Part shown: positions 1-64,000 of the stretch, piece by piece
How the letters are laid out: every line of letters starts with the position of its first letter
Position numbering within the stretch: the first letter of the stretch is position 1
Origin: Gammaproteobacteria bacterium
GTDB taxonomy: Bacteria; Pseudomonadota; Gammaproteobacteria; Pseudomonadales; Cellvibrionaceae
Assembly: GCA_004172865.1 (NCBI GenBank)
Contig: SEBV01000001.1
Span: forward strand, 186,001-250,000
DNA length: 64,000 bases
Reading direction: 5' to 3'
Position numbers and translations under genes: made by a program
The notes under the pieces: model-generated
What the model was told of the DNA's origin: nothing
The model's database searches: none
Seen by the model: the letters and a program-made list of their open reading frames with translations, nothing else

Positions 1-1
1 G

Positions 2-1024
2 TTTTTGGGTGCGAGTGGTTTGCGTCAGCAATCGGTAGATTTTTTTGAAGATGTTGTCGCCGCTATGATGCTTAACGTGAAAATTCGCGCTGAGCAGCAT
101 CTTGGCGAAACTATTACCCAAGCGGTAATTGGTCGCCCGGTAAATTTTCAGGGAATTAACGCGCAACACAGCAATCAACAGGCGCAGCAAATTTTAACGG
201 CGGCTGGCAAGCGAGTTGGTTTTAAAGATATTGAATTCCTGTTTGAACCTTTAGCGGCAGGTTTCGATTTCGAAACGCGGCTGACGGAAGATAAATGTGT
301 GTTGGTCGTGGATGTGGGCGGCGGTACAACAGATTGCTCGATGGTGCTAATGGGGCCAACACGCCTCCAACAACAAAATCGTGAGCAGGATTTTCTAGGC
401 CACACCGGCGAGCGAATCGGCGGCAATGACTTTGATATCCAATTTGCGCAAAAACTCTTGATGCCTGAGTTTGGTATAGGTTCGCCACTCACTACTGGTT
501 TACCAATGCCGGTCATGCCATTCGTAAATGCCATGGCGATTAACGACATAGGCGCGCAAACGGATTTCTATGATCAGAAGACCAATATTCTTCTTGAAAA
601 ACTTACGCGCGAAACTACCGAGCCGCAGTTGCTGAATCGGTTTATCAAGATGCGCGAGGGCAAGCATAACTTTGCGGTGGTGCGCCAGGCTGAAGGCGGG
701 AAAATTGCGCTTTCGTCCCATCCAAGCAGCGATGTTGATTTGAGCTTTATCGAAACCAATCTTTTGGTGACACTCACCAGCGAGCAATTTTCGGATGTGA
801 GTCTGCCGCTGCTGCAGAAAATATCCTCGTTAGTAGAAGAGGCGGTTAGGCAAGCTGGTCGTTCGCCTGAGGTTGTTTACATGACCGGTGGTAGCGCTAA
901 ATCTCCTCTTATCCAAGCACTAATTCGCAGTTTATTTGGGCGTCAGATCCACATTGTGGATGGCGATCACTTCGGGAGTGTCGCCGCTGGTTTAGGCGTT
1001 TGGGCTGCTCGAATATTCAAATAG
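2..1024 (+). CDS. yegD: Hsp70-family chaperone, YegD-like (5' end missing)
   Basis: C-terminal part of an actin-like ATPase of the Hsp70 superfamily. The reading frame is open to the left edge, so the true start lies outside the window; about 340 residues are present against roughly 450 for YegD. Visible motifs are the phosphate-2 loop VVDVGGGTTDCS, a following GGNDFD segment, and an adenosine-loop segment MTGGSAKSPLIQ near the C-terminus. The protein ends soon after the ATPase fold, without the long substrate-binding domain of DnaK, which is why YegD is preferred over DnaK. Its client is unknown. No neighbouring co-chaperone is seen. Confidence 0.8.
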   Translation, partial: FLGASGLRQQSVDFFEDVVAAMMLNVKIRAEQHLGETITQAVIGRPVNFQGINAQHSNQQAQQILTAAGKRVGFKDIEFLFEPLAAGFDFETRLTEDKCVLVVDVGGGTTDCSMVLMGPTRLQQQNREQDFLGHTGERIGGNDFDIQFAQKLLMPEFGIGSPLTTGLPMPVMPFVNAMAINDIGAQTDFYDQKTNILLEKLTRETTEPQLLNRFIKMREGKHNFAVVRQAEGGKIALSSHPSSDVDLSFIETNLLVTLTSEQFSDVSLPLLQKISSLVEEAVRQAGRSPEVVYMTGGSAKSPLIQALIRSLFGRQIHIVDGDHFGSVAAGLGVWAARIFK

Positions 1025-1131
1025 CTGTGTTATCTGAAGCGCCGTAAAGTTAAATCGGCGCGACAGTGGTAGTCAAAAAACAGTGATTTTGTGTCGAAAA
1101 ATCTTACACTTTTGCAGGTTTGTTCAAGTTA

Positions 1132-1147
1132 TGTGATGTGCATCACT
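1132..1147 (+). promoter_or_regulatory. CRP-like binding site upstream of the PEP-CTERM gene
   Basis: The sequence reads TGTGA-N6-TCACT and contains a perfect GTGATG-TG-CATCAC inverted repeat (1133-1146), close to the CRP consensus TGTGA-N6-TCACA. A TATGAT hexamer at 1147-1152 would make it a site overlapping the -35 region (class II-like) about 110 bp before the gene. Binding and use are inferred. Confidence 0.5.
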
Positions 1148-1256
1148 ATGATATACAAGGGTTGCAGGGTTTTGGCATTGCTTTTGCTTTTAGTGATTCG
1201 TCGAGCGAAAAAAAACATTTTTTCTACGTTTTTTAATTATCTAAGTGGTATGTAAT

Positions 1257-1766
1257 ATGAAGATTCAATGGATTAAAAAAATTGCGGCCGCAACCTTGTT
1301 GTTGGTAAGCAGTGTGAGTTTTGCGGGAGTTATTACTGACGTTGTAAACGTTGATCAAAAACTTAATTTTCTGGATTCAGTAACCTGGACCCATTCTATT
1401 TTGGACAACGGTTTTGTATTGGGTTCGGCTCAAAGTGCCGACATCACCATCCAACTTAAAGATGACTCAAGCTCATGGCTTGATGGTTTTGAGTTGGCTA
1501 CCATCGTTATCGGTGTAATTGATTTTGAAGACGGCGCTTTGGCTTACAACCCAGTTTCTAACTGGTCTGACAGTCTTGGCATCACCTCAATCGGCCTGTT
1601 GAATTCATTAGGTCAATTGGACGTTACTGTAACAAGCATTTTGGGTGACTTCTGGATTGGAAGCTCAACCTTAACTGTTAAAACCTCAAGCGTTCCAGAG
1701 CCAGGCAGCTTGCTGCTGCTGTCTCTTGGTTTGTTAGGTTTGGGCTTGGCACGTAGACAAAGATAA
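1257..1766 (+). CDS. PEP-CTERM sorting-signal exported protein
   Basis: Small secreted protein (169 residues from this start) with an N-terminal signal peptide (KKIAAATLLLVSSVSFAG) and a textbook PEP-CTERM tail: VPEP, a Leu/Gly-rich transmembrane stretch, and a terminal basic ARRQR. Such tails are recognised by an exosortase, which anchors or releases the protein at the cell surface, usually together with exopolysaccharide. The middle region has no domain I recognise. An upstream in-frame GTG (1245) exists, but ATG at 1257 gives the natural signal peptide. It stands alone, between a CRP-like site and its own terminator, so cAMP-dependent expression is plausible. Confidence 0.82.
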   Translation: MKIQWIKKIAAATLLLVSSVSFAGVITDVVNVDQKLNFLDSVTWTHSILDNGFVLGSAQSADITIQLKDDSSSWLDGFELATIVIGVIDFEDGALAYNPVSNWSDSLGITSIGLLNSLGQLDVTVTSILGDFWIGSSTLTVKTSSVPEPGSLLLLSLGLLGLGLARRQR

Positions 1767-1795
1767 TTCTTTGTTGAATGCATCCAGCTAATAAA

Positions 1796-1821
1796 AAAGG
1801 CTCCTTCAGGGAGCTTTTTTT
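1796..1821 (+). terminator. Rho-independent terminator of the PEP-CTERM gene
   Basis: GCTCC/GGAGC hairpin (1800-1804 with 1810-1814) followed by seven T residues, 30 bp after the stop codon. Confidence 0.8.
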
Positions 1822-1877
1822 ATGCATGAGATTTAGTTATCTACCAGGTTTAGATTTCACTTTGTATTTCGATGTAA

Positions 1878-3116
1878 TTATTTCTCGTCCTCGTGTTTGG
1901 CTTTTCCCCAATCGTAAAGCTCTGGAAATAGTTTTAGCCAAATGGCGACTATAACCAAAGTGCCGATACCACCCACGACAACTGCAGGAACAACGCCCAG
2001 TAATTCTGCGGATACACCCGATTCAAATTCCCCCAATTGATTGGACGCACCGATAAAAATTGAATTCACCGCGCCCACGCGCCCACGCATTTCGTTAGGC
2101 GTTTGCAATTGAACAAGGGTAGACCGAATAACAACGCTCACCATATCTGCAGCGCCCATTACAACCAGCGCAATGAGCGATACCAAAAACCATTCTGATA
2201 AACCAAATACGATTGTGGTTACGCCAAAAATTCCCACGCACATAAACATTATCCGGCCCGCATTTTTTTGCAGCGGATAGCGCGCTAAATAAATCGCAAG
2301 AATCAACGCGCCTATGGCGGGGCCGCCACGTAAAAAACCTAAACCTACTGCGCCTACATGCAAAATTTGTTCGGCATAGATGGGCAGTAGTGCAGTGGCG
2401 CCGCCGAGTAATACTGAAAATAGATCCAACGAAATTGCGCCGAGAACAACTTTGCGTTGCCAAATAAATTTTATTCCGGCAAATAAAAACTCTCTTGTGA
2501 CGGGCGCTTGTAGTTGCGCTTGCTGCGAGAAGCGAATCGCAAAAATTTGAGTGAAAGCGATAATAAAAAATAGACCGCTGCTAGCGTATACAAAGGTGGT
2601 TCCGCCTAAAAATAATAGTCCGCCCAAGGCAGGGCCAGCGATGGTGGCGAATTGACGCGATGCAGAACCCAAGGCAATCGCTTTAGGTAATAAATCCAAA
2701 CCGACGAGATTAGGCAGTAGCGCCTGTAACGCAGGCCCTTGAAATGCGCGCACGCTGCCAATACAAAACGCGGCGATAAAAATCCAATGAGACGATTCAA
2801 TTTTCAATAACACGCTCGCGCACAATGTTAGCGAGATAATGGCTTCAAGACATTGCGTGGTGAGAATAATTTTGCGGCGATTAAATCGGTCGGCGACTTG
2901 CCCGACAATCAACACCAAAAAAACTTGCGGTAGAAATAGTACTAAACCTAAATAGCCGAGGCTGAGCGGGCTGTGGGTTAGTGTGTACAAATGCCAACCT
3001 AAAGCCATCATCACAATCTGGTTTGCCATAAAGGATAAAATTTGGCTGTACCAAAAACGTTTATAGTTTTTTATTTGGGCGAGTGCGGGGTCGATTAAAT
3101 TCAAAGTGATAACCAA
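1878..3116 (-). CDS. MFS transporter (EntS/MFS_3-like exporter)
   Basis: Major facilitator of about 412 residues with roughly 12 hydrophobic segments. The loop QVADRFNRRKI after the second helix is the MFS motif A (GxLaDRxxRkx), and the second-half equivalent is also present (MRGRVGAVNSIFIGASNQLGEFESG). The best family guess is the EntS/MFS_3 group of siderophore or drug exporters. The substrate cannot be read from the sequence. Only TTG starts are available (3116 or 3104), so the N-terminus is uncertain. It lies downstream of ychF but behind a terminator, so it is probably transcribed separately. Confidence 0.75.
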   Translation of the reverse strand: MVITLNLIDPALAQIKNYKRFWYSQILSFMANQIVMMALGWHLYTLTHSPLSLGYLGLVLFLPQVFLVLIVGQVADRFNRRKIILTTQCLEAIISLTLCASVLLKIESSHWIFIAAFCIGSVRAFQGPALQALLPNLVGLDLLPKAIALGSASRQFATIAGPALGGLLFLGGTTFVYASSGLFFIIAFTQIFAIRFSQQAQLQAPVTREFLFAGIKFIWQRKVVLGAISLDLFSVLLGGATALLPIYAEQILHVGAVGLGFLRGGPAIGALILAIYLARYPLQKNAGRIMFMCVGIFGVTTIVFGLSEWFLVSLIALVVMGAADMVSVVIRSTLVQLQTPNEMRGRVGAVNSIFIGASNQLGEFESGVSAELLGVVPAVVVGGIGTLVIVAIWLKLFPELYDWGKAKHEDEK

Positions 3117-3150
3117 AAAATAATTTACTTCACAATAAACACCTACAAAA

Positions 3151-3178
3151 AAGCCGCATCAAGTGCGGCTTTTTTTTG
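3151..3178 (-). terminator. Terminator between ychF and the MFS gene
   Basis: AGCCGCA/TGCGGCT hairpin (3152-3158 with 3164-3170) with an A run on one side and a T run on the other, so it can act on either strand. It sits just after the ychF stop. Confidence 0.8.
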
Positions 3179-3181
3179 CGT

Positions 3182-4273
3182 TTACACGTTAAACAAGAAG
3201 TGCATTACGTCGCCATCTTTCACGACATATTCTTTACCTTCTTTACGCGATTTGCCCGCCGTTTTTGCACCTTGTTCGCCTTTGAATTGAACAAAGTCGT
3301 CATAGGCGATAGTTTCCGCGCGAATAAAACCTTTTTCAAAATCGGTGTGGATTACACCTGCTGCTTGCGGTGCAGTTGCGCCAACGGGAATTGTCCAGGC
3401 GCGTACTTCTTTTACGCCGGCGGTGAAATAAGTTTGCAAACCAAGTAATTGATAGCCTGCGCGAATTACGCGATTCAAGCCTGGCTCTTCCATTCCCATT
3501 TCATCCAGAAATTCTTTTTTGTCATCGCCTTCTAGCTCAGCGATGTCAGCTTCGAGTTTATTACAAATCGGCACTACTACAGATTTTTCATCAGCAGCGA
3601 TTTTGCGCACAACGTCCAAATGTGGATTATTTTCAAAACCATCTTCCGCAACGTTGGCGATATACATGGTGGGTTTGAGCGTGAGCAAATTAATTTCTTT
3701 CAGCAGTGCAATTTCTTCTTTATCCAACGCGAATGAGCGCAGCGGTTTTGCTTCATTCAAATGTGGTTGGATTTTCTCCAACACGACTTTCATCGCCATC
3801 GCATGTTTGTCCTGACCTTTCGCCGATTTTGCGTAGCGGTGCAGCGCTTTATCAACCGCTTCCAAATCTGCCAGCGCTAATTCGGTATTAATGATTTCAA
3901 TATCCGCCGCAGGATTTACCGCATTGGCAACGTGGATAACATTGTCATCGTCGAAGCAGCGTACTACGTGGGCAATAGCGTCGGTCTCACGGATATTAGC
4001 GAGAAATTTGTTGCCCAGACCTTCACCGCGCGATGCACCGGCCACAATCCCGGCGATATCGATAAATTCCATAGTCGTCGCAACCACCTTTTCTGGCTTA
4101 ACGATTTCAGCAAGTTTGTCCTGACGTGGATCGGGAACGGTCACGATCCCGGCATTGGGTTCAATAGTGCAGAAAGGGAAGTTTTCAGCACTGATACCAG
4201 CGTTGGTGAGTGCGTTAAACAGTGTTGATTTGCCGACGTTGGGAAGGCCGACGATACCGCAATTGAAACCCAT
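3182..4273 (-). CDS. ychF: Redox-regulated ATPase YchF (Obg-like ATPase)
   Basis: 363-residue translation-associated P-loop NTPase of the Obg family, the usual length for YchF/OLA1. The Walker A motif GLPNVGKST is near residue 10. The fourth G motif reads NVAE instead of NKxD, the change that makes this family prefer ATP. The C-terminus carries the TGS domain ending in [13 protein letters not shown]. In many gammaproteobacteria ychF follows pth directly; here an envelope-modification unit and the GH5, oxidoreductase and LysR genes lie between them. ATG start is clear. Confidence 0.96.
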
Positions 4274-4894
4274 GATGCTGATCCGCTATGAAATATGAAG
4301 AGAGTGGAATTGAAAGCGCGCGATTATACATGCTTGGCGGGGTTTATCGAAATTAGCACAGGAAAATCCGCAGCCAAAAAAGTGCGTCGCAGAGATTTTT
4401 TATAAGACGGGTTGTTTTTAGTGTGAATTATTAGTTATTTGTAAGGGGCAAACCCGCGTATCATCGCGTGACTTTCAGGCAGCTCAACCACTATAAAAAT
4501 GTTGCCAAAGTATTTTGCGCGCAGTTTCGCTGTGCCAGATTTTCCCAGTTCTCGCATTCATGGACCAAGACGAGAGGCTACGAGAGAAGCCACAACGCTG
4601 TTATGGATTTTACCCCGGTGCTTACGCAGGCTTTTTGGCTGTGTGCGTGCCTATGAAAGTGCTTGGCGATTGCCGGGCGCGGGGTTTGGACATGCGTTGT
4701 CAGGTGTTGTGCTCAGGCCTCTACCGTCTGCTCATCTTGCTCGCCATTAATCCCCGCTCCTGATATTGCCTGTGCAACAAGGCCGTGATGTTTTGTCGCG
4801 GCTTAATAATAATCAATAACTATCTGTATCGCCGTTGCGGCACGGCTCCTTCGGTCAGCCGAGATTGCGATGCACCCCCGTTCAGGAGTTTTAT
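4274..4894. other. 620 bp intergenic region before the GH5 gene
   Basis: No gene is supported here: the short open frames overlap one another without ribosome sites or recognisable products. A small hairpin CGGCT/AGCCG (4843-4861) lies in the presumed leader just ahead of the ribosome binding site. No riboswitch family was recognised. Confidence 0.4.
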
Positions 4895-6853
4895 ATGTTT
4901 AACCGATCTTTTGCGATAAAAGAGCAAGGCTCGCGCTTGGCCACTTGCGCCAAACGCAGTACGGCCTTGCTCGGTATGATTTTGGGTTTATCGACAGTGG
5001 CGACAACGGCAGCGGCAAGTTGCCAATATGTGGTTACTAATGAATGGAGCACAGGTTTTACCGGTGCGATTAGAGTTACTAATAGCGGTACGTCAGCAGT
5101 GAATGGATGGAGCGTCGCCTGGCAATATGGTGCAGGCGACCGTGTCACCAATAGCTGGAATGCCGCCGTCACTGGCGCTAATCCTTATGCGGCGACCAAT
5201 TTGAATTGGAATGGTGCCATGGGTGTGGGGCAAACCGTTGAGTTTGGTTTTCAGGGCACTAAAGGCGGCAGTACGGCAGAAATCCCGGTTATTACCGGCA
5301 GTATTTGTGGCGGGGCTACGTCATCAGTATCGAGTTCGTCCGTAGTAAGTTCATCGGTTGCCAGCACTTCAGCTAGCTCGGTGAAATCCAGTGCGTCGAG
5401 TTCAGTAAAGTCTAGTTCGTCTAGCCTTGTGTCCAGCTCTGTTAGAAGTAGCTCATCCAGCTCTGTGGTGTTGTCGTCTTCCAGCAAAAGCAGTTTTTCT
5501 TCAGTTAGTTCAGCTGTTGCTACCAGTTCTTCGGTGAAAAGTAGTTCGAGTTCATCAGTCAGAAGTAGCAGCTCCAGCTCTTCCGTAAAAAGTAGTTCAA
5601 GCTCGGTGACCAGCGTGCCTGCAGGCTCGGATTGGTTGCATGTGGAGAACAACAAAGTGGTTGATGCCAACGGTCGCGCGGTGTGGATGACCGGTGTTAA
5701 CTGGTTTGGATTCAACTGTACCGAGCGAGTTTTCCATGGTTTGTGGAGCGCGCATTTCCCAACCTTGATGAAGTCCATCGCCGATCACGGCATAAACACA
5801 CTGCGCGTGCCTATTTCGGTGGAATTGATTCTGGAATGGAAAGCCGGTGTATTCAAAACGCCGAACGTCAATACGTACGCGAACCCCGAATTGCTGGGCT
5901 TAACGTCGCTGCAAATCTTTGAGCGCACGCTCGAATTGGCGAACCAAAACGGCATCAAGGTATTGCTAGATATGCACTCGGCAGAAGCGGATAACTCCGG
6001 TCATGTGTATCCATTGTGGACGCACGGCAAATTCACCGAGGCGGATTTCTACGATGCCTGGACCTGGATCGCCGAACGCTACAAAACTAACGATACCTTG
6101 GTAGCTTTCGACTTGAAAAACGAGCCGCACGGCAAGCCTTATCAAGAAACCGAATTCGCCGTTTGGGATAATTCCAGCTCACCCAACAACTGGAAACGCG
6201 TTGCCCAGGAAGCGGCTACCCGCATTTTGGCGATCAACCCGAAAGTGCTGATTTTGGTGGAAGGTGTGGAAGCTTACCCAATGCCCGGCGTGTCCTGGAC
6301 TTCACGTGATGTGCATCAGTACTACAGCACCTGGTGGGGCGGAAGTTTGCGCGGGGTGACGGATTATCCGGTGACTGTACCGGGCCATCAAAGCCAAATC
6401 ATGTACTCACCGCATGACTACGGCCCATCGGTTTACGACCAATCCTGGTTCTATGCTGGCTTCACCATGGATACGCTAATCAAGGATGCCTGGTACGACA
6501 ACTGGCTTTACATCCACGACAAAGGCATTGCGCCGCTGTTGATTGGCGAGTGGGGTGGGTTTATGGATGCGGGCAGAAATCAGGCGTGGATGACTTATTT
6601 GCGCAACCTGATCATCCAAAAGAAAATCCATCACACCTTCTGGTGCCTGAACCCCAACTCTGGCGATACCGGTGGTTTGCTCGGTTACGATTGGGCGACG
6701 TGGGACGATGCCAAATACAATCTGGTTAAACCTTCGCTGTGGCAACTCAACGGCAAATTCGTAAGTTTGGATCACGATACGCCGCTGGGTTCGAGCGGTT
6801 TATCCATTAACCAATACTATGCGAATGGTGGTGCTGAACCGATTGGAAATTAA
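4895..6853 (+). CDS. Secreted GH5 glycanase (endoglucanase-like) with CBM2 and polyserine linker
   Basis: Modular secreted plant-polysaccharide hydrolase, 652 residues. Order: signal peptide (about 1-42); CBM2 cellulose-binding module (43-138) with the bounding Cys pair and conserved Trp residues; a polyserine linker of about 100 residues (141-241); then a GH5 catalytic domain. The GH5 acid/base is Glu409 in KNEP and the nucleophile Glu551 in IGEWGG. Polyserine linkers of this length are typical of Cellvibrio and Saccharophagus secreted enzymes. ATG at 4895 has a good site (CAGGAG) upstream, which rules out the longer frame from 4835. Probably an endo-beta-1,4-glucanase; mannan or xyloglucan activity is not excluded by sequence alone. 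Confidence 0.92.
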
Positions 6854-6880
6854 TTTTTCCTGACGTTTACTCTTAAAAAA

Positions 6881-6908
6881 ACGGCTCACTTGTGAGCCGT
6901 TTTTTTTC
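6881..6908. terminator. Bidirectional terminator between convergent genes
   Basis: Perfect ACGGCTCA/TGAGCCGT hairpin (6881-6900) flanked by A and T runs, serving both the GH5 gene and the convergent oxidoreductase gene. Confidence 0.85.
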
Positions 6909-6920
6909 GGATTTTTAACA

Positions 6921-7703
6921 TCATTTCTGCACAATATGCGCGCTAAAGCCAGTCAATTCCGGCGCTATTTCAGGCCGTAAGCTGAGCACCGGTATTTCGT
7001 AATCCCCGCCATTTTGCTTGCGAAATGCGATTGGCTCAGTCGTCCAAAGATCGTCAAGTCGCTGCGCCAGAGCATCGCAGATTCGCGAGAAAGCGGCCGC
7101 ATCAGTTTTATCGGTCCTATAATTTACGAAGGGCGGCAACACCGTAAAGCCGGGGTAGTAGAGAATGCCGTGCTGAATCGGAAACAAGATGTCGTTGATC
7201 GGCCCGTTAATACCGCGCGGCCCGTAATGAGACTCCCAGCCGCCCGTAGTTACCATCAGCATGGCGCGTTTGCCTGAAAGCGTACCTTGGCCGTAGCGCT
7301 CACCCCAAAACTTGTCGGAATGTTCGCCTACGCCGTACGCAAAGCCGTAGGCGTAAACGCGATCTACCCAACCTTTTAGAATCGCGGGCATGGAAAACCA
7401 CCACAAGGGAAATTGCAGAATGACTGCATCCGCCCAAAGCAATTTTTCCTGTTCCAGGGCGATATCCGCGCTTTGGGTGTGATTGGCGAAAGCGATTTTT
7501 GAGTCGCGCGATGGTTTAAAAGGTTCGCCGAGAGTAGGGGCCGTGTTGTCACCAGCATCCACTTGGGATTTCCATTGCATAGCATAGAGATCCGACACCT
7601 GAACCTTGTGTCCGGCTGCTTCAAGTCGTTTAACGGCAAAATCCTTCAAGGCGCCATTGAGTGATTTAGGTTCAGGGTGAGCGTAAACAATAAGTACATT
7701 CAT
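6921..7703 (-). CDS. NAD(P)H dehydrogenase (quinone), flavodoxin-fold
   Basis: 260-residue cytoplasmic flavoprotein of the NQO1/MdaB/KefF group. The N-terminus MNVLIVYAHPEPKSLNGAL is the family's FAD/FMN phosphate-binding start, and the middle has LQFPLWWFSMPAILKGWVDRV, the signature around the flavin ring. Members reduce quinones or other electrophiles by two electrons. It is divergent from a LysR regulator 109 bp away, a common arrangement in which that regulator controls the oxidoreductase. The physiological substrate is unknown. Confidence 0.85.
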   Translation of the reverse strand: MNVLIVYAHPEPKSLNGALKDFAVKRLEAAGHKVQVSDLYAMQWKSQVDAGDNTAPTLGEPFKPSRDSKIAFANHTQSADIALEQEKLLWADAVILQFPLWWFSMPAILKGWVDRVYAYGFAYGVGEHSDKFWGERYGQGTLSGKRAMLMVTTGGWESHYGPRGINGPINDILFPIQHGILYYPGFTVLPPFVNYRTDKTDAAAFSRICDALAQRLDDLWTTEPIAFRKQNGGDYEIPVLSLRPEIAPELTGFSAHIVQK

Positions 7704-7812
7704 AAAGTGTCTCTAGATGATTAGTTGGCTCACTTTAGGTTTTAGCTAGGTATACTGAAAATGAATTGTGGCAATATAAGGTATTGCTGAGGTTAATATC
7801 GGAGGTTAGTCT

Positions 7813-8709
7813 ATGGTCAATTTCAATCGACTCGACCTGAATTTGCTGGTCACGCTGGATGTGCTTTTAACAGAGCTTAATGTGACTCGCGCCGCTGAGC
7901 GATTGAATCTTTCGCAGCCGTCGGTAAGCGTTCATCTGGCAAAATTGCGAGAGGCATTTGGCGATCCATTACTGCTACCAGGGCCACGGGGAATGCGGCC
8001 AACGGCGAGAGCGGACGAGTTGCGCGAACCGCTAAAACGAGCGCTGGAAGCTTTGATGGGCGCGGTCTCGTCGATTGAGCCATTTCATCCTGCTTCCGCT
8101 ACTCAAACCTGGCGAGTTGCGGCATCCGATTATGCTGAATCTACGATTATCTTGCCGTCTTTAGCAGGTTTACGGTTAGCAGCACCAAGTACACGTCTGG
8201 CAATCACTCAAGTTGTTCCATCGCGATTAACGAAGCAGGCAGAGCAGGGTGAAGTCGATCTGGCATTCCGTACTCGTGAAGGATCGCCACTTGAATTACA
8301 TAGCCGCACTTTATTTACAGAACGCTATGTTTTGGCGGGCCGTGCAGGTCATCCCGCGTTGCAATTACCTCCTTCACTCGCGCAATTTTGCGAGCTGGAA
8401 CATGTAGTTGTGTCACCGGACGGCGGCGGCTTTTTCGGGGTGACGGATAAAGTATTGGCCGAAGCTGGCGTTGAGCGAAAAGTTGTATTGTCAGTTCCGC
8501 ACTTTTTGTTTTTGACGGCAGTGTTAACCACTACAGATCTTGTCGCCATGGTGCCCGCGCGTTTGGCTGGCAATGTCTCCGGGTTGACTATCCAAGAGCC
8601 ACCAATTGAAGTTCCAGGCTACGAAATGACGATGGTGTGGCATGAACGTTTGCATCGCGACCCCGCGCATATCTGGTTGCGGGAGCATATTGCAAACTCG
8701 GTGATGTAA
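7813..8709 (+). CDS. LysR-family transcriptional regulator
   Basis: 298 residues, the family's usual size. The N-terminal winged helix-turn-helix reads DVLLTELNVTRAAERLNLSQPSVSVHLAKLRE, followed by a periplasmic-binding-protein-like effector domain. A strong GGAGGT site precedes ATG at 7813. It faces the quinone oxidoreductase gene across a 109 bp shared promoter region (TATACT at 7751-7756 is a possible -10). It most likely senses an electrophile and controls that neighbour; this is inference from layout. Confidence 0.88.
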   Translation: MVNFNRLDLNLLVTLDVLLTELNVTRAAERLNLSQPSVSVHLAKLREAFGDPLLLPGPRGMRPTARADELREPLKRALEALMGAVSSIEPFHPASATQTWRVAASDYAESTIILPSLAGLRLAAPSTRLAITQVVPSRLTKQAEQGEVDLAFRTREGSPLELHSRTLFTERYVLAGRAGHPALQLPPSLAQFCELEHVVVSPDGGGFFGVTDKVLAEAGVERKVVLSVPHFLFLTAVLTTTDLVAMVPARLAGNVSGLTIQEPPIEVPGYEMTMVWHERLHRDPAHIWLREHIANSVM

Positions 8710-8734
8710 TCAGTTCTCCAATCTTAAAACCAAA

Positions 8735-8763
8735 AAAACCGGTTGAAGAGGCCGGTTTTTTTA
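8735..8763. terminator. Bidirectional terminator after the LysR gene
   Basis: AACCGG/CCGGTT hairpin (8737-8742 with 8752-8757) with an A run before and a T run after, between convergent genes. Confidence 0.75.
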
Positions 8764-8779
8764 TGGATTTTTGCTCCAA

Positions 8780-10750
8780 TTACTTATTGGGACAGCGTTT
8801 CACCACTGGCGTAAGCCACAAACCATGGTCACAGCGGTTGGACATTCCGGCTTCGGTAATAAAGCTGATTTTCTTTGCGTGTTGAAGCGGAACAGTAGTG
8901 AATTTCACTTGGCCTGGTTTCATCGTGTGGCTATCAAAAGCTTCTTTATCGTCCAGCAAAATTTTGAATCGCAGGCCTTCGGAGCAGCCGCCGCTGGATG
9001 CCAGGCCCATACCTATCTCCAAACTTTCGGCAGGCTCATTGAGTGTAAGGCTCCAGTCGCTATCGCCATGAATACCAAAACCGCGCGTAAAACGCTGGTC
9101 GGCAATCGGCAAACCGGTTTCAGTACTATCGACTTCGCGATCAATCGCGACTGTACTGAGATCCTGATGTCCGGTTAATTGCCAAACTTCCAAGGGCCTA
9201 TAGCACATGAGCGTTTGAGTGTCTTTACGGGTTATCGCAGCGTAATTGCCGAAGGTTTTGATGTCATAAGCCAGCAGGTCAAATTTCGCCAACTCGGAAA
9301 TATGCGCAACCCAATAGGACTGTTTACTAAGTTCTTCGGGGTGAATGCCGAATTTAAAGCGCCCGAAATTTTCCACAGTTTGGAAAGGGGATGTCGGGTC
9401 AGGAATTCCTACCGTAGCGACATATTCTTTTGGGCTGGGCGTGGCGAAAAATAACGTGGAGGTGTAGACACTATTGCCCGTAATGATTATCGGCGCATCT
9501 TTGGGTGCAACCTTGAGTGTGGCTTGTATGGCCTCGCCCAAACCAAGGAAAAAACTGTTGCCAATGCGCTCCTGCCAAGAGGTGAAATAGTGAATGGAGA
9601 AAAGCACTCCCAGTGAAAAGATACCTATCTGTGCAAGACTATTTAGCGTGGTTCTCGACGATAGCAACCACAAGCCGCGCCCGGACAGCCATAGCGAGGG
9701 CAGCCAAATAAGATTTACGCGATTGATATTGGCTGATGTGCAGAAACCGGTAAACAGCGCGCACAGCAACCACGCCAGCATCAGGCGATCAGTCAGGGAT
9801 TTTTCGCGAACGGAATACAAAATCCCCAGCATTAAAAAGGGTGTGAGTATCCAATATTGCACACCCCAGGTGGTGGTGGCGTTCCATGGCAAACCATCGT
9901 CCTGGCTACCCAATAACAAACGAATAACTTGAATGGCGTTGTTGGGAATTTCAGCCCAACCGCCCGGCGCGAGTGGCAAGAAAATACCGCTGTAGCGCGC
10001 TTCGCTCGGGTATTTAGGAATCGTGATTGGTCCCCAATGGATATGCCCGGTACCCACGCTGTTATTGACGATAAATACCATAATCGGCAGTGCGACTACG
10101 AATGCTGCCAGCGCACTCAACGCGAATGGTTTGATGGCAAACTGACGTTTATAGCCAACAAAAATCCACGCGCACAACATAAAAATCGGCGAGAAAAAGT
10201 AGGCAGTCCCGTAGGCGTAAACCGACGATGCCAACAATGCAGAACCAAACGGCAGCCAGCGGTAATCATCGCGCGCGCGCGCAAAACAATAGGTCGCGAA
10301 GAGGACAATCGCAGGCGCAGCATTGGATTCCAGCGCCCAGCGCGACGCCATGATATGCCACGGACTAGTGGCGATTATCAGCAACGCCCAAAGCCCCATA
10401 TGGGTTCCGGAACGCTTGCCCAATCGCCAAAAAATCCAGACAGATAGAATTCCCATGCATGCGGCAGCGAGACGAATGCTGGTTACTGTGAGCCCAAAAA
10501 TGGCGATAAACGGCATGGATAAATACGCGTAAAGCGCATTCTGGCCGCTGCCCCAGGCGATAAAATGCACCGGCCAACTGACGCCATGGCGGTCGATACC
10601 TTCTTTCAACAGTGCCCAGGCATCGTAGCCAGTAGAGGCTTCATCCTGATTGAGTCCGCCCGGCATATCGCCAATCCAGAGGATGCGAATTGACGCCGCC
10701 AGTACAAAAATTAGCAGCGGCCACGCCGGAGTTTTGAGGAAATTAAACAT
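8780..10750 (-). CDS. GT39/ArnT-type membrane glycosyltransferase with C-terminal NPCBM-like domain
   Basis: 656 residues. The first ~400 form a polytopic membrane domain starting with a helix, then the loop DMPGGLNQDEASTGYDAW, whose acidic pair after the first helix is the catalytic feature of lipid-phosphosugar-dependent (GT-C) transferases such as PMT, ArnT and GT39. The last ~110 residues are soluble (from about residue 545) and read like the NPCBM carbohydrate-binding module: GFGIHGDSDWSL, an acidic beta-sandwich, and a late SNRCDHGLWLTPV. ATG at 10750 overlaps the upstream acyltransferase by 8 bp, suggesting translational coupling. The pair probably decorates an envelope glycan. The module assignment is by pattern only. 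Confidence 0.78.
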   Translation of the reverse strand: MFNFLKTPAWPLLIFVLAASIRILWIGDMPGGLNQDEASTGYDAWALLKEGIDRHGVSWPVHFIAWGSGQNALYAYLSMPFIAIFGLTVTSIRLAAACMGILSVWIFWRLGKRSGTHMGLWALLIIATSPWHIMASRWALESNAAPAIVLFATYCFARARDDYRWLPFGSALLASSVYAYGTAYFFSPIFMLCAWIFVGYKRQFAIKPFALSALAAFVVALPIMVFIVNNSVGTGHIHWGPITIPKYPSEARYSGIFLPLAPGGWAEIPNNAIQVIRLLLGSQDDGLPWNATTTWGVQYWILTPFLMLGILYSVREKSLTDRLMLAWLLCALFTGFCTSANINRVNLIWLPSLWLSGRGLWLLSSRTTLNSLAQIGIFSLGVLFSIHYFTSWQERIGNSFFLGLGEAIQATLKVAPKDAPIIITGNSVYTSTLFFATPSPKEYVATVGIPDPTSPFQTVENFGRFKFGIHPEELSKQSYWVAHISELAKFDLLAYDIKTFGNYAAITRKDTQTLMCYRPLEVWQLTGHQDLSTVAIDREVDSTETGLPIADQRFTRGFGIHGDSDWSLTLNEPAESLEIGMGLASSGGCSEGLRFKILLDDKEAFDSHTMKPGQVKFTTVPLQHAKKISFITEAGMSNRCDHGLWLTPVVKRCPNK

Positions 10751-11993
10751 TGTTTTTCTCCTCAGAATCTGACCTGCCGTGAATACTAATTGAGGGTGCT
10801 GCGTTGGATTTGGCTGAATGGAAATTGCGTAATGCGTTGGTAAGGCGCGACACCGATTTGATGGCAGGCCATTCAATCCAATACCAGGACAAGGTTGAAA
10901 CCCCAACTAAAATCGGCGTACAGACAAAGATCACCAGCCAATAGTGGAAATTGCTCAGGTGCTGGGCGATTTGACTACCGAGGCCATAATTCAATACCAG
11001 GTAGAGGGTGAGGCCGTGCATTAGGTAAATTCCGTAACTCACGGTGCTCAGCGAGCGAGCGGCGCGGCTACTAAGTATGCCGAACAGGTTCGCGCCGCAG
11101 GCGATAAACGACATACACACGGTCAAAATCAGCAAGCGAGTGTAATAAAAGTTGCCGGTGTCGAATACGGTGTAGGCAATCACCAATCCTGCTAGTAAAA
11201 CCCAATTGGTGCCCTTGCCGCGGTGCAATTGTCGTAGCCAAGGTGTGCGCGCAACGAATGCTGCGAAGCCGCCACCTGCAAATCCAAACAAAAGCGTTGA
11301 GTCCAGTTGCCAAAGAGAGAAACTGAGGATGCAAGCCACGCTTAATATCAACCAAATACCGGAATTAGCTTTGCCTTTCGCGCCGACTAATAACCCGAGT
11401 GCGGGTAAACAAAAGTAGAAAAACCATTCGTAGGGCAACGTCCAAATAACACCGGCAACCATCAGGTGAGTATTGCCGTGGGCATTAATATCTGGGTGGC
11501 CGGGGATGGTAAACAGCAGCCAGGAAATAATATTGCTGCGCAAGGTTTTTGTATCTTCAAGTTGGATAAAACTACTTTCTATGGCGATGATGGCCACGAT
11601 TACGCCGACCAGCGTGATGTAAAGTGGAGTAAGCCGTAAAAATCGTGAACAGAATAATTTCAACCAATCGATTTCGCGCGTGCGACCTTCCAATAATTTA
11701 TTAAAGAACAAAAATCCGCTCAACATAAAAAACAGGCAAACGCTGGTATCCCCAAAGTTGTTGTATAGGCCAGAGTCGCTGCCGTTCCAACCTTTGAGAT
11801 GGGAATAGTTAAACCAATAAACTGAGTGATGCAGAAAGACAAAAAGTGCCAAAAAGCCGCGAATTCCGTCGATACTGGCGAATTCGTGGTTATCGGTAGC
11901 GGATGTATCTCTAACCAACAGGCGCGCAGAGGCTAGAGCTATAAGCGTTACCAAGAGTGCAGGTAAGAGGCCTGTAGTCGTGAACAGCGACAT
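10743..11993 (-). CDS. Acyltransferase 3 family membrane protein (OafA/YrhL-like)
   Basis: 416-residue integral membrane O-acyltransferase with about ten helices. The conserved early motif is present: DGIRGFLALFVFLHHS, with the catalytic His in the HH pair, followed by FFMLSGFLFF. Family members move acetyl or other acyl groups onto O-antigen, peptidoglycan or exported polysaccharide. ATG at 11993 has a CGGA site upstream and is preferred over a TTG at 12011. Its 3' end overlaps the glycosyltransferase start, so the two form one unit inserted between pth and ychF. Confidence 0.87.
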   Translation of the reverse strand: MSLFTTTGLLPALLVTLIALASARLLVRDTSATDNHEFASIDGIRGFLALFVFLHHSVYWFNYSHLKGWNGSDSGLYNNFGDTSVCLFFMLSGFLFFNKLLEGRTREIDWLKLFCSRFLRLTPLYITLVGVIVAIIAIESSFIQLEDTKTLRSNIISWLLFTIPGHPDINAHGNTHLMVAGVIWTLPYEWFFYFCLPALGLLVGAKGKANSGIWLILSVACILSFSLWQLDSTLLFGFAGGGFAAFVARTPWLRQLHRGKGTNWVLLAGLVIAYTVFDTGNFYYTRLLILTVCMSFIACGANLFGILSSRAARSLSTVSYGIYLMHGLTLYLVLNYGLGSQIAQHLSNFHYWLVIFVCTPILVGVSTLSWYWIEWPAIKSVSRLTNALRNFHSAKSNAAPSISIHGRSDSEEKNNV

Positions 11994-12203
11994 TTTTATT
12001 TTTCCGATCAAGTGGCAGCGGGTTGATTATTTTAGTAGCGCGACCGAATCAAAGTTGTCCCGTTCTTGTTTTAATTATCGTGTTATTTCGACAGAGAGAG
12101 GGATGTTGGCGCGCGATGCTAACAAAGTCGCCGATCGAAAGGAATTTTATTCAACTCGTGATCGCAAATTTGTTAATAAAGCGAGACTTGGCAACACTAA
12201 GCG

Positions 12204-12797
12204 CTATTTTTTCGGTTCGGTATGCAGATTTTTCATCGCCGTATTCCAATCGCCTTTTACGGCTTCCGGCAGGCATTTAGTTGCGCGATAGATGGCGTCG
12301 TCAGTGAGTTGTTGTTCGCTTTGCGGGGCGCGTTTCAATACAAAGTTAGCGACCAGCGGTGCTGAACCAGGGTGACCAATTCCAAGGCGCAAACGCGGGA
12401 AGTTTTGATTATTGCCGAAGGCGCTGATGATATCGCGCAAACCATTATGACCGCCGTGGCCGCCGCCGTGTTTAAAGCGTGCAATTCCCGGAGCGAGATC
12501 GAGTTCATCGTGAGCGACCAACACTGCAGCGGGTTCTATCTTGAAAAAATTCGCCATAGAGCCGACGGATTGTCCGCTGCGGTTCATGTAGGTGGTAGGG
12601 ATGAGCAAACGCAAATCCTGCCCTTGGTAATTAATGCGTGCAGTGAGCCCAAAATATTTGTTATCAGCTACGAGATTAGCCCCCGTTTGCCGCGCCAGTT
12701 CAAACACAAAATCGGCTCCCGCGTTATGGCGAGTGCGATCATATTCGCTGCCGGGATTACCCAGGCCGACGATAAGTTGAATAGTGGTGTTGGTCAT
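12204..12797 (-). CDS. pth: Peptidyl-tRNA hydrolase
   Basis: 197-residue enzyme that releases peptides from peptidyl-tRNA that dropped off ribosomes. The hallmark [18 protein letters not shown] at the N-terminus holds the catalytic His and the conserved Asn. Later motifs ([41 protein letters not shown]) complete the fold. Located after rplY in the usual order, behind that gene's terminator. Confidence 0.97.
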
Positions 12798-12837
12798 TTT
12801 GAGGTATCTCGTGACTGGTAATAGCTATGCATAAAAA

Positions 12838-12867
12838 AAGGGGCAGAAGATAAATCCTCTGCCCCTC
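12838..12867 (-). terminator. Terminator of rplY
   Basis: On the minus strand GGGGCAGAGG pairs with the matching TCTGCCCC and is followed by a T run, between the rplY stop and pth. Confidence 0.85.
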
Positions 12868-12898
12868 TCATGCAACTATAAGATTCTGCTAGTAAGGA

Positions 12899-13513
12899 TT
12901 ACTCAGCAGCAGCTTCTTCAGTTGTACCTTTCGGCTTAACGATGGTAGCAACAGCCAAATCGTGATCTGCGCCGTGAGCAAGAGCAACAGAAGTCACGCC
13001 GCTTGGCAATTTAAGATCAGAAATGTGGATGATGGTGCCGATTTCAGCGTTGCCCAAATCAACTTCGATAAATTCTGGCAGGTTGTGTGGCAAGGTTGAA
13101 ACTTCGATTTGAGTAAGGTTATGAATAACTTTACCACCTTGAATTTTCACGCCTTTGCTGGTTGCTTCGTTAATGAAGTGCAGCGGTACATGAGTAGTCA
13201 AGCGAGTAGTTTTGTCGATACGCAAAAAGTCAGCGTGCAAAACCAATGGTTTAGCTGGGTGACGTTGCAAATCTTTCAGGATCACGTCTTGCGCAACGCC
13301 ATCAACATTCAAGCTGATGATGTGTGAGTAAAACGCTTCGTGTTCCAAGTGCTTCAACAATTCATTGTGAGACACGCTTACGCTAACTGGTGCAACAGTG
13401 CCACCGTACACAACACCTGGTACTTGGCCAGCCAAACGACGTAGGCGGCGGCTCGCACCTTTCCCTAAATCGTTACGGGCTGTTGCATCTAATTTAAAGT
13501 CTTCTTGAGACAT
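12899..13513 (-). CDS. rplY: 50S ribosomal protein L25/general stress protein Ctc
   Basis: 204-residue L25 of the long (TL5/Ctc) type: an N-terminal 5S rRNA-binding beta-barrel (KGASRRLRRLAGQVPGVVYGG, typical of L25) and a C-terminal extension absent from the 94-residue E. coli protein, ending in an acidic/Ala tail. ATG at 13513 has a GAGGAAG site upstream; the longer frame to 13570 has none. Sits between prs and pth, as in Pseudomonas and relatives. Confidence 0.96.
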   Translation of the reverse strand: MSQEDFKLDATARNDLGKGASRRLRRLAGQVPGVVYGGTVAPVSVSVSHNELLKHLEHEAFYSHIISLNVDGVAQDVILKDLQRHPAKPLVLHADFLRIDKTTRLTTHVPLHFINEATSKGVKIQGGKVIHNLTQIEVSTLPHNLPEFIEVDLGNAEIGTIIHISDLKLPSGVTSVALAHGADHDLAVATIVKPKGTTEEAAAE

Positions 13514-13675
13514 GGTTACTTCCTCGGTTATTGAGACATTTGCACGGCGTAGCGAGCGATGGCAGAACAAGGCAAAATTGTTAAAAAAGCGGAGTTTACA
13601 TGTAGTAAATGAGCATTTTTTAACAATTTTTAACGCGGTTATGTCGAGCGCAGTAGTCGTGCATGTGTCTCATGT

Positions 13676-13739
13676 CTGTTAGATCCGCGACCAGAACCTA
13701 ACAGGGGTTAATTGCTCTCATTCAATAGTAATGAGAGCA
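13676..13739 (-). promoter_or_regulatory. Two inverted repeats between prs and rplY
   Basis: CTGTTAG/CTAACAG (13676-13682 with 13698-13704) lies next to TGCTCTCATT/AATGAGAGCA (13713-13722 with 13730-13739). Neither is followed by a T run on the minus strand, so they are not simple terminators. They could be prs 3' processing structures or an L25 leader; this is only a suggestion. Confidence 0.35.
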
Positions 13740-13755
13740 GTGGTTCCAAGCCGAT

Positions 13756-14697
13756 TTATCTAAACATCGCACTCAGAGATTCTTCATTGCTCAAGCGGCG
13801 CATAGCTTCCGCGAGCATTCTGGATAAAGTCAGCTGACGCACTTTGGTACAGTTCTTTATCGCATCGCTCAATGGAATGGAGTCGGTAACGACCAATTCA
13901 TCCAACACTGAGTTATTCAAATTCTCTACTGCCTTGCCCGACAACACCGGGTGAGTTGCATAGGCAATTACGCGTTTCGCGCCTTGGTCTTTCAAGGCTT
14001 TAGCGGCACTGCACAAGGTACCAGCGGTATCGACCATATCGTCGACCAGCAAACAGGTGCGACCATCGATTTCACCGATAATATGCATCACTTCTGCAAC
14101 ATTGGCGCGTGGGCGACGTTTATCGATAATCGCCAAATCAATGCCTAATTGCTTGGCTACCGCACGGGCACGAACCACGCCGCCGATATCCGGTGAAACC
14201 ACAATCAGGTTTTCAAATTTTTGTTGTTCAATGTCTTCGAGTAAAACGGGTGAACCGTAAACGTTATCTACGGGTACATCGAAGAAGCCTTGAATTTGTT
14301 CTGCGTGCAGGTCAACTGTTAATACACGGTCAACACCTACACCAACCATCATGTCTGCTACAACTTTGGCAGTAATAGGCACACGCGCTGAACGCACGCG
14401 ACGATCCTGGCGGGCATAACCGAAGTAGGGTACCACTGCGGTGATACGGCCAGCGGATGCCCGACGCAGAGCATCGACCATCACGATTAATTCCATCAAG
14501 TTGTCGTTAGTAGGTGCGCAGGTAGGCTGCACCACAAACACATCGCGACCACGAACGTTTACATTTAATTCAACGGCAATCTCGCCATCGGAGAACTGAT
14601 CTACCGACGCATCACCCAGTGTCATACCGAGTTCATTAGCGATTTTTTTAGCCAGATCAGGATTAGCGTTACCGGTAAAGACCATAAAGTCAGTCAC
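13756..14697 (-). CDS. prs: Ribose-phosphate pyrophosphokinase (PRPP synthetase)
   Basis: 313 residues, the standard length. Makes PRPP from ribose 5-phosphate and ATP, the shared precursor for purines, pyrimidines, His, Trp and NAD. Visible: [12 protein letters not shown] start, the flexible-loop region [11 protein letters not shown], and the PRPP-binding motif [16 protein letters not shown] start at 14697 with an AAGG site gives the family length; the longer TTG-initiated frame (14757) would add 20 unusual residues. Downstream of ispE and tRNA-Gln as in Pseudomonas. Confidence 0.96.
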
Positions 14698-14913
14698 GTC
14701 AGATACCTTTGTGATTGCCAGTGATTGTGTGGATGCTAGTGCCGACGTTGTTCGCAAGATACGAATCAGAGTTTTTTAACCTTGGGAGACCCCAGGTAAA
14801 ACCCACCATATCGGTTTCGATTGCTGAACAAGGATAGATGAATATAGATGATGGTGTCATTGTTGATGTTTCAATTTAAGCAGCGTTTTACGCTAAACAA
14901 TGAACCTGAAAAA

Positions 14914-14988
14914 TGGCAGGGGCGGAAGGACTCGAACCTACGAATGGCGGGATCAAAACCCGCTGCCTTACCACTTGGCGACGCCCCT
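14914..14988 (-). tRNA. tRNA-Gln (anticodon UUG)
   Basis: A 75-nt cloverleaf on the minus strand. The acceptor stem AGGGGCG pairs with CGCCCCU, the anticodon loop holds TTG, the T-loop is GTTCGAGTC and CCA is encoded. Sits between ispE and prs, a conserved position. Confidence 0.96.
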
Positions 14989-15011
14989 ATTTTTTTAAAG
15001 CTACTATGCTT

Positions 15012-15863
15012 TCAATTTGAACCTGGAAGTAATCTGTAGAGCGGCGATTGATTAATGCCTTGCGCTACAAAACCGGGCAGATGTTTGGGTAAACGTTGCA
15101 ACACATTTTGCGCTGCTTCTGCCGTTGCGAACTGCGAAAAAACGCAGGCTCCGGTTCCGGTTAACTTTGCTGAGTAGCCGTGTTCTGTAAACCAGTTTAG
15201 TGCTTCATCAACTTGTGGATAAAGGCTTCTAACCAAGGCCTGACAGGCGTTTTGGCCACCCTGTTCAAGAAAGGCCGCCACTTTAATGGCAGGCGAGTCT
15301 CTTGTCAAATCTTTATGTGAAAAAACCTGCTGCGTGGATACGTGGCAATCAGGTTGCACAACTAAGAACCAATTTGCAGGCATTTCAATGGGTTGGAGCG
15401 CTTCGCCGACACCTTCCGCCCACGCCGTTTGGGCATTTACGAACACCGGAACGTCGGCCCCAAGTGCCAAACCAAGTTGTTGTAGTTGAATGCTGGATAA
15501 TCCGCATTGCCAGAGGTGGTTAAGTGCCACCAACGTTGTGGCTGCGTTACTGCTGCCGCCGCCGATTCCACCGCCCATAGGCAGGCGTTTTTCAAGGCGG
15601 ATATCAACACCAAGGGTCGTGCCGGTTTGCTTTCGCAAGCTGCGAACTGCTTTGATGATCAGGTTATCTTCAAAAGGTACGCCGGAAATGCCCGGTTGTA
15701 GCGTGACGCGACCATCATCGCGAAGGATAAATTCCAGAGTATCGCCATAGTTTATTAGCTGAAACAGGGTTTGCAGATTGTGATAGCCATCGGCGCGGCG
15801 GCCAGTAATATGCAAAAACAGGTTGAGTTTGGCAGGCGATAACAGACTTAAGGTTTTCGACAT
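15012..15863 (-). CDS. ispE: 4-diphosphocytidyl-2-C-methyl-D-erythritol kinase
   Basis: GHMP kinase of the MEP isoprenoid pathway, 283 residues. It phosphorylates the 2-hydroxyl of CDP-ME. Motifs: [21 protein letters not shown] at the N-terminus and the ATP-binding loop [15 protein letters not shown]. The start ATG (15863) immediately follows the lolB stop, so lolB and ispE are co-transcribed and probably coupled. Confidence 0.96.
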
Positions 15864-15865
15864 AA

Positions 15866-16492
15866 TCAATTCTTGGTTTCAGGTTCGAACAGCCATTCGC
15901 GCACAGCGAGCGTTAATCGAACATCCTTATATTCAGCAACTATGCGCCCTGGCATGGCTAAGCCATCTTTGCTGGTGGCAAGATAATCGCCATAAGTGAC
16001 TTTCCACCCGAGTTGTTCAAGTTCACCAATCAAGCCTTGGGCATTGGGCGTGAAGTGCGTGACTTTACTATTGGGATCGGGCAGGCCGCGTACCCAGAAT
16101 GCCAGTTGGGTGACAGGAATATTCCAGCCGGAATTTTTGCGGATCAACTCTTCAGCGGTCTTGGCCGTTTTTGGCGGTTGGTCCGCTTCAGTGAGGGTGA
16201 CACTATTCGGTTGGCCATCAATCGTGAGTTTTCCTGAACCAAAAGGACCGCTGAGGTCGATGTGGTAGGCGCGACCAATTTGCTGCCACTTAAGACTGGC
16301 GTTACCACCATCGTTAGGTACTTTCACAGCAAGTTTGCCGATAGCTTGCCAATTATCAATAGCGTCCACCTGGGCTTTATGGTTTGCCCAATCCTGACTA
16401 ATAAGCGGTGCTTTTGGCGCTTGATGCGCACATCCACTCAAGACTAGGGCGATAAATATGAGTTGCAGCCATGAAGTTTGAAAAACGCGCAT
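15866..16492 (-). CDS. lolB: Outer-membrane lipoprotein LolB
   Basis: 208-residue lipoprotein with signal peptide and lipobox LVLSGC. LolB takes lipoproteins from LolA and inserts them in the outer membrane. Supporting segments are [22 protein letters not shown] and [12 protein letters not shown], both typical of LolB, plus the conserved position between a TPR protein and ispE. Confidence 0.94.
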
Positions 16493-16506
16493 GAATGATC
16501 CGTAAA

Positions 16507-18210
16507 TTATTCGGCTTTAAGCCGTTTCATGGTGGAGGTGATTGTGCTGTCATCCGGCGCTTGTTTCATACCCTCCTGCCAGATTTGGCGGGCCTCTTCC
16601 TGAGCGCCGGTCACCCACAAAGCTTCACCAAGATGCGCCGCCACCGCTGGTTCCTGATAGCTCGTGTAAGCCTGGCGCAGTTCGCGAATTGCCTCTACAT
16701 ATTTGCCCTGGCGATAATGAAGCCAGCCGAGGCTGTCGATAATTACCGGATCATCCGGCTTCAAGTTGTGGGCTTTGGTCAGCACTTCTTCGGCTTCGCG
16801 ATACGAGAGCGGGTCGTCGGTCAGCATGTAACCTAATGAGTTGAGCGCAACTATGTTATTAGGTTCAAATTGCAAAATGCGGCGCAGATCGCGCTCCGCA
16901 TCCGCTTTTTGGTTGCGTTGGATGTACAACATGGCGCGCGCATAAAACAGTTTGCTGTTATTGCCGAGGCTCGCAAGCGCTTCGTTGAGCACCTTTTCAC
17001 CTTCGGCCAGATAATTGTGTTTAATCAACGCCTGCGAATGTAGCAAATATAGGCTTTCGGATTGATCGGGGAAACGAGTGCGAACGCGGTTCATATGTTG
17101 TTGCGCGCTAATAAAGTCGCCCTGACGGATAAAAATATCCAACAAGCTGATAGTCGCTGATAAAAAGTCGTTGCCGCGTTCAACCTGCAAATAGTTAAAA
17201 ATCGCCTCTTGCCAATTTTCCTGAGCTTCGGCCAATCGACCTAAATAATAATGCGCTGTAGACGTGTGGGTTTCGGTATCCAACAATTTTTCAAAAGCCC
17301 GGTTAGCGGCTTTGTAATCTTTGCGTTCCATGGCGATGATGCCCAGCGACAAAATAGCATCCGCATTTTTGGGTTGCTGCTTGGCGATAATCGCAAACTG
17401 TTGCTGCGCCAGCGCCAAATCGTAATGGGTAAGGATATTAGCGTACTGATTGCGCAGGCTGATATTGTCCGGGTAAAAGGTCAGCAAATCTGCCATTTTG
17501 GCGATAGCTTCGCGGTCGCGCTTTAATTCGTGCAACAAATTCGCTTCGAGGATTGCCGCTGGAATACTGCGGGGATAAGCCTTGAGTGCATTCTGCGCAT
17601 AGGTCATAGCTTCATCGAAATTGTTTTGTTGTTGCAGCAACAAACCAATTCCCACCAGCACTTGCTCATCGTGCGTGTAGCGCGGCAGCAGGTTTTTAAA
17701 GCCTTGCAACAAGCGGTCGCGCTGCGGTTTGGTCAAAGTCTCTGCGCTGGCGGCGATATTTTGAAACAGGGGTTCGCCGCCTTGATTGTAGAGGCGCTTG
17801 GACATCTCAAAAGCTTCCAACAAACGCCCGGCTTGCATCAATGCAAGGGACGCATTTGCCAGCGCTTCTTTATCTTTAGGCGCTTTTTCCGCCCACAGCA
17901 GCGACATATCCAACCCAGTTTGAGTAGCGCCAAGGTAGCGCGCAATCATGGTCGCGCGGGCAGCTACTTGTGGGTCTCGGGTGATTTTGGCTTGCTGCAC
18001 ATAATTTGTAAGCGCGACATCGTATTGTTGACGGCTGCCGGCAATTTCGGCGGTGAGAAGCGAGTAGAGTGCATCCGCCGAAAATTTGCGTTCGATAGGT
18101 TTGGGTGGCGGTACGGGAGCGGCCGTTTGCGCATAAAGCTTGGTGCTGTGGCTGCAAAAAATTGCGTAGCCAAGCAGCGAGGTAAGCAATGTAAAAGGGC
18201 GCAATGTCAT
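16507..18210 (-). CDS. TPR-repeat exported protein upstream of lolB
   Basis: 567 residues: a signal peptide (LLTSLLGYAIFCSHSTKLYAQT) followed by many tetratricopeptide repeats through the whole chain, with canonical repeat ends such as DDPVIIDSLGWLHYRQGKYVEAI. A TPR protein in this position ahead of lolB is widespread in pseudomonads and relatives; its precise role is not settled, though envelope assembly is likely. ATG at 18210 restores a proper signal peptide; the longer frame from 18255 does not. Only 14 bp separate it from lolB. Confidence 0.85.
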   Translation of the reverse strand: MTLRPFTLLTSLLGYAIFCSHSTKLYAQTAAPVPPPKPIERKFSADALYSLLTAEIAGSRQQYDVALTNYVQQAKITRDPQVAARATMIARYLGATQTGLDMSLLWAEKAPKDKEALANASLALMQAGRLLEAFEMSKRLYNQGGEPLFQNIAASAETLTKPQRDRLLQGFKNLLPRYTHDEQVLVGIGLLLQQQNNFDEAMTYAQNALKAYPRSIPAAILEANLLHELKRDREAIAKMADLLTFYPDNISLRNQYANILTHYDLALAQQQFAIIAKQQPKNADAILSLGIIAMERKDYKAANRAFEKLLDTETHTSTAHYYLGRLAEAQENWQEAIFNYLQVERGNDFLSATISLLDIFIRQGDFISAQQHMNRVRTRFPDQSESLYLLHSQALIKHNYLAEGEKVLNEALASLGNNSKLFYARAMLYIQRNQKADAERDLRRILQFEPNNIVALNSLGYMLTDDPLSYREAEEVLTKAHNLKPDDPVIIDSLGWLHYRQGKYVEAIRELRQAYTSYQEPAVAAHLGEALWVTGAQEEARQIWQEGMKQAPDDSTITSTMKRLKAE

Positions 18211-18341
18211 GGGATATTCGGTGGCAAAAAGGCTGAAATCGCTGATTCCTGGCATGCTGCAGCGGGCTGCTCATCATAAACATCCACGCAATTTAGTGCG
18301 AGTGATATATTCTCACCCCACACGATTTTGGGAGTCATTCA

Positions 18342-20150
18342 GTGGAAGAACATCAAAACCTGCTTCACGCTATTTATTATTTGCTCGCCGCGGTGATTGC
18401 CGTGCCATTTTTTCGCCGTTTGGGGCTTGGTGCCATCCTCGGTTATCTAGTGGCCGGAGTGGTTATTGGCCCGCAAGTTCTCGGGTTGATTTATGAGCCC
18501 CAAGCCGCGTTGCATTTATCCGAACTGGGCGTAGTTATGCTGCTGTTCGTTATCGGCCTTGAGCTTAATCCCGATCAATTGTGGAAGATGCGTTTGGAGG
18601 TTGGCTTGCTAGGCGGCGCTCAAATGTTGCTGAGTGCATTGATCATCGCTGTAATATTGGTGGCAGTTTTTACGCTGACGTGGCAGCAGGGTTTTATCAT
18701 CGGCCTGACACTTGCGCTGTCGTCTACCGCGTTTGCGATTCCCTTGATGGAAGAACAGAAAGTGATGGGCTTGCCTTTGGGTCGTAAAGGTTTTTCAATG
18801 CTCTTGTTTCAGGACATGGCGGTAATCCCGATTCTATTATTACTAGCCAGTTGGGCGCCGGTGGCGAACGAGCATGGCGAGCGATTGCCTTGGTGGGTAG
18901 GTGTATTAACCGTGCTGGGCGTGATTGTCGCCGCGCGGGTTTTATTCAATCCTTTGCTCAAACTCGCCGCCAAATACGGCAGCCGCGAAATTCTAACGGC
19001 TGCTGGTCTGTTGATTGTATTAGGCGTTTCGCTGTTGATGGAAGTCGTCGGCTTGTCCATGAGTTTGGGCGCATTTTTAGCAGGATTGCTGCTCGCACAA
19101 TCCAGTTATCGCCATCAATTAGCGGCTGATATTGAACCCTTTAAAGGCCTGTTGCTCGGGTTATTCTTTATCGCCGTGGGCATGTCGCTCAATCTCAAAT
19201 TGCTGTTTGCGCACACCTTGTTCGTTGTATTCCTGGCGTTGTTGTTGATGGCAGTAAAAATCGGCGTGGTTGCTTTGATCCTCAAGGCCCGAAAATTTTC
19301 ATTCCGCGAAGGTCTTTTTCTAGGCGTTATGCTGGCCCAAGGTGGCGAATTCGCGTTTGTGTTGATGGCATCTGCCGATGAACTGAATTTCCTTCCCGTA
19401 GGCGTTGCCAATTATGTAGTGCTGGTGGTGGGGATTTCTATGGCGCTTACCGGCCCGCTGGTGATTTTGTTTGAGCGCATTTTGAAGCGCACAACGCTGC
19501 AGGAAAAAGCCTTGCAGGATATGGAGCGGCATCAGGAATCAGTGACTGAACTTAAGAAACCGAGCGATCATAAACCTGAAGTGATAATCGCGGGCTTTGG
19601 TCGGTTTGGGCAGATTATTGGCCGTATTCTCACTGCCAACAACATTCCTTACAACGCCTTGGACAAAAACTCCGACTACATCGAATTCCTTAAACAGTTC
19701 GGGGTTGAGAGCTATTACGGCGACCCGGCGCGGCTGGATTTGCTGGAGGCTGCCGGTATTCGCGATGCCAAGGTGCTCGTTGTCGCTGTCGATAAAATCG
19801 AGGATTCGCTCAATATCGTTCGCCAAGTGAAAGAGATGTTCCCGCAAGTCGCGCTTATAGTCCGCGCCCGCGACCGTTCGCATGTGTACAAACTGGCCGA
19901 ATTGGGGGTGACCAGACCCGTCCGCGAAATCTATGAGTCCAGCCTGTTAGCGGCCATGTACACTTTGGTCGAGCTAGGTTTTACCGAAGGTCAATCGCAA
20001 CACACTATCGATATTTTCCGCGCCCACGATGAGCAAATGCTGTTGAAATCTACTCCGGTACAAAACGATGTGGAGGCATTGATGAAGGTTGTCGAAGAGG
20101 GCCGCAAAGAATTGAAAGAACTTTTTGCGAAAGATACGGAAATTCAATAG
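18342..20150 (+). CDS. Kef-type K+/H+ antiporter (CPA2) with RCK domain
   Basis: 602-residue monovalent cation:proton antiporter-2. An N-terminal domain of about 380 residues with 12-13 helices carries LALSSTAFAIPLMEE and GAFLAGLLLAQS. It is followed by a TrkA-N/RCK nucleotide-binding domain starting VIIAGFGRFGQIIGRIL, as in KefB and KefC. It would export potassium, typically gated by glutathione adducts. GTG start with GGAG eight bases upstream. It sits between the TPR/lolB operon and hemA, which are adjacent in many relatives. Confidence 0.9.
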   Translation: MEEHQNLLHAIYYLLAAVIAVPFFRRLGLGAILGYLVAGVVIGPQVLGLIYEPQAALHLSELGVVMLLFVIGLELNPDQLWKMRLEVGLLGGAQMLLSALIIAVILVAVFTLTWQQGFIIGLTLALSSTAFAIPLMEEQKVMGLPLGRKGFSMLLFQDMAVIPILLLLASWAPVANEHGERLPWWVGVLTVLGVIVAARVLFNPLLKLAAKYGSREILTAAGLLIVLGVSLLMEVVGLSMSLGAFLAGLLLAQSSYRHQLAADIEPFKGLLLGLFFIAVGMSLNLKLLFAHTLFVVFLALLLMAVKIGVVALILKARKFSFREGLFLGVMLAQGGEFAFVLMASADELNFLPVGVANYVVLVVGISMALTGPLVILFERILKRTTLQEKALQDMERHQESVTELKKPSDHKPEVIIAGFGRFGQIIGRILTANNIPYNALDKNSDYIEFLKQFGVESYYGDPARLDLLEAAGIRDAKVLVVAVDKIEDSLNIVRQVKEMFPQVALIVRARDRSHVYKLAELGVTRPVREIYESSLLAAMYTLVELGFTEGQSQHTIDIFRAHDEQMLLKSTPVQNDVEALMKVVEEGRKELKELFAKDTEIQ

Positions 20151-20317
20151 CGTCGCCACCACCTCATCATTTGTCATCGGGATTGCTTCTGATCTTGATG
20201 GCTATGCACAACCATGTAGCGGGTTTTTATGGCTGGCGGACAATTCCCCCTTGTCATACTCAACCGCTAGTCGGACAATACCGCCCTTTGCGATAATCGC
20301 ACCGATTTTGATCCTTT

Positions 20318-21586
20318 ATGACTTTACTTGCATTTGGCATTAACCACACCACTGCTTCGCTCTCGGTACGCGAACGCATGGCCTTTGCACCGGAAGCGGT
20401 CGAGGAGTCGTTGCGTTCGGCGGTAGCGCAAGCTGGGTTGGCTGAAGTTGCCATTTTGTCCACCTGCAATCGCACCGAAATTTATGCGAAAAGTGAACGT
20501 GAGTTAGCAAAATTAAACGAATGGCTGCTTTCACATACCAATATAAAGTCGGATGAATTAGCCAATTGTTTTTACTGCCATCAAGGCGATGAAGCTATCC
20601 GCCATATGATGAAAGTGGCTGGCGGTTTGGATTCACTCGTACTCGGCGAGCCACAAATCCTCGGTCAAATGAAATCTGCCTATGCAGTCGCCTGCGAGGC
20701 GGGAACTATCGGCGGTGAATTGCATGCGACTTTTCAACACGTGTTTAGTATCGCAAAGCGCGTCCGCACTGAAACTGCGATTGGTGAAAACCCGGTGTCG
20801 GTTGCTTATGCTGCAGTGAGTTTGGCGCAACAAATTTTCTCGGATTTAAAACAAGACACGGCTTTATTAATTGGAGCAGGTGAAACCATCGAATTGGTTG
20901 CTCGGCATTTAGTGCAGCATGGAATTCATCGCATCATAGTCGCCAACCGCACGTTGGATCGCGCTCAACGCTTAGCAAGGGAATTTAACGGCGAAGCGAT
21001 TTTACTGGCGGATATTCCCGAGCATTTGCATCGCGCTGATATTGTCATTTCATCTACCGCAAGCCAGTTGCCTTTGCTGGGAAAAGGCGCGGTGGAAAGC
21101 GCATTAAAAAAACGCAAACATAAACCCATGTTTATGTTGGATATCGCCGTACCGCGCGATATTGAAGAGCAAGTCGGCGAGTTGGATGATGTCTATTTGT
21201 ACACGGTAGATGACTTGCACGCGGTGATCGATGAAAACAAAAAATCACGGGTTGCTGCTGCTGATAAAGCTGAAGAAATTATTGACGAAGGCGTTGAACT
21301 TTACCGCCGCCAGCAGCGCTCACTCAACGCACTTTCAACCATAAAAGCTTATCGCAAAAAAGCTGAAAGCCTGCGCGATGCAGAATTACAAAAAGCACTC
21401 ACTGCATTAGTAACGGGTGGAAATCCCGAGCAAGTTTTACAACAGCTCGCGCGCAATTTAACGAACAAATTAATTCATTCACCAACCACGCACTTGAAAG
21501 AGGCCAGCGCTAGCGGCCAAACACAAGTGGTGCAATTGGCTCAGGCGTTATTTGATTTACAACCGAATGAATTAGAAGAACTCTAG
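20318..21586 (+). CDS. hemA: Glutamyl-tRNA reductase
   Basis: 422 residues. First committed enzyme of C5 tetrapyrrole synthesis: reduces Glu-tRNA to glutamate-1-semialdehyde with NADPH. The catalytic Cys lies in [24 protein letters not shown] and the NADPH-binding [13 protein letters not shown] are also visible. Followed by prfA and prmC as in E. coli; the 122 bp gap to prfA shows no obvious terminator. Confidence 0.97.
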
Positions 21587-21708
21587 CGACATTAATTTTA
21601 TTTTGCGCCGGTGCCCTTAATTTTCTTAATGGCAAACTTACCCTAGCGCTGCGCCTTCCTTTATATTTTTTTCAGGTTCTTTAATAAAAGACTCTTAACG
21701 GAAAACCA

Positions 21709-22791
21709 ATGAAAGCATCAATTTTAGAAAAATTAGACCGACTCAAAGAGCGCTACGAAGAAGTGAGCGCGCTTTTGTCTGAAGCAGACGTTATCAATAA
21801 TCAAAATAAATTTCGCGAGCTTTCCAAAGAATATTCAGAATTAGAGCCTGTTGTTGTTGGCTACAAAAAATACCAGCAATTATTGGATGATATCGCAGAA
21901 GCAAAAAATCTTATCGCCAGTGGCGATGCCGATATGAAAGAAATGGCGGAAGAAGAATTGCGCGATTGCGAAGCTCAACTCGATCCAACCCAGCTTGAAT
22001 TGCAGCGTTTGTTATTGCCGAAAGATCCCAACGACGAAAAAAACTGCTACCTCGAAATTCGCGCGGGCACCGGTGGCGATGAAGCTGCCATTTTCTCCGG
22101 CGATTTATTCCGCATGTACACCAAATACGCCGAAACCCAGGGGTGGCGTGTAGAAGTTATGAGCCAAAGCGACGGTGAACACGGTGGCTTCAAAGAAATT
22201 ATTACTTTAGTAACCGGGCAGGGTGTGTATTCAAAATTAAAATTTGAATCGGGTGCGCATCGTGTACAACGTGTTCCCGCTACCGAAACCCAAGGCCGCA
22301 TTCATACCTCCGCATGCACAGTTGCGGTTATGCCCGAAGCGGACGAGATGGAAGAAATTAATATCAACAAAGCTGATTTGCGTATTGATACTTTCCGTTC
22401 GTCCGGCGCGGGCGGTCAGCACGTTAACAAAACCGATTCGGCTATACGCATTGTGCATATCCCAACTGGCCTTGTAGTTGAATGTCAGGACGAACGTTCG
22501 CAACATAAAAACCGCGCGCGTGCTTTGAGTGTATTGGCATCGCGATTAAAAGCCATGCAAGAAGAAGCCGCGCATAAATCCATGGCCGATGAACGCCGCA
22601 ATTTAGTCGGCAGTGGTGATCGATCTGAACGCATTCGCACCTACAATTATCCGCAAGGTCGCGTAACAGATCATCGCATCAACTTAACGCTTTATTCATT
22701 GGATGCCGTAATGCAAGGCGATTTGGCGGGAATTATTCAACCGCTTTCAAATGAATACCAAGCGGATCAATTGGCGGCGATTTCGGATTAA
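21709..22791 (+). CDS. prfA: Peptide chain release factor 1
   Basis: 360 residues, full length. RF1 reads UAA and UAG and triggers peptide release through its GGQ motif, seen here in [14 protein letters not shown]. The stop-codon recognition region ([14 protein letters not shown]) precedes it. The GGQ glutamine is the methylation target of PrmC encoded downstream. Confidence 0.98.
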
Positions 22792-22843
22792 TGGTTTTTG
22801 TATAGTTCATTCATGGTGAGAACGAAGCAGGCAAACCATTTAC

Positions 22844-22878
22844 TTCTCGTTCCCAAGCTCCTGTTTGGTAATGCATAG
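22844..22878 (+). repeat. Degenerate copy of the CGTTCCCAAGC dispersed repeat
   Basis: TTCTCGTTCCCAAGCTC followed by a TTTGGTAATGCA half, an imperfect relative of the widespread GTTCCCA...TGGGAATGCA intergenic repeat of gammaproteobacteria. A better copy lies 70 bp downstream and another at 48389. Confidence 0.55.
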
Positions 22879-22914
22879 CAGTTTATTTGATCTATTTGTT
22901 TTGCTGTTACGTGA

Positions 22915-22960
22915 TTTTTATTCTCGTTCCCAAGCCGAAGCTTGTGAACGAGAATAAAAA
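22915..22960. repeat. Long hairpin repeat in the prfA-prmC gap
   Basis: Arms TTTTTATTCTCGTTC and GAACGAGAATAAAAA pair perfectly; an inner CAAGC/GCTTG closes on CGAA, with one mismatch between the two stems. A T run leads in and an A run follows, so the hairpin resembles a bidirectional terminator. It belongs to the same repeat family as 22844 and 48389. Confidence 0.7.
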
Positions 22961-22966
22961 GCAAAA

Positions 22967-23001
22967 ACTGGATTCCCGCTACGCGAGGATGACGACTCCC
23001 T
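22967..23001 (+). repeat. Intergenic repeat ending GGATGACGACTCCCT
   Basis: ACTGGATTCCC...GGATGACGACTCCCT; the 15-base end is identical to 39826-39840, which also has CACTGGATCC before it. Related to the 'actggattcccgc...gggaatgacga' intergenic repeat seen in many bacteria. Confidence 0.55.
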
Positions 23002-23019
23002 AGTTAAGCTGGATTTGAA

Positions 23020-23877
23020 ATGCAATTAACCACAATCGCTAACTGCCTAAAACAATTCTCACAACTTGCTGGCGTAAGTGATAGCCCACGTCTCGATATC
23101 GAAATTTTTCTCACTCATATTCTCCAAAAAAATCGAACCTATTTATTTACTTGGCCAGATCAAGAGCTCTCTGCAAAGCAAGCCCAAACTTTCAACGAAT
23201 TTTTCGTGCGCCGTTTAACGGGTGAACCCGTTGCCCACATAATTGGCCAGCGGGAATTTTGGTCACTACCAATAATGGTAAATAATTTCACTCTTATTCC
23301 ACGGCCAGATACCGAACTTTTAGTTGAAGCAACTTTAGGTTTATTTGCGGAAGATGACGCGAGCCAATCCCGTCGGTTATTAGATTTAGGTACAGGCACA
23401 GGCGCCATTGTTCTTGCGCTCGCTCATGAAAAAAAATCCTGGCGATGCGTTGGTGTTGATAAAGAATTGGCCGCGGTAGAGTTGGCTGAAAAAAATCGTG
23501 TGCAACTTAATTTGCAGAATGTAAAAATTCAGCAGAGTGATTGGTTTGCAGCGTTAGCAAATGAAACTGCGTTTGATGTTATTGTTAGCAATCCCCCCTA
23601 TATTGACCTCAACGACGAGCATCTTAGTGAAGGCGATGTTCGTTTTGAACCTTTGTCTGCGCTTGTCGCTGATAACAAAGGCTTGGCCGATTTGGAATTT
23701 ATTATCGCGCAAGCTCCACATTATTTAATGTCTTCCGGTTGGTTATTGGTAGAACATGGTTATGATCAGGGTGAAGCCGTACGGAATTTATTTGCCGCAA
23801 ATCATTTTGATAATATAAATACCTTTCGTGATTTTGGCCGAAATGAACGTGTGACTATTGGGCAAAAAGTGAATTAA
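23020..23877 (+). CDS. prmC: Release factor glutamine methyltransferase
   Basis: 285 residues. Class I SAM-dependent methyltransferase that N5-methylates the Gln of the GGQ motif in RF1 and RF2. Motifs: SAM-binding LLDLGTGTGAIVLALA and catalytic VSNPPYID. An N-terminal helical domain precedes the fold. Separated from prfA by 228 bp of repeat sequence, so it may need its own promoter. Confidence 0.96.
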   Translation: MQLTTIANCLKQFSQLAGVSDSPRLDIEIFLTHILQKNRTYLFTWPDQELSAKQAQTFNEFFVRRLTGEPVAHIIGQREFWSLPIMVNNFTLIPRPDTELLVEATLGLFAEDDASQSRRLLDLGTGTGAIVLALAHEKKSWRCVGVDKELAAVELAEKNRVQLNLQNVKIQQSDWFAALANETAFDVIVSNPPYIDLNDEHLSEGDVRFEPLSALVADNKGLADLEFIIAQAPHYLMSSGWLLVEHGYDQGEAVRNLFAANHFDNINTFRDFGRNERVTIGQKVN

Positions 23878-23909
23878 CTTTTCTGTATTGAACAGAGCGT
23901 AATATTGTT

Positions 23910-24656
23910 ATGAATGACCAACAACTCCTTCGTTACTCGCGTCAAATTATGCTCGCCGATATCGACATCGAAGGGCAGGAAAAATTATTAACGGCTAGCG
24001 TGCTAATTATCGGTTTGGGCGGTTTGGGTTCGCCGGTTGCGATGTATTTAGCAGCAGCGGGCGTCGGTCATTTAATTCTCGCTGATTTTGATACTGTTGA
24101 TCTCAGTAATCTTCAACGGCAAATTGCGCACACGACAGATCGCATCGGCCAAACAAAAGTTGAATCCGCCGCGCAAACCTTGCAAGCATTAAATCCCGAT
24201 ATAAAAATTACCAGCATTACACAACCGCTAGATGCTGACACACTTGCGATACAGATTGCAGGTGTCGATGTGGTTGTCGATTGCTGTGATAATTTCACTA
24301 CGCGTTTTGCCGTAAATGCCGCTTGTGTAAACGCGAAAATTCCTTTGGTTTCAGGTGCGGCCATTCGTTTGGAAGGTCAGCTCGCTGTGTTCGATAACCG
24401 CGATTCAAATTGCGCATGCTATCGCTGTTTGTACGATGACGATTCGACAGAAGACACTACTTGCGCAGCTAACGGAGTTTTATCGCCACTGGTGGGTGTT
24501 ATAGGTAGCTTACAAGCATTGGAAACAATCAAGTTTGTTGTAGGGTTCGGCCAAACAATCGCTGGCAAATTGTTGGTATTCGATGCTCGTTATACACAGT
24601 GGCGAGAGCTAAAGTTGATGAAAGATAAACAATGCCCTGTGTGCAATAAAAAATAA
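23910..24656 (+). CDS. moeB: MoeB/ThiF-family adenylyltransferase (E1-like)
   Basis: 248 residues. E1-like enzyme that adenylates the C-terminal Gly of a small sulfur-carrier protein (MoaD for molybdopterin, ThiS for thiamine). Motifs: nucleotide-binding GLGGLGSPVAMYLAAAGVG, the QRQIAHTTDRIGQTKVESA segment, and two CxxC zinc pairs (CYRC and CPVC). MoeB is favoured because it follows hemA-prfA-prmC, a known order; ThiF is possible. A molybdopterin role would serve the xanthine dehydrogenase encoded at the right end. Confidence 0.88.
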   Translation: MNDQQLLRYSRQIMLADIDIEGQEKLLTASVLIIGLGGLGSPVAMYLAAAGVGHLILADFDTVDLSNLQRQIAHTTDRIGQTKVESAAQTLQALNPDIKITSITQPLDADTLAIQIAGVDVVVDCCDNFTTRFAVNAACVNAKIPLVSGAAIRLEGQLAVFDNRDSNCACYRCLYDDDSTEDTTCAANGVLSPLVGVIGSLQALETIKFVVGFGQTIAGKLLVFDARYTQWRELKLMKDKQCPVCNKK

Positions 24657-24737
24657 AAACGACCTTTTGTAAAAACTTTGCTAGGATCTTATTTCTTTCT
24701 ATAAAAACACAACCCCTAAAATCTACATGGAGTTCAT

Positions 24738-26138
24738 ATGTCTAGTCCGCAATTTGAAATCGTTCTTAAAGGAGTGCTCGCAGGCTTCGATGCAGAAAAA
24801 GCGAAAGCTGATTTTGCTAGCTTGTTTTCGTTGGATGCTGAAAAAGTCGAAAGACTCTTTGCTGCAGAACGCACCGTTTTAAAAACAAAACTATCGCAAG
24901 AAATAGCTGATAAATACCGCGCGCGCCTTGCCGCAATCGGTGTGGATTCTGCAGTAGAAGCAATTAATGTCGAATATTCCCCAACGGTTGAATCTGGTAG
25001 CTATGAAGAAGTAGCGCAAGAAAATGAGGTGGCTCAATCGCCTACATTGGCGTTAGAGCCAATTGCTGAGTCAGTTAGAGTTGCGCCAGTCTCAGATCAG
25101 TTCGATGGGTCGCAACGTCATCCCTTTATTTTTTCTGGCAAAGGAGTGGAATATTTTAAAATCTGGATCGTCAATATTTTGTTGAGTATTGTTACTCTGG
25201 GTATTTATTCTGCCTGGGCTAAAGTACGTAACAAACAATATTTTTACGGCAATACGCAGCTTGCTAACAACACCTTTGAATACACTGCTAATCCTATAAA
25301 AATTCTGAAAGGTCGTGTTATTGCAGTAATTCTTTATGGCGCACTGATTTTTGCAAACCATATTTCTCCTATTGCGTCCGTTATTGCCACCATTGTATTT
25401 TTAATATTCTTGCCAATAATTATTGTAAATTCATTGCGATTTAATGCACGCTACAGCAGTTATCGTAATATTTCGTTTAATTTTAGTGGCACCATTTGGG
25501 GTGCGGTAAAAGCATTTATCCTTTGGCCATTGGCGGGGATTTTTACACTGGGCCTACTGTTTCCATTTTCCTGGAAAAGACAATCGCAATACATCACTAA
25601 CAACCATTCTTATGGTACAGAGCCTTTTGTTTTTGATGTGCATATAAAAGAATATTACAAAATGCTGCTAGTTTTAATTGGTGCGACTGTAGTGTTTATC
25701 GTAGCGATTGGCATAATAGTAGGTGGTTCCATTTTTGCTCTAGCTTCTGGTGGCGCAACCTCTGATCCAAAAGCGCTGATCTCGATTATCCCAGCGATGT
25801 TTGCTTATCTTGCTTACTATCTGGCAGTTGTCGCTTATGTGATAGTTACTCTAACAAATCTGCATTGGAATAATACGCGCCTGAACAAGCATTCTTTTTC
25901 ATCGAATTGGTCAATTCCCTCATACGCTGGGCTATTGTTGACAAATACACTCGGTATTTTAATCACGCTGGGTTTGTTTATCCCTTTTGCAAAAGTTCGC
26001 GCAGCTAACTACAAAGCAAACCACACCACATTTATTGCCGAAGGTAATTTGGATAGCTTTATCGCTAAAAAATTGGAACAGTCCAGCTCACTTGCTGAAG
26101 GTGTTCACGATATTTTTGATATTGATATCAGTATTTAA
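24738..26138 (+). CDS. YjgN-family (DUF898) membrane protein
   Basis: 466 residues. An N-terminal cytosolic domain of about 75 residues (FEIVLKGVLAGFDAEKAKADFASLF, charged, with regularly spaced Lys/Arg) is followed by a hydrophobic DUF898 region with YjgN-type repeats: PFIFSGKGVEYFKIWIVN, GIYSAWAKVRNKQYFY, and a second copy ending LGLFIPFAKVRAANYKA. Function of the family is unknown. It forms a cassette with the next two genes (3 bp, then a short gap) and is paralogous to the third. GGAG site before the ATG. Confidence 0.85.
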   Translation: MSSPQFEIVLKGVLAGFDAEKAKADFASLFSLDAEKVERLFAAERTVLKTKLSQEIADKYRARLAAIGVDSAVEAINVEYSPTVESGSYEEVAQENEVAQSPTLALEPIAESVRVAPVSDQFDGSQRHPFIFSGKGVEYFKIWIVNILLSIVTLGIYSAWAKVRNKQYFYGNTQLANNTFEYTANPIKILKGRVIAVILYGALIFANHISPIASVIATIVFLIFLPIIIVNSLRFNARYSSYRNISFNFSGTIWGAVKAFILWPLAGIFTLGLLFPFSWKRQSQYITNNHSYGTEPFVFDVHIKEYYKMLLVLIGATVVFIVAIGIIVGGSIFALASGGATSDPKALISIIPAMFAYLAYYLAVVAYVIVTLTNLHWNNTRLNKHSFSSNWSIPSYAGLLLTNTLGILITLGLFIPFAKVRAANYKANHTTFIAEGNLDSFIAKKLEQSSSLAEGVHDIFDIDISI

Positions 26139-26141
26139 TTC

Positions 26142-27449
26142 ATGGAGAAAATGCGAGTGCTGCAAGGAATTTGGTTTGACGGTAAAACCTCTGCATCAAT
26201 TCCAGTTGAGGTTCAGGTTGATGACACTGGAGCAATCAGTGTCATCAATGTGAACGATCAGTCGGTAATTGTGAACGCTCCATTTTCTGCTCTACGAATT
26301 TCATCGCGTATTGGTAATACGCCGCGTTACATTTATTTCCCGGATGGTGAAAAGCTTGAAACGCGGCAGCATGAAATTATTGATCAATGGTTACAGCAAT
26401 ATCGTCCCAATTTTTGGTACAACCTCGCCCATAAATTAGAAACCCACAGCTATTTCGTGGCACTGACATTGGTGTTATTAATTAGTTTTACTTGGGTAAT
26501 GGCAGTTTATGGCTTACCTGCAGCATCGCGTTATGTTGCATTTCATCTGCCCGCAGGATTAATGGATCGCGCGGCCACAGAAACTTTGCAACTTCTGGAC
26601 AAAACCCAACTAAATCCTACTAAATTGGATGAAAAAACACAGGCAGATTTACTTAAGTATTTTGAGCCTGCAATAGAAGAAAATAAGGACTTGCATATCA
26701 ATGTTATTTTTCGCCGTGGTGGAATCATAGGTGCGAATGCATTTGCTTTACCGGACGGCACGGTATTATTTACTGACGAGATCGTCCGCCTTGCAAAAAA
26801 TAATGATGAATTATTATCCGTACTTGCTCATGAAATTGGCCATGTAAAATATCGTCACGCGTTGCGTTCTGTAATTCAGGGTTCGGTAATTACTTTTGGT
26901 GTTGCCATGATCACCGGTGATTTATCGGCTGCGTCGAATTTGTTGGCAACCTTGCCGGTGGTCATCACCAATATGTCTTATTCACGTAATTTTGAACGAG
27001 AAGCTGACAATAATTCCCTTGTGTTTTTAGATGCAAACAATATCGAGCGACATCACTTTGTTGACCTTATGGAACGGTTAACCTATCACGCAGAATGCAG
27101 TCAGTTGCTTGGTCGTAGTAAGTTGAAAGATTATTATCTGGAGAAGTTTTCGCATTCGACTTCGTCCGAAAGCTCTTCTACATCATCTGCCGAGTCATCT
27201 GAGGCGTCGGACAAAGATCCTGATGTGAAATTGGCTGATGAAAATAATGTTAAAGAAGATTCGGATGACGAAATACCATGGCTTGATGTAGAAGCTCACC
27301 GCGAAGAATGCGACACACTTATTGCGGATTATAAAGCCGGGTTTTTCCATTCAAAAATTTCAGGTTATTTTGCCTCGCATCCCGAGACCGATGAACGTAC
27401 AAAAAAATTCAAGCAACAACCTGAGATTATTAAAGAGCGTAATAAATAG
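26142..27449 (+). CDS. M48-family membrane zinc metallopeptidase
   Basis: 435 residues. HEIGH zinc site at about 230-234 and the third ligand in EREAD further on identify an M48 (HtpX/Oma1/LoiP-like) protease. A small N-terminal domain (about 1-90) precedes a single clear helix near 105-123, so the catalytic part is probably on the far side of the membrane. A Ser/Asp/Glu-rich insertion follows the protease core. Lies between two YjgN-like genes, three bases after the first. ATG at 26151 is an alternative start. Substrates unknown. Confidence 0.85.
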   Translation: MEKMRVLQGIWFDGKTSASIPVEVQVDDTGAISVINVNDQSVIVNAPFSALRISSRIGNTPRYIYFPDGEKLETRQHEIIDQWLQQYRPNFWYNLAHKLETHSYFVALTLVLLISFTWVMAVYGLPAASRYVAFHLPAGLMDRAATETLQLLDKTQLNPTKLDEKTQADLLKYFEPAIEENKDLHINVIFRRGGIIGANAFALPDGTVLFTDEIVRLAKNNDELLSVLAHEIGHVKYRHALRSVIQGSVITFGVAMITGDLSAASNLLATLPVVITNMSYSRNFEREADNNSLVFLDANNIERHHFVDLMERLTYHAECSQLLGRSKLKDYYLEKFSHSTSSESSSTSSAESSEASDKDPDVKLADENNVKEDSDDEIPWLDVEAHREECDTLIADYKAGFFHSKISGYFASHPETDERTKKFKQQPEIIKERNK

Positions 27450-27481
27450 CGTGATTGTTAAATTGGTTTTAGGTGAGTGCC

Positions 27482-28729
27482 ATGTCTGCACCACAGTTTG
27501 ATATTGTATTTCGTGGTGTTCGTCCAGGCGTTGATCCTGAATTGGTTAAAAGCCAGTTTGCCAGTTTATTCAAATTAGATGCGGCTAAGGTCGAGCGCAT
27601 TTTTAAATCTAAAAACATCACCTTAAAACACCGCGCTAATGAACGCCTTGCCAACATCTTTGTAGTGCGTTTATTAGCCATAGGTGTAATCGCCGAAAAA
27701 CTTAATATTGAGCCGGAAGTAATCGCTGCTCCTATCCCTACGATAGATAATGGCGAGACTGCTAGCGATGCCTGCGCTATGCATCAACCCGTAGAGTTTT
27801 TATACGGTGAACATACAAGGCGGATACCATTTGTATTTAGCGGCACTGGCTTCGGCTATTGCAAAATATGGTTGGTAAATATATTGGTGAGTGTTTTGAG
27901 CGCAGGAATTCTGCTGCCTTGGGCGCAGGTGCGATCAATGCGTTATTTTTATCAGCACACACAATTGGATCACACCGAGTTTTATTACAAAGCTCACCCA
28001 CTCAGAATATATTTAGCGCAGTTGGCGATCACTGCATGTTTGTTCGTATTGGCTTATAGTTTTCTATTGTCGACATCTCTGTTCTTTATCGGGATTTTCG
28101 CTTTTTTATTGGTTCTGCCTTTTTATTGCCTCAAGCGAAATTACTTTGAGCATAAACATTCCTCATATCGCCATATTTTCTTTCGTCAAGAGTCAGCTAT
28201 TCGAGATGCTTATATGGCATTGCTCATATGGCCCATTTTGTTGATTTTCAGTGGGGGTTTTTTAGCTCCCTACGTGCTATTTAAGATACAACAGTATCGT
28301 TTTCAAAAAAAATATCTGGGCGACTATGAATTTGGTTTTACCTCTGCTCCTAAAAAATATCTGACTCTATTAGTGCCGTTGTTGGTTGCCCAGTGTTTAG
28401 TGCTTGCATGTCTGCATTGGCGAGCGCAATTGCCAGTTTATATTTTACTGTCAGTAGTAATTATTGCGTTAATTACGGTTTACATCCATTGGCGTGTGAC
28501 TTTAGTAAATTTGCAATGGAATGGCGTTAGTAGCAAACTTGGTTATTTTGTGTCTAGCTGGAGCCTTCGCAGTTACGCTGAACTTTTATTGAAAAATTTA
28601 CTTTTATGTGCAATCACTCTAGGCTTTTATTTGCCCTGGGCAAAAGTAAGTTTGGCAAAATACAAAGCGGAGCACTTGGCTTTTTACGCCAATCAACGCT
28701 TTAAAAAATGGCAGCAAAATTTGAATTAA
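27482..28729 (+). CDS. Second YjgN-family (DUF898) membrane protein
   Basis: 415 residues. Same architecture as the gene at 24738: the same ~75-residue N-terminal domain (FDIVFRGVRPGVDPELVKSQFASLF) and DUF898 membrane region (PFVFSGTGFGYCKIWLVN, and GFYLPWAKVSLAKYKAE near the end). The copies are clearly diverged, so the duplication is old. ATG at 27482 with an AGGTGAG site is preferred over GTG at 27473. Function unknown; presumably works with the M48 protease and the other YjgN protein. Confidence 0.83.
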   Translation: MSAPQFDIVFRGVRPGVDPELVKSQFASLFKLDAAKVERIFKSKNITLKHRANERLANIFVVRLLAIGVIAEKLNIEPEVIAAPIPTIDNGETASDACAMHQPVEFLYGEHTRRIPFVFSGTGFGYCKIWLVNILVSVLSAGILLPWAQVRSMRYFYQHTQLDHTEFYYKAHPLRIYLAQLAITACLFVLAYSFLLSTSLFFIGIFAFLLVLPFYCLKRNYFEHKHSSYRHIFFRQESAIRDAYMALLIWPILLIFSGGFLAPYVLFKIQQYRFQKKYLGDYEFGFTSAPKKYLTLLVPLLVAQCLVLACLHWRAQLPVYILLSVVIIALITVYIHWRVTLVNLQWNGVSSKLGYFVSSWSLRSYAELLLKNLLLCAITLGFYLPWAKVSLAKYKAEHLAFYANQRFKKWQQNLN

Positions 28730-28934
28730 TGAAGTGCGGTTCCCGAATTTTCAAAAAGTGGTAATTTGTCTCAAATTTTTCCTTTCAATATCCTCATCAG
28801 CCGTTATCATCTCTCGTTCATCTAAGGTTAATTTTTTTGCTTTAGATTCGCAGTCGTTCCAGTTTACTTTAGAACATTCGGCTTTTTACTTTATCAACTG
28901 GTCGTGCAACGCGACAGATAAAAGGATCATTCAT

Positions 28935-31163
28935 ATGAAAGATACACTTGGTTATTTGCTTATTTTTGGATTGTCAGTGGGCCTAACTGGATGCGGTGGT
29001 GGAGGTGAATCAAAATCGCCACCCAATGAAATACCTTCTTCAGTTAGTTCGTCATCTGTAGCTACGACGTCGTCTTTATCGTCTTCACTATCATCGGCGG
29101 CTTCGTCTCCACTATCTTCCTCGGGAAATAGCTCTTCTGCCTCTTCAGTTGTGTCTACAAAAACAACTGCGCTGATTTCAGGCAATGTATTTTTAAAAGA
29201 TAGTAACGACAGCGACCTGTCTTTAGATTCAGCAGAGTCAGTCACAGTGAGTTTGTCGTTACTAAATGCTAAAGGTGACGTGCTTGCGACAAGTTCACCA
29301 AAATTAATTGATACGCTTTCAGCTACGCCAGAAAAAGGTGTGCCTTTTACGGCAGAAATTACGGCAAATGATGCCAAGACAATTGTCGTTATAGTATCAA
29401 AACCTGGCTTCAGTGATTTCGCGCGACGCGTTGAATTTTCATCGAACGTAGACTTAACGGCGACATTAAAAAAATTACAGGAACTTACCATTAACTCAAC
29501 AGAAGTCACGTCAATCTCTGGCAAGACTCTTGAAGGCTATAACGTCAGTGTTAATAATTCGGATGGCAATGAAGAAATTGTTAGCGGCAGCACTGGTGGA
29601 ATTGCAGACTTAAGTGTATCGATTCCGCAAACAGCATTACCTGCAGGCACATCCAGTGTCGATGTGAGTATGCAGGCATTTAACCCAAATAACCCGACGG
29701 AAGCACAAAGTTTTCCGGGTGCCTACCAAGATAGTACCGGCAATAAATTATTGTCCGTTGCGTTTAATTACACAGATGTAAAAACCGACGCTGGTGTTAG
29801 CTTGAAAAAAATTGCGCAGAAGACGCGTGACTCTCGCTTGCTTGCGGAAAAACAATCTGGCCAAGCTATTTCCCCCATGCAGTTTGCAAAACAAAACTCG
29901 CAAAAAACGGGTGTAGCTTCAGAGCCAGTTATTATTAATCGCAAAATTCCAACCGACTCCTGTTTATCCCTATCGCAATTAGGTGATGCCAACGCGACTC
30001 AAGCTGGTTTTCAAGTTCCTGTGTATACCTACAACACAACGAATGGTTTGTGGGATTTGTTGGGTTACGGAACTTTGTTTGATGAGAATGGAGTTTTAAT
30101 TGCTGCGGATCAAAAAGTATTTGATTGTTCGCAACATACTTATGTACTGGAAATTGAAGCCACTAATGAAATTTTCTTGAGCAATTGGTGGAATTTGGAT
30201 TATCCGTTGATATTCACCCAGCCCATTAAACTTTGCGCCGATTTAGAATTGCATAACGATTCTAATAAGCCTGTTGTTGGCAGTACTTTATATCTCACTG
30301 ATGACGACGATTCACGCAGCTTTTCTGCTGAAAGTTTTGTAAGTGATGCAAATGGTCGTGTGCATATTGAAGCTATTTCTTTGGATGGCGGCACTGATTT
30401 AACGGCGACTGCTTACACTTTTAATTCTTCCTTTTATTCTGGCTATACAGAAGTGCCCGTTAAATTATCTACCACCTGCAACATGAGTGCTCCGCCAGTA
30501 GTTGTGAATTTAATTATTCCTGAAATGTGTAAAGTGGATGGACGAGTGGTAAATGCATCCGGTTTACCTTTAGCGAAACATTATGTTATCGGTGCAGATT
30601 CTACCGCTGGCACAGCAATGCCTGGTTTTGCCTCTACCGATGCAGATGGTCACTACCAATTGTCATTGGAATGTAAGAAAAAATATCAGGTGATTGATGC
30701 TTATTCCTATGCATTTGGCGATCAAAGTGTAGCAACTGATTTCTCGGTGAACGTGAATGGCACGGCTGATCTATCTGAAGTCTCGGACAATAGTTCTGCG
30801 GCGGTGATGAAAGATCTGATATTTACTTCCAAGCCTATTGCCTATGTTTACCCAACAAGTGATTCATTAACTCAGGTAAGTTTATATGTGTTGTATGTTG
30901 GAACTGATTTCCCGTTGACCTATAATTTTTCGATAAAGGATAAAAATGCGGTGGTGCTTGGGCAATATTCCGGCACCGTGACTGCGGCTAATTTTAATCT
31001 GGAAGATGAATTTGGAAGCGGCTACGCTGAAATCAAAATTGATCATCATCTAACTGATGCGCAGATACAAGATCCTACCGGTTATACAGCGGTTGGTGAG
31101 ATTAAAGATTCAAAAGGTGTTACAACGCAAATCAATAGTATTTATCAGGGAGGCGAAAACTAA
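28935..31163 (+). CDS. Large polyserine-linker lipoprotein of unknown function
   Basis: 742 residues. Lipoprotein signal with lipobox GLTGC, then a GGGGES spacer and a Ser-rich linker of roughly 45 residues, as in surface lipoproteins of Cellvibrio relatives. The remainder resembles repeated beta-sandwich segments: an early region with ISGNVFLKDSNDSDLSLDSAESVTVSLSL style and later carboxypeptidase-regulatory-like segments (CKVDGRVVNASGLPLAKHYV). No catalytic motif is visible. Probably outer-membrane surface exposed. ATG at 28935 has an AAAGGA site; the longer frame from 28734 lacks a signal peptide. Confidence 0.7.
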   Translation: MKDTLGYLLIFGLSVGLTGCGGGGESKSPPNEIPSSVSSSSVATTSSLSSSLSSAASSPLSSSGNSSSASSVVSTKTTALISGNVFLKDSNDSDLSLDSAESVTVSLSLLNAKGDVLATSSPKLIDTLSATPEKGVPFTAEITANDAKTIVVIVSKPGFSDFARRVEFSSNVDLTATLKKLQELTINSTEVTSISGKTLEGYNVSVNNSDGNEEIVSGSTGGIADLSVSIPQTALPAGTSSVDVSMQAFNPNNPTEAQSFPGAYQDSTGNKLLSVAFNYTDVKTDAGVSLKKIAQKTRDSRLLAEKQSGQAISPMQFAKQNSQKTGVASEPVIINRKIPTDSCLSLSQLGDANATQAGFQVPVYTYNTTNGLWDLLGYGTLFDENGVLIAADQKVFDCSQHTYVLEIEATNEIFLSNWWNLDYPLIFTQPIKLCADLELHNDSNKPVVGSTLYLTDDDDSRSFSAESFVSDANGRVHIEAISLDGGTDLTATAYTFNSSFYSGYTEVPVKLSTTCNMSAPPVVVNLIIPEMCKVDGRVVNASGLPLAKHYVIGADSTAGTAMPGFASTDADGHYQLSLECKKKYQVIDAYSYAFGDQSVATDFSVNVNGTADLSEVSDNSSAAVMKDLIFTSKPIAYVYPTSDSLTQVSLYVLYVGTDFPLTYNFSIKDKNAVVLGQYSGTVTAANFNLEDEFGSGYAEIKIDHHLTDAQIQDPTGYTAVGEIKDSKGVTTQINSIYQGGEN

Positions 31164-31180
31164 TTTAGCAGAATTAGAAA

Positions 31181-31207
31181 ATGCGCGCTAAAAAGCGCGC
31201 ATTTTTT
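31181..31207. terminator. Terminator between convergent genes
   Basis: Perfect ATGCGCGCT/AGCGCGCAT hairpin (31181-31189 with 31194-31202) followed by a T run. Confidence 0.85.
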
Positions 31208-31245
31208 ATCCATTAATATTCAAAAGTTTGTAATTGGAATCTTTC

Positions 31246-32790
31246 TTAAGGTGTAACGAGCTTTTTAATTTTGGTTGCAGTTATTTCTGCACCAGACGTT
31301 TTGTAATTGTGATCGTAGAGGGCAGTTTCCCATGACCCGTAAATTGGGTTGGGAATTAAAAACCACTTAGTCCCCCAATAATCAGTAAAGCCATCCGCTA
31401 TTTTTACTCGCTCTTCCGGCGTTGTATAAGCTCCTGCTACAAAATCACCAAAGTCATCGCCTATCAATGCAAGAATTCTAAATTTTTCTGCAATAAATAA
31501 GCGTCGTGAACTTTTGTCCGATGTGTTCCAACCATTTTCATTTTTAGTTAATACGGTATCAATAGTGTTTGATAACGGCATTCCAAGCTTTTCGAGATTT
31601 GCGCGTGTATCAGTTTCTTGCGTTGCATCGCGATTGGTTACATAAAAAATGGTGATACCTTTGTTCGCCACATATTTTAAAAATTCGCTTGCTCCCGGCA
31701 CAGCTTTTGAGGCTTGCGATTTAGTCCATAGCGCCCAAGACGTGGGATCGTATTCGCTACGAGTTTTAATAAGTTGGGCTTGATAGGGAATATTATCTAA
31801 AACAGTTTCATCTATGTCCAGAATAATTGCGGGTGGAAGCGTGGTGTAATTACCTTTTTGTTCTGTAGCTGCCGTCCAGTTTTTTTGTCGAAATGCAATA
31901 TCAATGGCGTTATGAGCTTGTTGATAAGCGCTTGCTGCGAGCACGCGATATTCTGCAGAGGTTTGCATCCACACAACTGAGTTGAGCCGTTCATTGCTTT
32001 CATTTTGTGTTTTGACTTCGCTTTTCGCTTTTTCAACTTTTTGTGGACAATCAATAGGCTCGAATTTTTTGTTGTAACACACATACATTTCTATCCCGTA
32101 AAAACCGAGTTTTTTGTGCGCGAGCTTGGGGTTGTGTATGTCCATCCAGCGCGCAAGCTCGGCTTGATCAAGCTTCTCCGTCGGTGTTTTTAACGCGGAA
32201 AATAATACATGGGCTTTTTTAAAATATTTTACCGGTGAGGAAAAATCGCAGGCGCCATGTTTTTCCCATTCGCCTTGTAAAAGTTCGGCGCTGGGTGTCA
32301 TGCATAAAAAAGGTTTGATTTCCTTATAAGGTAATTGTGCAAGATCGCCTTTGCAAAAACGCGGATGCTTTTTAATGTCTGTGAGATCTTTGCATTCAGC
32401 TAGGGATATCCCATCGCAAGATGATGCCCAAAGCCCATGCACAACCCATTTAAATTGGTTGTTGCTAAAGCATTGCAACTTATTATGTTGCTCAAGTTGT
32501 TTTGCCTCAGCAGATTTTCCGTCGCTGTTTAACTTGGCGATATCATTCTGAATTTTTTGGCAATAATCTGGTGACCAGCTAAGCGCTAATTTGAAGTAAT
32601 CGTTATTGCCGGTTTTATTAATACCAAAAGGATCTTTGGTAACATCAAAATCATAATTGGTATCTGGCTCGGTGAGTATTTGACACGATTGCGCCAGAGA
32701 TAAATTACTTACTAACATCACTGCAAAAAATACGCACAATTTTTTGTAAATAATTTTTCGATTTTCAAAGCCCAAATGTGCAATTTTCAA
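31246..32790 (-). CDS. Secreted RNase T2 - e(P4)-type acid phosphatase fusion
   Basis: One uninterrupted chain of 514 residues with two enzymes. After a signal peptide (about 1-35) comes an RNase T2 domain: FKLALSWSPDYC, active-site segment I VVHGLW (118-121 for HGLW) and segment II EWEKHGAC (174-181), with many Cys for disulfides. From about residue 270 a class B/e(P4) HAD phosphatase follows, with the catalytic DIDET at 325-329, then VTNRD and a GDDFGDF motif. RNase T2 leaves 3'-phosphates, which the second domain could remove, giving free nucleosides. TTG at 32790 with AAAAGG upstream gives the signal peptide; the longer frame would run into puuE. Lies 55 bp after puuE, same strand. Confidence 0.88.
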   Translation of the reverse strand: MKIAHLGFENRKIIYKKLCVFFAVMLVSNLSLAQSCQILTEPDTNYDFDVTKDPFGINKTGNNDYFKLALSWSPDYCQKIQNDIAKLNSDGKSAEAKQLEQHNKLQCFSNNQFKWVVHGLWASSCDGISLAECKDLTDIKKHPRFCKGDLAQLPYKEIKPFLCMTPSAELLQGEWEKHGACDFSSPVKYFKKAHVLFSALKTPTEKLDQAELARWMDIHNPKLAHKKLGFYGIEMYVCYNKKFEPIDCPQKVEKAKSEVKTQNESNERLNSVVWMQTSAEYRVLAASAYQQAHNAIDIAFRQKNWTAATEQKGNYTTLPPAIILDIDETVLDNIPYQAQLIKTRSEYDPTSWALWTKSQASKAVPGASEFLKYVANKGITIFYVTNRDATQETDTRANLEKLGMPLSNTIDTVLTKNENGWNTSDKSSRRLFIAEKFRILALIGDDFGDFVAGAYTTPEERVKIADGFTDYWGTKWFLIPNPIYGSWETALYDHNYKTSGAEITATKIKKLVTP

Positions 32791-32845
32791 TTGCTTATAC
32801 CTTTTGTTAACTGTTAAACGAAGTGATTTTGTAGAGGGAATGCAA

Positions 32846-33769
32846 TTAATTTTTTGGGTAATGTTCTTTATGCCAATGCTGCGCAATTGCGTCGCGTCGG
32901 CATATCCACACATCCTGATGGCTCAAAATATATTGCATAAAACGTTCGAGAGATTGAATGCGTCCTGGTCTGCCGATAATGCGGCAATGCAATCCAATAT
33001 TCATCATCTTGGGTGCAGTTTCACCTTCGGCATAAAGTGCATCGAAACAATCTTTTAAATAGGTATAAAACTGGTCGCCGCTGTTAAAACCTTGCGGCGC
33101 AGCAAAACGCATATCGTTGCTGTCGAGCGTGTAGGGAATAATCAGGTGCGGCTTGCCGTAGTCGTGCGTCCAGTAGGGCAAATCGTCGGCGTAAGAATCT
33201 GAATCATAAAGAAAGCCGCCTTGTTCGATGACCAGTGCTCGAGTGTTAGGGCTATCGCGCCCCGTGTACCAACCTAATGGTCGCGAACCCGTTACGCGTT
33301 TGTGAATTTCTATGGCTTTGCGGATTTGCTCGCGCTCAACTGCGGGCGCCATAAATTGATGATCAATCCAGCGGTATCCGTGGCTCGCAATTTCCCAGTC
33401 CGCTTGCAACATCGCAGCAACCACTTCCGGGTTGCGCTCCAGCGCCATAGCCACGCCATAAACAGTTGCCGGTAATTGATACTTTTGGAATAGGCGATGC
33501 AACCGCCAAAAACCAGCGCGGCTGCCATATTCATAAAGCGATTCCATACTCATATGGCGCGCTTCAAATGCGCGTGCGCCGATGATTTCTGAAAGAAAGG
33601 TTTCGGATGCAGCATCGCCATGCAGCACACAGTTCTCGGCACCTTCTTCATAGTTAATGACAAATTGCACCGCAATCCGTGCGCCGCCAGGCCAATTAGC
33701 ATGGGGAGGGTTTGCGCCGTAACCAATCATGTCACGTGGGTAGGTGGAAGGTACTTTTGCATCGCTCAT
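32846..33769 (-). CDS. puuE: Allantoinase (polysaccharide deacetylase-like, PuuE type)
   Basis: 307 residues. Cofactor-light allantoinase related to polysaccharide deacetylases, distinct from the amidohydrolase AllB. It opens (S)-allantoin to allantoate. Signature segments: YPRDMIGYGANPPHANWPGGARIAVQFVINYEEGAE at the N-terminus, RAGFWRLHRLF, and ASHGYRWIDHQ. No signal peptide, so cytoplasmic. Fits with PuuD, UraH and UraD at the right end and with allantoate amidohydrolase at 46.5 kb. Confidence 0.92.
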   Translation of the reverse strand: MSDAKVPSTYPRDMIGYGANPPHANWPGGARIAVQFVINYEEGAENCVLHGDAASETFLSEIIGARAFEARHMSMESLYEYGSRAGFWRLHRLFQKYQLPATVYGVAMALERNPEVVAAMLQADWEIASHGYRWIDHQFMAPAVEREQIRKAIEIHKRVTGSRPLGWYTGRDSPNTRALVIEQGGFLYDSDSYADDLPYWTHDYGKPHLIIPYTLDSNDMRFAAPQGFNSGDQFYTYLKDCFDALYAEGETAPKMMNIGLHCRIIGRPGRIQSLERFMQYILSHQDVWICRRDAIAQHWHKEHYPKN

Positions 33770-34097
33770 AAAAATTATTGCCCGATCTTTGAAATCTTAA
33801 GGTTATGTGATGAACACAAGAGTAGTAAGAATAGTTGTCATTGCAGTTTCAATACTTTCATAAATGTTACAAATTCTGTGCCACCGCCCAAGGTTGTGTG
33901 CGACGGTAAATTTGCTGTAAATCCGCAATATTACTGGGCAAAAATAGGTTGGCTGCACCATCAATAAACAAATCTCGACCATTTGGACAAGTTATTGGCC
34001 GGTAGTTAAAGGTCTAGCGGCTGGTATCACTATTGCATTGGGTTCATGGTCACTATCCCTCTTCCTTATTAATACTTCTTTACAGTGTGGGCTTCCT
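33770..34097. other. Divergent intergenic region puuE / ADA-like gene
   Basis: 328 bp holding the promoters of two divergent purine genes. I see no convincing -10/-35 pair, palindrome or riboswitch. Confidence 0.4.
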
Positions 34098-35555
34098 ATG
34101 TCTTTTTTTTCGTCTTTAAGAGTACGTTTTGCATTGCCATGGTTAATAAGCCTGTGCATTTTTGGTACCGCGATAAATGCATCTGCAGTTACCAATAATG
34201 ATTGGTTTGAAAAATTTAAAGCCACTGCGACCAATGACGAACTTTACAAATTTTTATATGCCATGCCCAAAGGTGGCGATTTACATAATCATATTAGCGG
34301 CGCAGTTTTATCGGGCTGGTGGTATGACCTTGCGTTGGGCCAAGCAAAATACGGTTACCGTTTTTACACCAAAGTAAAAATTAATAATTGCAAACCTTAC
34401 GGTGTTAATGAGTTTGGTCGTCGCCCTTATTATCTTTTATTTAATACGATCCTCGAATCCAATTTTAACAAATTACCTGAGTGTGAAAAATCGGAATACA
34501 AATCATTAAATTTATTAACGGCAGAAGAAAAAACCGCATGGCTTGAAAGTTTACGATTGGACAAGCCCTATGAAGGGCGCGATGAATTTTTCCAAACTCA
34601 TTGGCAACGTATGGATCAATTAACCGACAGCCCTTACATGATGGCTGAAATGCTCTACCAAAACATGAAAGCCTTTGGCGATGAAGGATTGATTTATTTA
34701 GAAACGATGATGGACGGTAGCGGCTATTCTGATCCCGAAGGAAACCCTATTCCAAACGATACCGCCATTGAAATATTTCGTAAGCGACTTGCCCAACCAG
34801 ATGCAAAAGCCACTGGCGTTACCGTGCGTATGCAGGAATCTATACTGCGTTTCCTGCCCAATGCTGAGCAGCAACTCATCGATGCTTACGAGCTTGTTTC
34901 CAAGCATCGCGACCTTTATGTGGCAGTCAATATGGTAGGTCGTGAAGACAACGACAAAGGCCATCCATTACGTTTTGTAAAAACACTGCGCGAGTTGCGC
35001 CACAAATACAATAACGTGCGTTTATCTATTCACGCTGGCGAGGTAGATGAACCAAGCACACATATTCGCAATACTTTAATGATGGGTGCAGATCGTATCG
35101 GTCATGGCGTAGATTTAATTACCGATGAAGATTTAATGCGTCAATTGCGTCACGGCCCTTACATGATTGAAATAAATTTAATTTCTAATTTAATGCTCGA
35201 ATATGTAAGCGATTATTCCAAGCATCCATTTCCAGAATATTTACGCATTGGTGTTCCGGTTGCGCTCTCGACCGATGATCGTGGTATGTGGGATTCGAAT
35301 CTTACCGACGAGTTTTTTGTCGCCGTAAAAGAATTTAATTTGTCGTGGGATGAAATACTTTTGCTCAGCAGAAATTCGCTGCAATATGGATTTATGGAAG
35401 ATGATGTGAAAGCGCAATTGTTAAAAACCTACAATGCTCGCATCAATAAATTTGAGCAAGGTTTTGCGAGCAGTGGTGCAAACAGTTTTAAAAATTCAAA
35501 ACCAGTTTCTTACAGTTTTACGTGCAAGCATTATTCAATGTGTTCGTATAACTAA
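34098..35555 (+). CDS. Exported adenosine deaminase-like protein (ADGF/CECR1-like)
   Basis: 485 residues from ATG at 34098, with a signal peptide (LPWLISLCIFGTAINASA). Metal and catalytic motifs of the ADA family: GDLHNHISGAVL (HxH), SIHAGE, RIGHGVDL and STDD. The protein is much longer than cytosolic ADA (about 340 residues), with extra N-terminal sequence, like secreted growth-factor-type deaminases. It would convert adenosine to inosine in the periplasm or outside, just after the RNase/phosphatase releases nucleosides. Substrate is inferred. Confidence 0.82.
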   Translation: MSFFSSLRVRFALPWLISLCIFGTAINASAVTNNDWFEKFKATATNDELYKFLYAMPKGGDLHNHISGAVLSGWWYDLALGQAKYGYRFYTKVKINNCKPYGVNEFGRRPYYLLFNTILESNFNKLPECEKSEYKSLNLLTAEEKTAWLESLRLDKPYEGRDEFFQTHWQRMDQLTDSPYMMAEMLYQNMKAFGDEGLIYLETMMDGSGYSDPEGNPIPNDTAIEIFRKRLAQPDAKATGVTVRMQESILRFLPNAEQQLIDAYELVSKHRDLYVAVNMVGREDNDKGHPLRFVKTLRELRHKYNNVRLSIHAGEVDEPSTHIRNTLMMGADRIGHGVDLITDEDLMRQLRHGPYMIEINLISNLMLEYVSDYSKHPFPEYLRIGVPVALSTDDRGMWDSNLTDEFFVAVKEFNLSWDEILLLSRNSLQYGFMEDDVKAQLLKTYNARINKFEQGFASSGANSFKNSKPVSYSFTCKHYSMCSYN

Positions 35556-35570
35556 CTCTTAAACGGAAAT

Positions 35571-35620
35571 TGCGCCATGCGACATATTGGTTCAACTCGT
35601 GGTGCATGGCGCATTATTTT
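35571..35620 (+). terminator. Terminator after the exported ADA-like gene
   Basis: TGCGCCATGC pairs with GCATGGCGCA (35571-35580 with 35604-35613), then TTATTTT. The remaining gap to the receptor gene (to 35851) holds a further imperfect hairpin (CCTTATCCAGC/GCTGGATGGATAAGG, about 35652-35692) and presumably the receptor promoter. Confidence 0.65.
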
Positions 35621-35851
35621 GCATCGATAATTCAGATTTTATAACCTTATCCAGCTCACCTAAAAATGCTTTTTGGCTGGATGGATAAGGGTTTTAACCC
35701 CGCTTCATACCTCCTAACTTGATGATAAATAACATAATTTAATTTGCCTTCGTAAAAACGTAACCATTTAGACAGGAAATGGCATACCGCTTGCAAACTC
35801 CAGCTCAGTTGTTAGGCACTTATTATTAGACACACTCGGAGTTCACAGGCT

Positions 35852-38248
35852 ATGACCATACATGATTGTTTTACACGTAAGAAACTTGCCCTGGCAATTA
35901 GCCTTGGTTGTGCGATGGCCGCGTCAAGTGCCTTCGCCGAAGATGCAGCTGCGATAGATGAAGTGGTTGTTACTGCAGACAAAATGGGTTTGATGAATGA
36001 GAAAGCGAAATCAGTTTTCGGTTTTGATAAATCCATTCTCGAAACACCACGCAGCGTAACTACTGTTAGTTCGAAAATGATGGAAAGTTACAACATTACT
36101 GACATCGACGATTTGGTGTTGGTGTCTCCTGGTGCGTTTACCCAATCCTTCTTTGGTGTTGCAGGTTCGTTGGATGTGCGCGGTACCCCCGGTGAAGTTT
36201 ACTTCCGTGGTATGCGTCGTGTGAACAACCCTGGTAACTACCCAACGCCAATCGGTGCTTCCGACAGTATCGATATTGTGCGTGGCCCGGCGTCACCAAT
36301 TTACGGCCCTTCTAAAATCGGTGGTTACCTCAACTTCGAACCCAAGTCTGCACGTGTAGAAGAATCAGGTAAATTTTTGAATGCACCTGAAGGTCAGATT
36401 ACTTTCACACGTGGTAGCTGGGATAAGAATGTATTGACTGCTGAAGTTGGCGGCCCAGGAAAAATTGGCGATAAAGATTTAGGTTATTACATTTACGCTG
36501 AGACAGAAAATTCTGGTAGTTACTACGACAATTCCGGTACCGACCAAAATATTTTGCAAGCGTCCTTTGATCTCGATATTTCTGATTCAACCAAAATTGA
36601 ATTCGGTGGAATGTATCAAGAATTCGACGGCAACCAGGTTGCAGGTTGGAACCGTCTCACACAGGATTTAATTGATAACGGTACTTATATTACGGGATCA
36701 CCAACATCAGTAGACACCAGCGGTGATGGTTACAACTCCATAGCAGAATACAGTGCATGGAAAGATACTTTTACAAAAAGTAATTTCTTTGTACCTATGT
36801 CAACTGCAACCAATGGCAGTTTAGATCCAGCTTGGGCGTTGCAAAATCCTGGCACCGCGAAATTAAAAGGCAATCAAACATTAGTTGCCGAAGAAGATCA
36901 GTTGAAAACTAAAGTCACTACTTTATATTTCGATGTGAAGCATGAGTTCAACGAAGACTTTTCTGTTACCAACAAAGCTTTTTATGAAAAGTTAAAAAAC
37001 ATTAATGAAAACGCTTACGGTTTCTCACAGTTTGTAGATACCTACGCGTTTGAAGACCAAGTGGTATTTGCACTTAAAGCTGACCATGCCGATTGGTTGA
37101 AAGCGAATTACCAATTTTCGCCAAGCTATCGCTACACCGACTTTCAACAAGGTGATGATTTCAATTACGAATATTTTGACCGTCGCGATTTAACCAAGCC
37201 ATCATCTGCAATTGACCGCAAATTATTGGCGACTGTTACCGATTCTGATTATTCAAATTACTTAGTGGGTAATTTCACAGACTACGGTTTGGCATTTTTG
37301 GCAGACTATACCATCGCTGAAAAAATTGGTTTGTTGTTAGGCGCTCGTTATGACTACCTGGATATGGAAAGCCATTCTGTTGCTGCGAAGTTGGAAGATC
37401 CAACATCAGCTTCAGCCGCGAGTGATGACGACCACGGTGTGTCATGGACTGCAAGTTTGTCCTACACCACACCATTCGGTTTAATTCCCTATGTAACCAG
37501 ATCTAAACAAGCAACCATCGTAATGGGCCAAGGTTCAGAAATTGCTCCTTCTTTAATTGCCAGTGGCGATGCGATTGCTGATTCAACCTTGAAAGAAATT
37601 GGTGTGAAAGGCAGCTACTTTAAAGAGCGTTTATTCTTCACTGCAGATTACTTTGATCAAACTCGTACCAACTATTCTGCGCAAGACCAAGTGAGTAACA
37701 ACACCACTGAAAGTAAAGGTTATGAGTTGGAAGGTCGTTTCTTGTTGAGTGAAAACTTCACTGTTACTACTGCATTTACTCACTTAGAAATTCTTAACTT
37801 AACGGCAAGAAAAAGCGGAACGCAATTTGGTTTTGCGGGTGCCGGTGACTTGACTGGTGTAACTGATCCTTCATTGTTCTACGGTTATGTAATGCAAGGT
37901 TTGACCTTGGTTGGTGATGATAGCGCTTCAGAAAAATCCGGTATTCCAAAAAATATGGTTAGCCTTACAGGTGCTTACAATTTTGGAAATGGTTTTAGTG
38001 TAACGGCAAGTAGTGTTCATGCTGAATCCACTTACTCAGGTTTCTCTAAAGCAATTAAATTGCCAGCTTACACACTCTTCAACGCCGGTATTACTTACGC
38101 TACCGATACCTGGAGTTTGAGTTTGCAAGGTAAAAACTTAACAGACGAACGTTACTTCCGTTCTAACTTCCCGGATCTTTTTGGTAGCACCATCGTATTG
38201 CCAGAATTACCACGCAGTTTCGTGGCGAAGTTAGGAATGAAGTTCTAA
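35852..38248 (+). CDS. TonB-dependent outer-membrane receptor
   Basis: 798 residues with signal peptide ending ASSAFA. A plug domain begins with the TonB-box-like DEVVVTA, then TPRSVTTVS and SIDIVRGPASPIYG. A beta-barrel follows, with NLTDERYFR and a terminal LGMKF. Barrel-type receptors import large or scarce substrates using proton-motive force. Its place between the exported deaminase and a NUP-type lipoprotein suggests uptake of nucleosides, nucleotides or purine bases, but ligand specificity cannot be read directly. Confidence 0.9.
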   Translation: MTIHDCFTRKKLALAISLGCAMAASSAFAEDAAAIDEVVVTADKMGLMNEKAKSVFGFDKSILETPRSVTTVSSKMMESYNITDIDDLVLVSPGAFTQSFFGVAGSLDVRGTPGEVYFRGMRRVNNPGNYPTPIGASDSIDIVRGPASPIYGPSKIGGYLNFEPKSARVEESGKFLNAPEGQITFTRGSWDKNVLTAEVGGPGKIGDKDLGYYIYAETENSGSYYDNSGTDQNILQASFDLDISDSTKIEFGGMYQEFDGNQVAGWNRLTQDLIDNGTYITGSPTSVDTSGDGYNSIAEYSAWKDTFTKSNFFVPMSTATNGSLDPAWALQNPGTAKLKGNQTLVAEEDQLKTKVTTLYFDVKHEFNEDFSVTNKAFYEKLKNINENAYGFSQFVDTYAFEDQVVFALKADHADWLKANYQFSPSYRYTDFQQGDDFNYEYFDRRDLTKPSSAIDRKLLATVTDSDYSNYLVGNFTDYGLAFLADYTIAEKIGLLLGARYDYLDMESHSVAAKLEDPTSASAASDDDHGVSWTASLSYTTPFGLIPYVTRSKQATIVMGQGSEIAPSLIASGDAIADSTLKEIGVKGSYFKERLFFTADYFDQTRTNYSAQDQVSNNTTESKGYELEGRFLLSENFTVTTAFTHLEILNLTARKSGTQFGFAGAGDLTGVTDPSLFYGYVMQGLTLVGDDSASEKSGIPKNMVSLTGAYNFGNGFSVTASSVHAESTYSGFSKAIKLPAYTLFNAGITYATDTWSLSLQGKNLTDERYFRSNFPDLFGSTIVLPELPRSFVAKLGMKF

Positions 38249-38479
38249 TTGCTTTGATGTAAATGTTTGTTGTTTGATGAAGATTGTATAGGGGTTCCGC
38301 GATGTGGTGCCCCTGTACAACACCCTAATCCTTCATGATCCATATCTTTGCACATGAAGTTGATAATGAATTTTTATTAATGGCTACAGCGGTCTAACTA
38401 AGAATGTAGTGGTTAATGTTTTTATGTTGTAAATGTTTTTGTTGTGCTTGCTTTACCGTTCGTCTTCTCGTCCTCCTTT

Positions 38480-38545
38480 GCCGCCAGCACTGCAATTCTT
38501 GCTGAACACTTAATAGCCTGAATCGCAGTGCTTGGTGGCTTTTTT
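38480..38545 (+). terminator. Strong terminator or attenuator upstream of the NUP gene
   Basis: GCCGCCAGCACTGCAATTC (38480-38498) pairs imperfectly with GAATCGCAGTGCTTGGTGGC (38520-38539), and a run of T follows. It is 230 bp after the receptor stop but only about 75 bp before the NUP start codon, so attenuation of the NUP gene is as plausible as termination of the receptor transcript. Confidence 0.65.
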
Positions 38546-38562
38546 AAAGCGCGCTTTAAAAA
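38541..38562. promoter_or_regulatory. 22 bp perfect palindrome upstream of the NUP gene
   Basis: TTTTTAAAGC then GCGCTTTAAAAA forms an exact palindrome centred on GCGC, about 57 bp before the NUP start. It overlaps the T run of the preceding terminator. Could be an operator; no similar site was noticed at other purine genes. Confidence 0.4.
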
Positions 38563-38618
38563 CAACAGATAAATTGAGTTGTAATTTTTATAAATTTTTT
38601 TGATAAACGGGATCTCTG

Positions 38619-39695
38619 ATGTCCAATTCCAGATTAGTAAAATTCCTCATAATTTCTTTTAGTGCAATCTGGTTGAGTGCATGCAAACCTGAAACCGAAA
38701 AGAAAGCAGCGCCTATTCCTGTAAAATTTGTTGTCATCACCATGTTCGAAATTGGTAAAGACGAAGGCGACAAAGCCGGCGAATTTCAATTGTGGAAAGA
38801 GCGTCAACATTTGGATACGCGTTTTCCGTTTCCAAATTCGTTCCACGATATTTATATGAATGAAAAAACTGGTGTGATGGGAATCGTTACCGGTATTGGT
38901 ACAGCACATTCAACTGCCGCGTTGATGGCGCTAGGAATGGACCCGCGTTTTGATTTTAGTAAAACCTATTGGTTGGTTGCTGGTATTGCAGGTATAGATC
39001 CCGAAGATGCTTCAATCGGTTCTGCAGCATGGGCAGATTATTTAGTGGATGGCGATTTAGCTCACGAAATTGATGCACGCGAAAAACCAGCTGATTGGGA
39101 AACCGGATATTTTGCGCGTTACACCAAAAAACCTTACGACCCAAACAAACCAGCTCCCACCGGCGAAATGTATGAAGTGAACCACGAATTAACCGAGTGG
39201 GCATTTCAATTAACGAAAGATATTCAATTACCCGATATCGAAAGTTTGGAAGCAACGCGTTCGCGTTATGTAAATCACCCTAATGCGCAACGTAAACCTT
39301 TTGTGTTGAAAGGCGATCAACTAGCGGCCATGACCTTTTGGCACGGCGCCATCTTGAATGACTGGGCCAACAAATGGACCAAATATTGGACCGATGGCAA
39401 AGGCGAATTTGTCACCTCGGCGATGGAAGAGACTGGCACATTTTTATCGCTAAGTTATTTATCGAATATCGGCAAGGTCGATAAAAATCGCGTCATGGTT
39501 TTGCGCACCGGCAGTAATTACACCATGCCACCACCGGGCGTTACGGCAGCAGAAAATTTGCTTGCAGAAAATGAAGGTTACGCCGGGTTGGATGCCGCAC
39601 TTGAATCTGCGTACATAGTAGGGTCAACTGTGATGAATGAAATTCTTGGCCATTGGGATAAGTACAAAGATACAATTCCAGCAGCGGGGAAATAA
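38619..39695 (+). CDS. NUP-family purine nucleoside lipoprotein (copy 1)
   Basis: 358 residues. Signal peptide with lipobox LSAC. The rest matches the NUP family (purine nucleoside permease, named after Candida NUP): VKFVVITMFEIGKDEGDKAGEFQLW, GIGTAHSTAALMALG, and GSNYTMPPPG near the end. The family name says permease, but the chain is soluble with no transmembrane helices, and its fold resembles nucleoside phosphorylases; binding or cleavage of nucleosides is more likely. A paralogue lies at 54081. Confidence 0.82.
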   Translation: MSNSRLVKFLIISFSAIWLSACKPETEKKAAPIPVKFVVITMFEIGKDEGDKAGEFQLWKERQHLDTRFPFPNSFHDIYMNEKTGVMGIVTGIGTAHSTAALMALGMDPRFDFSKTYWLVAGIAGIDPEDASIGSAAWADYLVDGDLAHEIDAREKPADWETGYFARYTKKPYDPNKPAPTGEMYEVNHELTEWAFQLTKDIQLPDIESLEATRSRYVNHPNAQRKPFVLKGDQLAAMTFWHGAILNDWANKWTKYWTDGKGEFVTSAMEETGTFLSLSYLSNIGKVDKNRVMVLRTGSNYTMPPPGVTAAENLLAENEGYAGLDAALESAYIVGSTVMNEILGHWDKYKDTIPAAGK

Positions 39696-39811
39696 TCGAG
39701 GTGGTAGTAAAAGCTTTGTAAGAATATTGCCCGTTTTTACACTTATCGAATTTATTTGGGAATCGTTATCCCTTAGGGATCTAGCGTCTTTGACTTAGAT
39801 TTTTTAATGCC

Positions 39812-39840
39812 ACTGGATCCTTAAGGGATGACGACTCCCT
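39812..39840 (+). repeat. Second copy of the GGATGACGACTCCCT intergenic repeat
   Basis: Shares 15 identical bases (39826-39840) with 22987-23001, preceded in both by CTGGAT-CC. The gap also contains a small ATCCCTTAGGGAT palindrome (about 39768-39780). Confidence 0.55.
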
Positions 39841-39919
39841 TCTGAAAAAAACGATTAAGTGAGTACATTTAAGTTTATTTCGTTTTTTTAAAATTCCACC
39901 CAGAAAAAGATGAGTCCAA

Positions 39920-41143
39920 ATGCAGCTCGACCAACGCGTCTTCGCATGGCGCGGTAGCTATAAAGCGCCACAAAATTCCACAGGCAGCCTCGTCGGATTG
40001 CGGCTGGGAGTAAAAGATTTATTTCATATCGCCGGCCTTCCAACCGGGGCTGGCAATCCTGATTGGTTAGCAAGTCATAGCGTTCCCGAACAGTCATCGC
40101 CCGTTGTGGCGGAGTTGCTAAGCGCTGGAGCAAACCTTATCGGTAAAACGCAAACCGACGAACTCGCTTACAGCCTCAATGGTTTAAATATTCACTACGG
40201 CGCGCCGGTAAATCCCAAAACACCTGAGCGTTTGCCCGGCGGTTCAAGTAGCGGTTCGGCGGCGGCGGTTGCTGCTGGTGAAATTGATATCGGCTTGGGA
40301 ACTGACACCGGCGGCTCCATTCGTGTGCCTGCCAGTTACAACGGGTTATTTGGCATTCGCACGACCCACGGATTAATTAGCTGCGAACATATGGTTCCGC
40401 TTGCGCCGCTGTTCGATACAGTAGGCTGGCTTACGCAATCGGCGGATTTGCTGCTGAAAGTTGGTGAAGTTTTATTACCTAAAACGACTTCAGTTTGGGC
40501 CCAAACCAAATGCTTAAAAATTGGTGTGCTCGCGCCCGAGGTCAACCAAACTTATTTATGGGATGAAGGTTGCGACGCGTGGTTAACGCAGCAAAATTTT
40601 TTGCAGAAAACCAAACGTTTAAGTGTGGATGAAATTTGGTTTGCTCGCGCCAGCCAATGTTTTCGCATCCTGCAAGGCCGAGATATTTGGCGTACTCACG
40701 GCGATTGGATTACCCAACATAAACCCACCTTTGCGCCCGATATTCACGCACGTTTTGAATGGGCCAGCCAATTAACCGCCGAACAACAAAGCGCCGCTGA
40801 AGCCGAGCGACTAAAGTTACAACAAGAGATTGCCTATTGGTTTGAAGGAGTCGATTTATTGCTACTGCCAACAACCCCGGGGCCAGCACCATTGTTAGGT
40901 GCAAGTGCTGAGTGGATGGATGATTATCGCAGCCAATTGATGGGCTTAACGGCCGCTGCGGGCTTGGCAGGTTTGCCGCAAATTCATTTGCCGGTATTAC
41001 AGGAAAATGATGCGCCCTTCGGAATTTCGCTGCTCGGGCCCAAAGGTTTTGATCTCGATTTATTACATATCGCCGCACGTTTGAATTACGCCGCAAGTTT
41101 GAATTACATCGAAAGCGCTGAAACTGCGGCGGTAAAACTATGA
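39920..41143 (+). CDS. Amidase-signature hydrolase, candidate oxalurate amidase (HpxY/AtzE-like)
   Basis: 407 residues, amidase signature family. The Ser-cisSer-Lys triad is visible: Lys in GVKDLFHI, Ser in PGGSSSGSAAA, and Ser in GTDTGGSIRVPASY. No signal peptide. It overlaps the next gene by 4 bp (ATGA) and heads a unit of GGT-like hydrolase, TSUP exporter, ureidoglycine aminotransferase and adenine deaminase. In Klebsiella an AtzE-like amidase (HpxY) and a GGT-like protein (HpxW) occur together in the uric acid hpx cluster, so hydrolysis of oxalurate to oxamate is the best guess. The substrate is inferred only. Confidence 0.8.
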   Translation: MQLDQRVFAWRGSYKAPQNSTGSLVGLRLGVKDLFHIAGLPTGAGNPDWLASHSVPEQSSPVVAELLSAGANLIGKTQTDELAYSLNGLNIHYGAPVNPKTPERLPGGSSSGSAAAVAAGEIDIGLGTDTGGSIRVPASYNGLFGIRTTHGLISCEHMVPLAPLFDTVGWLTQSADLLLKVGEVLLPKTTSVWAQTKCLKIGVLAPEVNQTYLWDEGCDAWLTQQNFLQKTKRLSVDEIWFARASQCFRILQGRDIWRTHGDWITQHKPTFAPDIHARFEWASQLTAEQQSAAEAERLKLQQEIAYWFEGVDLLLLPTTPGPAPLLGASAEWMDDYRSQLMGLTAAAGLAGLPQIHLPVLQENDAPFGISLLGPKGFDLDLLHIAARLNYAASLNYIESAETAAVKL

Positions 41144-42753
41144 GTCACGCTAGCAAAATTGCCTTTACCGCGCCTCATTACCAAGCCGGCGAAATCGGTT
41201 TGAAAGTGTTGGAACAGGGCGGTTGCGCAGTTGATGCAATGATCGCCGCCGCCGCTGCGATTACGGTTTTATATCCCCATATGAATAGCCTCGCTGGCGA
41301 CGGTTTTTGGATTATCCACAAACCCGGCGAAGCCCCGCGCGCTATAGATGCCTGCGGTAATGCAGCGCAACTCGCCAGTATTGATTGGTACACGCAGCAA
41401 GATTTTAAGCAGATACCAAGTCGTGGTGCTTTGGCCGCTGTTACCCTCGGCGGCACTTTGAGTGGTTGGCAAAAAGCTCGCGAAATTGCGGCGGAATCCC
41501 AAGAGCTTTTGCCGCTTGCTGAATTGCTTGCGCCTTCCGTAGATTTGGCAAAAACAGGCATCACCGTAACAGAAAGCCTGGCCGCCGCGAGTCGCAAAGT
41601 TGAGCCTGAGTTTGCTGGGTTTACCGAATACCAACGCGTATTTATGCCCAAGGGTCGCCCCTTAATTGCGGGCGAAAACTTTACCAATCCTGACCTGGCC
41701 ACCTTTATGGAAGGCTTGGCTTCAGATGGTTTACAAGGCGCATTTCGCGGGCGTTTAGCGGCGCAAATCGCCGTCGCGCTAGCTGAATCTGGCAGCCCCA
41801 TTCGTTTGGCGGATTTGCAATCTTACGCGGCACAGGAAGTAAAACCGCTTTCAATCAATACGCGCTTTGGCGCTTTTTATAATTTGCCCGCGCCCACGCA
41901 AGGCATAGCGTCGCTACTGATTCTCGCTATTTACGACCGCATTATGCAGCCTGAGTGGGATCAGGCAGAACGCATTCATGCTTTGATCGAAGCGACTAAA
42001 CAAGCGTTTATCGTGCGCGACCGCGAAGTCAGCGATCCACGCCGCTTAAGCGCGAACTGGTCGGATTTATTAAGTGATGCACACATCGACAAACTCGCCG
42101 CACAAGTTCGCGAAGAGGCGTTGCCTTGGCCGCATGTTGCTGAAGTTGGCGATACTGTGTGGATGGGCTGCGTGGATAAAGACGGCACCATGGTCAGTTT
42201 TATCCAAAGTCTTTATTGGGAATTCGGTTCGGGCGTGGTCATCCCAGGCCTGGGTTTAGTGTGGAATAATCGCGGCGTAAGTTTCAGTCTCGATCCTGCA
42301 AGCCGCAACGTTTTAACACCGGGCTTCAAACCTTTTCACACCCTTAATCCCGCGTTCGCCGTGTTGAACGATGGTCGACGCATCAGCTACGGCACCATGG
42401 GTGGCGAAGGCCAGCCACAAACTCAGGCTGCGTTGCTAACCCGTTATTTGTATGATGGCTTGCCTATCGACGAAGCCATCAGCCGTGGCCGGTGGCTGCT
42501 GGGTCGCACGTGGGGCGATAACAATCACGACTTGAAAATGGAGCAAGATTTGTTAGAGCAAGCGAGTCCCGCGGGCCTGACCATAGGTGCTGAGTTGCGC
42601 GCACGTTGGCATTCACTTAAATCCGTTCCCGCACGCAGCGAGCTTATGGGGCATGCGGGCGCTATCGTCAGCTTTGCGGATGGCAATGCGGTGGCTGCAA
42701 GTGATCCACGCAGCGACGGAGCAGGTTTAGTGGGCGAGGTCGGCGATCTATGA
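41140..42753 (+). CDS. hpxW: GGT-like Ntn hydrolase, probable oxamate amidohydrolase (HpxW-like)
   Basis: 537 residues of the gamma-glutamyltransferase superfamily. These proteins self-cleave before a Thr that becomes the N-terminal nucleophile; here the likely residue is Thr339 in EVGDTVWMGCVDKDG, followed by the GGT-like NNRG and a small-subunit region. No signal peptide, unlike periplasmic GGT, so glutathione metabolism is less likely. Klebsiella HpxW is known to hydrolyse oxamate to oxalate and ammonia in urate degradation. The cluster context (ATGA overlaps on both sides) supports that reaction. The symbol is by analogy. Confidence 0.78.
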   Translation: MSHASKIAFTAPHYQAGEIGLKVLEQGGCAVDAMIAAAAAITVLYPHMNSLAGDGFWIIHKPGEAPRAIDACGNAAQLASIDWYTQQDFKQIPSRGALAAVTLGGTLSGWQKAREIAAESQELLPLAELLAPSVDLAKTGITVTESLAAASRKVEPEFAGFTEYQRVFMPKGRPLIAGENFTNPDLATFMEGLASDGLQGAFRGRLAAQIAVALAESGSPIRLADLQSYAAQEVKPLSINTRFGAFYNLPAPTQGIASLLILAIYDRIMQPEWDQAERIHALIEATKQAFIVRDREVSDPRRLSANWSDLLSDAHIDKLAAQVREEALPWPHVAEVGDTVWMGCVDKDGTMVSFIQSLYWEFGSGVVIPGLGLVWNNRGVSFSLDPASRNVLTPGFKPFHTLNPAFAVLNDGRRISYGTMGGEGQPQTQAALLTRYLYDGLPIDEAISRGRWLLGRTWGDNNHDLKMEQDLLEQASPAGLTIGAELRARWHSLKSVPARSELMGHAGAIVSFADGNAVAASDPRSDGAGLVGEVGDL

Positions 42754-43574
42754 ACGAATTCTGGAGCCAATGGCTGCCAACCATTATCGCCATGATTATC
42801 ACCGGTGCCTTTGCCGGAATTCTCGCGGGTTTACTTGGTGTTGGCGGCGGCATCGTCATAGTGCCAGTGTTGTATTTTGTATTGCAGGCCGCAGGCGTTA
42901 GCCCCGCGACCGCCATGTTAGTGGCGACGGCAACTTCACTATTAACGATTGTGCCGACCAGTATTTCGTCCATCCGCGCGCATCACAAACGCGGTAATGT
43001 GGATTGGCTGTTGGTGAAACGTTGGTGGCCTTTTATGTTAATCGGCGTTGTACTGGGCAGCACTTTTGCACTACACGCGAAGGGTACTGCCGCGAGTATG
43101 ATCTTCGGTGTGGTTGCGGTGTTAGTCGCCATCAATATGTTATTTCGCGCAAAAGCAGCGCCCATCGCCCAGCAACTGCCGAGCATGAAAGGTCAGGGCC
43201 TAATGGCCGGTTTTATCGGATTTTTCTCGGTGATTATGGGCGTCGGCGGCGGTACAGTCGGCGTTCCCTTGCTCACCGCGTGCAACTATTCGCCCCATCG
43301 CGCCGTGGGCACAGCGTCGGTATTTGGAATGCTCATCGCCTTGCCAGGGTCAGCCGCCATGTTGTTAGCACACACACCGGCAGATGCACCCCAAGGTATG
43401 ATCGGCATGGTCAACTGGCCTGGTTTTCTCTGCATAGTGCCGCTCACCGTTTTGCTAGCGCCCACAGGTGCGTGGATCGGTTCGCGGCTGGATTCGGTTA
43501 TGCTGAAGCGAGTATTCGCTGTTTTTCTTTTTATCAGCGGCGGTCGCATGCTAATGCAAGCCTTAGGGTTTTAA
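42750..43574 (+). CDS. TSUP-family (TauE/SafE) membrane transporter
   Basis: 274 residues with about eight transmembrane helices and the two family repeats: GAFAGILAGLLGVGGGIVIVPVL and, in the second half, GFIGFFSVIMGVGGGTVGVPLLTA. TSUP proteins move small organic or sulfur anions. Coupled to the GGT-like gene by a 4 bp overlap, so it may export oxalate or oxamate made by the pathway, or import an anionic intermediate. Direction and substrate are inference. Confidence 0.83.
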   Translation: MNEFWSQWLPTIIAMIITGAFAGILAGLLGVGGGIVIVPVLYFVLQAAGVSPATAMLVATATSLLTIVPTSISSIRAHHKRGNVDWLLVKRWWPFMLIGVVLGSTFALHAKGTAASMIFGVVAVLVAINMLFRAKAAPIAQQLPSMKGQGLMAGFIGFFSVIMGVGGGTVGVPLLTACNYSPHRAVGTASVFGMLIALPGSAAMLLAHTPADAPQGMIGMVNWPGFLCIVPLTVLLAPTGAWIGSRLDSVMLKRVFAVFLFISGGRMLMQALGF

Positions 43575-43618
43575 AAAAAGTATTTTAAAAGAGTATTTTG
43601 AAAAAGAGTGACACCAAT

Positions 43619-44887
43619 ATGAGTGAGTTTAAGTCTGACGATTACGCCGTAAATCCCGCACTCCTGCGTCCCTTTTCGCCGCCGACTCGTTTGTTAATGG
43701 GCCCGGGGCCGATCACGGTTGACCCGCGAGTATTGCGCGCAATGTCGGCGCAATTGGTTGGCCAGTACGACCCCGCCATGACGCAATGTATGAACGACAC
43801 TATGGCGCTCTATCGCGGTGTATTCAAAACCAAGAACCAATGGACTTTTCTAGTTGATGGAACATCGCGCGCGGGAATTGAAGCCGTTTTAATTTCATTG
43901 CTCGAACCGGGCGATAAAGTTCTGGTTCCAATTTTTGGTCGCTTCGGACATTTGCTGTGCGAAATTGCTGAGCGCTGCGGAGCCGATGTCCACAAAATCG
44001 AAAAAGCCTGGGGCGACGTTTTTACGCCGGAAGAAATTGAAGCCGCCATTAAAAATGTGCAACCAAAAGTTCTCGCCATAGTGCAGGGCGATACCTCAAC
44101 CACCATGCTACAACCGCTCGAAGATCTCGGCGAAATTTGCGAACGTCACGGCGTATTATTTTATTCAGATGCAACTGCATCCATTGGTGGAAATCCTTTT
44201 CTAACCGACGACTGGAAATTGGATGCCGTCTCCGTTGGTTTGCAAAAATGTTTAGGCGGCCCATCGGGAAGCGCGCCATTAAGCTTGAGCGATAAAGCAG
44301 TGACGGCTATTCGTAAACGTCGCCACATTGAAGCGGGAATTCGCAACGCAAGTCATGTTGATGGCAGCGGTCGTCGCATTGCATCTAATTATTTTGACCT
44401 CGGCATGATTATGGATTACTGGGGCGAAGAGCGACTCAATCATCACACCGAAGCCACGACCATGTTGTATGGTGCGCGTGAATGCGCGCGAATTTTATTG
44501 GAAGAAGGCGTTGAAAATTCTATCGAACGCCATCGAATTCATGGCCGCGCCATGACAGAAAGTTTAGCGGCGATGAATTTAAAGCTCTTTGGCGACTTAA
44601 GCCATAAAATGCACAATGTTGTTGGCGTTTATATTCCCGATGGTGTTGCAGGCGAAGCGGTTCGCAGTTCAATGCTTAATGATTTCGGAATTGAAATCGG
44701 AACCTCTTTCGGGCCACTGCACGGAAAAATTTGGCGCATTGGCACCATGGGTTATAACGCGCGCAAAGCGGCAGTTTTGCAAACCCTCGCCGCACTTGAA
44801 ACGGTTTTACATCGCGCAGGCCACTCGCAAACTGCAAATGCCGGTATAGATTTGGCGATGAAAATTTACAGCGAGGAGGGTCTATGA
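43619..44887 (+). CDS. pucG: (S)-ureidoglycine--glyoxylate aminotransferase
   Basis: Class V PLP aminotransferase (422 residues from ATG at 43619; TTG at 43598 is possible). Related to alanine-glyoxylate aminotransferases: [19 protein letters not shown] at the start and the PLP lysine in [13 protein letters not shown] (about residue 210). In the ureide route it moves the amino group of ureidoglycine to glyoxylate, giving oxalurate and glycine. Allantoate amidohydrolase downstream supplies ureidoglycine, and the amidase/HpxW-like pair upstream could consume oxalurate. The 3' end overlaps the adenine deaminase start (ATGA). Confidence 0.85.
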
Positions 44888-45954
44888 CGTTAGCGCTAAC
44901 TCATCCTGATTTCAGCCAGCTTCCACACGGAGAGAAAATCGCGAGCCGCGATTTTTTAGCGGGCATGCCTAAAGCCGAATTGCATATGCATCTCGACGGC
45001 GCCTTATCGCCCGCCATGATGTTCTCCTTGGGTCAACGCAATCAGATAAATCTGCCTTACAAAAATGTAGAAGAAATTGAAGCGGCCTATAACTTTACCA
45101 ATCTGCAAAGCTTTTTGGATTTGTTATACCAAGGCGCGTCGGTTTTAAAACACGAACAAGATTTTTACGATTTAACACGCGATTATTTTCTAAAGTGCAA
45201 AGCCGATAATATTCGCCACACCGAGTTGTCGTTTGATCCGCAATCGCACACTGACCGCGGAATTTCATTTGATACCGTCATCAGCGGAATTTTGCGCGCA
45301 ATGGCAGATGCAAAAAAAGACTGGGGCATAAACTCAAAATTAGTGATGGATTTTTTACGTCATCTCAGCGCAGAAAGCGCCATGAAAACGCTGGAAGAAT
45401 CTTTGCCGTGGAAAGATAAAATTATCGCTGTAGGTTTGGATAGTTCAGAGCTTGGCCATCCACCGAGTAAATTCACCGCCGTTTTTGATCGCGCTCGCGC
45501 AGAAGGTTATCGCGCAGTCGCTCACGCTGGCGAAGAAGGCCCACCGGAATATATTTGGGAAGCGATTAATTTGCTAAAAGTAGATCGCATAGATCACGGT
45601 GTTCGCTGCGATGAAGATCCAAAACTTGTGGAGTATTTGCGTGAAACGCAAATTCCATTAACCGTGTGCCCGCTTTCAAATGTGCGCCTGTGTGTGTACG
45701 ACAATATGTCGCAGCATAATATTTTTACGTTGTTAGATACAGGCTTGCGAGTAATGGTGAATTCAGATGACCCGACTTATTTTGGTGGTTATTTGAATGA
45801 TAACTTTTTTGCGTTGGCTGATGCGTTTCCTATGACGAGAGCGCAAGCAGTGCATTTGGCGCACAATAGTTTTACGGCGAGTTTTATTAGTGATCAAGAG
45901 AAACAAAGCTTTATTAACGATTTGGAAAGTTACGCAATAAATTTTCAAGATTAA
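44884..45954 (+). CDS. Adenine deaminase (ADA-family, PA0148-like)
   Basis: 356 residues. Cytosolic zinc deaminase. Motifs: [11 protein letters not shown] (HxH ligands), [14 protein letters not shown] (His214 ligand, Glu217 catalytic), [11 protein letters not shown], and [11 protein letters not shown] (Asp ligand). The EEGPPEY form after HAGE and the SNVR pocket resemble bacterial adenine deaminases such as Pseudomonas PA0148, which act on free adenine, not adenosine. It would yield hypoxanthine for xanthine dehydrogenase or for the phosphoribosyltransferase at 47.8 kb. Last gene of the 4 bp-overlapping unit. Confidence 0.87.
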
Positions 45955-45971
45955 TTTTTTTGTGAGATTGT

Positions 45972-46474
45972 TTGCCTGCCGCAGGTGTCACTTTCTTTGC
46001 TTCGCCAAAGAAAGTAACCAAAGAAAGGCGACCCAGCGAATTTCTGATCCTGCGCTTCTCATTCGCTAACGAGCCGTTCTGATAATACATCCCTGTATTA
46101 TCAGAACTAAAATAGGCGTCCTGCCTATTTTGCTCGCGCGCCTTGCGATGCTCGGGAAATTCACATGGGGCCCGTTCGATGCCACATTGAAATTTTATTT
46201 TTCTATTGGTTCCAACTTAAACGTATTATTTAAATTTTTTTGTAAAAGACTTCAGGTGGCACCAAGTTAATCCCATGCGAGTTCGCCGAGCATTGGAGGG
46301 AAATTGCCGGAAAACGCACAGGATGTGCGTTTGAGTGACGATGCGACATGGATGTCGCCCCGGAACGACGGCAATTTACCGAAACGCGCAGGAAACACGA
46401 ACGAGATGGGTCGCCTTTCTTTTGCTTACTTTTCTTTTGGCGAAGCAAAGAAAAGTGAGGCGTGCCGCAGGCAA
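45972..46474. repeat. Fold-back element: two inverted ~215 bp repeat units
   Basis: Left unit 45972-46190 and right unit 46250-46474 are inverted copies around an AT-rich spacer of about 60 bp. Outer ends match closely (GCCTGCCGCAGG, CTTTGCTTCGCCAAAG, AAAGGCGACCCA) and so do inner ends (ATGCTCGG, CATGGG, TGCCAC). In between each unit has two perfect hairpins of unrelated stem sequence: GTTCTGATAATACA-TCCC (46076-46107), AAAATAGGC-GTCCT (46109-46131), AAACGCACA-GGA (46310-46330) and GCGACA-TGGA (46343-46358). Every loop contains TCC read in the orientation of its unit. No transposase is present. It fills the 550 bp gap between adenine deaminase and the allantoate amidohydrolase gene. Confidence 0.75.
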
Positions 46475-46503
46475 ATACTAATTCGTAAAATCAAGAGTCA
46501 GCT

Positions 46504-47748
46504 ATGAAAACCCAACTAGCATCCGACAACGAAACTCTCGCCGCCCAAGTAATGAACTGGTGCGATCAACTCGCTGCTATCAGCACTGAACCTAATAAAA
46601 TCAGCCGATTTTATCTAACCCCGGAACACAAACGCTGCAATGAAGTTGTAGCGGGTTGGATGCAAACCGCAGGCATGAAAACCTGGGTAGATGCCGCAGG
46701 AAATTTATGGGGCCGTTACGAAGCCGCAACTGAAAATGCAAAAACTTTATTGCTCGGCTCGCATTTAGATTCAATTCCAAACGCAGGAGCTTACGATGGA
46801 ATCCTGGGCGTATTAGTCGCCATCGCATCTGTACAACAACTTCACGAACGAAATAGTAAATTGTCTTTTGCCATAGAAATTGTCGGCTTTGCGGATGAAG
46901 AAGGCACACGTTTTGGTAGCACATTATTAGGTAGCCGCGCCGTTGCAGGAACCTGGCAGCAAGAATGGTGGCTATTAAAAGATCGCAATGGCGTTAGCCT
47001 CGCGGATGCATTTCTACAATTCGGTTTACAGCCCGAACTTATCGCCACCGCAACGCGCGCACGTGATGATTTACTTGCTTATCTTGAAGTGCATATCGAA
47101 CAAGGCCCAGTGTTGGAAGATGGCGATTATCCACTCGGAATAGTTACATCAGTTGCTGGCGCGCGCCGTTTTAAAATTGATGTTGAAGGCTACGCCGGTC
47201 ATGCGGGCACAGTGCCCATGCATATGCGTAGAGACGCATTACTCGGTGCAGCCAATGCAGTCATTTTAATTGAAAAAATCGCCATTCAATTAGGCGTAGT
47301 TGCAACGGTCGGCCAAATCGAATGTGGCCCTGGTGCTGTTAACGTAATTCCCGGCCGCGCGCGTTTTTCGCTAGATATTCGCTCCGGTGATGATATTCTT
47401 CGCGATCAAGCGCTCGACAAAATTCAACAAGAATTCGCGTGGTTGTGCGCCGAACGCGAACTCACTGCCCATTGGACTGAGATCCACAACGCATCAGCCG
47501 TCGGTTGCGCACATTGGTTGCAAGACCTGCAATCGCAAGTGCTTGTTGATATGGAATTGGAACCAGTACGTTTAATGAGTGGCGCGGGGCACGATGCGAT
47601 GGCGATTGCAGACATAACTGATGTCGCCATGTATTTTGTGCGCTGCAAAGGCGGCGTGAGTCATCACCCCGATGAATCCGTAATGGTAGAAGACGTTGCT
47701 CTCGCAATCGATGCACTCAGTAGAACACTGCAAAAACTTACACAATAA
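46504..47748 (+). CDS. allC: Allantoate amidohydrolase
   Basis: 414 residues, M20 metallopeptidase fold (AllC/hydantoinase-carbamoylase family). Metal and substrate motifs: LLGSHLDSIPNAGAYDGILGV, DEEGTRFGSTLLGSRAVAG, LEVHIEQGPVLE and SGAGHDAMAIA. It hydrolyses allantoate to ureidoglycine, CO2 and ammonia. A ureidoglycolate amidohydrolase (UAH) is a close alternative, but the PucG gene upstream fits production of ureidoglycine. ATG start follows the fold-back element directly, so it probably depends on read-through or a promoter within the element. Confidence 0.87.
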   Translation: MKTQLASDNETLAAQVMNWCDQLAAISTEPNKISRFYLTPEHKRCNEVVAGWMQTAGMKTWVDAAGNLWGRYEAATENAKTLLLGSHLDSIPNAGAYDGILGVLVAIASVQQLHERNSKLSFAIEIVGFADEEGTRFGSTLLGSRAVAGTWQQEWWLLKDRNGVSLADAFLQFGLQPELIATATRARDDLLAYLEVHIEQGPVLEDGDYPLGIVTSVAGARRFKIDVEGYAGHAGTVPMHMRRDALLGAANAVILIEKIAIQLGVVATVGQIECGPGAVNVIPGRARFSLDIRSGDDILRDQALDKIQQEFAWLCAERELTAHWTEIHNASAVGCAHWLQDLQSQVLVDMELEPVRLMSGAGHDAMAIADITDVAMYFVRCKGGVSHHPDESVMVEDVALAIDALSRTLQKLTQ

Positions 47749-47780
47749 TTCACACAAAAAAAATCGTTTGGGTTTGAAAT

Positions 47781-48365
47781 ATGGATAAACATTTTATTAC
47801 CGCCAATGAACTTTTATTAGATTCATTTAAATTAGGCGAGCAAATTTATCAACGCGGTTTCCGACCACATTTTATCGTCGGCGTATGGCGCGGCGGTTCG
47901 CCGGTGGGAATTGCAGTGCAAGAATATTTAGAATTAGTTGGCGTGCCCACAGATCACATTGCGATTCGCACATCGTCTTATTATGGAATCGATCAGCAAA
48001 GCAAAGATATTCGTGTACACGGCTTGGACTACATCATAAAAAATGTAGACGCTGATCAGGAATTATTAATCGTAGATGATGTGTTCGACTCCGGCCGCTC
48101 TATCAAAGCCATCATCGACGAAATAAAACGAAAATCACGTCGTAATACTCCGAACGTAATTAAAGTTGCCTGCCCCTGGTACAAACCAACCCGCAACGTA
48201 ACGGATTTAAAGCCAGATTTTTATATCCACGCCACTGATCGTTGGCTGGTTTTTCCACACGAATTATGCGGCTTAACACCACAAGAAATTTTGGAAGGCA
48301 AAGGCAGTGAGATTGCAGATACGATTGCAAGAGCAACGAATGTTAGTCAATTTCAGAAAAAATAA
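47781..48365 (+). CDS. Purine (hypoxanthine/xanthine) phosphoribosyltransferase
   Basis: 194 residues. Type I PRTase with the PRPP-binding motif LLIVDDVFDSGRS and the early flexible region GVWRGGSPVGIAVQEYL. It would make IMP, XMP or GMP from free base and PRPP, a salvage branch off the catabolic pathway. 32 bp after allC. Which base it prefers is not readable; the ending LCGLTPQEI is unlike the E. coli Hpt tail. Confidence 0.83.
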   Translation: MDKHFITANELLLDSFKLGEQIYQRGFRPHFIVGVWRGGSPVGIAVQEYLELVGVPTDHIAIRTSSYYGIDQQSKDIRVHGLDYIIKNVDADQELLIVDDVFDSGRSIKAIIDEIKRKSRRNTPNVIKVACPWYKPTRNVTDLKPDFYIHATDRWLVFPHELCGLTPQEILEGKGSEIADTIARATNVSQFQKK

Positions 48366-48388
48366 TCATTAGCATCCGAATTTTATCG

Positions 48389-48410
48389 CTCCCAAGCTCT
48401 AGCTTGGGAG
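48389..48410. repeat. Perfect-hairpin copy of the dispersed CCCAAGCT repeat
   Basis: CTCCCAAGCT and AGCTTGGGAG pair perfectly across CT. Same family as 22844 and 22915. Lies between convergent genes. Confidence 0.65.
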
Positions 48411-48467
48411 TAGCTATGCTAAAAAATCGTGCCGCTATAAAAGCAGACTTTAAAATCCTGAAACCAT

Positions 48468-48947
48468 TTATTTAATATCTACATTCAGTTCCATTCTGTA
48501 TGTAAAAACTTCAAATCCCATTGCTGTGTAAAAAGCCACGGCAGTACTGTTAGAACTAAAAACCTGAAGCTCAATTTTCGAAATATTTCTTTCTCTACAC
48601 CAAGTTCGAACCGAATCTAGTAATTTTGATGATACTCCTTGTTTCCTATAAGGTTCCTTTACATAGGCATTATCCAGAAGACAAAGTTTTCTCTTTCTCT
48701 GAAGATGATTTCCATTTATAAATTCCGTTCTAATATTTATAAAACCGACATACTCATTCTCCATTTTAGCGAGAAACAAAATGCGATCCTCTCCTTCAAT
48801 ATAAGCTCTAAGTTGTTCTTCGGATCTAGATCTTTCGCTATATTTTCGAATTCGATCAGGCGCTAATGGGTAATGGTAATCATCCAGCTCCTTAAATAGC
48901 TCTAAAAGAATTTCAAAATGGCTTTCGTTTGCAATGATAATTTGCAA
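48468..48947 (-). CDS. GNAT-family N-acetyltransferase
   Basis: 159 residues, a full single GNAT domain. The acetyl-CoA loop reads YRKQGVSSKLLDSV (R/QxxGxG/A type), preceded by a beta-strand with LLDNAYVKEP and followed by NSTAVAFYTAMGFEVF. The substrate is unknown. Lower GC than the neighbouring purine genes, which may mark recent acquisition. Confidence 0.85.
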   Translation of the reverse strand: MQIIIANESHFEILLELFKELDDYHYPLAPDRIRKYSERSRSEEQLRAYIEGEDRILFLAKMENEYVGFINIRTEFINGNHLQRKRKLCLLDNAYVKEPYRKQGVSSKLLDSVRTWCRERNISKIELQVFSSNSTAVAFYTAMGFEVFTYRMELNVDIK

Positions 48948-49021
48948 GGTTGCACATCCATATCGGTTGTTGTTGCTATGTTTTGATGTGAGGCATCCCT
49001 GCCTCCGAAAACTAACAAAAA

Positions 49022-50230
49022 TTATTTCGCGCTAAATGCATACACCGTTTGGGAGTGAAATGTTTCGCCCGGTTTTAATGTCGTTGTTGGGAACGCCGGT
49101 TGGTTGGGTGAATCTGGAAAGTGCTGCGTCTCTAAGCAAAATGCGTTGTGTTTGATGTAAACGTGTCCAGATTTTCCGACAAGTGTTCCATCCATATGGT
49201 TCGCTGTATAAAGCTGCACGCCGGGTTCAGTAGTACGCACCTCTAATATGCGACCACTTTTTGGATCTTGCGCGCGTGCCGCTAGCACGAGATCTTTATC
49301 AGAAGCAGTGCCGCGATTAATAACAAAATTATAATCGTAACCTAAGCCAACTTTATGTTCGGCTTCCATATGTGTACCAATCGCAATTGGCGTGCGGAAA
49401 TCGAGATTGGTGCCAGCAACATCAACTAATTTTCCGGTTGGAATTCCGTTTGCATCTGTCTTGGTATAACGATCTGCATTAATTAATAATTGTTGGTTGA
49501 GTACGTTACCAGAGCCATCACCGCCAAGATTAAAATAACTGTGGTTAGTAAAATTCACTACAGTCGCTTTATCGGTAGTTGCTGAATAATCAACTGACAA
49601 TTCGTTGGTGTCATTAAATGTATAAGTGACGTGAGTAGTGAGCGTTCCTGGGTAGCCTTCTTCTCCATCAGGGCTAACGTAGGTTAGCATTACACCTGCA
49701 GCACCGGCCTTCTCAAAACTTTCTGCTTGCCACACAACTTTATCAAAACCTTTTGCGCCGCCATGCAAGGTATTAGGTTTATTGTTGATAAAAAGTTTAT
49801 CGTAAGTTTTGCCTTCGAGTTTAAATTTTCCTTTAGCGATACGATTCGCAAAACGGCCAACGATGGGACCAAAAAAAGTTGGGTTTTTAATGTAGGGTTC
49901 GAAGTTGTCATAGCCCAACACTACATCGTCCAGTTTGCCATTACGATCAGGTACTTTGATTGCTGTGATAATCCCGCCGTAATTAATCACGCGAACTTCT
50001 GCGCCCGATGCATTTTTCAAAGTGTATTGTTCAATGCTTGTACCATCCGGCAATTTGCCAAATGGGCTGTGTGCAACGGATGCCTTGGGTACCACCACGG
50101 GCGCTGTAACAGTTTTAGTTTCCGGTGCGACTGGTGTGTGTGCAGTTTTGCTGCAGCCCACTAAGCCAAATGCCAATATCGCGCCAAAAGCCAAATGGCT
50201 AAGGCGAAAGTGATTTTCGAAGTTTTTCAT
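49022..50230 (-). CDS. galM: Aldose 1-epimerase (mutarotase), lipoprotein form
   Basis: 402 residues with a lipobox (GLVGC) and a short linker before a GalM fold. Converts alpha and beta anomers of sugars. Motifs: NRIAKGKFKLEGKTYDK, TNHSYFNLGG with the catalytic His, and GVQLYTANHMDG. A membrane-anchored periplasmic mutarotase fits the polysaccharide-degrading lifestyle. Unrelated to the purine genes around it. Confidence 0.92.
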   Translation of the reverse strand: MKNFENHFRLSHLAFGAILAFGLVGCSKTAHTPVAPETKTVTAPVVVPKASVAHSPFGKLPDGTSIEQYTLKNASGAEVRVINYGGIITAIKVPDRNGKLDDVVLGYDNFEPYIKNPTFFGPIVGRFANRIAKGKFKLEGKTYDKLFINNKPNTLHGGAKGFDKVVWQAESFEKAGAAGVMLTYVSPDGEEGYPGTLTTHVTYTFNDTNELSVDYSATTDKATVVNFTNHSYFNLGGDGSGNVLNQQLLINADRYTKTDANGIPTGKLVDVAGTNLDFRTPIAIGTHMEAEHKVGLGYDYNFVINRGTASDKDLVLAARAQDPKSGRILEVRTTEPGVQLYTANHMDGTLVGKSGHVYIKHNAFCLETQHFPDSPNQPAFPTTTLKPGETFHSQTVYAFSAK

Positions 50231-50584
50231 AATATGTCGTCTCTTGTTGGAGTTTGTACGGAGTGATGTCGTTATATTTTTATTTGTGGGTTGAAATCTA
50301 AAGTTCTCCCTGTAAAAGCGGATTTACCCTATCTGTTTTTGTGGGGGAATACAATTGTTGATGACGTATAAATATGTCAGCCACTACAAGAATATTGTGA
50401 ATTTATCACCACATTTATGTGATTAGTACCTCGTGAAGACTTTGCGCGCGAGGTATTAAATAGCTAATTATCTTCTTTAGTTTGCGTAGAAATTATTGTC
50501 GATAATCAATTCCCTCTAAATGGGGGATGGAGAGCATATTTTTTAATTCTTTTATCAATGGTATTAAACAAAAGGAAATTTATC
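50231..50584. promoter_or_regulatory. Divergent region galM / calpain-like gene with palindromes
   Basis: 354 bp shared by two divergent genes. Contains GTGA-ATTTA-TCAC (50397-50409) directly followed by CACATTTATGTG (50410-50421), then TACCTCG...CGAGGTA (about 50427-50456). These could be operators; the first has a 5-base spacer and so does not fit CRP. Confidence 0.4.
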
Positions 50585-52063
50585 ATGATCCAGAATATCC
50601 CCCACACTGGTGTACCCAGCCCTTATGCACTTGCGGAATTGATTGTACGACGCAAAATAGATTGGCAATCAGTACCAAATCGTCCCGCACTTTTAGAAGA
50701 AATATTTCAAACGCCTTATGAAGATTTATTTGATCCAGATAATGGATCGCCTTTATACATAGACCAAAAACGAAACAAAGAAGGAAAAGTTTCTCGCATA
50801 CAACCACAGCTTTCTCAATCGACTGTTAGCGATATCTATGGCAAGAAAAAAAGAGAATCTGTTTCGAATCTTGCTGAATTGGTAGCTGCTTTTGGTGATC
50901 AACAACTAGCAGACATTCCGGTAAGAGCTGTTGCAGCAGGGCGCTTTGGTCGCATCGTTTTGGAACTGGAAGAAAGCAAACTCGCGCGTGAAGTTCGCTT
51001 AAGCAATTTGTTCGATAAGGAACTTATCGACATTCTCTATCCCAAATTTCATCTTGGCTATCATCCCGATAATATGTCGTGGACAGACACTGGCCGCTTT
51101 TATAATGAAGCTGCAGAATTTTTTGATCCAATTCAGGGGGCCGTTGGAGATTGTTATTTAATTGCTGCGCTGTCTTCAGTTGCCTGGTCACGTCCCTTCA
51201 CCATCACCGATGCAGCGCGAGCGACCGGTAGTGATAACGAATCATTCAAACATCGCATTACTTTTTACAACAACGGCCAACCGCAAAACATTGAAGTGAC
51301 CGATAAAATTTTGACACGCAATGGAAGTGGATCAACCGCATTTTGCTCATCAAAAGAATCAGGTGAGACCTGGCCGGCAATTTATGAAAAAGCTTACGCA
51401 AAAATGCGCTTGGGAGAAGTGTCTGATTATCCGTCTATCCCCAATATTGCCGGTGGCGATCCGGTTGGTGCATCCGCCCAATTGACAGGTTTGTCGCCAA
51501 CTTATATGTGGCATAGTAATTTTACGGCAGCGCAGGTATTAGCCACAGTTCAAAGCCATTCACTTAACGGGCGAACTACATCGCCCATAACAGCTTGGAC
51601 ACACGGGAGCGGTGCAGAGGGCGATGTGGCTTATCATGATGCCAACATTGTTGCGGGACATGCTTATTCAATACTCGGCAGCATGCGTCGTTATGAATTC
51701 CGTTTAGATAGAGTCAACATTTCCTCGCACTTAACGCTCCCGGAAATTCCGATAACTGTTCCACCAATTCCCCATCCATTATTTGCGCTTGCCGACCGGG
51801 ATGTCGCATATGCAAAGTATGATTATTCGAGATCAGATCTGCTTGACCTCATTCCCGTTAAAGGAGCTACACCTGTAGATTATCTTATCGTTCGCAACCC
51901 TTGGGGGTACTTCGAAGGCTCGGGTCCGAGCACTACTACAGGTAATTATCAAGCTCGCGATGTCGATTGGTTGCGCACTATTCCCTTAGGCAGCGATGGT
52001 GTATTTGCAATTGAAGTAAATGCATTTCATCGTTATTTTGCTGGAATGGGATTTGTGAGTTGA
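50585..52063 (+). CDS. Calpain-like (C2 family) cysteine protease
   Basis: 492 residues. The calpain triad is visible: Cys190 in QGAVGDCYLIAALSSV, His359 in VAGHAYSI and Asn438 in IVRNPWG. An N-terminal region of about 180 residues and a His/Pro-rich insert between His and Asn are not recognised. No signal peptide and no EF hands. ATG at 50585 has an AAAGGAA site; the longer frame from 50558 has none. Own terminator follows. Bacterial calpains are scattered and mostly uncharacterised; target unknown. Confidence 0.88.
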   Translation: MIQNIPHTGVPSPYALAELIVRRKIDWQSVPNRPALLEEIFQTPYEDLFDPDNGSPLYIDQKRNKEGKVSRIQPQLSQSTVSDIYGKKKRESVSNLAELVAAFGDQQLADIPVRAVAAGRFGRIVLELEESKLAREVRLSNLFDKELIDILYPKFHLGYHPDNMSWTDTGRFYNEAAEFFDPIQGAVGDCYLIAALSSVAWSRPFTITDAARATGSDNESFKHRITFYNNGQPQNIEVTDKILTRNGSGSTAFCSSKESGETWPAIYEKAYAKMRLGEVSDYPSIPNIAGGDPVGASAQLTGLSPTYMWHSNFTAAQVLATVQSHSLNGRTTSPITAWTHGSGAEGDVAYHDANIVAGHAYSILGSMRRYEFRLDRVNISSHLTLPEIPITVPPIPHPLFALADRDVAYAKYDYSRSDLLDLIPVKGATPVDYLIVRNPWGYFEGSGPSTTTGNYQARDVDWLRTIPLGSDGVFAIEVNAFHRYFAGMGFVS

Positions 52064-52098
52064 GTGAAGAGTGGAAATAAAAAATTGATTTGATTGAG

Positions 52099-52120
52099 GC
52101 CCAACTTTGGTTGGGCTTTT
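52099..52120. terminator. Terminator of the calpain-like gene
   Basis: Perfect GCCCAAC-TTTG-GTTGGGC hairpin followed by a T run. Confidence 0.85.
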
Positions 52121-52164
52121 TATTTATAAGTTGTTCCTCTTTTTTTAAGGCCTTTTGCATTACA

Positions 52165-52809
52165 TCAATCAAGAAGCGCATTATCAACCCATTGCTGAAT
52201 TTTCCCTCTATGTACAATGGCAAGTGGAGCTTGCAGAGCTCTTGTAAAAATATCTAGCGATGGATTTTTTGAGTGCCATGCGATAAATATTTCTTTTACG
52301 GTTGGGTAATGTAATTCGGTTTTGACTAGAGTGATGGTGTTGCCGATTTCAAGTTCGCCTTCAGTTAGAACGCGGGCGTAGGCGCCGGGCTTTGCAGCTT
52401 TTGCGAATTGCCTGCCGAAGGTGGCATCGTTCATTACGGCGGCTAATTTAAAGCAGGGTGTGCGGGGTGCGGAAATTTCTAGCAAGACGTTGTTAATTTG
52501 TAATCTGTCGCCAACAACAAAATCATCTACATCGAATCCGCTAATTGTTAAATTTTCACCGAATGTCCCCGGTGCTATTTCTTTTCCGATTTGTTGCGAC
52601 CACCATTCATAGTCTTCCTTGCTATAAATATAAACGGCTTGATCCAAGCCGCCGTGAACGTTTTGGTCGACGATGGTGTCGCCTTCAATTCCAAATTTTG
52701 TAACCCTTACTTTGGTGTGTATGGGTTTTTTATAGATGCCGGTTTGAATGTCGGTATCCGGAATTTTTAATCTTTCGGGCTTTGCGATATTAATCGAGAT
52801 GATTTTCAT
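52165..52809 (-). CDS. MOSC-domain protein (YiiM-like)
   Basis: 214 residues, the length of YiiM. MOSC domains bind sulfur through a conserved Cys, here probably in RTPCFKLA. The YiiM signature regions GDTIVDQNVHGGLDQAVYIYSKEDYEWW and FGENLTISGFD are present. YiiM-type proteins reduce N-hydroxylated bases such as 6-hydroxylaminopurine using molybdenum cofactor. This would fit the adjacent purine block, though it may be chance. ATG at 52809 chosen over 52830. Confidence 0.87.
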   Translation of the reverse strand: MKIISINIAKPERLKIPDTDIQTGIYKKPIHTKVRVTKFGIEGDTIVDQNVHGGLDQAVYIYSKEDYEWWSQQIGKEIAPGTFGENLTISGFDVDDFVVGDRLQINNVLLEISAPRTPCFKLAAVMNDATFGRQFAKAAKPGAYARVLTEGELEIGNTITLVKTELHYPTVKEIFIAWHSKNPSLDIFTRALQAPLAIVHRGKIQQWVDNALLD

Positions 52810-52869
52810 AATGCGCCACTCAATGTCCATAAATTGAAGTTGACTTTACTCGCTTAAAATATCATATCT

Positions 52870-53949
52870 CTATCGATTTAAAACGTCCTTAAACTTGCGA
52901 AAGATTTTTTCCGGTTGGGTTTCCCTGCACACTTTAATGCTCGGAGCATTTTCATCCTTTACCAATGTGCCTGCAGTGGCTGCATTCAAATGATTTCTTG
53001 GTTTTCCATCCCAACGTTTTTTGGGCATGTTGTTGTCTGTGGTTTGCTGCCAAGGTGTATCGGTAGTTTGATACATGACTTTGAGTTGTTGCATATCACC
53101 TTCACAAAGGTCAGGTTCAACCGCGATCATGGCGGCGAGCGTATCCCAAAAATAATATTCGCCGCTATCAATAAACCAATCATTTTTTTCCAGCACCAAT
53201 CCCCAAAATATCGCCGGTGGAGTGGTGGTTGTCTCTTTAAATTCCTCAGCAACTTTTTTGGTGACACGCACAGTATTGGTAATATCCAAACCGACTAAAG
53301 TTATTGGTAGCGCTGCAGAAAACACCTTGTCTGCTGCAAGCGGATCAACAAAAAAATTCCACTCAGCCGTTTTATTCGGGTGGCCGGGTGTAAACATTGG
53401 AACGATAATATTCCCAGGCGCATCCACTGTGCCGCCCATGATAACGAGTTGTGAAAGTTTACTTTTATCTTCCGGGTAGCGCTCCAGCCATTGTGCGATA
53501 TTGGTTAACGGGCCAGTTGCAACAATGATTACGGGTTCATCCGCGGCGATTATGCTCTCATGAATTACATCGGCAGCATGCTTACTGCTTGGCAGGCGTT
53601 TACTTTTTGCGATGATTACACCCGACAATTTATCGGAATCAGTTCGCCAGGCTTGTGGAAAAACAAAGTAACCGTCCAACGGATAATCGTCGCCACAGGC
53701 AACGGGAATATCGCGTTTTACTTTTTTAGGAAGGTCTAAGAGCGATGCTGCATTTTCTTTTGCTGCATCGCAATGTGCTTCGCCGGACGCCGAAATAGTA
53801 ACAGCAACAACGTCGGCACTTTTGTAACGCAATAAATAAAGTAACGCGGCCCAATCGTCTATAGCCATGTCGGTGTCAAAAATGATGGGTTTGGCCTGGG
53901 TGCAAAAACTTACGCTGAGCAGCAAAAAAGTGATGATAATTTTTTTCAT
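52870..53949 (-). CDS. Exported inosine-uridine-preferring nucleoside hydrolase
   Basis: 359 residues from ATG at 53949, with a signal peptide (ITFLLLSVSFCTQA). The metal-binding start of the family, normally DTDPGxDD, reads IIFDTDMAIDDWAAL. It cleaves nucleosides to base and ribose; export places it in the periplasm, unlike the usual cytosolic enzyme. Last gene of the minus-strand purine block. The non-canonical DMAIDD loop still has the Ca2+-binding Asp residues. Confidence 0.85.
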   Translation of the reverse strand: MKKIIITFLLLSVSFCTQAKPIIFDTDMAIDDWAALLYLLRYKSADVVAVTISASGEAHCDAAKENAASLLDLPKKVKRDIPVACGDDYPLDGYFVFPQAWRTDSDKLSGVIIAKSKRLPSSKHAADVIHESIIAADEPVIIVATGPLTNIAQWLERYPEDKSKLSQLVIMGGTVDAPGNIIVPMFTPGHPNKTAEWNFFVDPLAADKVFSAALPITLVGLDITNTVRVTKKVAEEFKETTTTPPAIFWGLVLEKNDWFIDSGEYYFWDTLAAMIAVEPDLCEGDMQQLKVMYQTTDTPWQQTTDNNMPKKRWDGKPRNHLNAATAGTLVKDENAPSIKVCRETQPEKIFRKFKDVLNR

Positions 53950-53972
53950 AAAATTTCCAACTAAGCTGTTTC

Positions 53973-54005
53973 TTCTCGTTATCAATCCAATGTTGGTAAC
54001 GAGAA
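53973..54005. repeat. Inverted repeat between NUP copy 2 and nucleoside hydrolase
   Basis: TTCTCGTTA (53973-53981) pairs with TAACGAGAA (53997-54005), with an inner CCAA/TTGG. No T run, so a processing or weak termination site is possible. The stem resembles the CTCGTT arm of the dispersed repeats. Confidence 0.4.
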
Positions 54006-54080
54006 AATAAATTAAAATGAAATTATTTATTTCGCAACAGGAATTGTAGTTTGGTACTTGTCCCAACCGCGCAACAACTC

Positions 54081-55070
54081 CTAAACCACTTTATTTCCCA
54101 AGCTATAAGCCGCTTCAATTGCAGGTAAACCATCATCGGGATATTCCGCAGTAGTGCTCCACGCAGCAGTTTTTCCGGGCGGAGGCATAGTGAAATTACT
54201 TACGGTGCGCAACACCAATACGCGATTGGTATCAACTAGTTTTGCTTTCGCTAAACGATGCAGAGCAGTGAGTGAACCATTGTCTTCCATATTCGTGGTC
54301 ATAAAATTACTGTCTTTGCCCGCTTGCAAATGCATCCAATCATTTGCCCAATTATTTAATAATTCGCCATGCCAATAAGTGCTTGAGCCAATGGTATCGC
54401 CAATGACGACAAAAGGTGGACGCTGAGCTTGAGGGAAACCTTTGTATTCCGCGCGAAATTTTTTGTAAGAAGCTGTATCTGCAATTGGATTATCTTTTGT
54501 CATCGCAAATGCCCAATCCACAAATTTTGCGTTGAGATGATACACAATAGTATCCACTGTCCAGCCGGTTGCTTCCTGATTTGGTTCGTAAGCACCGAGT
54601 GGAATTAATCCGTATTTCCAATTTTTTGGAATTTCGCGCCCATCAATTTCATAAAGTAAATCACCATCAACAACGTGTTTTGCCCATACTCCGGTTCCGA
54701 GTGAAACGTCGAGCGGGTCGCCACCGCCAATACCAGCAATTACCCAGTAGGCTTTGGTTAAATCAAAACGTGGATCTGTGCCGAGCGCCATGATGGATGA
54801 AGTCGCATTGGTAACGCCGCCACCTGTACAAATGGCGAGAACACCGGAATCATTCATGCGTAAATCATAAGCGCCGAGAGGGAAAGGGATAATGGTGTTT
54901 AATTTTTGGCGTTCAATCCACAGCTGAAATTCACCGGCTTTGTCGCCGGTGGGTTCACCATTTTCAAACATGCTTACCACAACGACTTTAACGGGAATTG
55001 CCGCATGGGCACTTTGTATTAGCAATAAACTGGCTAGCGCGAAAACTGCGCTGTTTAAAAACTTAATCAT
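54081..55070 (-). CDS. NUP-family purine nucleoside protein, exported (copy 2)
   Basis: 329 residues from ATG at 55070, signal peptide ending QSAHA. Paralogue of the lipoprotein at 38619: VVVSMFENGEPTGDKAGEFQLW, GGGVTNATSSIMALG, and VSNFTMPPPG. Here there is no lipobox Cys, so it is soluble periplasmic rather than anchored. Presumably binds or cleaves purine nucleosides. Flanked by two other exported nucleoside enzymes. Confidence 0.82.
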   Translation of the reverse strand: MIKFLNSAVFALASLLLIQSAHAAIPVKVVVVSMFENGEPTGDKAGEFQLWIERQKLNTIIPFPLGAYDLRMNDSGVLAICTGGGVTNATSSIMALGTDPRFDLTKAYWVIAGIGGGDPLDVSLGTGVWAKHVVDGDLLYEIDGREIPKNWKYGLIPLGAYEPNQEATGWTVDTIVYHLNAKFVDWAFAMTKDNPIADTASYKKFRAEYKGFPQAQRPPFVVIGDTIGSSTYWHGELLNNWANDWMHLQAGKDSNFMTTNMEDNGSLTALHRLAKAKLVDTNRVLVLRTVSNFTMPPPGKTAAWSTTAEYPDDGLPAIEAAYSLGNKVV

Positions 55071-55140
55071 TAATCTGCTCCAGACTGCAAAACTAAAAGC
55101 ACAAATAGAAATTATCGGCACTGTTTAAGATGAATTAAAA

Positions 55141-55998
55141 TTACAAAAACTTAACTAAATGCAATGAAAATTTAGCGGCTTCGCGCGCGGCGATTGGACC
55201 AAGGCGAAGGTAATCATCATTCGGTGCTTCCTGTGCAACATTGCTACCGGCGCGCACAATTAAATAGGGAACGCCGAGTGTTTCGCATACATGGCCTAGT
55301 GGTGCAGATTCCATTTCCATAATGTCAGTTTTGAAATTATTGCGGAGCGAATCGATTCGAACTTGCGGCACGCCAAATAAATCTGACGATGACACTACGC
55401 CATAACGCACACTATTTTTGTAGGTTGCATCATTAGCGGTGATGGTTTGTGGCTCGTAAGAATCCATCGCTTTTTTAGCGAGTGCGAGCAGTTCGGCAGT
55501 AGGTTTAAAATCATTGATAACTTCTTTGCCGTTGTCCGGGCTATTCATAGGGCGATACACCATATCTTTACTGGTGAGGCTGCCGTAGTCGTGCTCGTAA
55601 GTGTGCGTCGCCACAATAACATCGCCCGTTTTTAAACTTTGATTAATGCGCGCGCCTGTGCCGGTCATCAATACTAAACGCGGTTTAAATTCTTTAATAA
55701 ATAAAGTCGTAGTCATGCCGGTAAATGTTTTTCCAATTCCGGTAATGGCGATAACAACGGGTGTGCCGTGCAATTTTCCTTGCCAGTAGGGGATGCCCCA
55801 CAATTCTTTCTTTTCAGGTTTTTCCAAGGCGTCAGTTAATACAGGAATTTCTTGCGGCACTGCGCCGAGAATAACAATAGTATCGCTCGGTTCGTAATAA
55901 CGTGGTTTTTCCAGTGCTTGGGCGGCGCTGGCTATTAGCGTTAACGCGAATAAACTGGATAGATAAATTGCAAACTTTCTGAGTTGACTATTTTCCAT
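55141..55998 (-). CDS. Exported PNP/MTAN-superfamily nucleosidase or phosphorylase
   Basis: 285 residues with signal peptide (SLFALTLIASAAQA). Fold of the nucleoside phosphorylase-I superfamily: IVILGAVPQEIPVLTDAL, VVIAITGIGKTFTGMTT, VLMTGTGARINQSLKTGDVIVATHTYEHDYG, and the ribose-binding MEMESAPLGHVCETLGVPYLIVRAGSN, close to MTA/SAH nucleosidase. Being exported it cannot be the housekeeping Pfs; it probably splits nucleosides in the periplasm. Substrate unknown. Confidence 0.83.
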   Translation of the reverse strand: MENSQLRKFAIYLSSLFALTLIASAAQALEKPRYYEPSDTIVILGAVPQEIPVLTDALEKPEKKELWGIPYWQGKLHGTPVVIAITGIGKTFTGMTTTLFIKEFKPRLVLMTGTGARINQSLKTGDVIVATHTYEHDYGSLTSKDMVYRPMNSPDNGKEVINDFKPTAELLALAKKAMDSYEPQTITANDATYKNSVRYGVVSSSDLFGVPQVRIDSLRNNFKTDIMEMESAPLGHVCETLGVPYLIVRAGSNVAQEAPNDDYLRLGPIAAREAAKFSLHLVKFL

Positions 55999-56032
55999 GA
56001 TAAAAATTTCTCTGGTTGATTGCGTAGCTTCA

Positions 56033-57046
56033 TCAATGTGATGTTTGGCTCGCTATATAATTTTTGAGTAATATTAAGTAATGATTTTTTTGCGCTTCAG
56101 GTAACCATGCAACGCGAAAGGCATTGCCCACCAGTGTGGTAATTTCTTCTTCGCTAAAATTTCCTTCTTTTTGTAGCTCAATTAAATTCTCGTTGAGGTA
56201 GGCACGAAAGTAAGCTGGGTCATCTGAATTAATGGTGGCGAGCATGCCTTTGTTGAGCATGGTGCGAATTTCATTGGATGTTAAAGATTGCACCACAAAG
56301 CGATTGGATACCGGGCAAACAGTTAAGCCAAGCCCGCGTGCTTTTATGGCTTCACATAAAGCGTCGTCTTCCAATGAATTTACGCCGTGGTCGATTCGAT
56401 CAACGAGAATATCATCCAGACATTGGCCGATATGTTTCAGCGTATTCTGTTGGTTGACATCGCAATGCATTGTCAGTTTTAAGCCTATGGCACGCGCTGC
56501 TTTAAAAACTGCTTCAAATTTTAAGGGCGGATTATTTTTTTCATCCGAATCCAGCCCAACACCTACAAGCCAATCGCGATAGGGTTTTGCCATTTCTAAA
56601 TGTTCCATGGCCGACTCGGCACTGAGGTCGCGCAAAAAACACATAATCAGCTGGCTTTGAATTCCCAGTTTCTTTTCGGCATCAAGTTGTGCTTTGTGAA
56701 TGCCGGTGATCACAGTTTCAAAATCGACACCGCGACTTGTGTGGGCTTGTGGGTCAAAAAACAATTCGGCGTAAAGGGTATTTTGGCTGCGGGCTTTGCT
56801 GAGGTAATTCCAGGTAAGCTGATAAAAATCCTCTTCTTCACGTAACACTTTCATAGCGCCGTAATAAATTGTGAGAAAGGAGGGAAGGTCATAAAAATCG
56901 TAAGCGGCAATTATTTCTTCAGGCGTTTTATAAGCCATTTCAATCTGGTTTTTCTGGGCTAGCTCAAAACTTAATTCCGGTTCAAGTGTTCCTTCCAGAT
57001 GTACGTGCAGCTCGGCCTTGGGCATATTTTCAATAAACGCTTGCAT
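56033..57046 (-). CDS. ADA-family deaminase with HCDVNQ in place of HAGE
   Basis: 337 residues. Homologous to adenine/adenosine deaminases: [51 protein letters not shown] and NSDDPAYF. The usual HAGE, whose Glu is the proton donor, is replaced by MHCDVNQQ (His194). The metal His is kept, the Glu is not. Substrate could be adenine or another purine or pterin. Cytosolic. Between two exported enzymes and the alpha/beta hydrolase. Confidence 0.78.
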   Translation of the reverse strand: MQAFIENMPKAELHVHLEGTLEPELSFELAQKNQIEMAYKTPEEIIAAYDFYDLPSFLTIYYGAMKVLREEEDFYQLTWNYLSKARSQNTLYAELFFDPQAHTSRGVDFETVITGIHKAQLDAEKKLGIQSQLIMCFLRDLSAESAMEHLEMAKPYRDWLVGVGLDSDEKNNPPLKFEAVFKAARAIGLKLTMHCDVNQQNTLKHIGQCLDDILVDRIDHGVNSLEDDALCEAIKARGLGLTVCPVSNRFVVQSLTSNEIRTMLNKGMLATINSDDPAYFRAYLNENLIELQKEGNFSEEEITTLVGNAFRVAWLPEAQKNHYLILLKNYIASQTSH

Positions 57047-57143
57047 AGCAATACTCCGATCTATGGTTTTATAAAGGCATGTGATTTTATAAACTCATGT
57101 TGTTTAACGAAAGATGCGTTAAAAAATGAATCGCTAGGTGGTT

Positions 57144-58088
57144 TTACAATTTTCTTTTTAGCCACTCCGCCGTGGTTATTAACATATTTTCAGCGGTGCT
57201 TTGATCCGTCGCCAAACCATTTGCGTTGCTGTCACCAAGAACATTAAACATATGATCAGCACCTTTGATAACTACCAAGGTTGCATCGGTTGATCTCGCA
57301 GCTTTAATAATTTTTCTGGATGATTCGTTGGGAACCAGAACGTCGTTACTACCAGCAATAGCGAGTAGTTTTCCGTTGTAGTTTTTCAGATTGTCCAAGC
57401 TGGTATTAGCTTTTATTTCATTAAACCATTGCAGACCGAAATTTAATGGCTGCGCACGCCACGGAAATTTCACCACCGCATAGCCATTCTTTTGTGCTTC
57501 GGCGTAATACTCATCAAACATAAATTTGAAAATATCTATGCCATTGCCGCCTACGGACGACCAGGTAACCATTGCCTTAATGCGAGGGTCTTGCTCAGCA
57601 ACCAATTGCGCAATTAATCCGCCTTGGCTAAAGCCAATCAAACCCATGCGGGTATGATCAAACTCGGGCTGTACTTCCAAATAATTTAGTGCGGCAGTTG
57701 TATCTGCTTGCGCACTGGTGAGGTTGTAAAAGCGATAATCTACCGGACTATCGCCAGTGCCTGCAAAATCAATACGTAAAGACGCATAACCTTTTTGCGC
57801 TAAATAAATGGCAAGACGTTGATACAAACCGCCAACTTCATTTTTTTGCGACGCTGTGCCGTGCAATAAAACGACGACAGGGATTTTTTGCGAGAACGGA
57901 ATGCCGCTGGGTCTGACTAAAATGCCTGGGACTTTATAAGTGCCGTTATCGATACTTAACGTTTGTTCAGAATATGTTGCGGCTGATTTATCGATGGCTG
58001 ATTTGACTTTTGTTTCACTACAGCTCGATAAATTGAGCGCAAGTACAGTGCTTAATAAAACATAACTACAATATTTTAATAAATTCAT
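57144..58088 (-). CDS. Alpha/beta hydrolase lipoprotein
   Basis: 314 residues. Lipobox LSSC, then an alpha/beta hydrolase fold with nucleophile elbow GFSQGG, oxyanion segment LLHGTASQKN, an acid in AGSNDVLVPN, and the catalytic His in GADHMFNVLG. Probably a periplasmic esterase. Why it sits among purine genes is unclear. Confidence 0.83.
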   Translation of the reverse strand: MNLLKYCSYVLLSTVLALNLSSCSETKVKSAIDKSAATYSEQTLSIDNGTYKVPGILVRPSGIPFSQKIPVVVLLHGTASQKNEVGGLYQRLAIYLAQKGYASLRIDFAGTGDSPVDYRFYNLTSAQADTTAALNYLEVQPEFDHTRMGLIGFSQGGLIAQLVAEQDPRIKAMVTWSSVGGNGIDIFKFMFDEYYAEAQKNGYAVVKFPWRAQPLNFGLQWFNEIKANTSLDNLKNYNGKLLAIAGSNDVLVPNESSRKIIKAARSTDATLVVIKGADHMFNVLGDSNANGLATDQSTAENMLITTAEWLKRKL

Positions 58089-58143
58089 TTTTTCTCCCGT
58101 AATTATTTCTATTTTAAAAATATCTTTTAATTGAAATCGTTAA

Positions 58144-58440
58144 TTAAAAATCCACGCTACCTGCAACAATAATCATATTTGCATAAGCGTATTCATTGCG
58201 TAGCGCATGTATTGGCGCATATTCAGCACAAGTCGCCCAATGTTGTGCAATAGCTTTAGTGGGGAACTCCATGACGACAAGTCTCTTGGGTTGCCAGCTG
58301 CCGCTCACTACTTCTGTTTCAGCACCACGCACTAAATAACGTCCGCCGCAGGCTTTAACTGTCGGCGTAATTTTGGCGAGATATTCGGGATATTTTTCTT
58401 TGTTGTGCACATCGATATCCACAATTACATAAGCACTCAT
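58144..58440 (-). CDS. DUF1330-family small protein
   Basis: 98 residues. Ferredoxin-like dimeric alpha/beta-barrel fold of the DUF1330 type: AYVIVDIDVHNKEKYPEYLAKITPTVKACGGRYLVRG, and RLVVMEFPTKAIAQHW. Shares 4 bp with puuD, so co-translated with it. Function unknown; a role as an accessory to urate oxidation is only suggested by this coupling. Confidence 0.85.
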   Translation of the reverse strand: MSAYVIVDIDVHNKEKYPEYLAKITPTVKACGGRYLVRGAETEVVSGSWQPKRLVVMEFPTKAIAQHWATCAEYAPIHALRNEYAYANMIIVAGSVDF

Positions 58441-59675
58441 TGAGACTCCATCCAGGTGATTAACGTTTTACGTTCCAGCTCGCTCATTTGGTGAAGGTTG
58501 CCGAGCGGCATGTAACCTGATTTAAGTGCAGGTAGTGCGCGAATTTTTACGAGGTTCAATTGTGCGAGGTCATTAATAATTAAACCCGCCGGTGGAGCGG
58601 GAAAACCAACCTGGGTTGGATGCTGTGAATGGCAGCCTGCGCAGTGCACACCAACAATTTGTAACGCCTGCTGTTGCTGTTGAATTTTTTCTTGCTCTGC
58701 GTTTTGTTGGGTTGCAACTGTTGGCGTTGTTAAATCAGCGTGTTCGTCTGTAGTTTGCGATGGCGATTTATTCGTGCATGTCATAATGATTGCAACTAAA
58801 ACCAAGCCTAAAAAGCTACTGATTAAAATGCTCGGCTTTTTCAAACCAAGATGTTTGAGATTAAAGAAGTGACGACCCCACGCGAGCAAACTACCAATGG
58901 CTACCAAACCGAGCCATGAATAAGGATGACCATACACAAAAGAATAGTGATTGCTGATCATGCAAAAAATAACGGGCAAGGTTAAATAGTTGTTATGAGT
59001 TGAACGCAGTTTTGCAAAAAGCATTTCTTTTATGGGCGGCGGCTCATGCGCACTGACAGCTGCAACAAATTTTCGTTGCGCCGGCATAATTCCCCATACA
59101 ACATTGCCTGCCATCCAGGTCGCAATCATTGCACCTACGTGTAAAAACGCAGCGCGTGCTGAAAATAAATGGTGCGCGAGCCAGCTTGCAAAAGTGATGA
59201 CGCAGAGCAACGCAATTGCAAATACCAAACCTTTTTTAACCAGCGGTGTTCGCAACAAAATTTCATAAATAATTTGTGCGCATGCAATAAATAAGATACT
59301 TGCAACAATCGCAGTGCCGGGCGATTGAATCCAGGTTTGGTAACCTACTAAATAAGATTGCGCCTGAAAGTAGTACATCAAAATTAATAGACAGCTTCCG
59401 CTCAACCAGGTGCTGTAAGCTTCCCATTTAAACCAATGTAATTTTTGTGGCATAACTTCAGGGCGCACCTGATATTTTGCAACTTCATAGATGCCGCCGC
59501 CGTGAATTGCCCACAAATCACCTTTAACACCTTTTTCTTTTTTCCATTCCGGCGGTTCACGCAAACTTAAATCGAGCCAAATAAAATAAAACGATGCGCC
59601 TATCCATGCGATAGCGGCAACCACATGGAACCAGCGAAATGCCAGGTTCAGCCATTCCAGAATTAAATCAGCCAT
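58437..59675 (-). CDS. puuD: Membrane-bound cytochrome c-linked urate oxidase PuuD
   Basis: 412 residues. N-terminal multi-helix membrane domain (about 1-300; start WLNLAFRWFHVVAAIAWIGASFYFIWLDLSL, DUF989 type) followed by a Gln-rich spacer and a C-terminal cytochrome c domain with CAGCH. PuuD oxidises urate to 5-hydroxyisourate and passes electrons to the respiratory chain rather than to oxygen directly. Overlaps guaD by 13 bp at its start. Replaces the soluble uricase. Confidence 0.93.
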   Translation of the reverse strand: MADLILEWLNLAFRWFHVVAAIAWIGASFYFIWLDLSLREPPEWKKEKGVKGDLWAIHGGGIYEVAKYQVRPEVMPQKLHWFKWEAYSTWLSGSCLLILMYYFQAQSYLVGYQTWIQSPGTAIVASILFIACAQIIYEILLRTPLVKKGLVFAIALLCVITFASWLAHHLFSARAAFLHVGAMIATWMAGNVVWGIMPAQRKFVAAVSAHEPPPIKEMLFAKLRSTHNNYLTLPVIFCMISNHYSFVYGHPYSWLGLVAIGSLLAWGRHFFNLKHLGLKKPSILISSFLGLVLVAIIMTCTNKSPSQTTDEHADLTTPTVATQQNAEQEKIQQQQQALQIVGVHCAGCHSQHPTQVGFPAPPAGLIINDLAQLNLVKIRALPALKSGYMPLGNLHQMSELERKTLITWMESQ

Positions 59676-61003
59676 TGCAAGTCTCCCTGGGCACGAGCGC
59701 TACGACTAAATGCCAGCTTGCCCATGATGTAGGTGCGCGCGATATTGTGTTCATCGCCGAGTGTCATTAATGCAAAGAGCGTATCTGCCAGACAGCTGGT
59801 TTTTTTGTGACGAGAAAGTTGCAAAGGTGTGGGTGATAAATTAAGTACTACGAAGTCGGCCTCCTTTCCGGGAGCGAAATTTCCGATGTGGGAATCCAAA
59901 TGCAATGCGCGTGCATTTCCAAGTGTTGCCATGTAGAGCCCTTTAAGTGGATGAAGTTTTTGTCCTTGCAATTGCAAAATTTTGTAGGCTTCTGCGAGTG
60001 TACGCAGCAGTGAGAAACTGGTGCCGCCGCCAACATCAGTTGCAATGCTGAGCGGAATTTTTGCGGCTTCGATGCGCGCAACATCTAATAAGCCGCTACC
60101 CAAAAATAGATTTGAGGTGGGGCAAAATGCTATGCCAGATTGTGTTTCTGCAAGACGATTTAATTCAACATCACTTAAATGAATTCCGTGACCGAAAATA
60201 CTGCGCGGGCCGAGTAAACCAAAGCTGTCGTATACATCCAGATAATCGCGCGCGTTTGGAAATAATTGTTTAATCCAGGCAATTTCCTGATGGTTTTCGG
60301 ATAAATGAGTTTGCAAATATAAATCGGAATAATCGCGATATAATTTTCCGGTAACCGCTAATTGTTCCGGTGAACTTGTAGGCGCGAAGCGCGGTGTTAA
60401 GGCGTAGTGCAAACGGCCTTGTTGATGCCAGCGTTCAATTATTTGACGATTGTCGTGTTCGCTTGATTCAGGCGTATCCAATAAACCCGCGGGCGCATTG
60501 CGGTCCATCATGACTTTGCCGGCAATCATGCGTAGATTTTTTTTCGCGGCTGCGGAAAAAAATGCTTCAGTTGATTGCGCAAAAACGGTGGTGTACACCA
60601 TCGCTGTGGTCGTGCCGTTTTCTAACAATAATTGTAAAAATTGTTCAGCAGCGATTGCTGCGAATTCCGGTTCTGCAAATTGCAATTCAGTGGGAAAAGT
60701 AAATTGGTTTAGCCAATCCAGAAGTTGATTACCGTAAGAGGCAATAACATCTGTTTGCGGGTAGTGAACATGGCTATCTATAAACCCCGGCATAATTAAA
60801 TGCTCTGGAAAATGCTCACATTCACGTAAATCGAAACCATCATCTGCAAAAGCTTGAGCACTGGCTACTTTTTTAACGCGGCCATTTTCAAGCAGTAATA
60901 CGCCATCTTCAAAATATTCTACGCCAGCCTGAGTGACTGCATCCGGCATATCGGTAAAGTGCAATATGCGTGCGCGAAATGCCTGAAGGCCTAACAAACT
61001 CAT
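59663..61003 (-). CDS. guaD: Guanine deaminase
   Basis: 446 residues from ATG at 61003. Amidohydrolase with PGFIDSHVHYPQTDVI (HxH), the family region LQTHLSENHQEIAW and FGHGIHLSD, and ATDVGGGTSFSLL (metal Asp). Converts guanine to xanthine and ammonia. Cytosolic. Upstream of and overlapping puuD. Confidence 0.93.
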   Translation of the reverse strand: MSLLGLQAFRARILHFTDMPDAVTQAGVEYFEDGVLLLENGRVKKVASAQAFADDGFDLRECEHFPEHLIMPGFIDSHVHYPQTDVIASYGNQLLDWLNQFTFPTELQFAEPEFAAIAAEQFLQLLLENGTTTAMVYTTVFAQSTEAFFSAAAKKNLRMIAGKVMMDRNAPAGLLDTPESSEHDNRQIIERWHQQGRLHYALTPRFAPTSSPEQLAVTGKLYRDYSDLYLQTHLSENHQEIAWIKQLFPNARDYLDVYDSFGLLGPRSIFGHGIHLSDVELNRLAETQSGIAFCPTSNLFLGSGLLDVARIEAAKIPLSIATDVGGGTSFSLLRTLAEAYKILQLQGQKLHPLKGLYMATLGNARALHLDSHIGNFAPGKEADFVVLNLSPTPLQLSRHKKTSCLADTLFALMTLGDEHNIARTYIMGKLAFSRSARAQGDLQWLI

Positions 61004-61147
61004 AAAAATCCTTAACGCGTAAACCATAGTTAAAATGAAAAGCTCGAACGAATAGATCTACTACTTTTGAATAGCAACAAAAGCAAGAAAAGTAGATCTG
61101 GCAAAAATAATGGCAATCAATTAAATATTAATCGCCGTTTTACAAAT

Positions 61148-61486
61148 TTAACTGCCTCGGTAGGTTGAATAACCGTAGGCATTGAGCAGTAGCGGAATGT
61201 GGTAATGCGCGCTCGTATCCGTTACGTTAAACGTAATCGTAATTTCCGGATAAAAAACACTGCGCCCATGCTGCATTAACCAATTGCCTGCTGAAAAACG
61301 TAAACGATAAACACCATAATTTAAGGTGATGGGCGCATCCCAAATGACAACGCGTCCATCTACATCGGTAATGGCGCTCGCCATTGGCGCAGCGCTTGGC
61401 GTGCTGAATAAAAATACTTGCATACCTGCGGCAGGCGTTCCACTTTCCAGATCTAGTACGTGTGTAGTAACGGCAGTTTTAGTCAT
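61148..61486 (-). CDS. uraH: 5-hydroxyisourate hydrolase (transthyretin-like)
   Basis: 112 residues from ATG at 61486. Hydrolyses the PuuD product HIU to OHCU. Motifs: TTHVLDLESGTPAAGM near the N-terminus and the C-terminal tetrapeptide YRGS, diagnostic for HIU hydrolase against transthyretin. No signal peptide. Confidence 0.96.
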   Translation of the reverse strand: MTKTAVTTHVLDLESGTPAAGMQVFLFSTPSAAPMASAITDVDGRVVIWDAPITLNYGVYRLRFSAGNWLMQHGRSVFYPEITITFNVTDTSAHYHIPLLLNAYGYSTYRGS

Positions 61487-61609
61487 GACGTGCCTCATAT
61501 ATTTTGTTTTAAGATAGCGATAAATGGTCTTGTAAAAATTTCTTTCTTTTAATTGTCTTCCGTTTAATTACCTTGCATTTTAAATGCCTGTCTTTCAAAT
61601 TGCGGCGTC

Positions 61610-62113
61610 TTAAATTGATTCCGCAAAAAGCTTTTTCAAACGTAATTGGGTAATTTCACCTTGAGCTGCTGCTCCGTTAAGTAATTCAATAGCGCGACCG
61701 TTATTAATACGTGCTTTTAATAACGCGAGCATGTCTTCGGCCGATTTTCCGGTGGCGCATACGATAAAAATAAAACCATAGCGTGATTCGTATTCGATAT
61801 TTAATTGATGCAGTTCTTTCAACACTTCTTCGCTGGCTTGCATTACCTGGCCTTGTTCGGCGGTGGCTTTTCCGGCATAGCGCGAACGAAGAACTTCTAT
61901 ATCGCCAATGCGCGCGTGGCCGCTAAATGCTTCTAAAATATGTGTCTCTGTTGCCTGTTGCCATAAGGTTTTGGCGGCATAGAGTAATTTTTCGATTGCG
62001 GTAAATGGTCGTAATTTTTCAACAGTTTCTGCCCATGCCGTGCAATGACAACATGCATGAAGTTCGGTAATAGCATCAGCAACGGTGAGCTGATTAAATT
62101 CGTTCAATGTCAT
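61610..62113 (-). CDS. uraD: OHCU decarboxylase
   Basis: 167 residues. Makes (S)-allantoin by decarboxylating OHCU. Visible: the GHARIGD segment with the catalytic His, then the NIEYESRYGFIFIVCATGKS signature of the family. Overlaps xdhC by 4 bp. The 123 bp between uraD and uraH show no terminator. Confidence 0.94.
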   Translation of the reverse strand: MTLNEFNQLTVADAITELHACCHCTAWAETVEKLRPFTAIEKLLYAAKTLWQQATETHILEAFSGHARIGDIEVLRSRYAGKATAEQGQVMQASEEVLKELHQLNIEYESRYGFIFIVCATGKSAEDMLALLKARINNGRAIELLNGAAAQGEITQLRLKKLFAESI

Positions 62114-63063
62114 ACTTTTTGTACTACTTCTTCAATCTGCACTTCTTGCGCAATAGTTTCTACGACGCTTACTTTTTTGCTGCTTTGCAAAATGGTTTTA
62201 ATTTCACGCCAGCTGGTTGAGTTAGCCTTGGGTTTTGCTTCAGCGTAATGAAGGCTTTGCAATTGAGCGGCTATAGACACGGCAACCTCCATCGGAAATT
62301 TACCTTTGACATCTGGCAAGCCGATAGGGCTGTGCATTTCTGCAATTAAGTGTTCATCGAAGCCTGCGAGCGCTAAACGTTTTCTAAAACGTAGTGCTTT
62401 TGTTTCTGAACCGATTAATCCTAGGTAACGATATTGATTGGTCGCGAGAAATTCGCTGCACAAATTAAAATCCAGACTGTGATCGTGTGTGAAAATAATT
62501 GCCCATGAATTCGCAGGTAAGATTGCAACAGCATCTACTGGATTAATGTGATATTCGTAGGCACAGTTGCTTGGAATTGGATAAGTAAATAATTCAGTAC
62601 GGTTGTCGATCACTCTTACTTTGCACGGCAAACCGCCGAGAATCGTCATCAACGCCTGGCAAACATGACCTGCACCAAAGAGTGCAATTTGCCAATCGCT
62701 TGCAGCGAAACACTCGAACATAACCGTGACATTTCCACCGCAGCATTGCGCCGCTTCCGCGGCGAGCGGAAAGGGTTTTAATATTTGACAGGCTTGGTTT
62801 TTGGTAATCAGTTCGCGCGCCTGTTGCACAATTAAAAATTCAAGTTGGCCGCCGCCAATGGTGTCGTAGGTATGTGTGCTATCAATCACTATTTTTGAGC
62901 CGCCATCGCGCGGTGTTGATCCTTGGGTGTTGATAATTGTTGCAATAACGTAGCCGTTGCCGATTTTTTCGCAATGTTGAATAGCGTCAGACCAAGTCAA
63001 CATTTTTGTTTCGACAAAGCTTTTAGCGAAACTTTTCTTAAAATCTTTCGGGGAGTTTTTCAT
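62110..63063 (-). CDS. xdhC: Xanthine dehydrogenase accessory protein XdhC
   Basis: 317 residues. Loads and protects sulfurated molybdenum cofactor for XdhB. Motifs: an N-terminal GSTPRDGGSKIVID, the Cys pair CCGGNVTVMFE, and a C-terminal NAD-binding part with LFGAGHVCQALMTIL. Starts 4 bp inside xdhB (ATGA). ATG at 63063 is kept although 20 residues precede the usual MLTWSDAI. Confidence 0.93.
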   Translation of the reverse strand: MKNSPKDFKKSFAKSFVETKMLTWSDAIQHCEKIGNGYVIATIINTQGSTPRDGGSKIVIDSTHTYDTIGGGQLEFLIVQQARELITKNQACQILKPFPLAAEAAQCCGGNVTVMFECFAASDWQIALFGAGHVCQALMTILGGLPCKVRVIDNRTELFTYPIPSNCAYEYHINPVDAVAILPANSWAIIFTHDHSLDFNLCSEFLATNQYRYLGLIGSETKALRFRKRLALAGFDEHLIAEMHSPIGLPDVKGKFPMEVAVSIAAQLQSLHYAEAKPKANSTSWREIKTILQSSKKVSVVETIAQEVQIEEVVQKV

Positions 63064-64000
63064 GCAGTAATTTCCTCCGCGCGATTATCGACCGATTCGT
63101 TAAATTTTTTGCAATCCTCAAGTGCCCAGTAAATCCGCTCTGGTGTTGCAGGCGTATCCAATCGTGGACTAGAACGATAATGGGTTGTGCTTGCGCAGGC
63201 ATCACGCAATGCAGCCCACACGGAAATAGCCAACATTAGCGGCGGTTCGCCAACGGCTTTGGAAAGATGAATAGTGTTTTCATTGTTAGCTTGATCAAAT
63301 AACTCAACGTTAAAAATTTCCGGCACGTCGAATGCGGTGGGAATTTTGTAATTTGCGGGACTATTGGAGATCACACGGCCTTTGTTATCCCACAGTAATT
63401 CTTCTGTAGTCAGCCAGCCCATGCCTTGAATAAATGCGCCTTCAATTTGGCCGATATCAATGGCGGGATTTAGTGATTTACCCACGTCATGCAAAATATC
63501 CACGCGTGTTACGCGATATTCACCGGTGAGCGTGTCGATAATAACTTCAGACGCTGCGGCGCCATTGGCGAAATATAAAAATGGTTGGCCTTTCGCGGTT
63601 TCGCGGTTGTAAGAAATTTTTGGTGTGCGATAAAAACCGGTAGCCGAAAGTGCAACGCGATTCAGGTAAGCGAATTTAATAAAAGTTTCAAAGCTAATAG
63701 ATTCATCGCCAAGATAAACCTGATCTTCCGCGAAGCGAATTTGGTCTGCGGTTAATTGATAGTGCTCCATCGCAAATGCAATTAAATCTGCTTTGATTTT
63801 ATCGCAAGCATCTTTTGCGGCCATGCCATTTAAATCGGTGCCGGACGATGCTGCAGTCGGCGATGTGTTTGGAACTTTGTCGGTACGTGTTGAGGTTACA
63901 ATGACGCGATCGCTGGAAACACCAAAAGCGCTGGCCACAATTTGACGAATTTTGGTGTAGAGCCCTTGGCCCATTTCTGTACCGCCGTGGCTGATTTGCA
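63060..64000 (-). CDS. xdhB: Xanthine dehydrogenase molybdenum subunit XdhB (5' end missing)
   Basis: The C-terminal ~313 residues of the large molybdopterin subunit are present; the frame is open to the right edge, and the usual length is about 770. The edge carries HGGTEMGQG, the motif that contacts the cofactor; further on come GAFIQGMGWLTTEEL and AVGEPPLMLAISVWAALRDA. Oxidises hypoxanthine and xanthine to urate. xdhA is expected to the right, outside the window. Confidence 0.95.
   Translation of the reverse strand, partial: QISHGGTEMGQGLYTKIRQIVASAFGVSSDRVIVTSTRTDKVPNTSPTAASSGTDLNGMAAKDACDKIKADLIAFAMEHYQLTADQIRFAEDQVYLGDESISFETFIKFAYLNRVALSATGFYRTPKISYNRETAKGQPFLYFANGAAASEVIIDTLTGEYRVTRVDILHDVGKSLNPAIDIGQIEGAFIQGMGWLTTEELLWDNKGRVISNSPANYKIPTAFDVPEIFNVELFDQANNENTIHLSKAVGEPPLMLAISVWAALRDACASTTHYRSSPRLDTPATPERIYWALEDCKKFNESVDNRAEEITA

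Follow-up and report, generated by a model that had tools for sequence, protein, structure and literature searches.

RNase T2 enzymes cleave RNA via 2',3'-cyclic phosphates to 3'-nucleotides, and in bacteria the full conversion of RNA to nucleosides is usually shared out among two or three proteins: an RNase, a cyclic phosphodiesterase and a nucleotidase. The E. coli representative of the family, RNase I, yields 2',3'-cyclic nucleotides according to an excerpt of PMC8765455. Class C acid phosphatases, the family of lipoprotein e(P4), are described in an excerpt of PMC8475336 as carrying a four-Asp HAD motif named DDDD; a review table in the same excerpt includes 3'-AMP among the substrates of the class C enzymes CppA and OlpA, and the title of one of its references credits OlpA with preferential activity on 5'-nucleotides. 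For e(P4)/Hel, the substrates named in an excerpt of PMC10694654 are NADP, NMN and nucleotides, and PDB titles record e(P4) crystallised with 2'-AMP, 5'-AMP and NMN. Here we describe a gene that joins these two known enzyme families in a single frame. The fusion is real and rare, its unfused, ancestor-like state is visible in a relative, and its metabolic setting is convincing; as a protein, it combines known parts in a new domain architecture.

The gene lies on the minus strand of the window, by which we mean the whole stretch of 64,000 nt that was analysed (Table 1). From a TTG start at 32790 to a stop codon at 31246-31248 it encodes 514 residues and contains no internal stop, which confirms the observation in the earlier note of one continuous RNase T2-phosphatase frame with correct coordinates. 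A chance origin of this ORF is ruled out by two domain matches above their cut-offs. Promoter and terminator scans returned sites no more numerous than in shuffles. The protein had also been called secreted, and judged by eye its first 33 residues do have the look of an export signal; the claim stands as a reading of that appearance. Between the two domains lies a charged linker of 17 residues that is predicted to be disordered. An AlphaFold2 model built on a 16-row alignment (a first alignment of 57 rows, in which both domains were mixed, was left out of folding) reached a mean pLDDT of 75.3 and a pTM of 0.47, with two folded domains modelled separately, with residues 251-272, 475-498 and 506-514 under pLDDT 50, and with no trustworthy relative placement of the two domains.

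Table 1. Features of the fusion gene and its surroundings; positions refer to the window, except for the last row, where they refer to loci of other genomes
Feature	Position	Strand	Remarks
RNase T2 - class C/e(P4)-type phosphatase fusion gene	31246..32790	(-)	514 aa, TTG start
Class C/e(P4)-type HAD phosphatase domain, residues 267-514	31249..31992	(-)	
HAD motif IV, IGDDFGDF 443-450	31441..31464	(-)	
HAD motif I, DIDET 325-329	31804..31818	(-)	
Linker QKVEKAKSEVKTQNESN, residues 250-266	31993..32043	(-)	pLDDT under 50 in 251-272
RNase T2 domain, residues 36-249	32044..32685	(-)	
RNase T2 motif CAS II, EWEKHGAC 174-181	32248..32271	(-)	
RNase T2 motif CAS I, HGLW 118-121	32428..32439	(-)	
Signal-peptide-like residues 1-33	32692..32790	(-)	putative; cleavage site read by eye; no lipobox match
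Ribosome-binding-site-like AAAAGG	32800..32805	(-)	9 nt before TTG; putative, from sequence
Allantoinase PuuE	32846..33769	(-)	TIGR03212 539.8 bits, cut-off 424.6; 55 nt upstream, same strand
Exported adenosine-deaminase-family protein (ADGF-like), divergent	34038..35555	(+)	A_deaminase 123.8 bits; NCBIfam all below cut-off
TonB-dependent receptor	35852..38248	(+)	
Purine nucleoside permease (NUP) family protein, lipoprotein-like start	38619..39695	(+)	PF06516 394.4 bits
Amidase	39920..41143	(+)	
Gamma-glutamyltranspeptidase-family protein	41140..42753	(+)	NCBIfam below cut-off
TauE/SafE-family transporter	42750..43574	(+)	
Class V aminotransferase	43598..44887	(+)	
Adenosine deaminase	44884..45954	(+)	NF006850 525.7 bits, cut-off 419
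Allantoate amidohydrolase	46504..47748	(+)	NF006775 596.9 bits, cut-off 479
Phosphoribosyltransferase	47781..48365	(+)	
EEP nuclease + e(P4)-like phosphatase frames	L010:1218-3113, L011:355-2082, L163:580-2220		genomes G034, G048, G906

How do the two halves compare with the described enzymes? The N-terminal half matches Pfam Ribonuclease_T2 (PF00445) over residues 64-202 with 37.8 bits (cut-off 26), covering positions 2-124 of the 188 in the profile, and is the sole match to this family in the host genome at E <= 0.001. Both active-site segments lie where the earlier note had placed them, and they hold the His of CAS I (H118) and the Glu, Lys and His of CAS II (E174, K177, H178). Across a local RNase T2 alignment of 69 rows, in which the window protein stands twice (once as query, once from its own genome), H118, E174, K177, H178 and C181 agree with 68, 60, 63, 68 and 69 rows, respectively. 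Residue 173, directly before the CAS II Glu, is Gly in the fusion, whereas 51/69 rows have His and 18/69 another residue. Because the His is missing from E. coli RNase I too, which has Tyr at the equivalent position of a profile alignment, its absence is by itself no argument for inactivity. A profile made from the RNase half and 17 relatives retrieved 21 PDB sequences, one of which is RNase I of E. coli (2ea1, E 4.2e-20). The RNase half thus has both active-site segments and, by profile, the fold in common with RNase I and its family, from which the fusion differs by its C-terminal phosphatase.

The C-terminal half matches Pfam Acid_phosphat_B (PF03767) over residues 254-487 with 145.1 bits (cut-off 27), again as the sole match of the host genome at E <= 0.001. 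Among NCBIfam models it fits TIGR01533 ('5'-nucleotidase, lipoprotein e(P4) family') best, with a score of 209 bits just below the cut-off of 216.05; the unfused phosphatases of two relatives, G016 and G001, score 217.8 and 225.8 bits. The DIDET phosphatase site is at the position given earlier, and the four-Asp HAD motif is present as D325, D327, D445 and D446, with D449 as well. Asp occupies columns 325, 327, 445 and 449 in 67, 68, 67 and 63 of 68 phosphatase rows, and the HAD motif III column at K416 has Lys in 33/68 and Arg in 19/68 rows, in a gappy part of the alignment. Searched as a single sequence against the PDB, the fusion returned acid phosphatases only, the best being the class C enzyme 2i33 (E 5.1e-38), and class C acid phosphatases were likewise the best solved Foldseek matches of its model, with RNase NT at rank 16. 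A class B phosphatase of the AphA type is ruled out, given the far better fit of class C models and structures. Of the earlier assignment to 'class B/e(P4)', the derivation from e(P4) therefore stands, as class C, and class B falls. The lipoprotein anchor of the split relatives has been lost: a lipobox before the phosphatase domain is present in G016 and G001 and absent from the window frame (a crude lipobox pattern matched 22/65 homologues, some of them falsely). In summary, the DxD and GDD motifs and the overall structure match are common to the fusion and the class C/e(P4) family, whereas the missing lipoprotein signal, the position behind an RNase and the score below the TIGR01533 cut-off set the fusion apart.

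Relatives offer a view of how the fusion may have arisen. In G016, a genome of the same genus, puuE is followed by an RNase T2 gene and then by a gene for an e(P4) lipoprotein; the latter two are 22 bp apart and in different frames, and the phosphatase has its own lipobox signal. At the locus after puuE, G001 carries the phosphatase only and G006 the RNase only. Among 21 genomes of the genus, puuE is strong in seven (two more have weak paralogue matches), and three of these seven (G010, G011 and G018) have neither partner. The pair is therefore dispensable. The stretch from a conserved Cys-Pro in the RNase to a conserved Glu-Arg-Leu-Asn in the phosphatase measures 151 nt in G016 and 51 nt in the window, so that 100 nt net have been lost; the longer junction comprises the stop codon, the 22-nt gap, the start and the lipobox signal, all of which are missing from the window, and the loss also brings two different frames into one. 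The RNase half is identical to its G016 counterpart at 116/235 residues (about 49%) and the phosphatase half at 156/282 (about 55%). Quickly built trees (71 and 67 rows, respectively, after removal of duplicate loci) place the RNase half as sister to G006 and G016 (SH-aLRT 96) and the phosphatase half as sister to G001 and G016 (SH-aLRT 94, not starred). Since the outgroups are unfused, fusion rather than fission is the likely direction. The G016 pair thus shares with the fusion its place after puuE and its grouping with both halves, and differs from it in being two genes with a phosphatase lipobox signal rather than one gene without.

A search with the fusion protein found matches in 9 of 96 genomes and in 4 of 21 genomes of the genus, and in either set only its own genome matched over the full length. 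PF00445, searched within the phylum of the window, occurs in 32/369 class, 119/398 phylum, 17/390 order and 6/144 family genomes, these samples overlapping, and PF03767 occurs in 13/144 family genomes, strongly in 7 of the 13. Both enzymes are hence rare in the family, yet they adjoin or fuse in two genomes. Local profiles run over 219 loci gave 98 RNase T2 and 112 phosphatase frames, duplicates included, and the only frames with both domains were four copies of the window's own gene. A contig scan with the fusion, a method that finds close relatives only, gave 57 loci with the phosphatase half only. Eight RNase T2 frames of at least 440 aa besides the window's in the phylum sample (L106, L107, L129, L147-L151) lack a phosphatase; two shorter ones, L108 and L120 (406 and 408 aa), were scanned as well and are no fusions, and frames of 400 and 402 aa in G478 and G720 were left out. 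None of 22 plasmid records covered 80% of the query, and viral contigs held no relative of the fusion. Within the genomes and loci searched, a second RNase T2-phosphatase fusion was accordingly not found. The pairing, undescribed to the earlier reader, is also without description in the literature searched (open-licence papers).

Other arrangements came to light in these searches. Most PF03767 frames of at least 430 aa in the order sample proved to be tandem phosphatases (weak ones in G080 and G918 were left out); two e(P4)-type domains stand in tandem in frames of 553-647 aa at L193, L195, L198-L202, L009, L064, L066 and L067, from genomes of Pseudomonadales family f8 and from Clostridium, with a LysM domain between both in L064. 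An Opitutaceae frame with deaminase-like and e(P4)-type parts (L026, 670-2721) was set aside, its contig containing 14 N and its translation an X between the two parts. In G971, RNase T2 and e(P4)-type genes lie on the same strand about 3.2 kb apart (L219:7775-8605 and 11802-12551); with unrelated genes between them, this is likely chance.

A different nuclease has been joined to the same kind of phosphatase within the family. Three genomes (G034, G048, G906) encode, within a single frame of 547-632 aa, an endonuclease/exonuclease/phosphatase (EEP, PF03372) domain followed by an e(P4)-like phosphatase, and these frames align with each other throughout. Like the fusion, they consist of an N-terminal exported nuclease and a C-terminal e(P4)-like phosphatase. 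They count as a separate fusion, because the nuclease belongs to an unrelated fold and the phosphatase half stands far from that of the window, on a long branch of 2.79 in the phosphatase tree. Of the family's seven strong e(P4)-like genes, four, namely those of the three EEP fusions and the window's own, are thus joined to a nuclease.

As the earlier note had remarked, neighbouring genes consume nucleosides: genes for the breakdown of purine nucleosides and allantoin stand beside the fusion. In six relatives, puuE stays together with the genes for the deaminase-family protein and the TonB receptor. The longer purine cluster was found in G001 (G010, G011 and G018 were outside coverage), and the stretches examined of G016 and G006 showed none of its genes past the TonB receptor. 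The exported deaminase-family protein, TonB receptor and NUP-family protein of the cluster (32846-48365) suggest uptake of purine nucleosides. Further along, at 50558-52063, the window encodes a calpain-family cysteine protease (PF00648), here in a bacterium.

What might the fusion protein do? The reading to which we lean, with somewhat more belief than doubt, is a single exported (periplasmic or extracellular) RNA-scavenging enzyme that would convert RNA to nucleosides and Pi, feed the neighbouring pathway and have arisen by fusion of adjacent genes. We envision that the RNase T2 domain would cut RNA to 2',3'-cyclic ends and on to 3'-nucleotides, that the class C phosphatase domain would remove the phosphate, leaving nucleosides and Pi, and that the products of neighbouring genes would deaminate and take up the nucleosides and degrade them to allantoin-pathway nitrogen. 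In the Cellvibrio lineage, adjacent genes for an RNase T2 and an e(P4)-type lipoprotein would have lost about 100 nt between them, and the phosphatase would have exchanged its lipid anchor for the export signal of the RNase. Export, the two activities, their order and a benefit of fusion are what we infer; the frame, domains, motifs, split relative and neighbourhood are what we see. This reading draws support from the two domains above their cut-offs in one frame, each the sole match of its family in the genome, from the catalytic motif residues kept in both halves, from the split or single relatives after puuE and the trees, from the separately modelled domains and their structural matches, from the purine-catabolic neighbourhood, from 3'-AMP among class C substrates (excerpt of PMC8475336) and the 2'-AMP complex of e(P4), and from the EEP fusions in three genomes of the family. 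If the RNase half stopped at the cyclic product, however, the chain would break, because a phosphomonoesterase would not use 2',3'-cyclic nucleotides. No CpdB scores above cut-off in the host genome, which counts against the sequential enzyme, nothing having been found to open the cycle; one match of 35.5 bits is to an exported 5'-nucleotidase-like protein, so that the phosphatase half is not the sole candidate for its step. Further points against it are the cyclic products of E. coli RNase I (excerpt of PMC8765455), Gly173 (although that enzyme is without the His as well), the 5' preference of OlpA (title in the excerpt of PMC8475336), the dispensability of the pair among relatives and the absence of the longer cluster from the stretches examined of G016 and G006.

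Alternatively, the chain might hold two enzymes that do not act in sequence, the RNase making mainly 2',3'-cyclic nucleotides and the phosphatase serving 5'-nucleotides, NADP and NMN, with the fusion a near-neutral deletion between neighbouring export genes. The product of RNase I (excerpt of PMC8765455), the OlpA reference title (excerpt of PMC8475336) and the substrates of e(P4)/Hel (excerpt of PMC10694654) fit this scheme, as do genes that were neighbours already and are each dispensable in relatives, and a low predicted pTM of 0.47 that gives no sign of a fixed domain arrangement. Against it, two enzymes as rare in the family as these nevertheless adjoin or fuse in two genomes, the surroundings are devoted to nucleoside catabolism, and the same family holds a second nuclease-phosphatase fusion; we regard such uncoupled halves as possible, though rather doubtful. 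The predicted disorder of the charged linker would also suit cleavage of the chain after export into two separate soluble enzymes at work, an outcome with nothing specific against it that we nonetheless hold to be improbable. Even less probable, and quite unlikely in our view, is a phosphatase half that strips 3'-phosphates from RNase-made oligonucleotides so that other exported nucleases can continue: the T4 Pnkp 3'-phosphatase and a Pnkp1 complex do appear as Foldseek matches, but these are weak (E 1.8e-4 to 9.5e-3), far behind those to class C acid phosphatases, and go back to the HAD fold common to all. An artefact of assembly or sequencing, including the junction frameshift that the earlier note had been wary of, is scarcely credible even for a draft genome of 229 contigs with 3.56% estimated contamination, and is rejected on the comparison with G016: the two G016 genes lie in different frames, the halves have only about 50-55% identity to them (no simple loss of reads), the net 100-nt difference explains why stop, start and lipoprotein signal are missing from the window, and synteny is conserved on both sides of puuE.

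Should the halves act one after the other, a single exported protein would cover the tasks of two or three, beside genes that use its products, and bench work would gain an RNA-to-nucleoside enzyme that is ready to use; with the split form in G016, the effect of the fusion can be tested directly. Given the EEP-based fusion in the family, the joining of nuclease and phosphatase seems to have been favoured more than once. A tentative extension, which we put forward as conceivable rather than likely, is that the protein is a bifunctional exported enzyme of a new kind, and that at least two independent tetherings of a nuclease to an e(P4)-type phosphatase in this family may mark a recurring route to feeding on nucleic acids.
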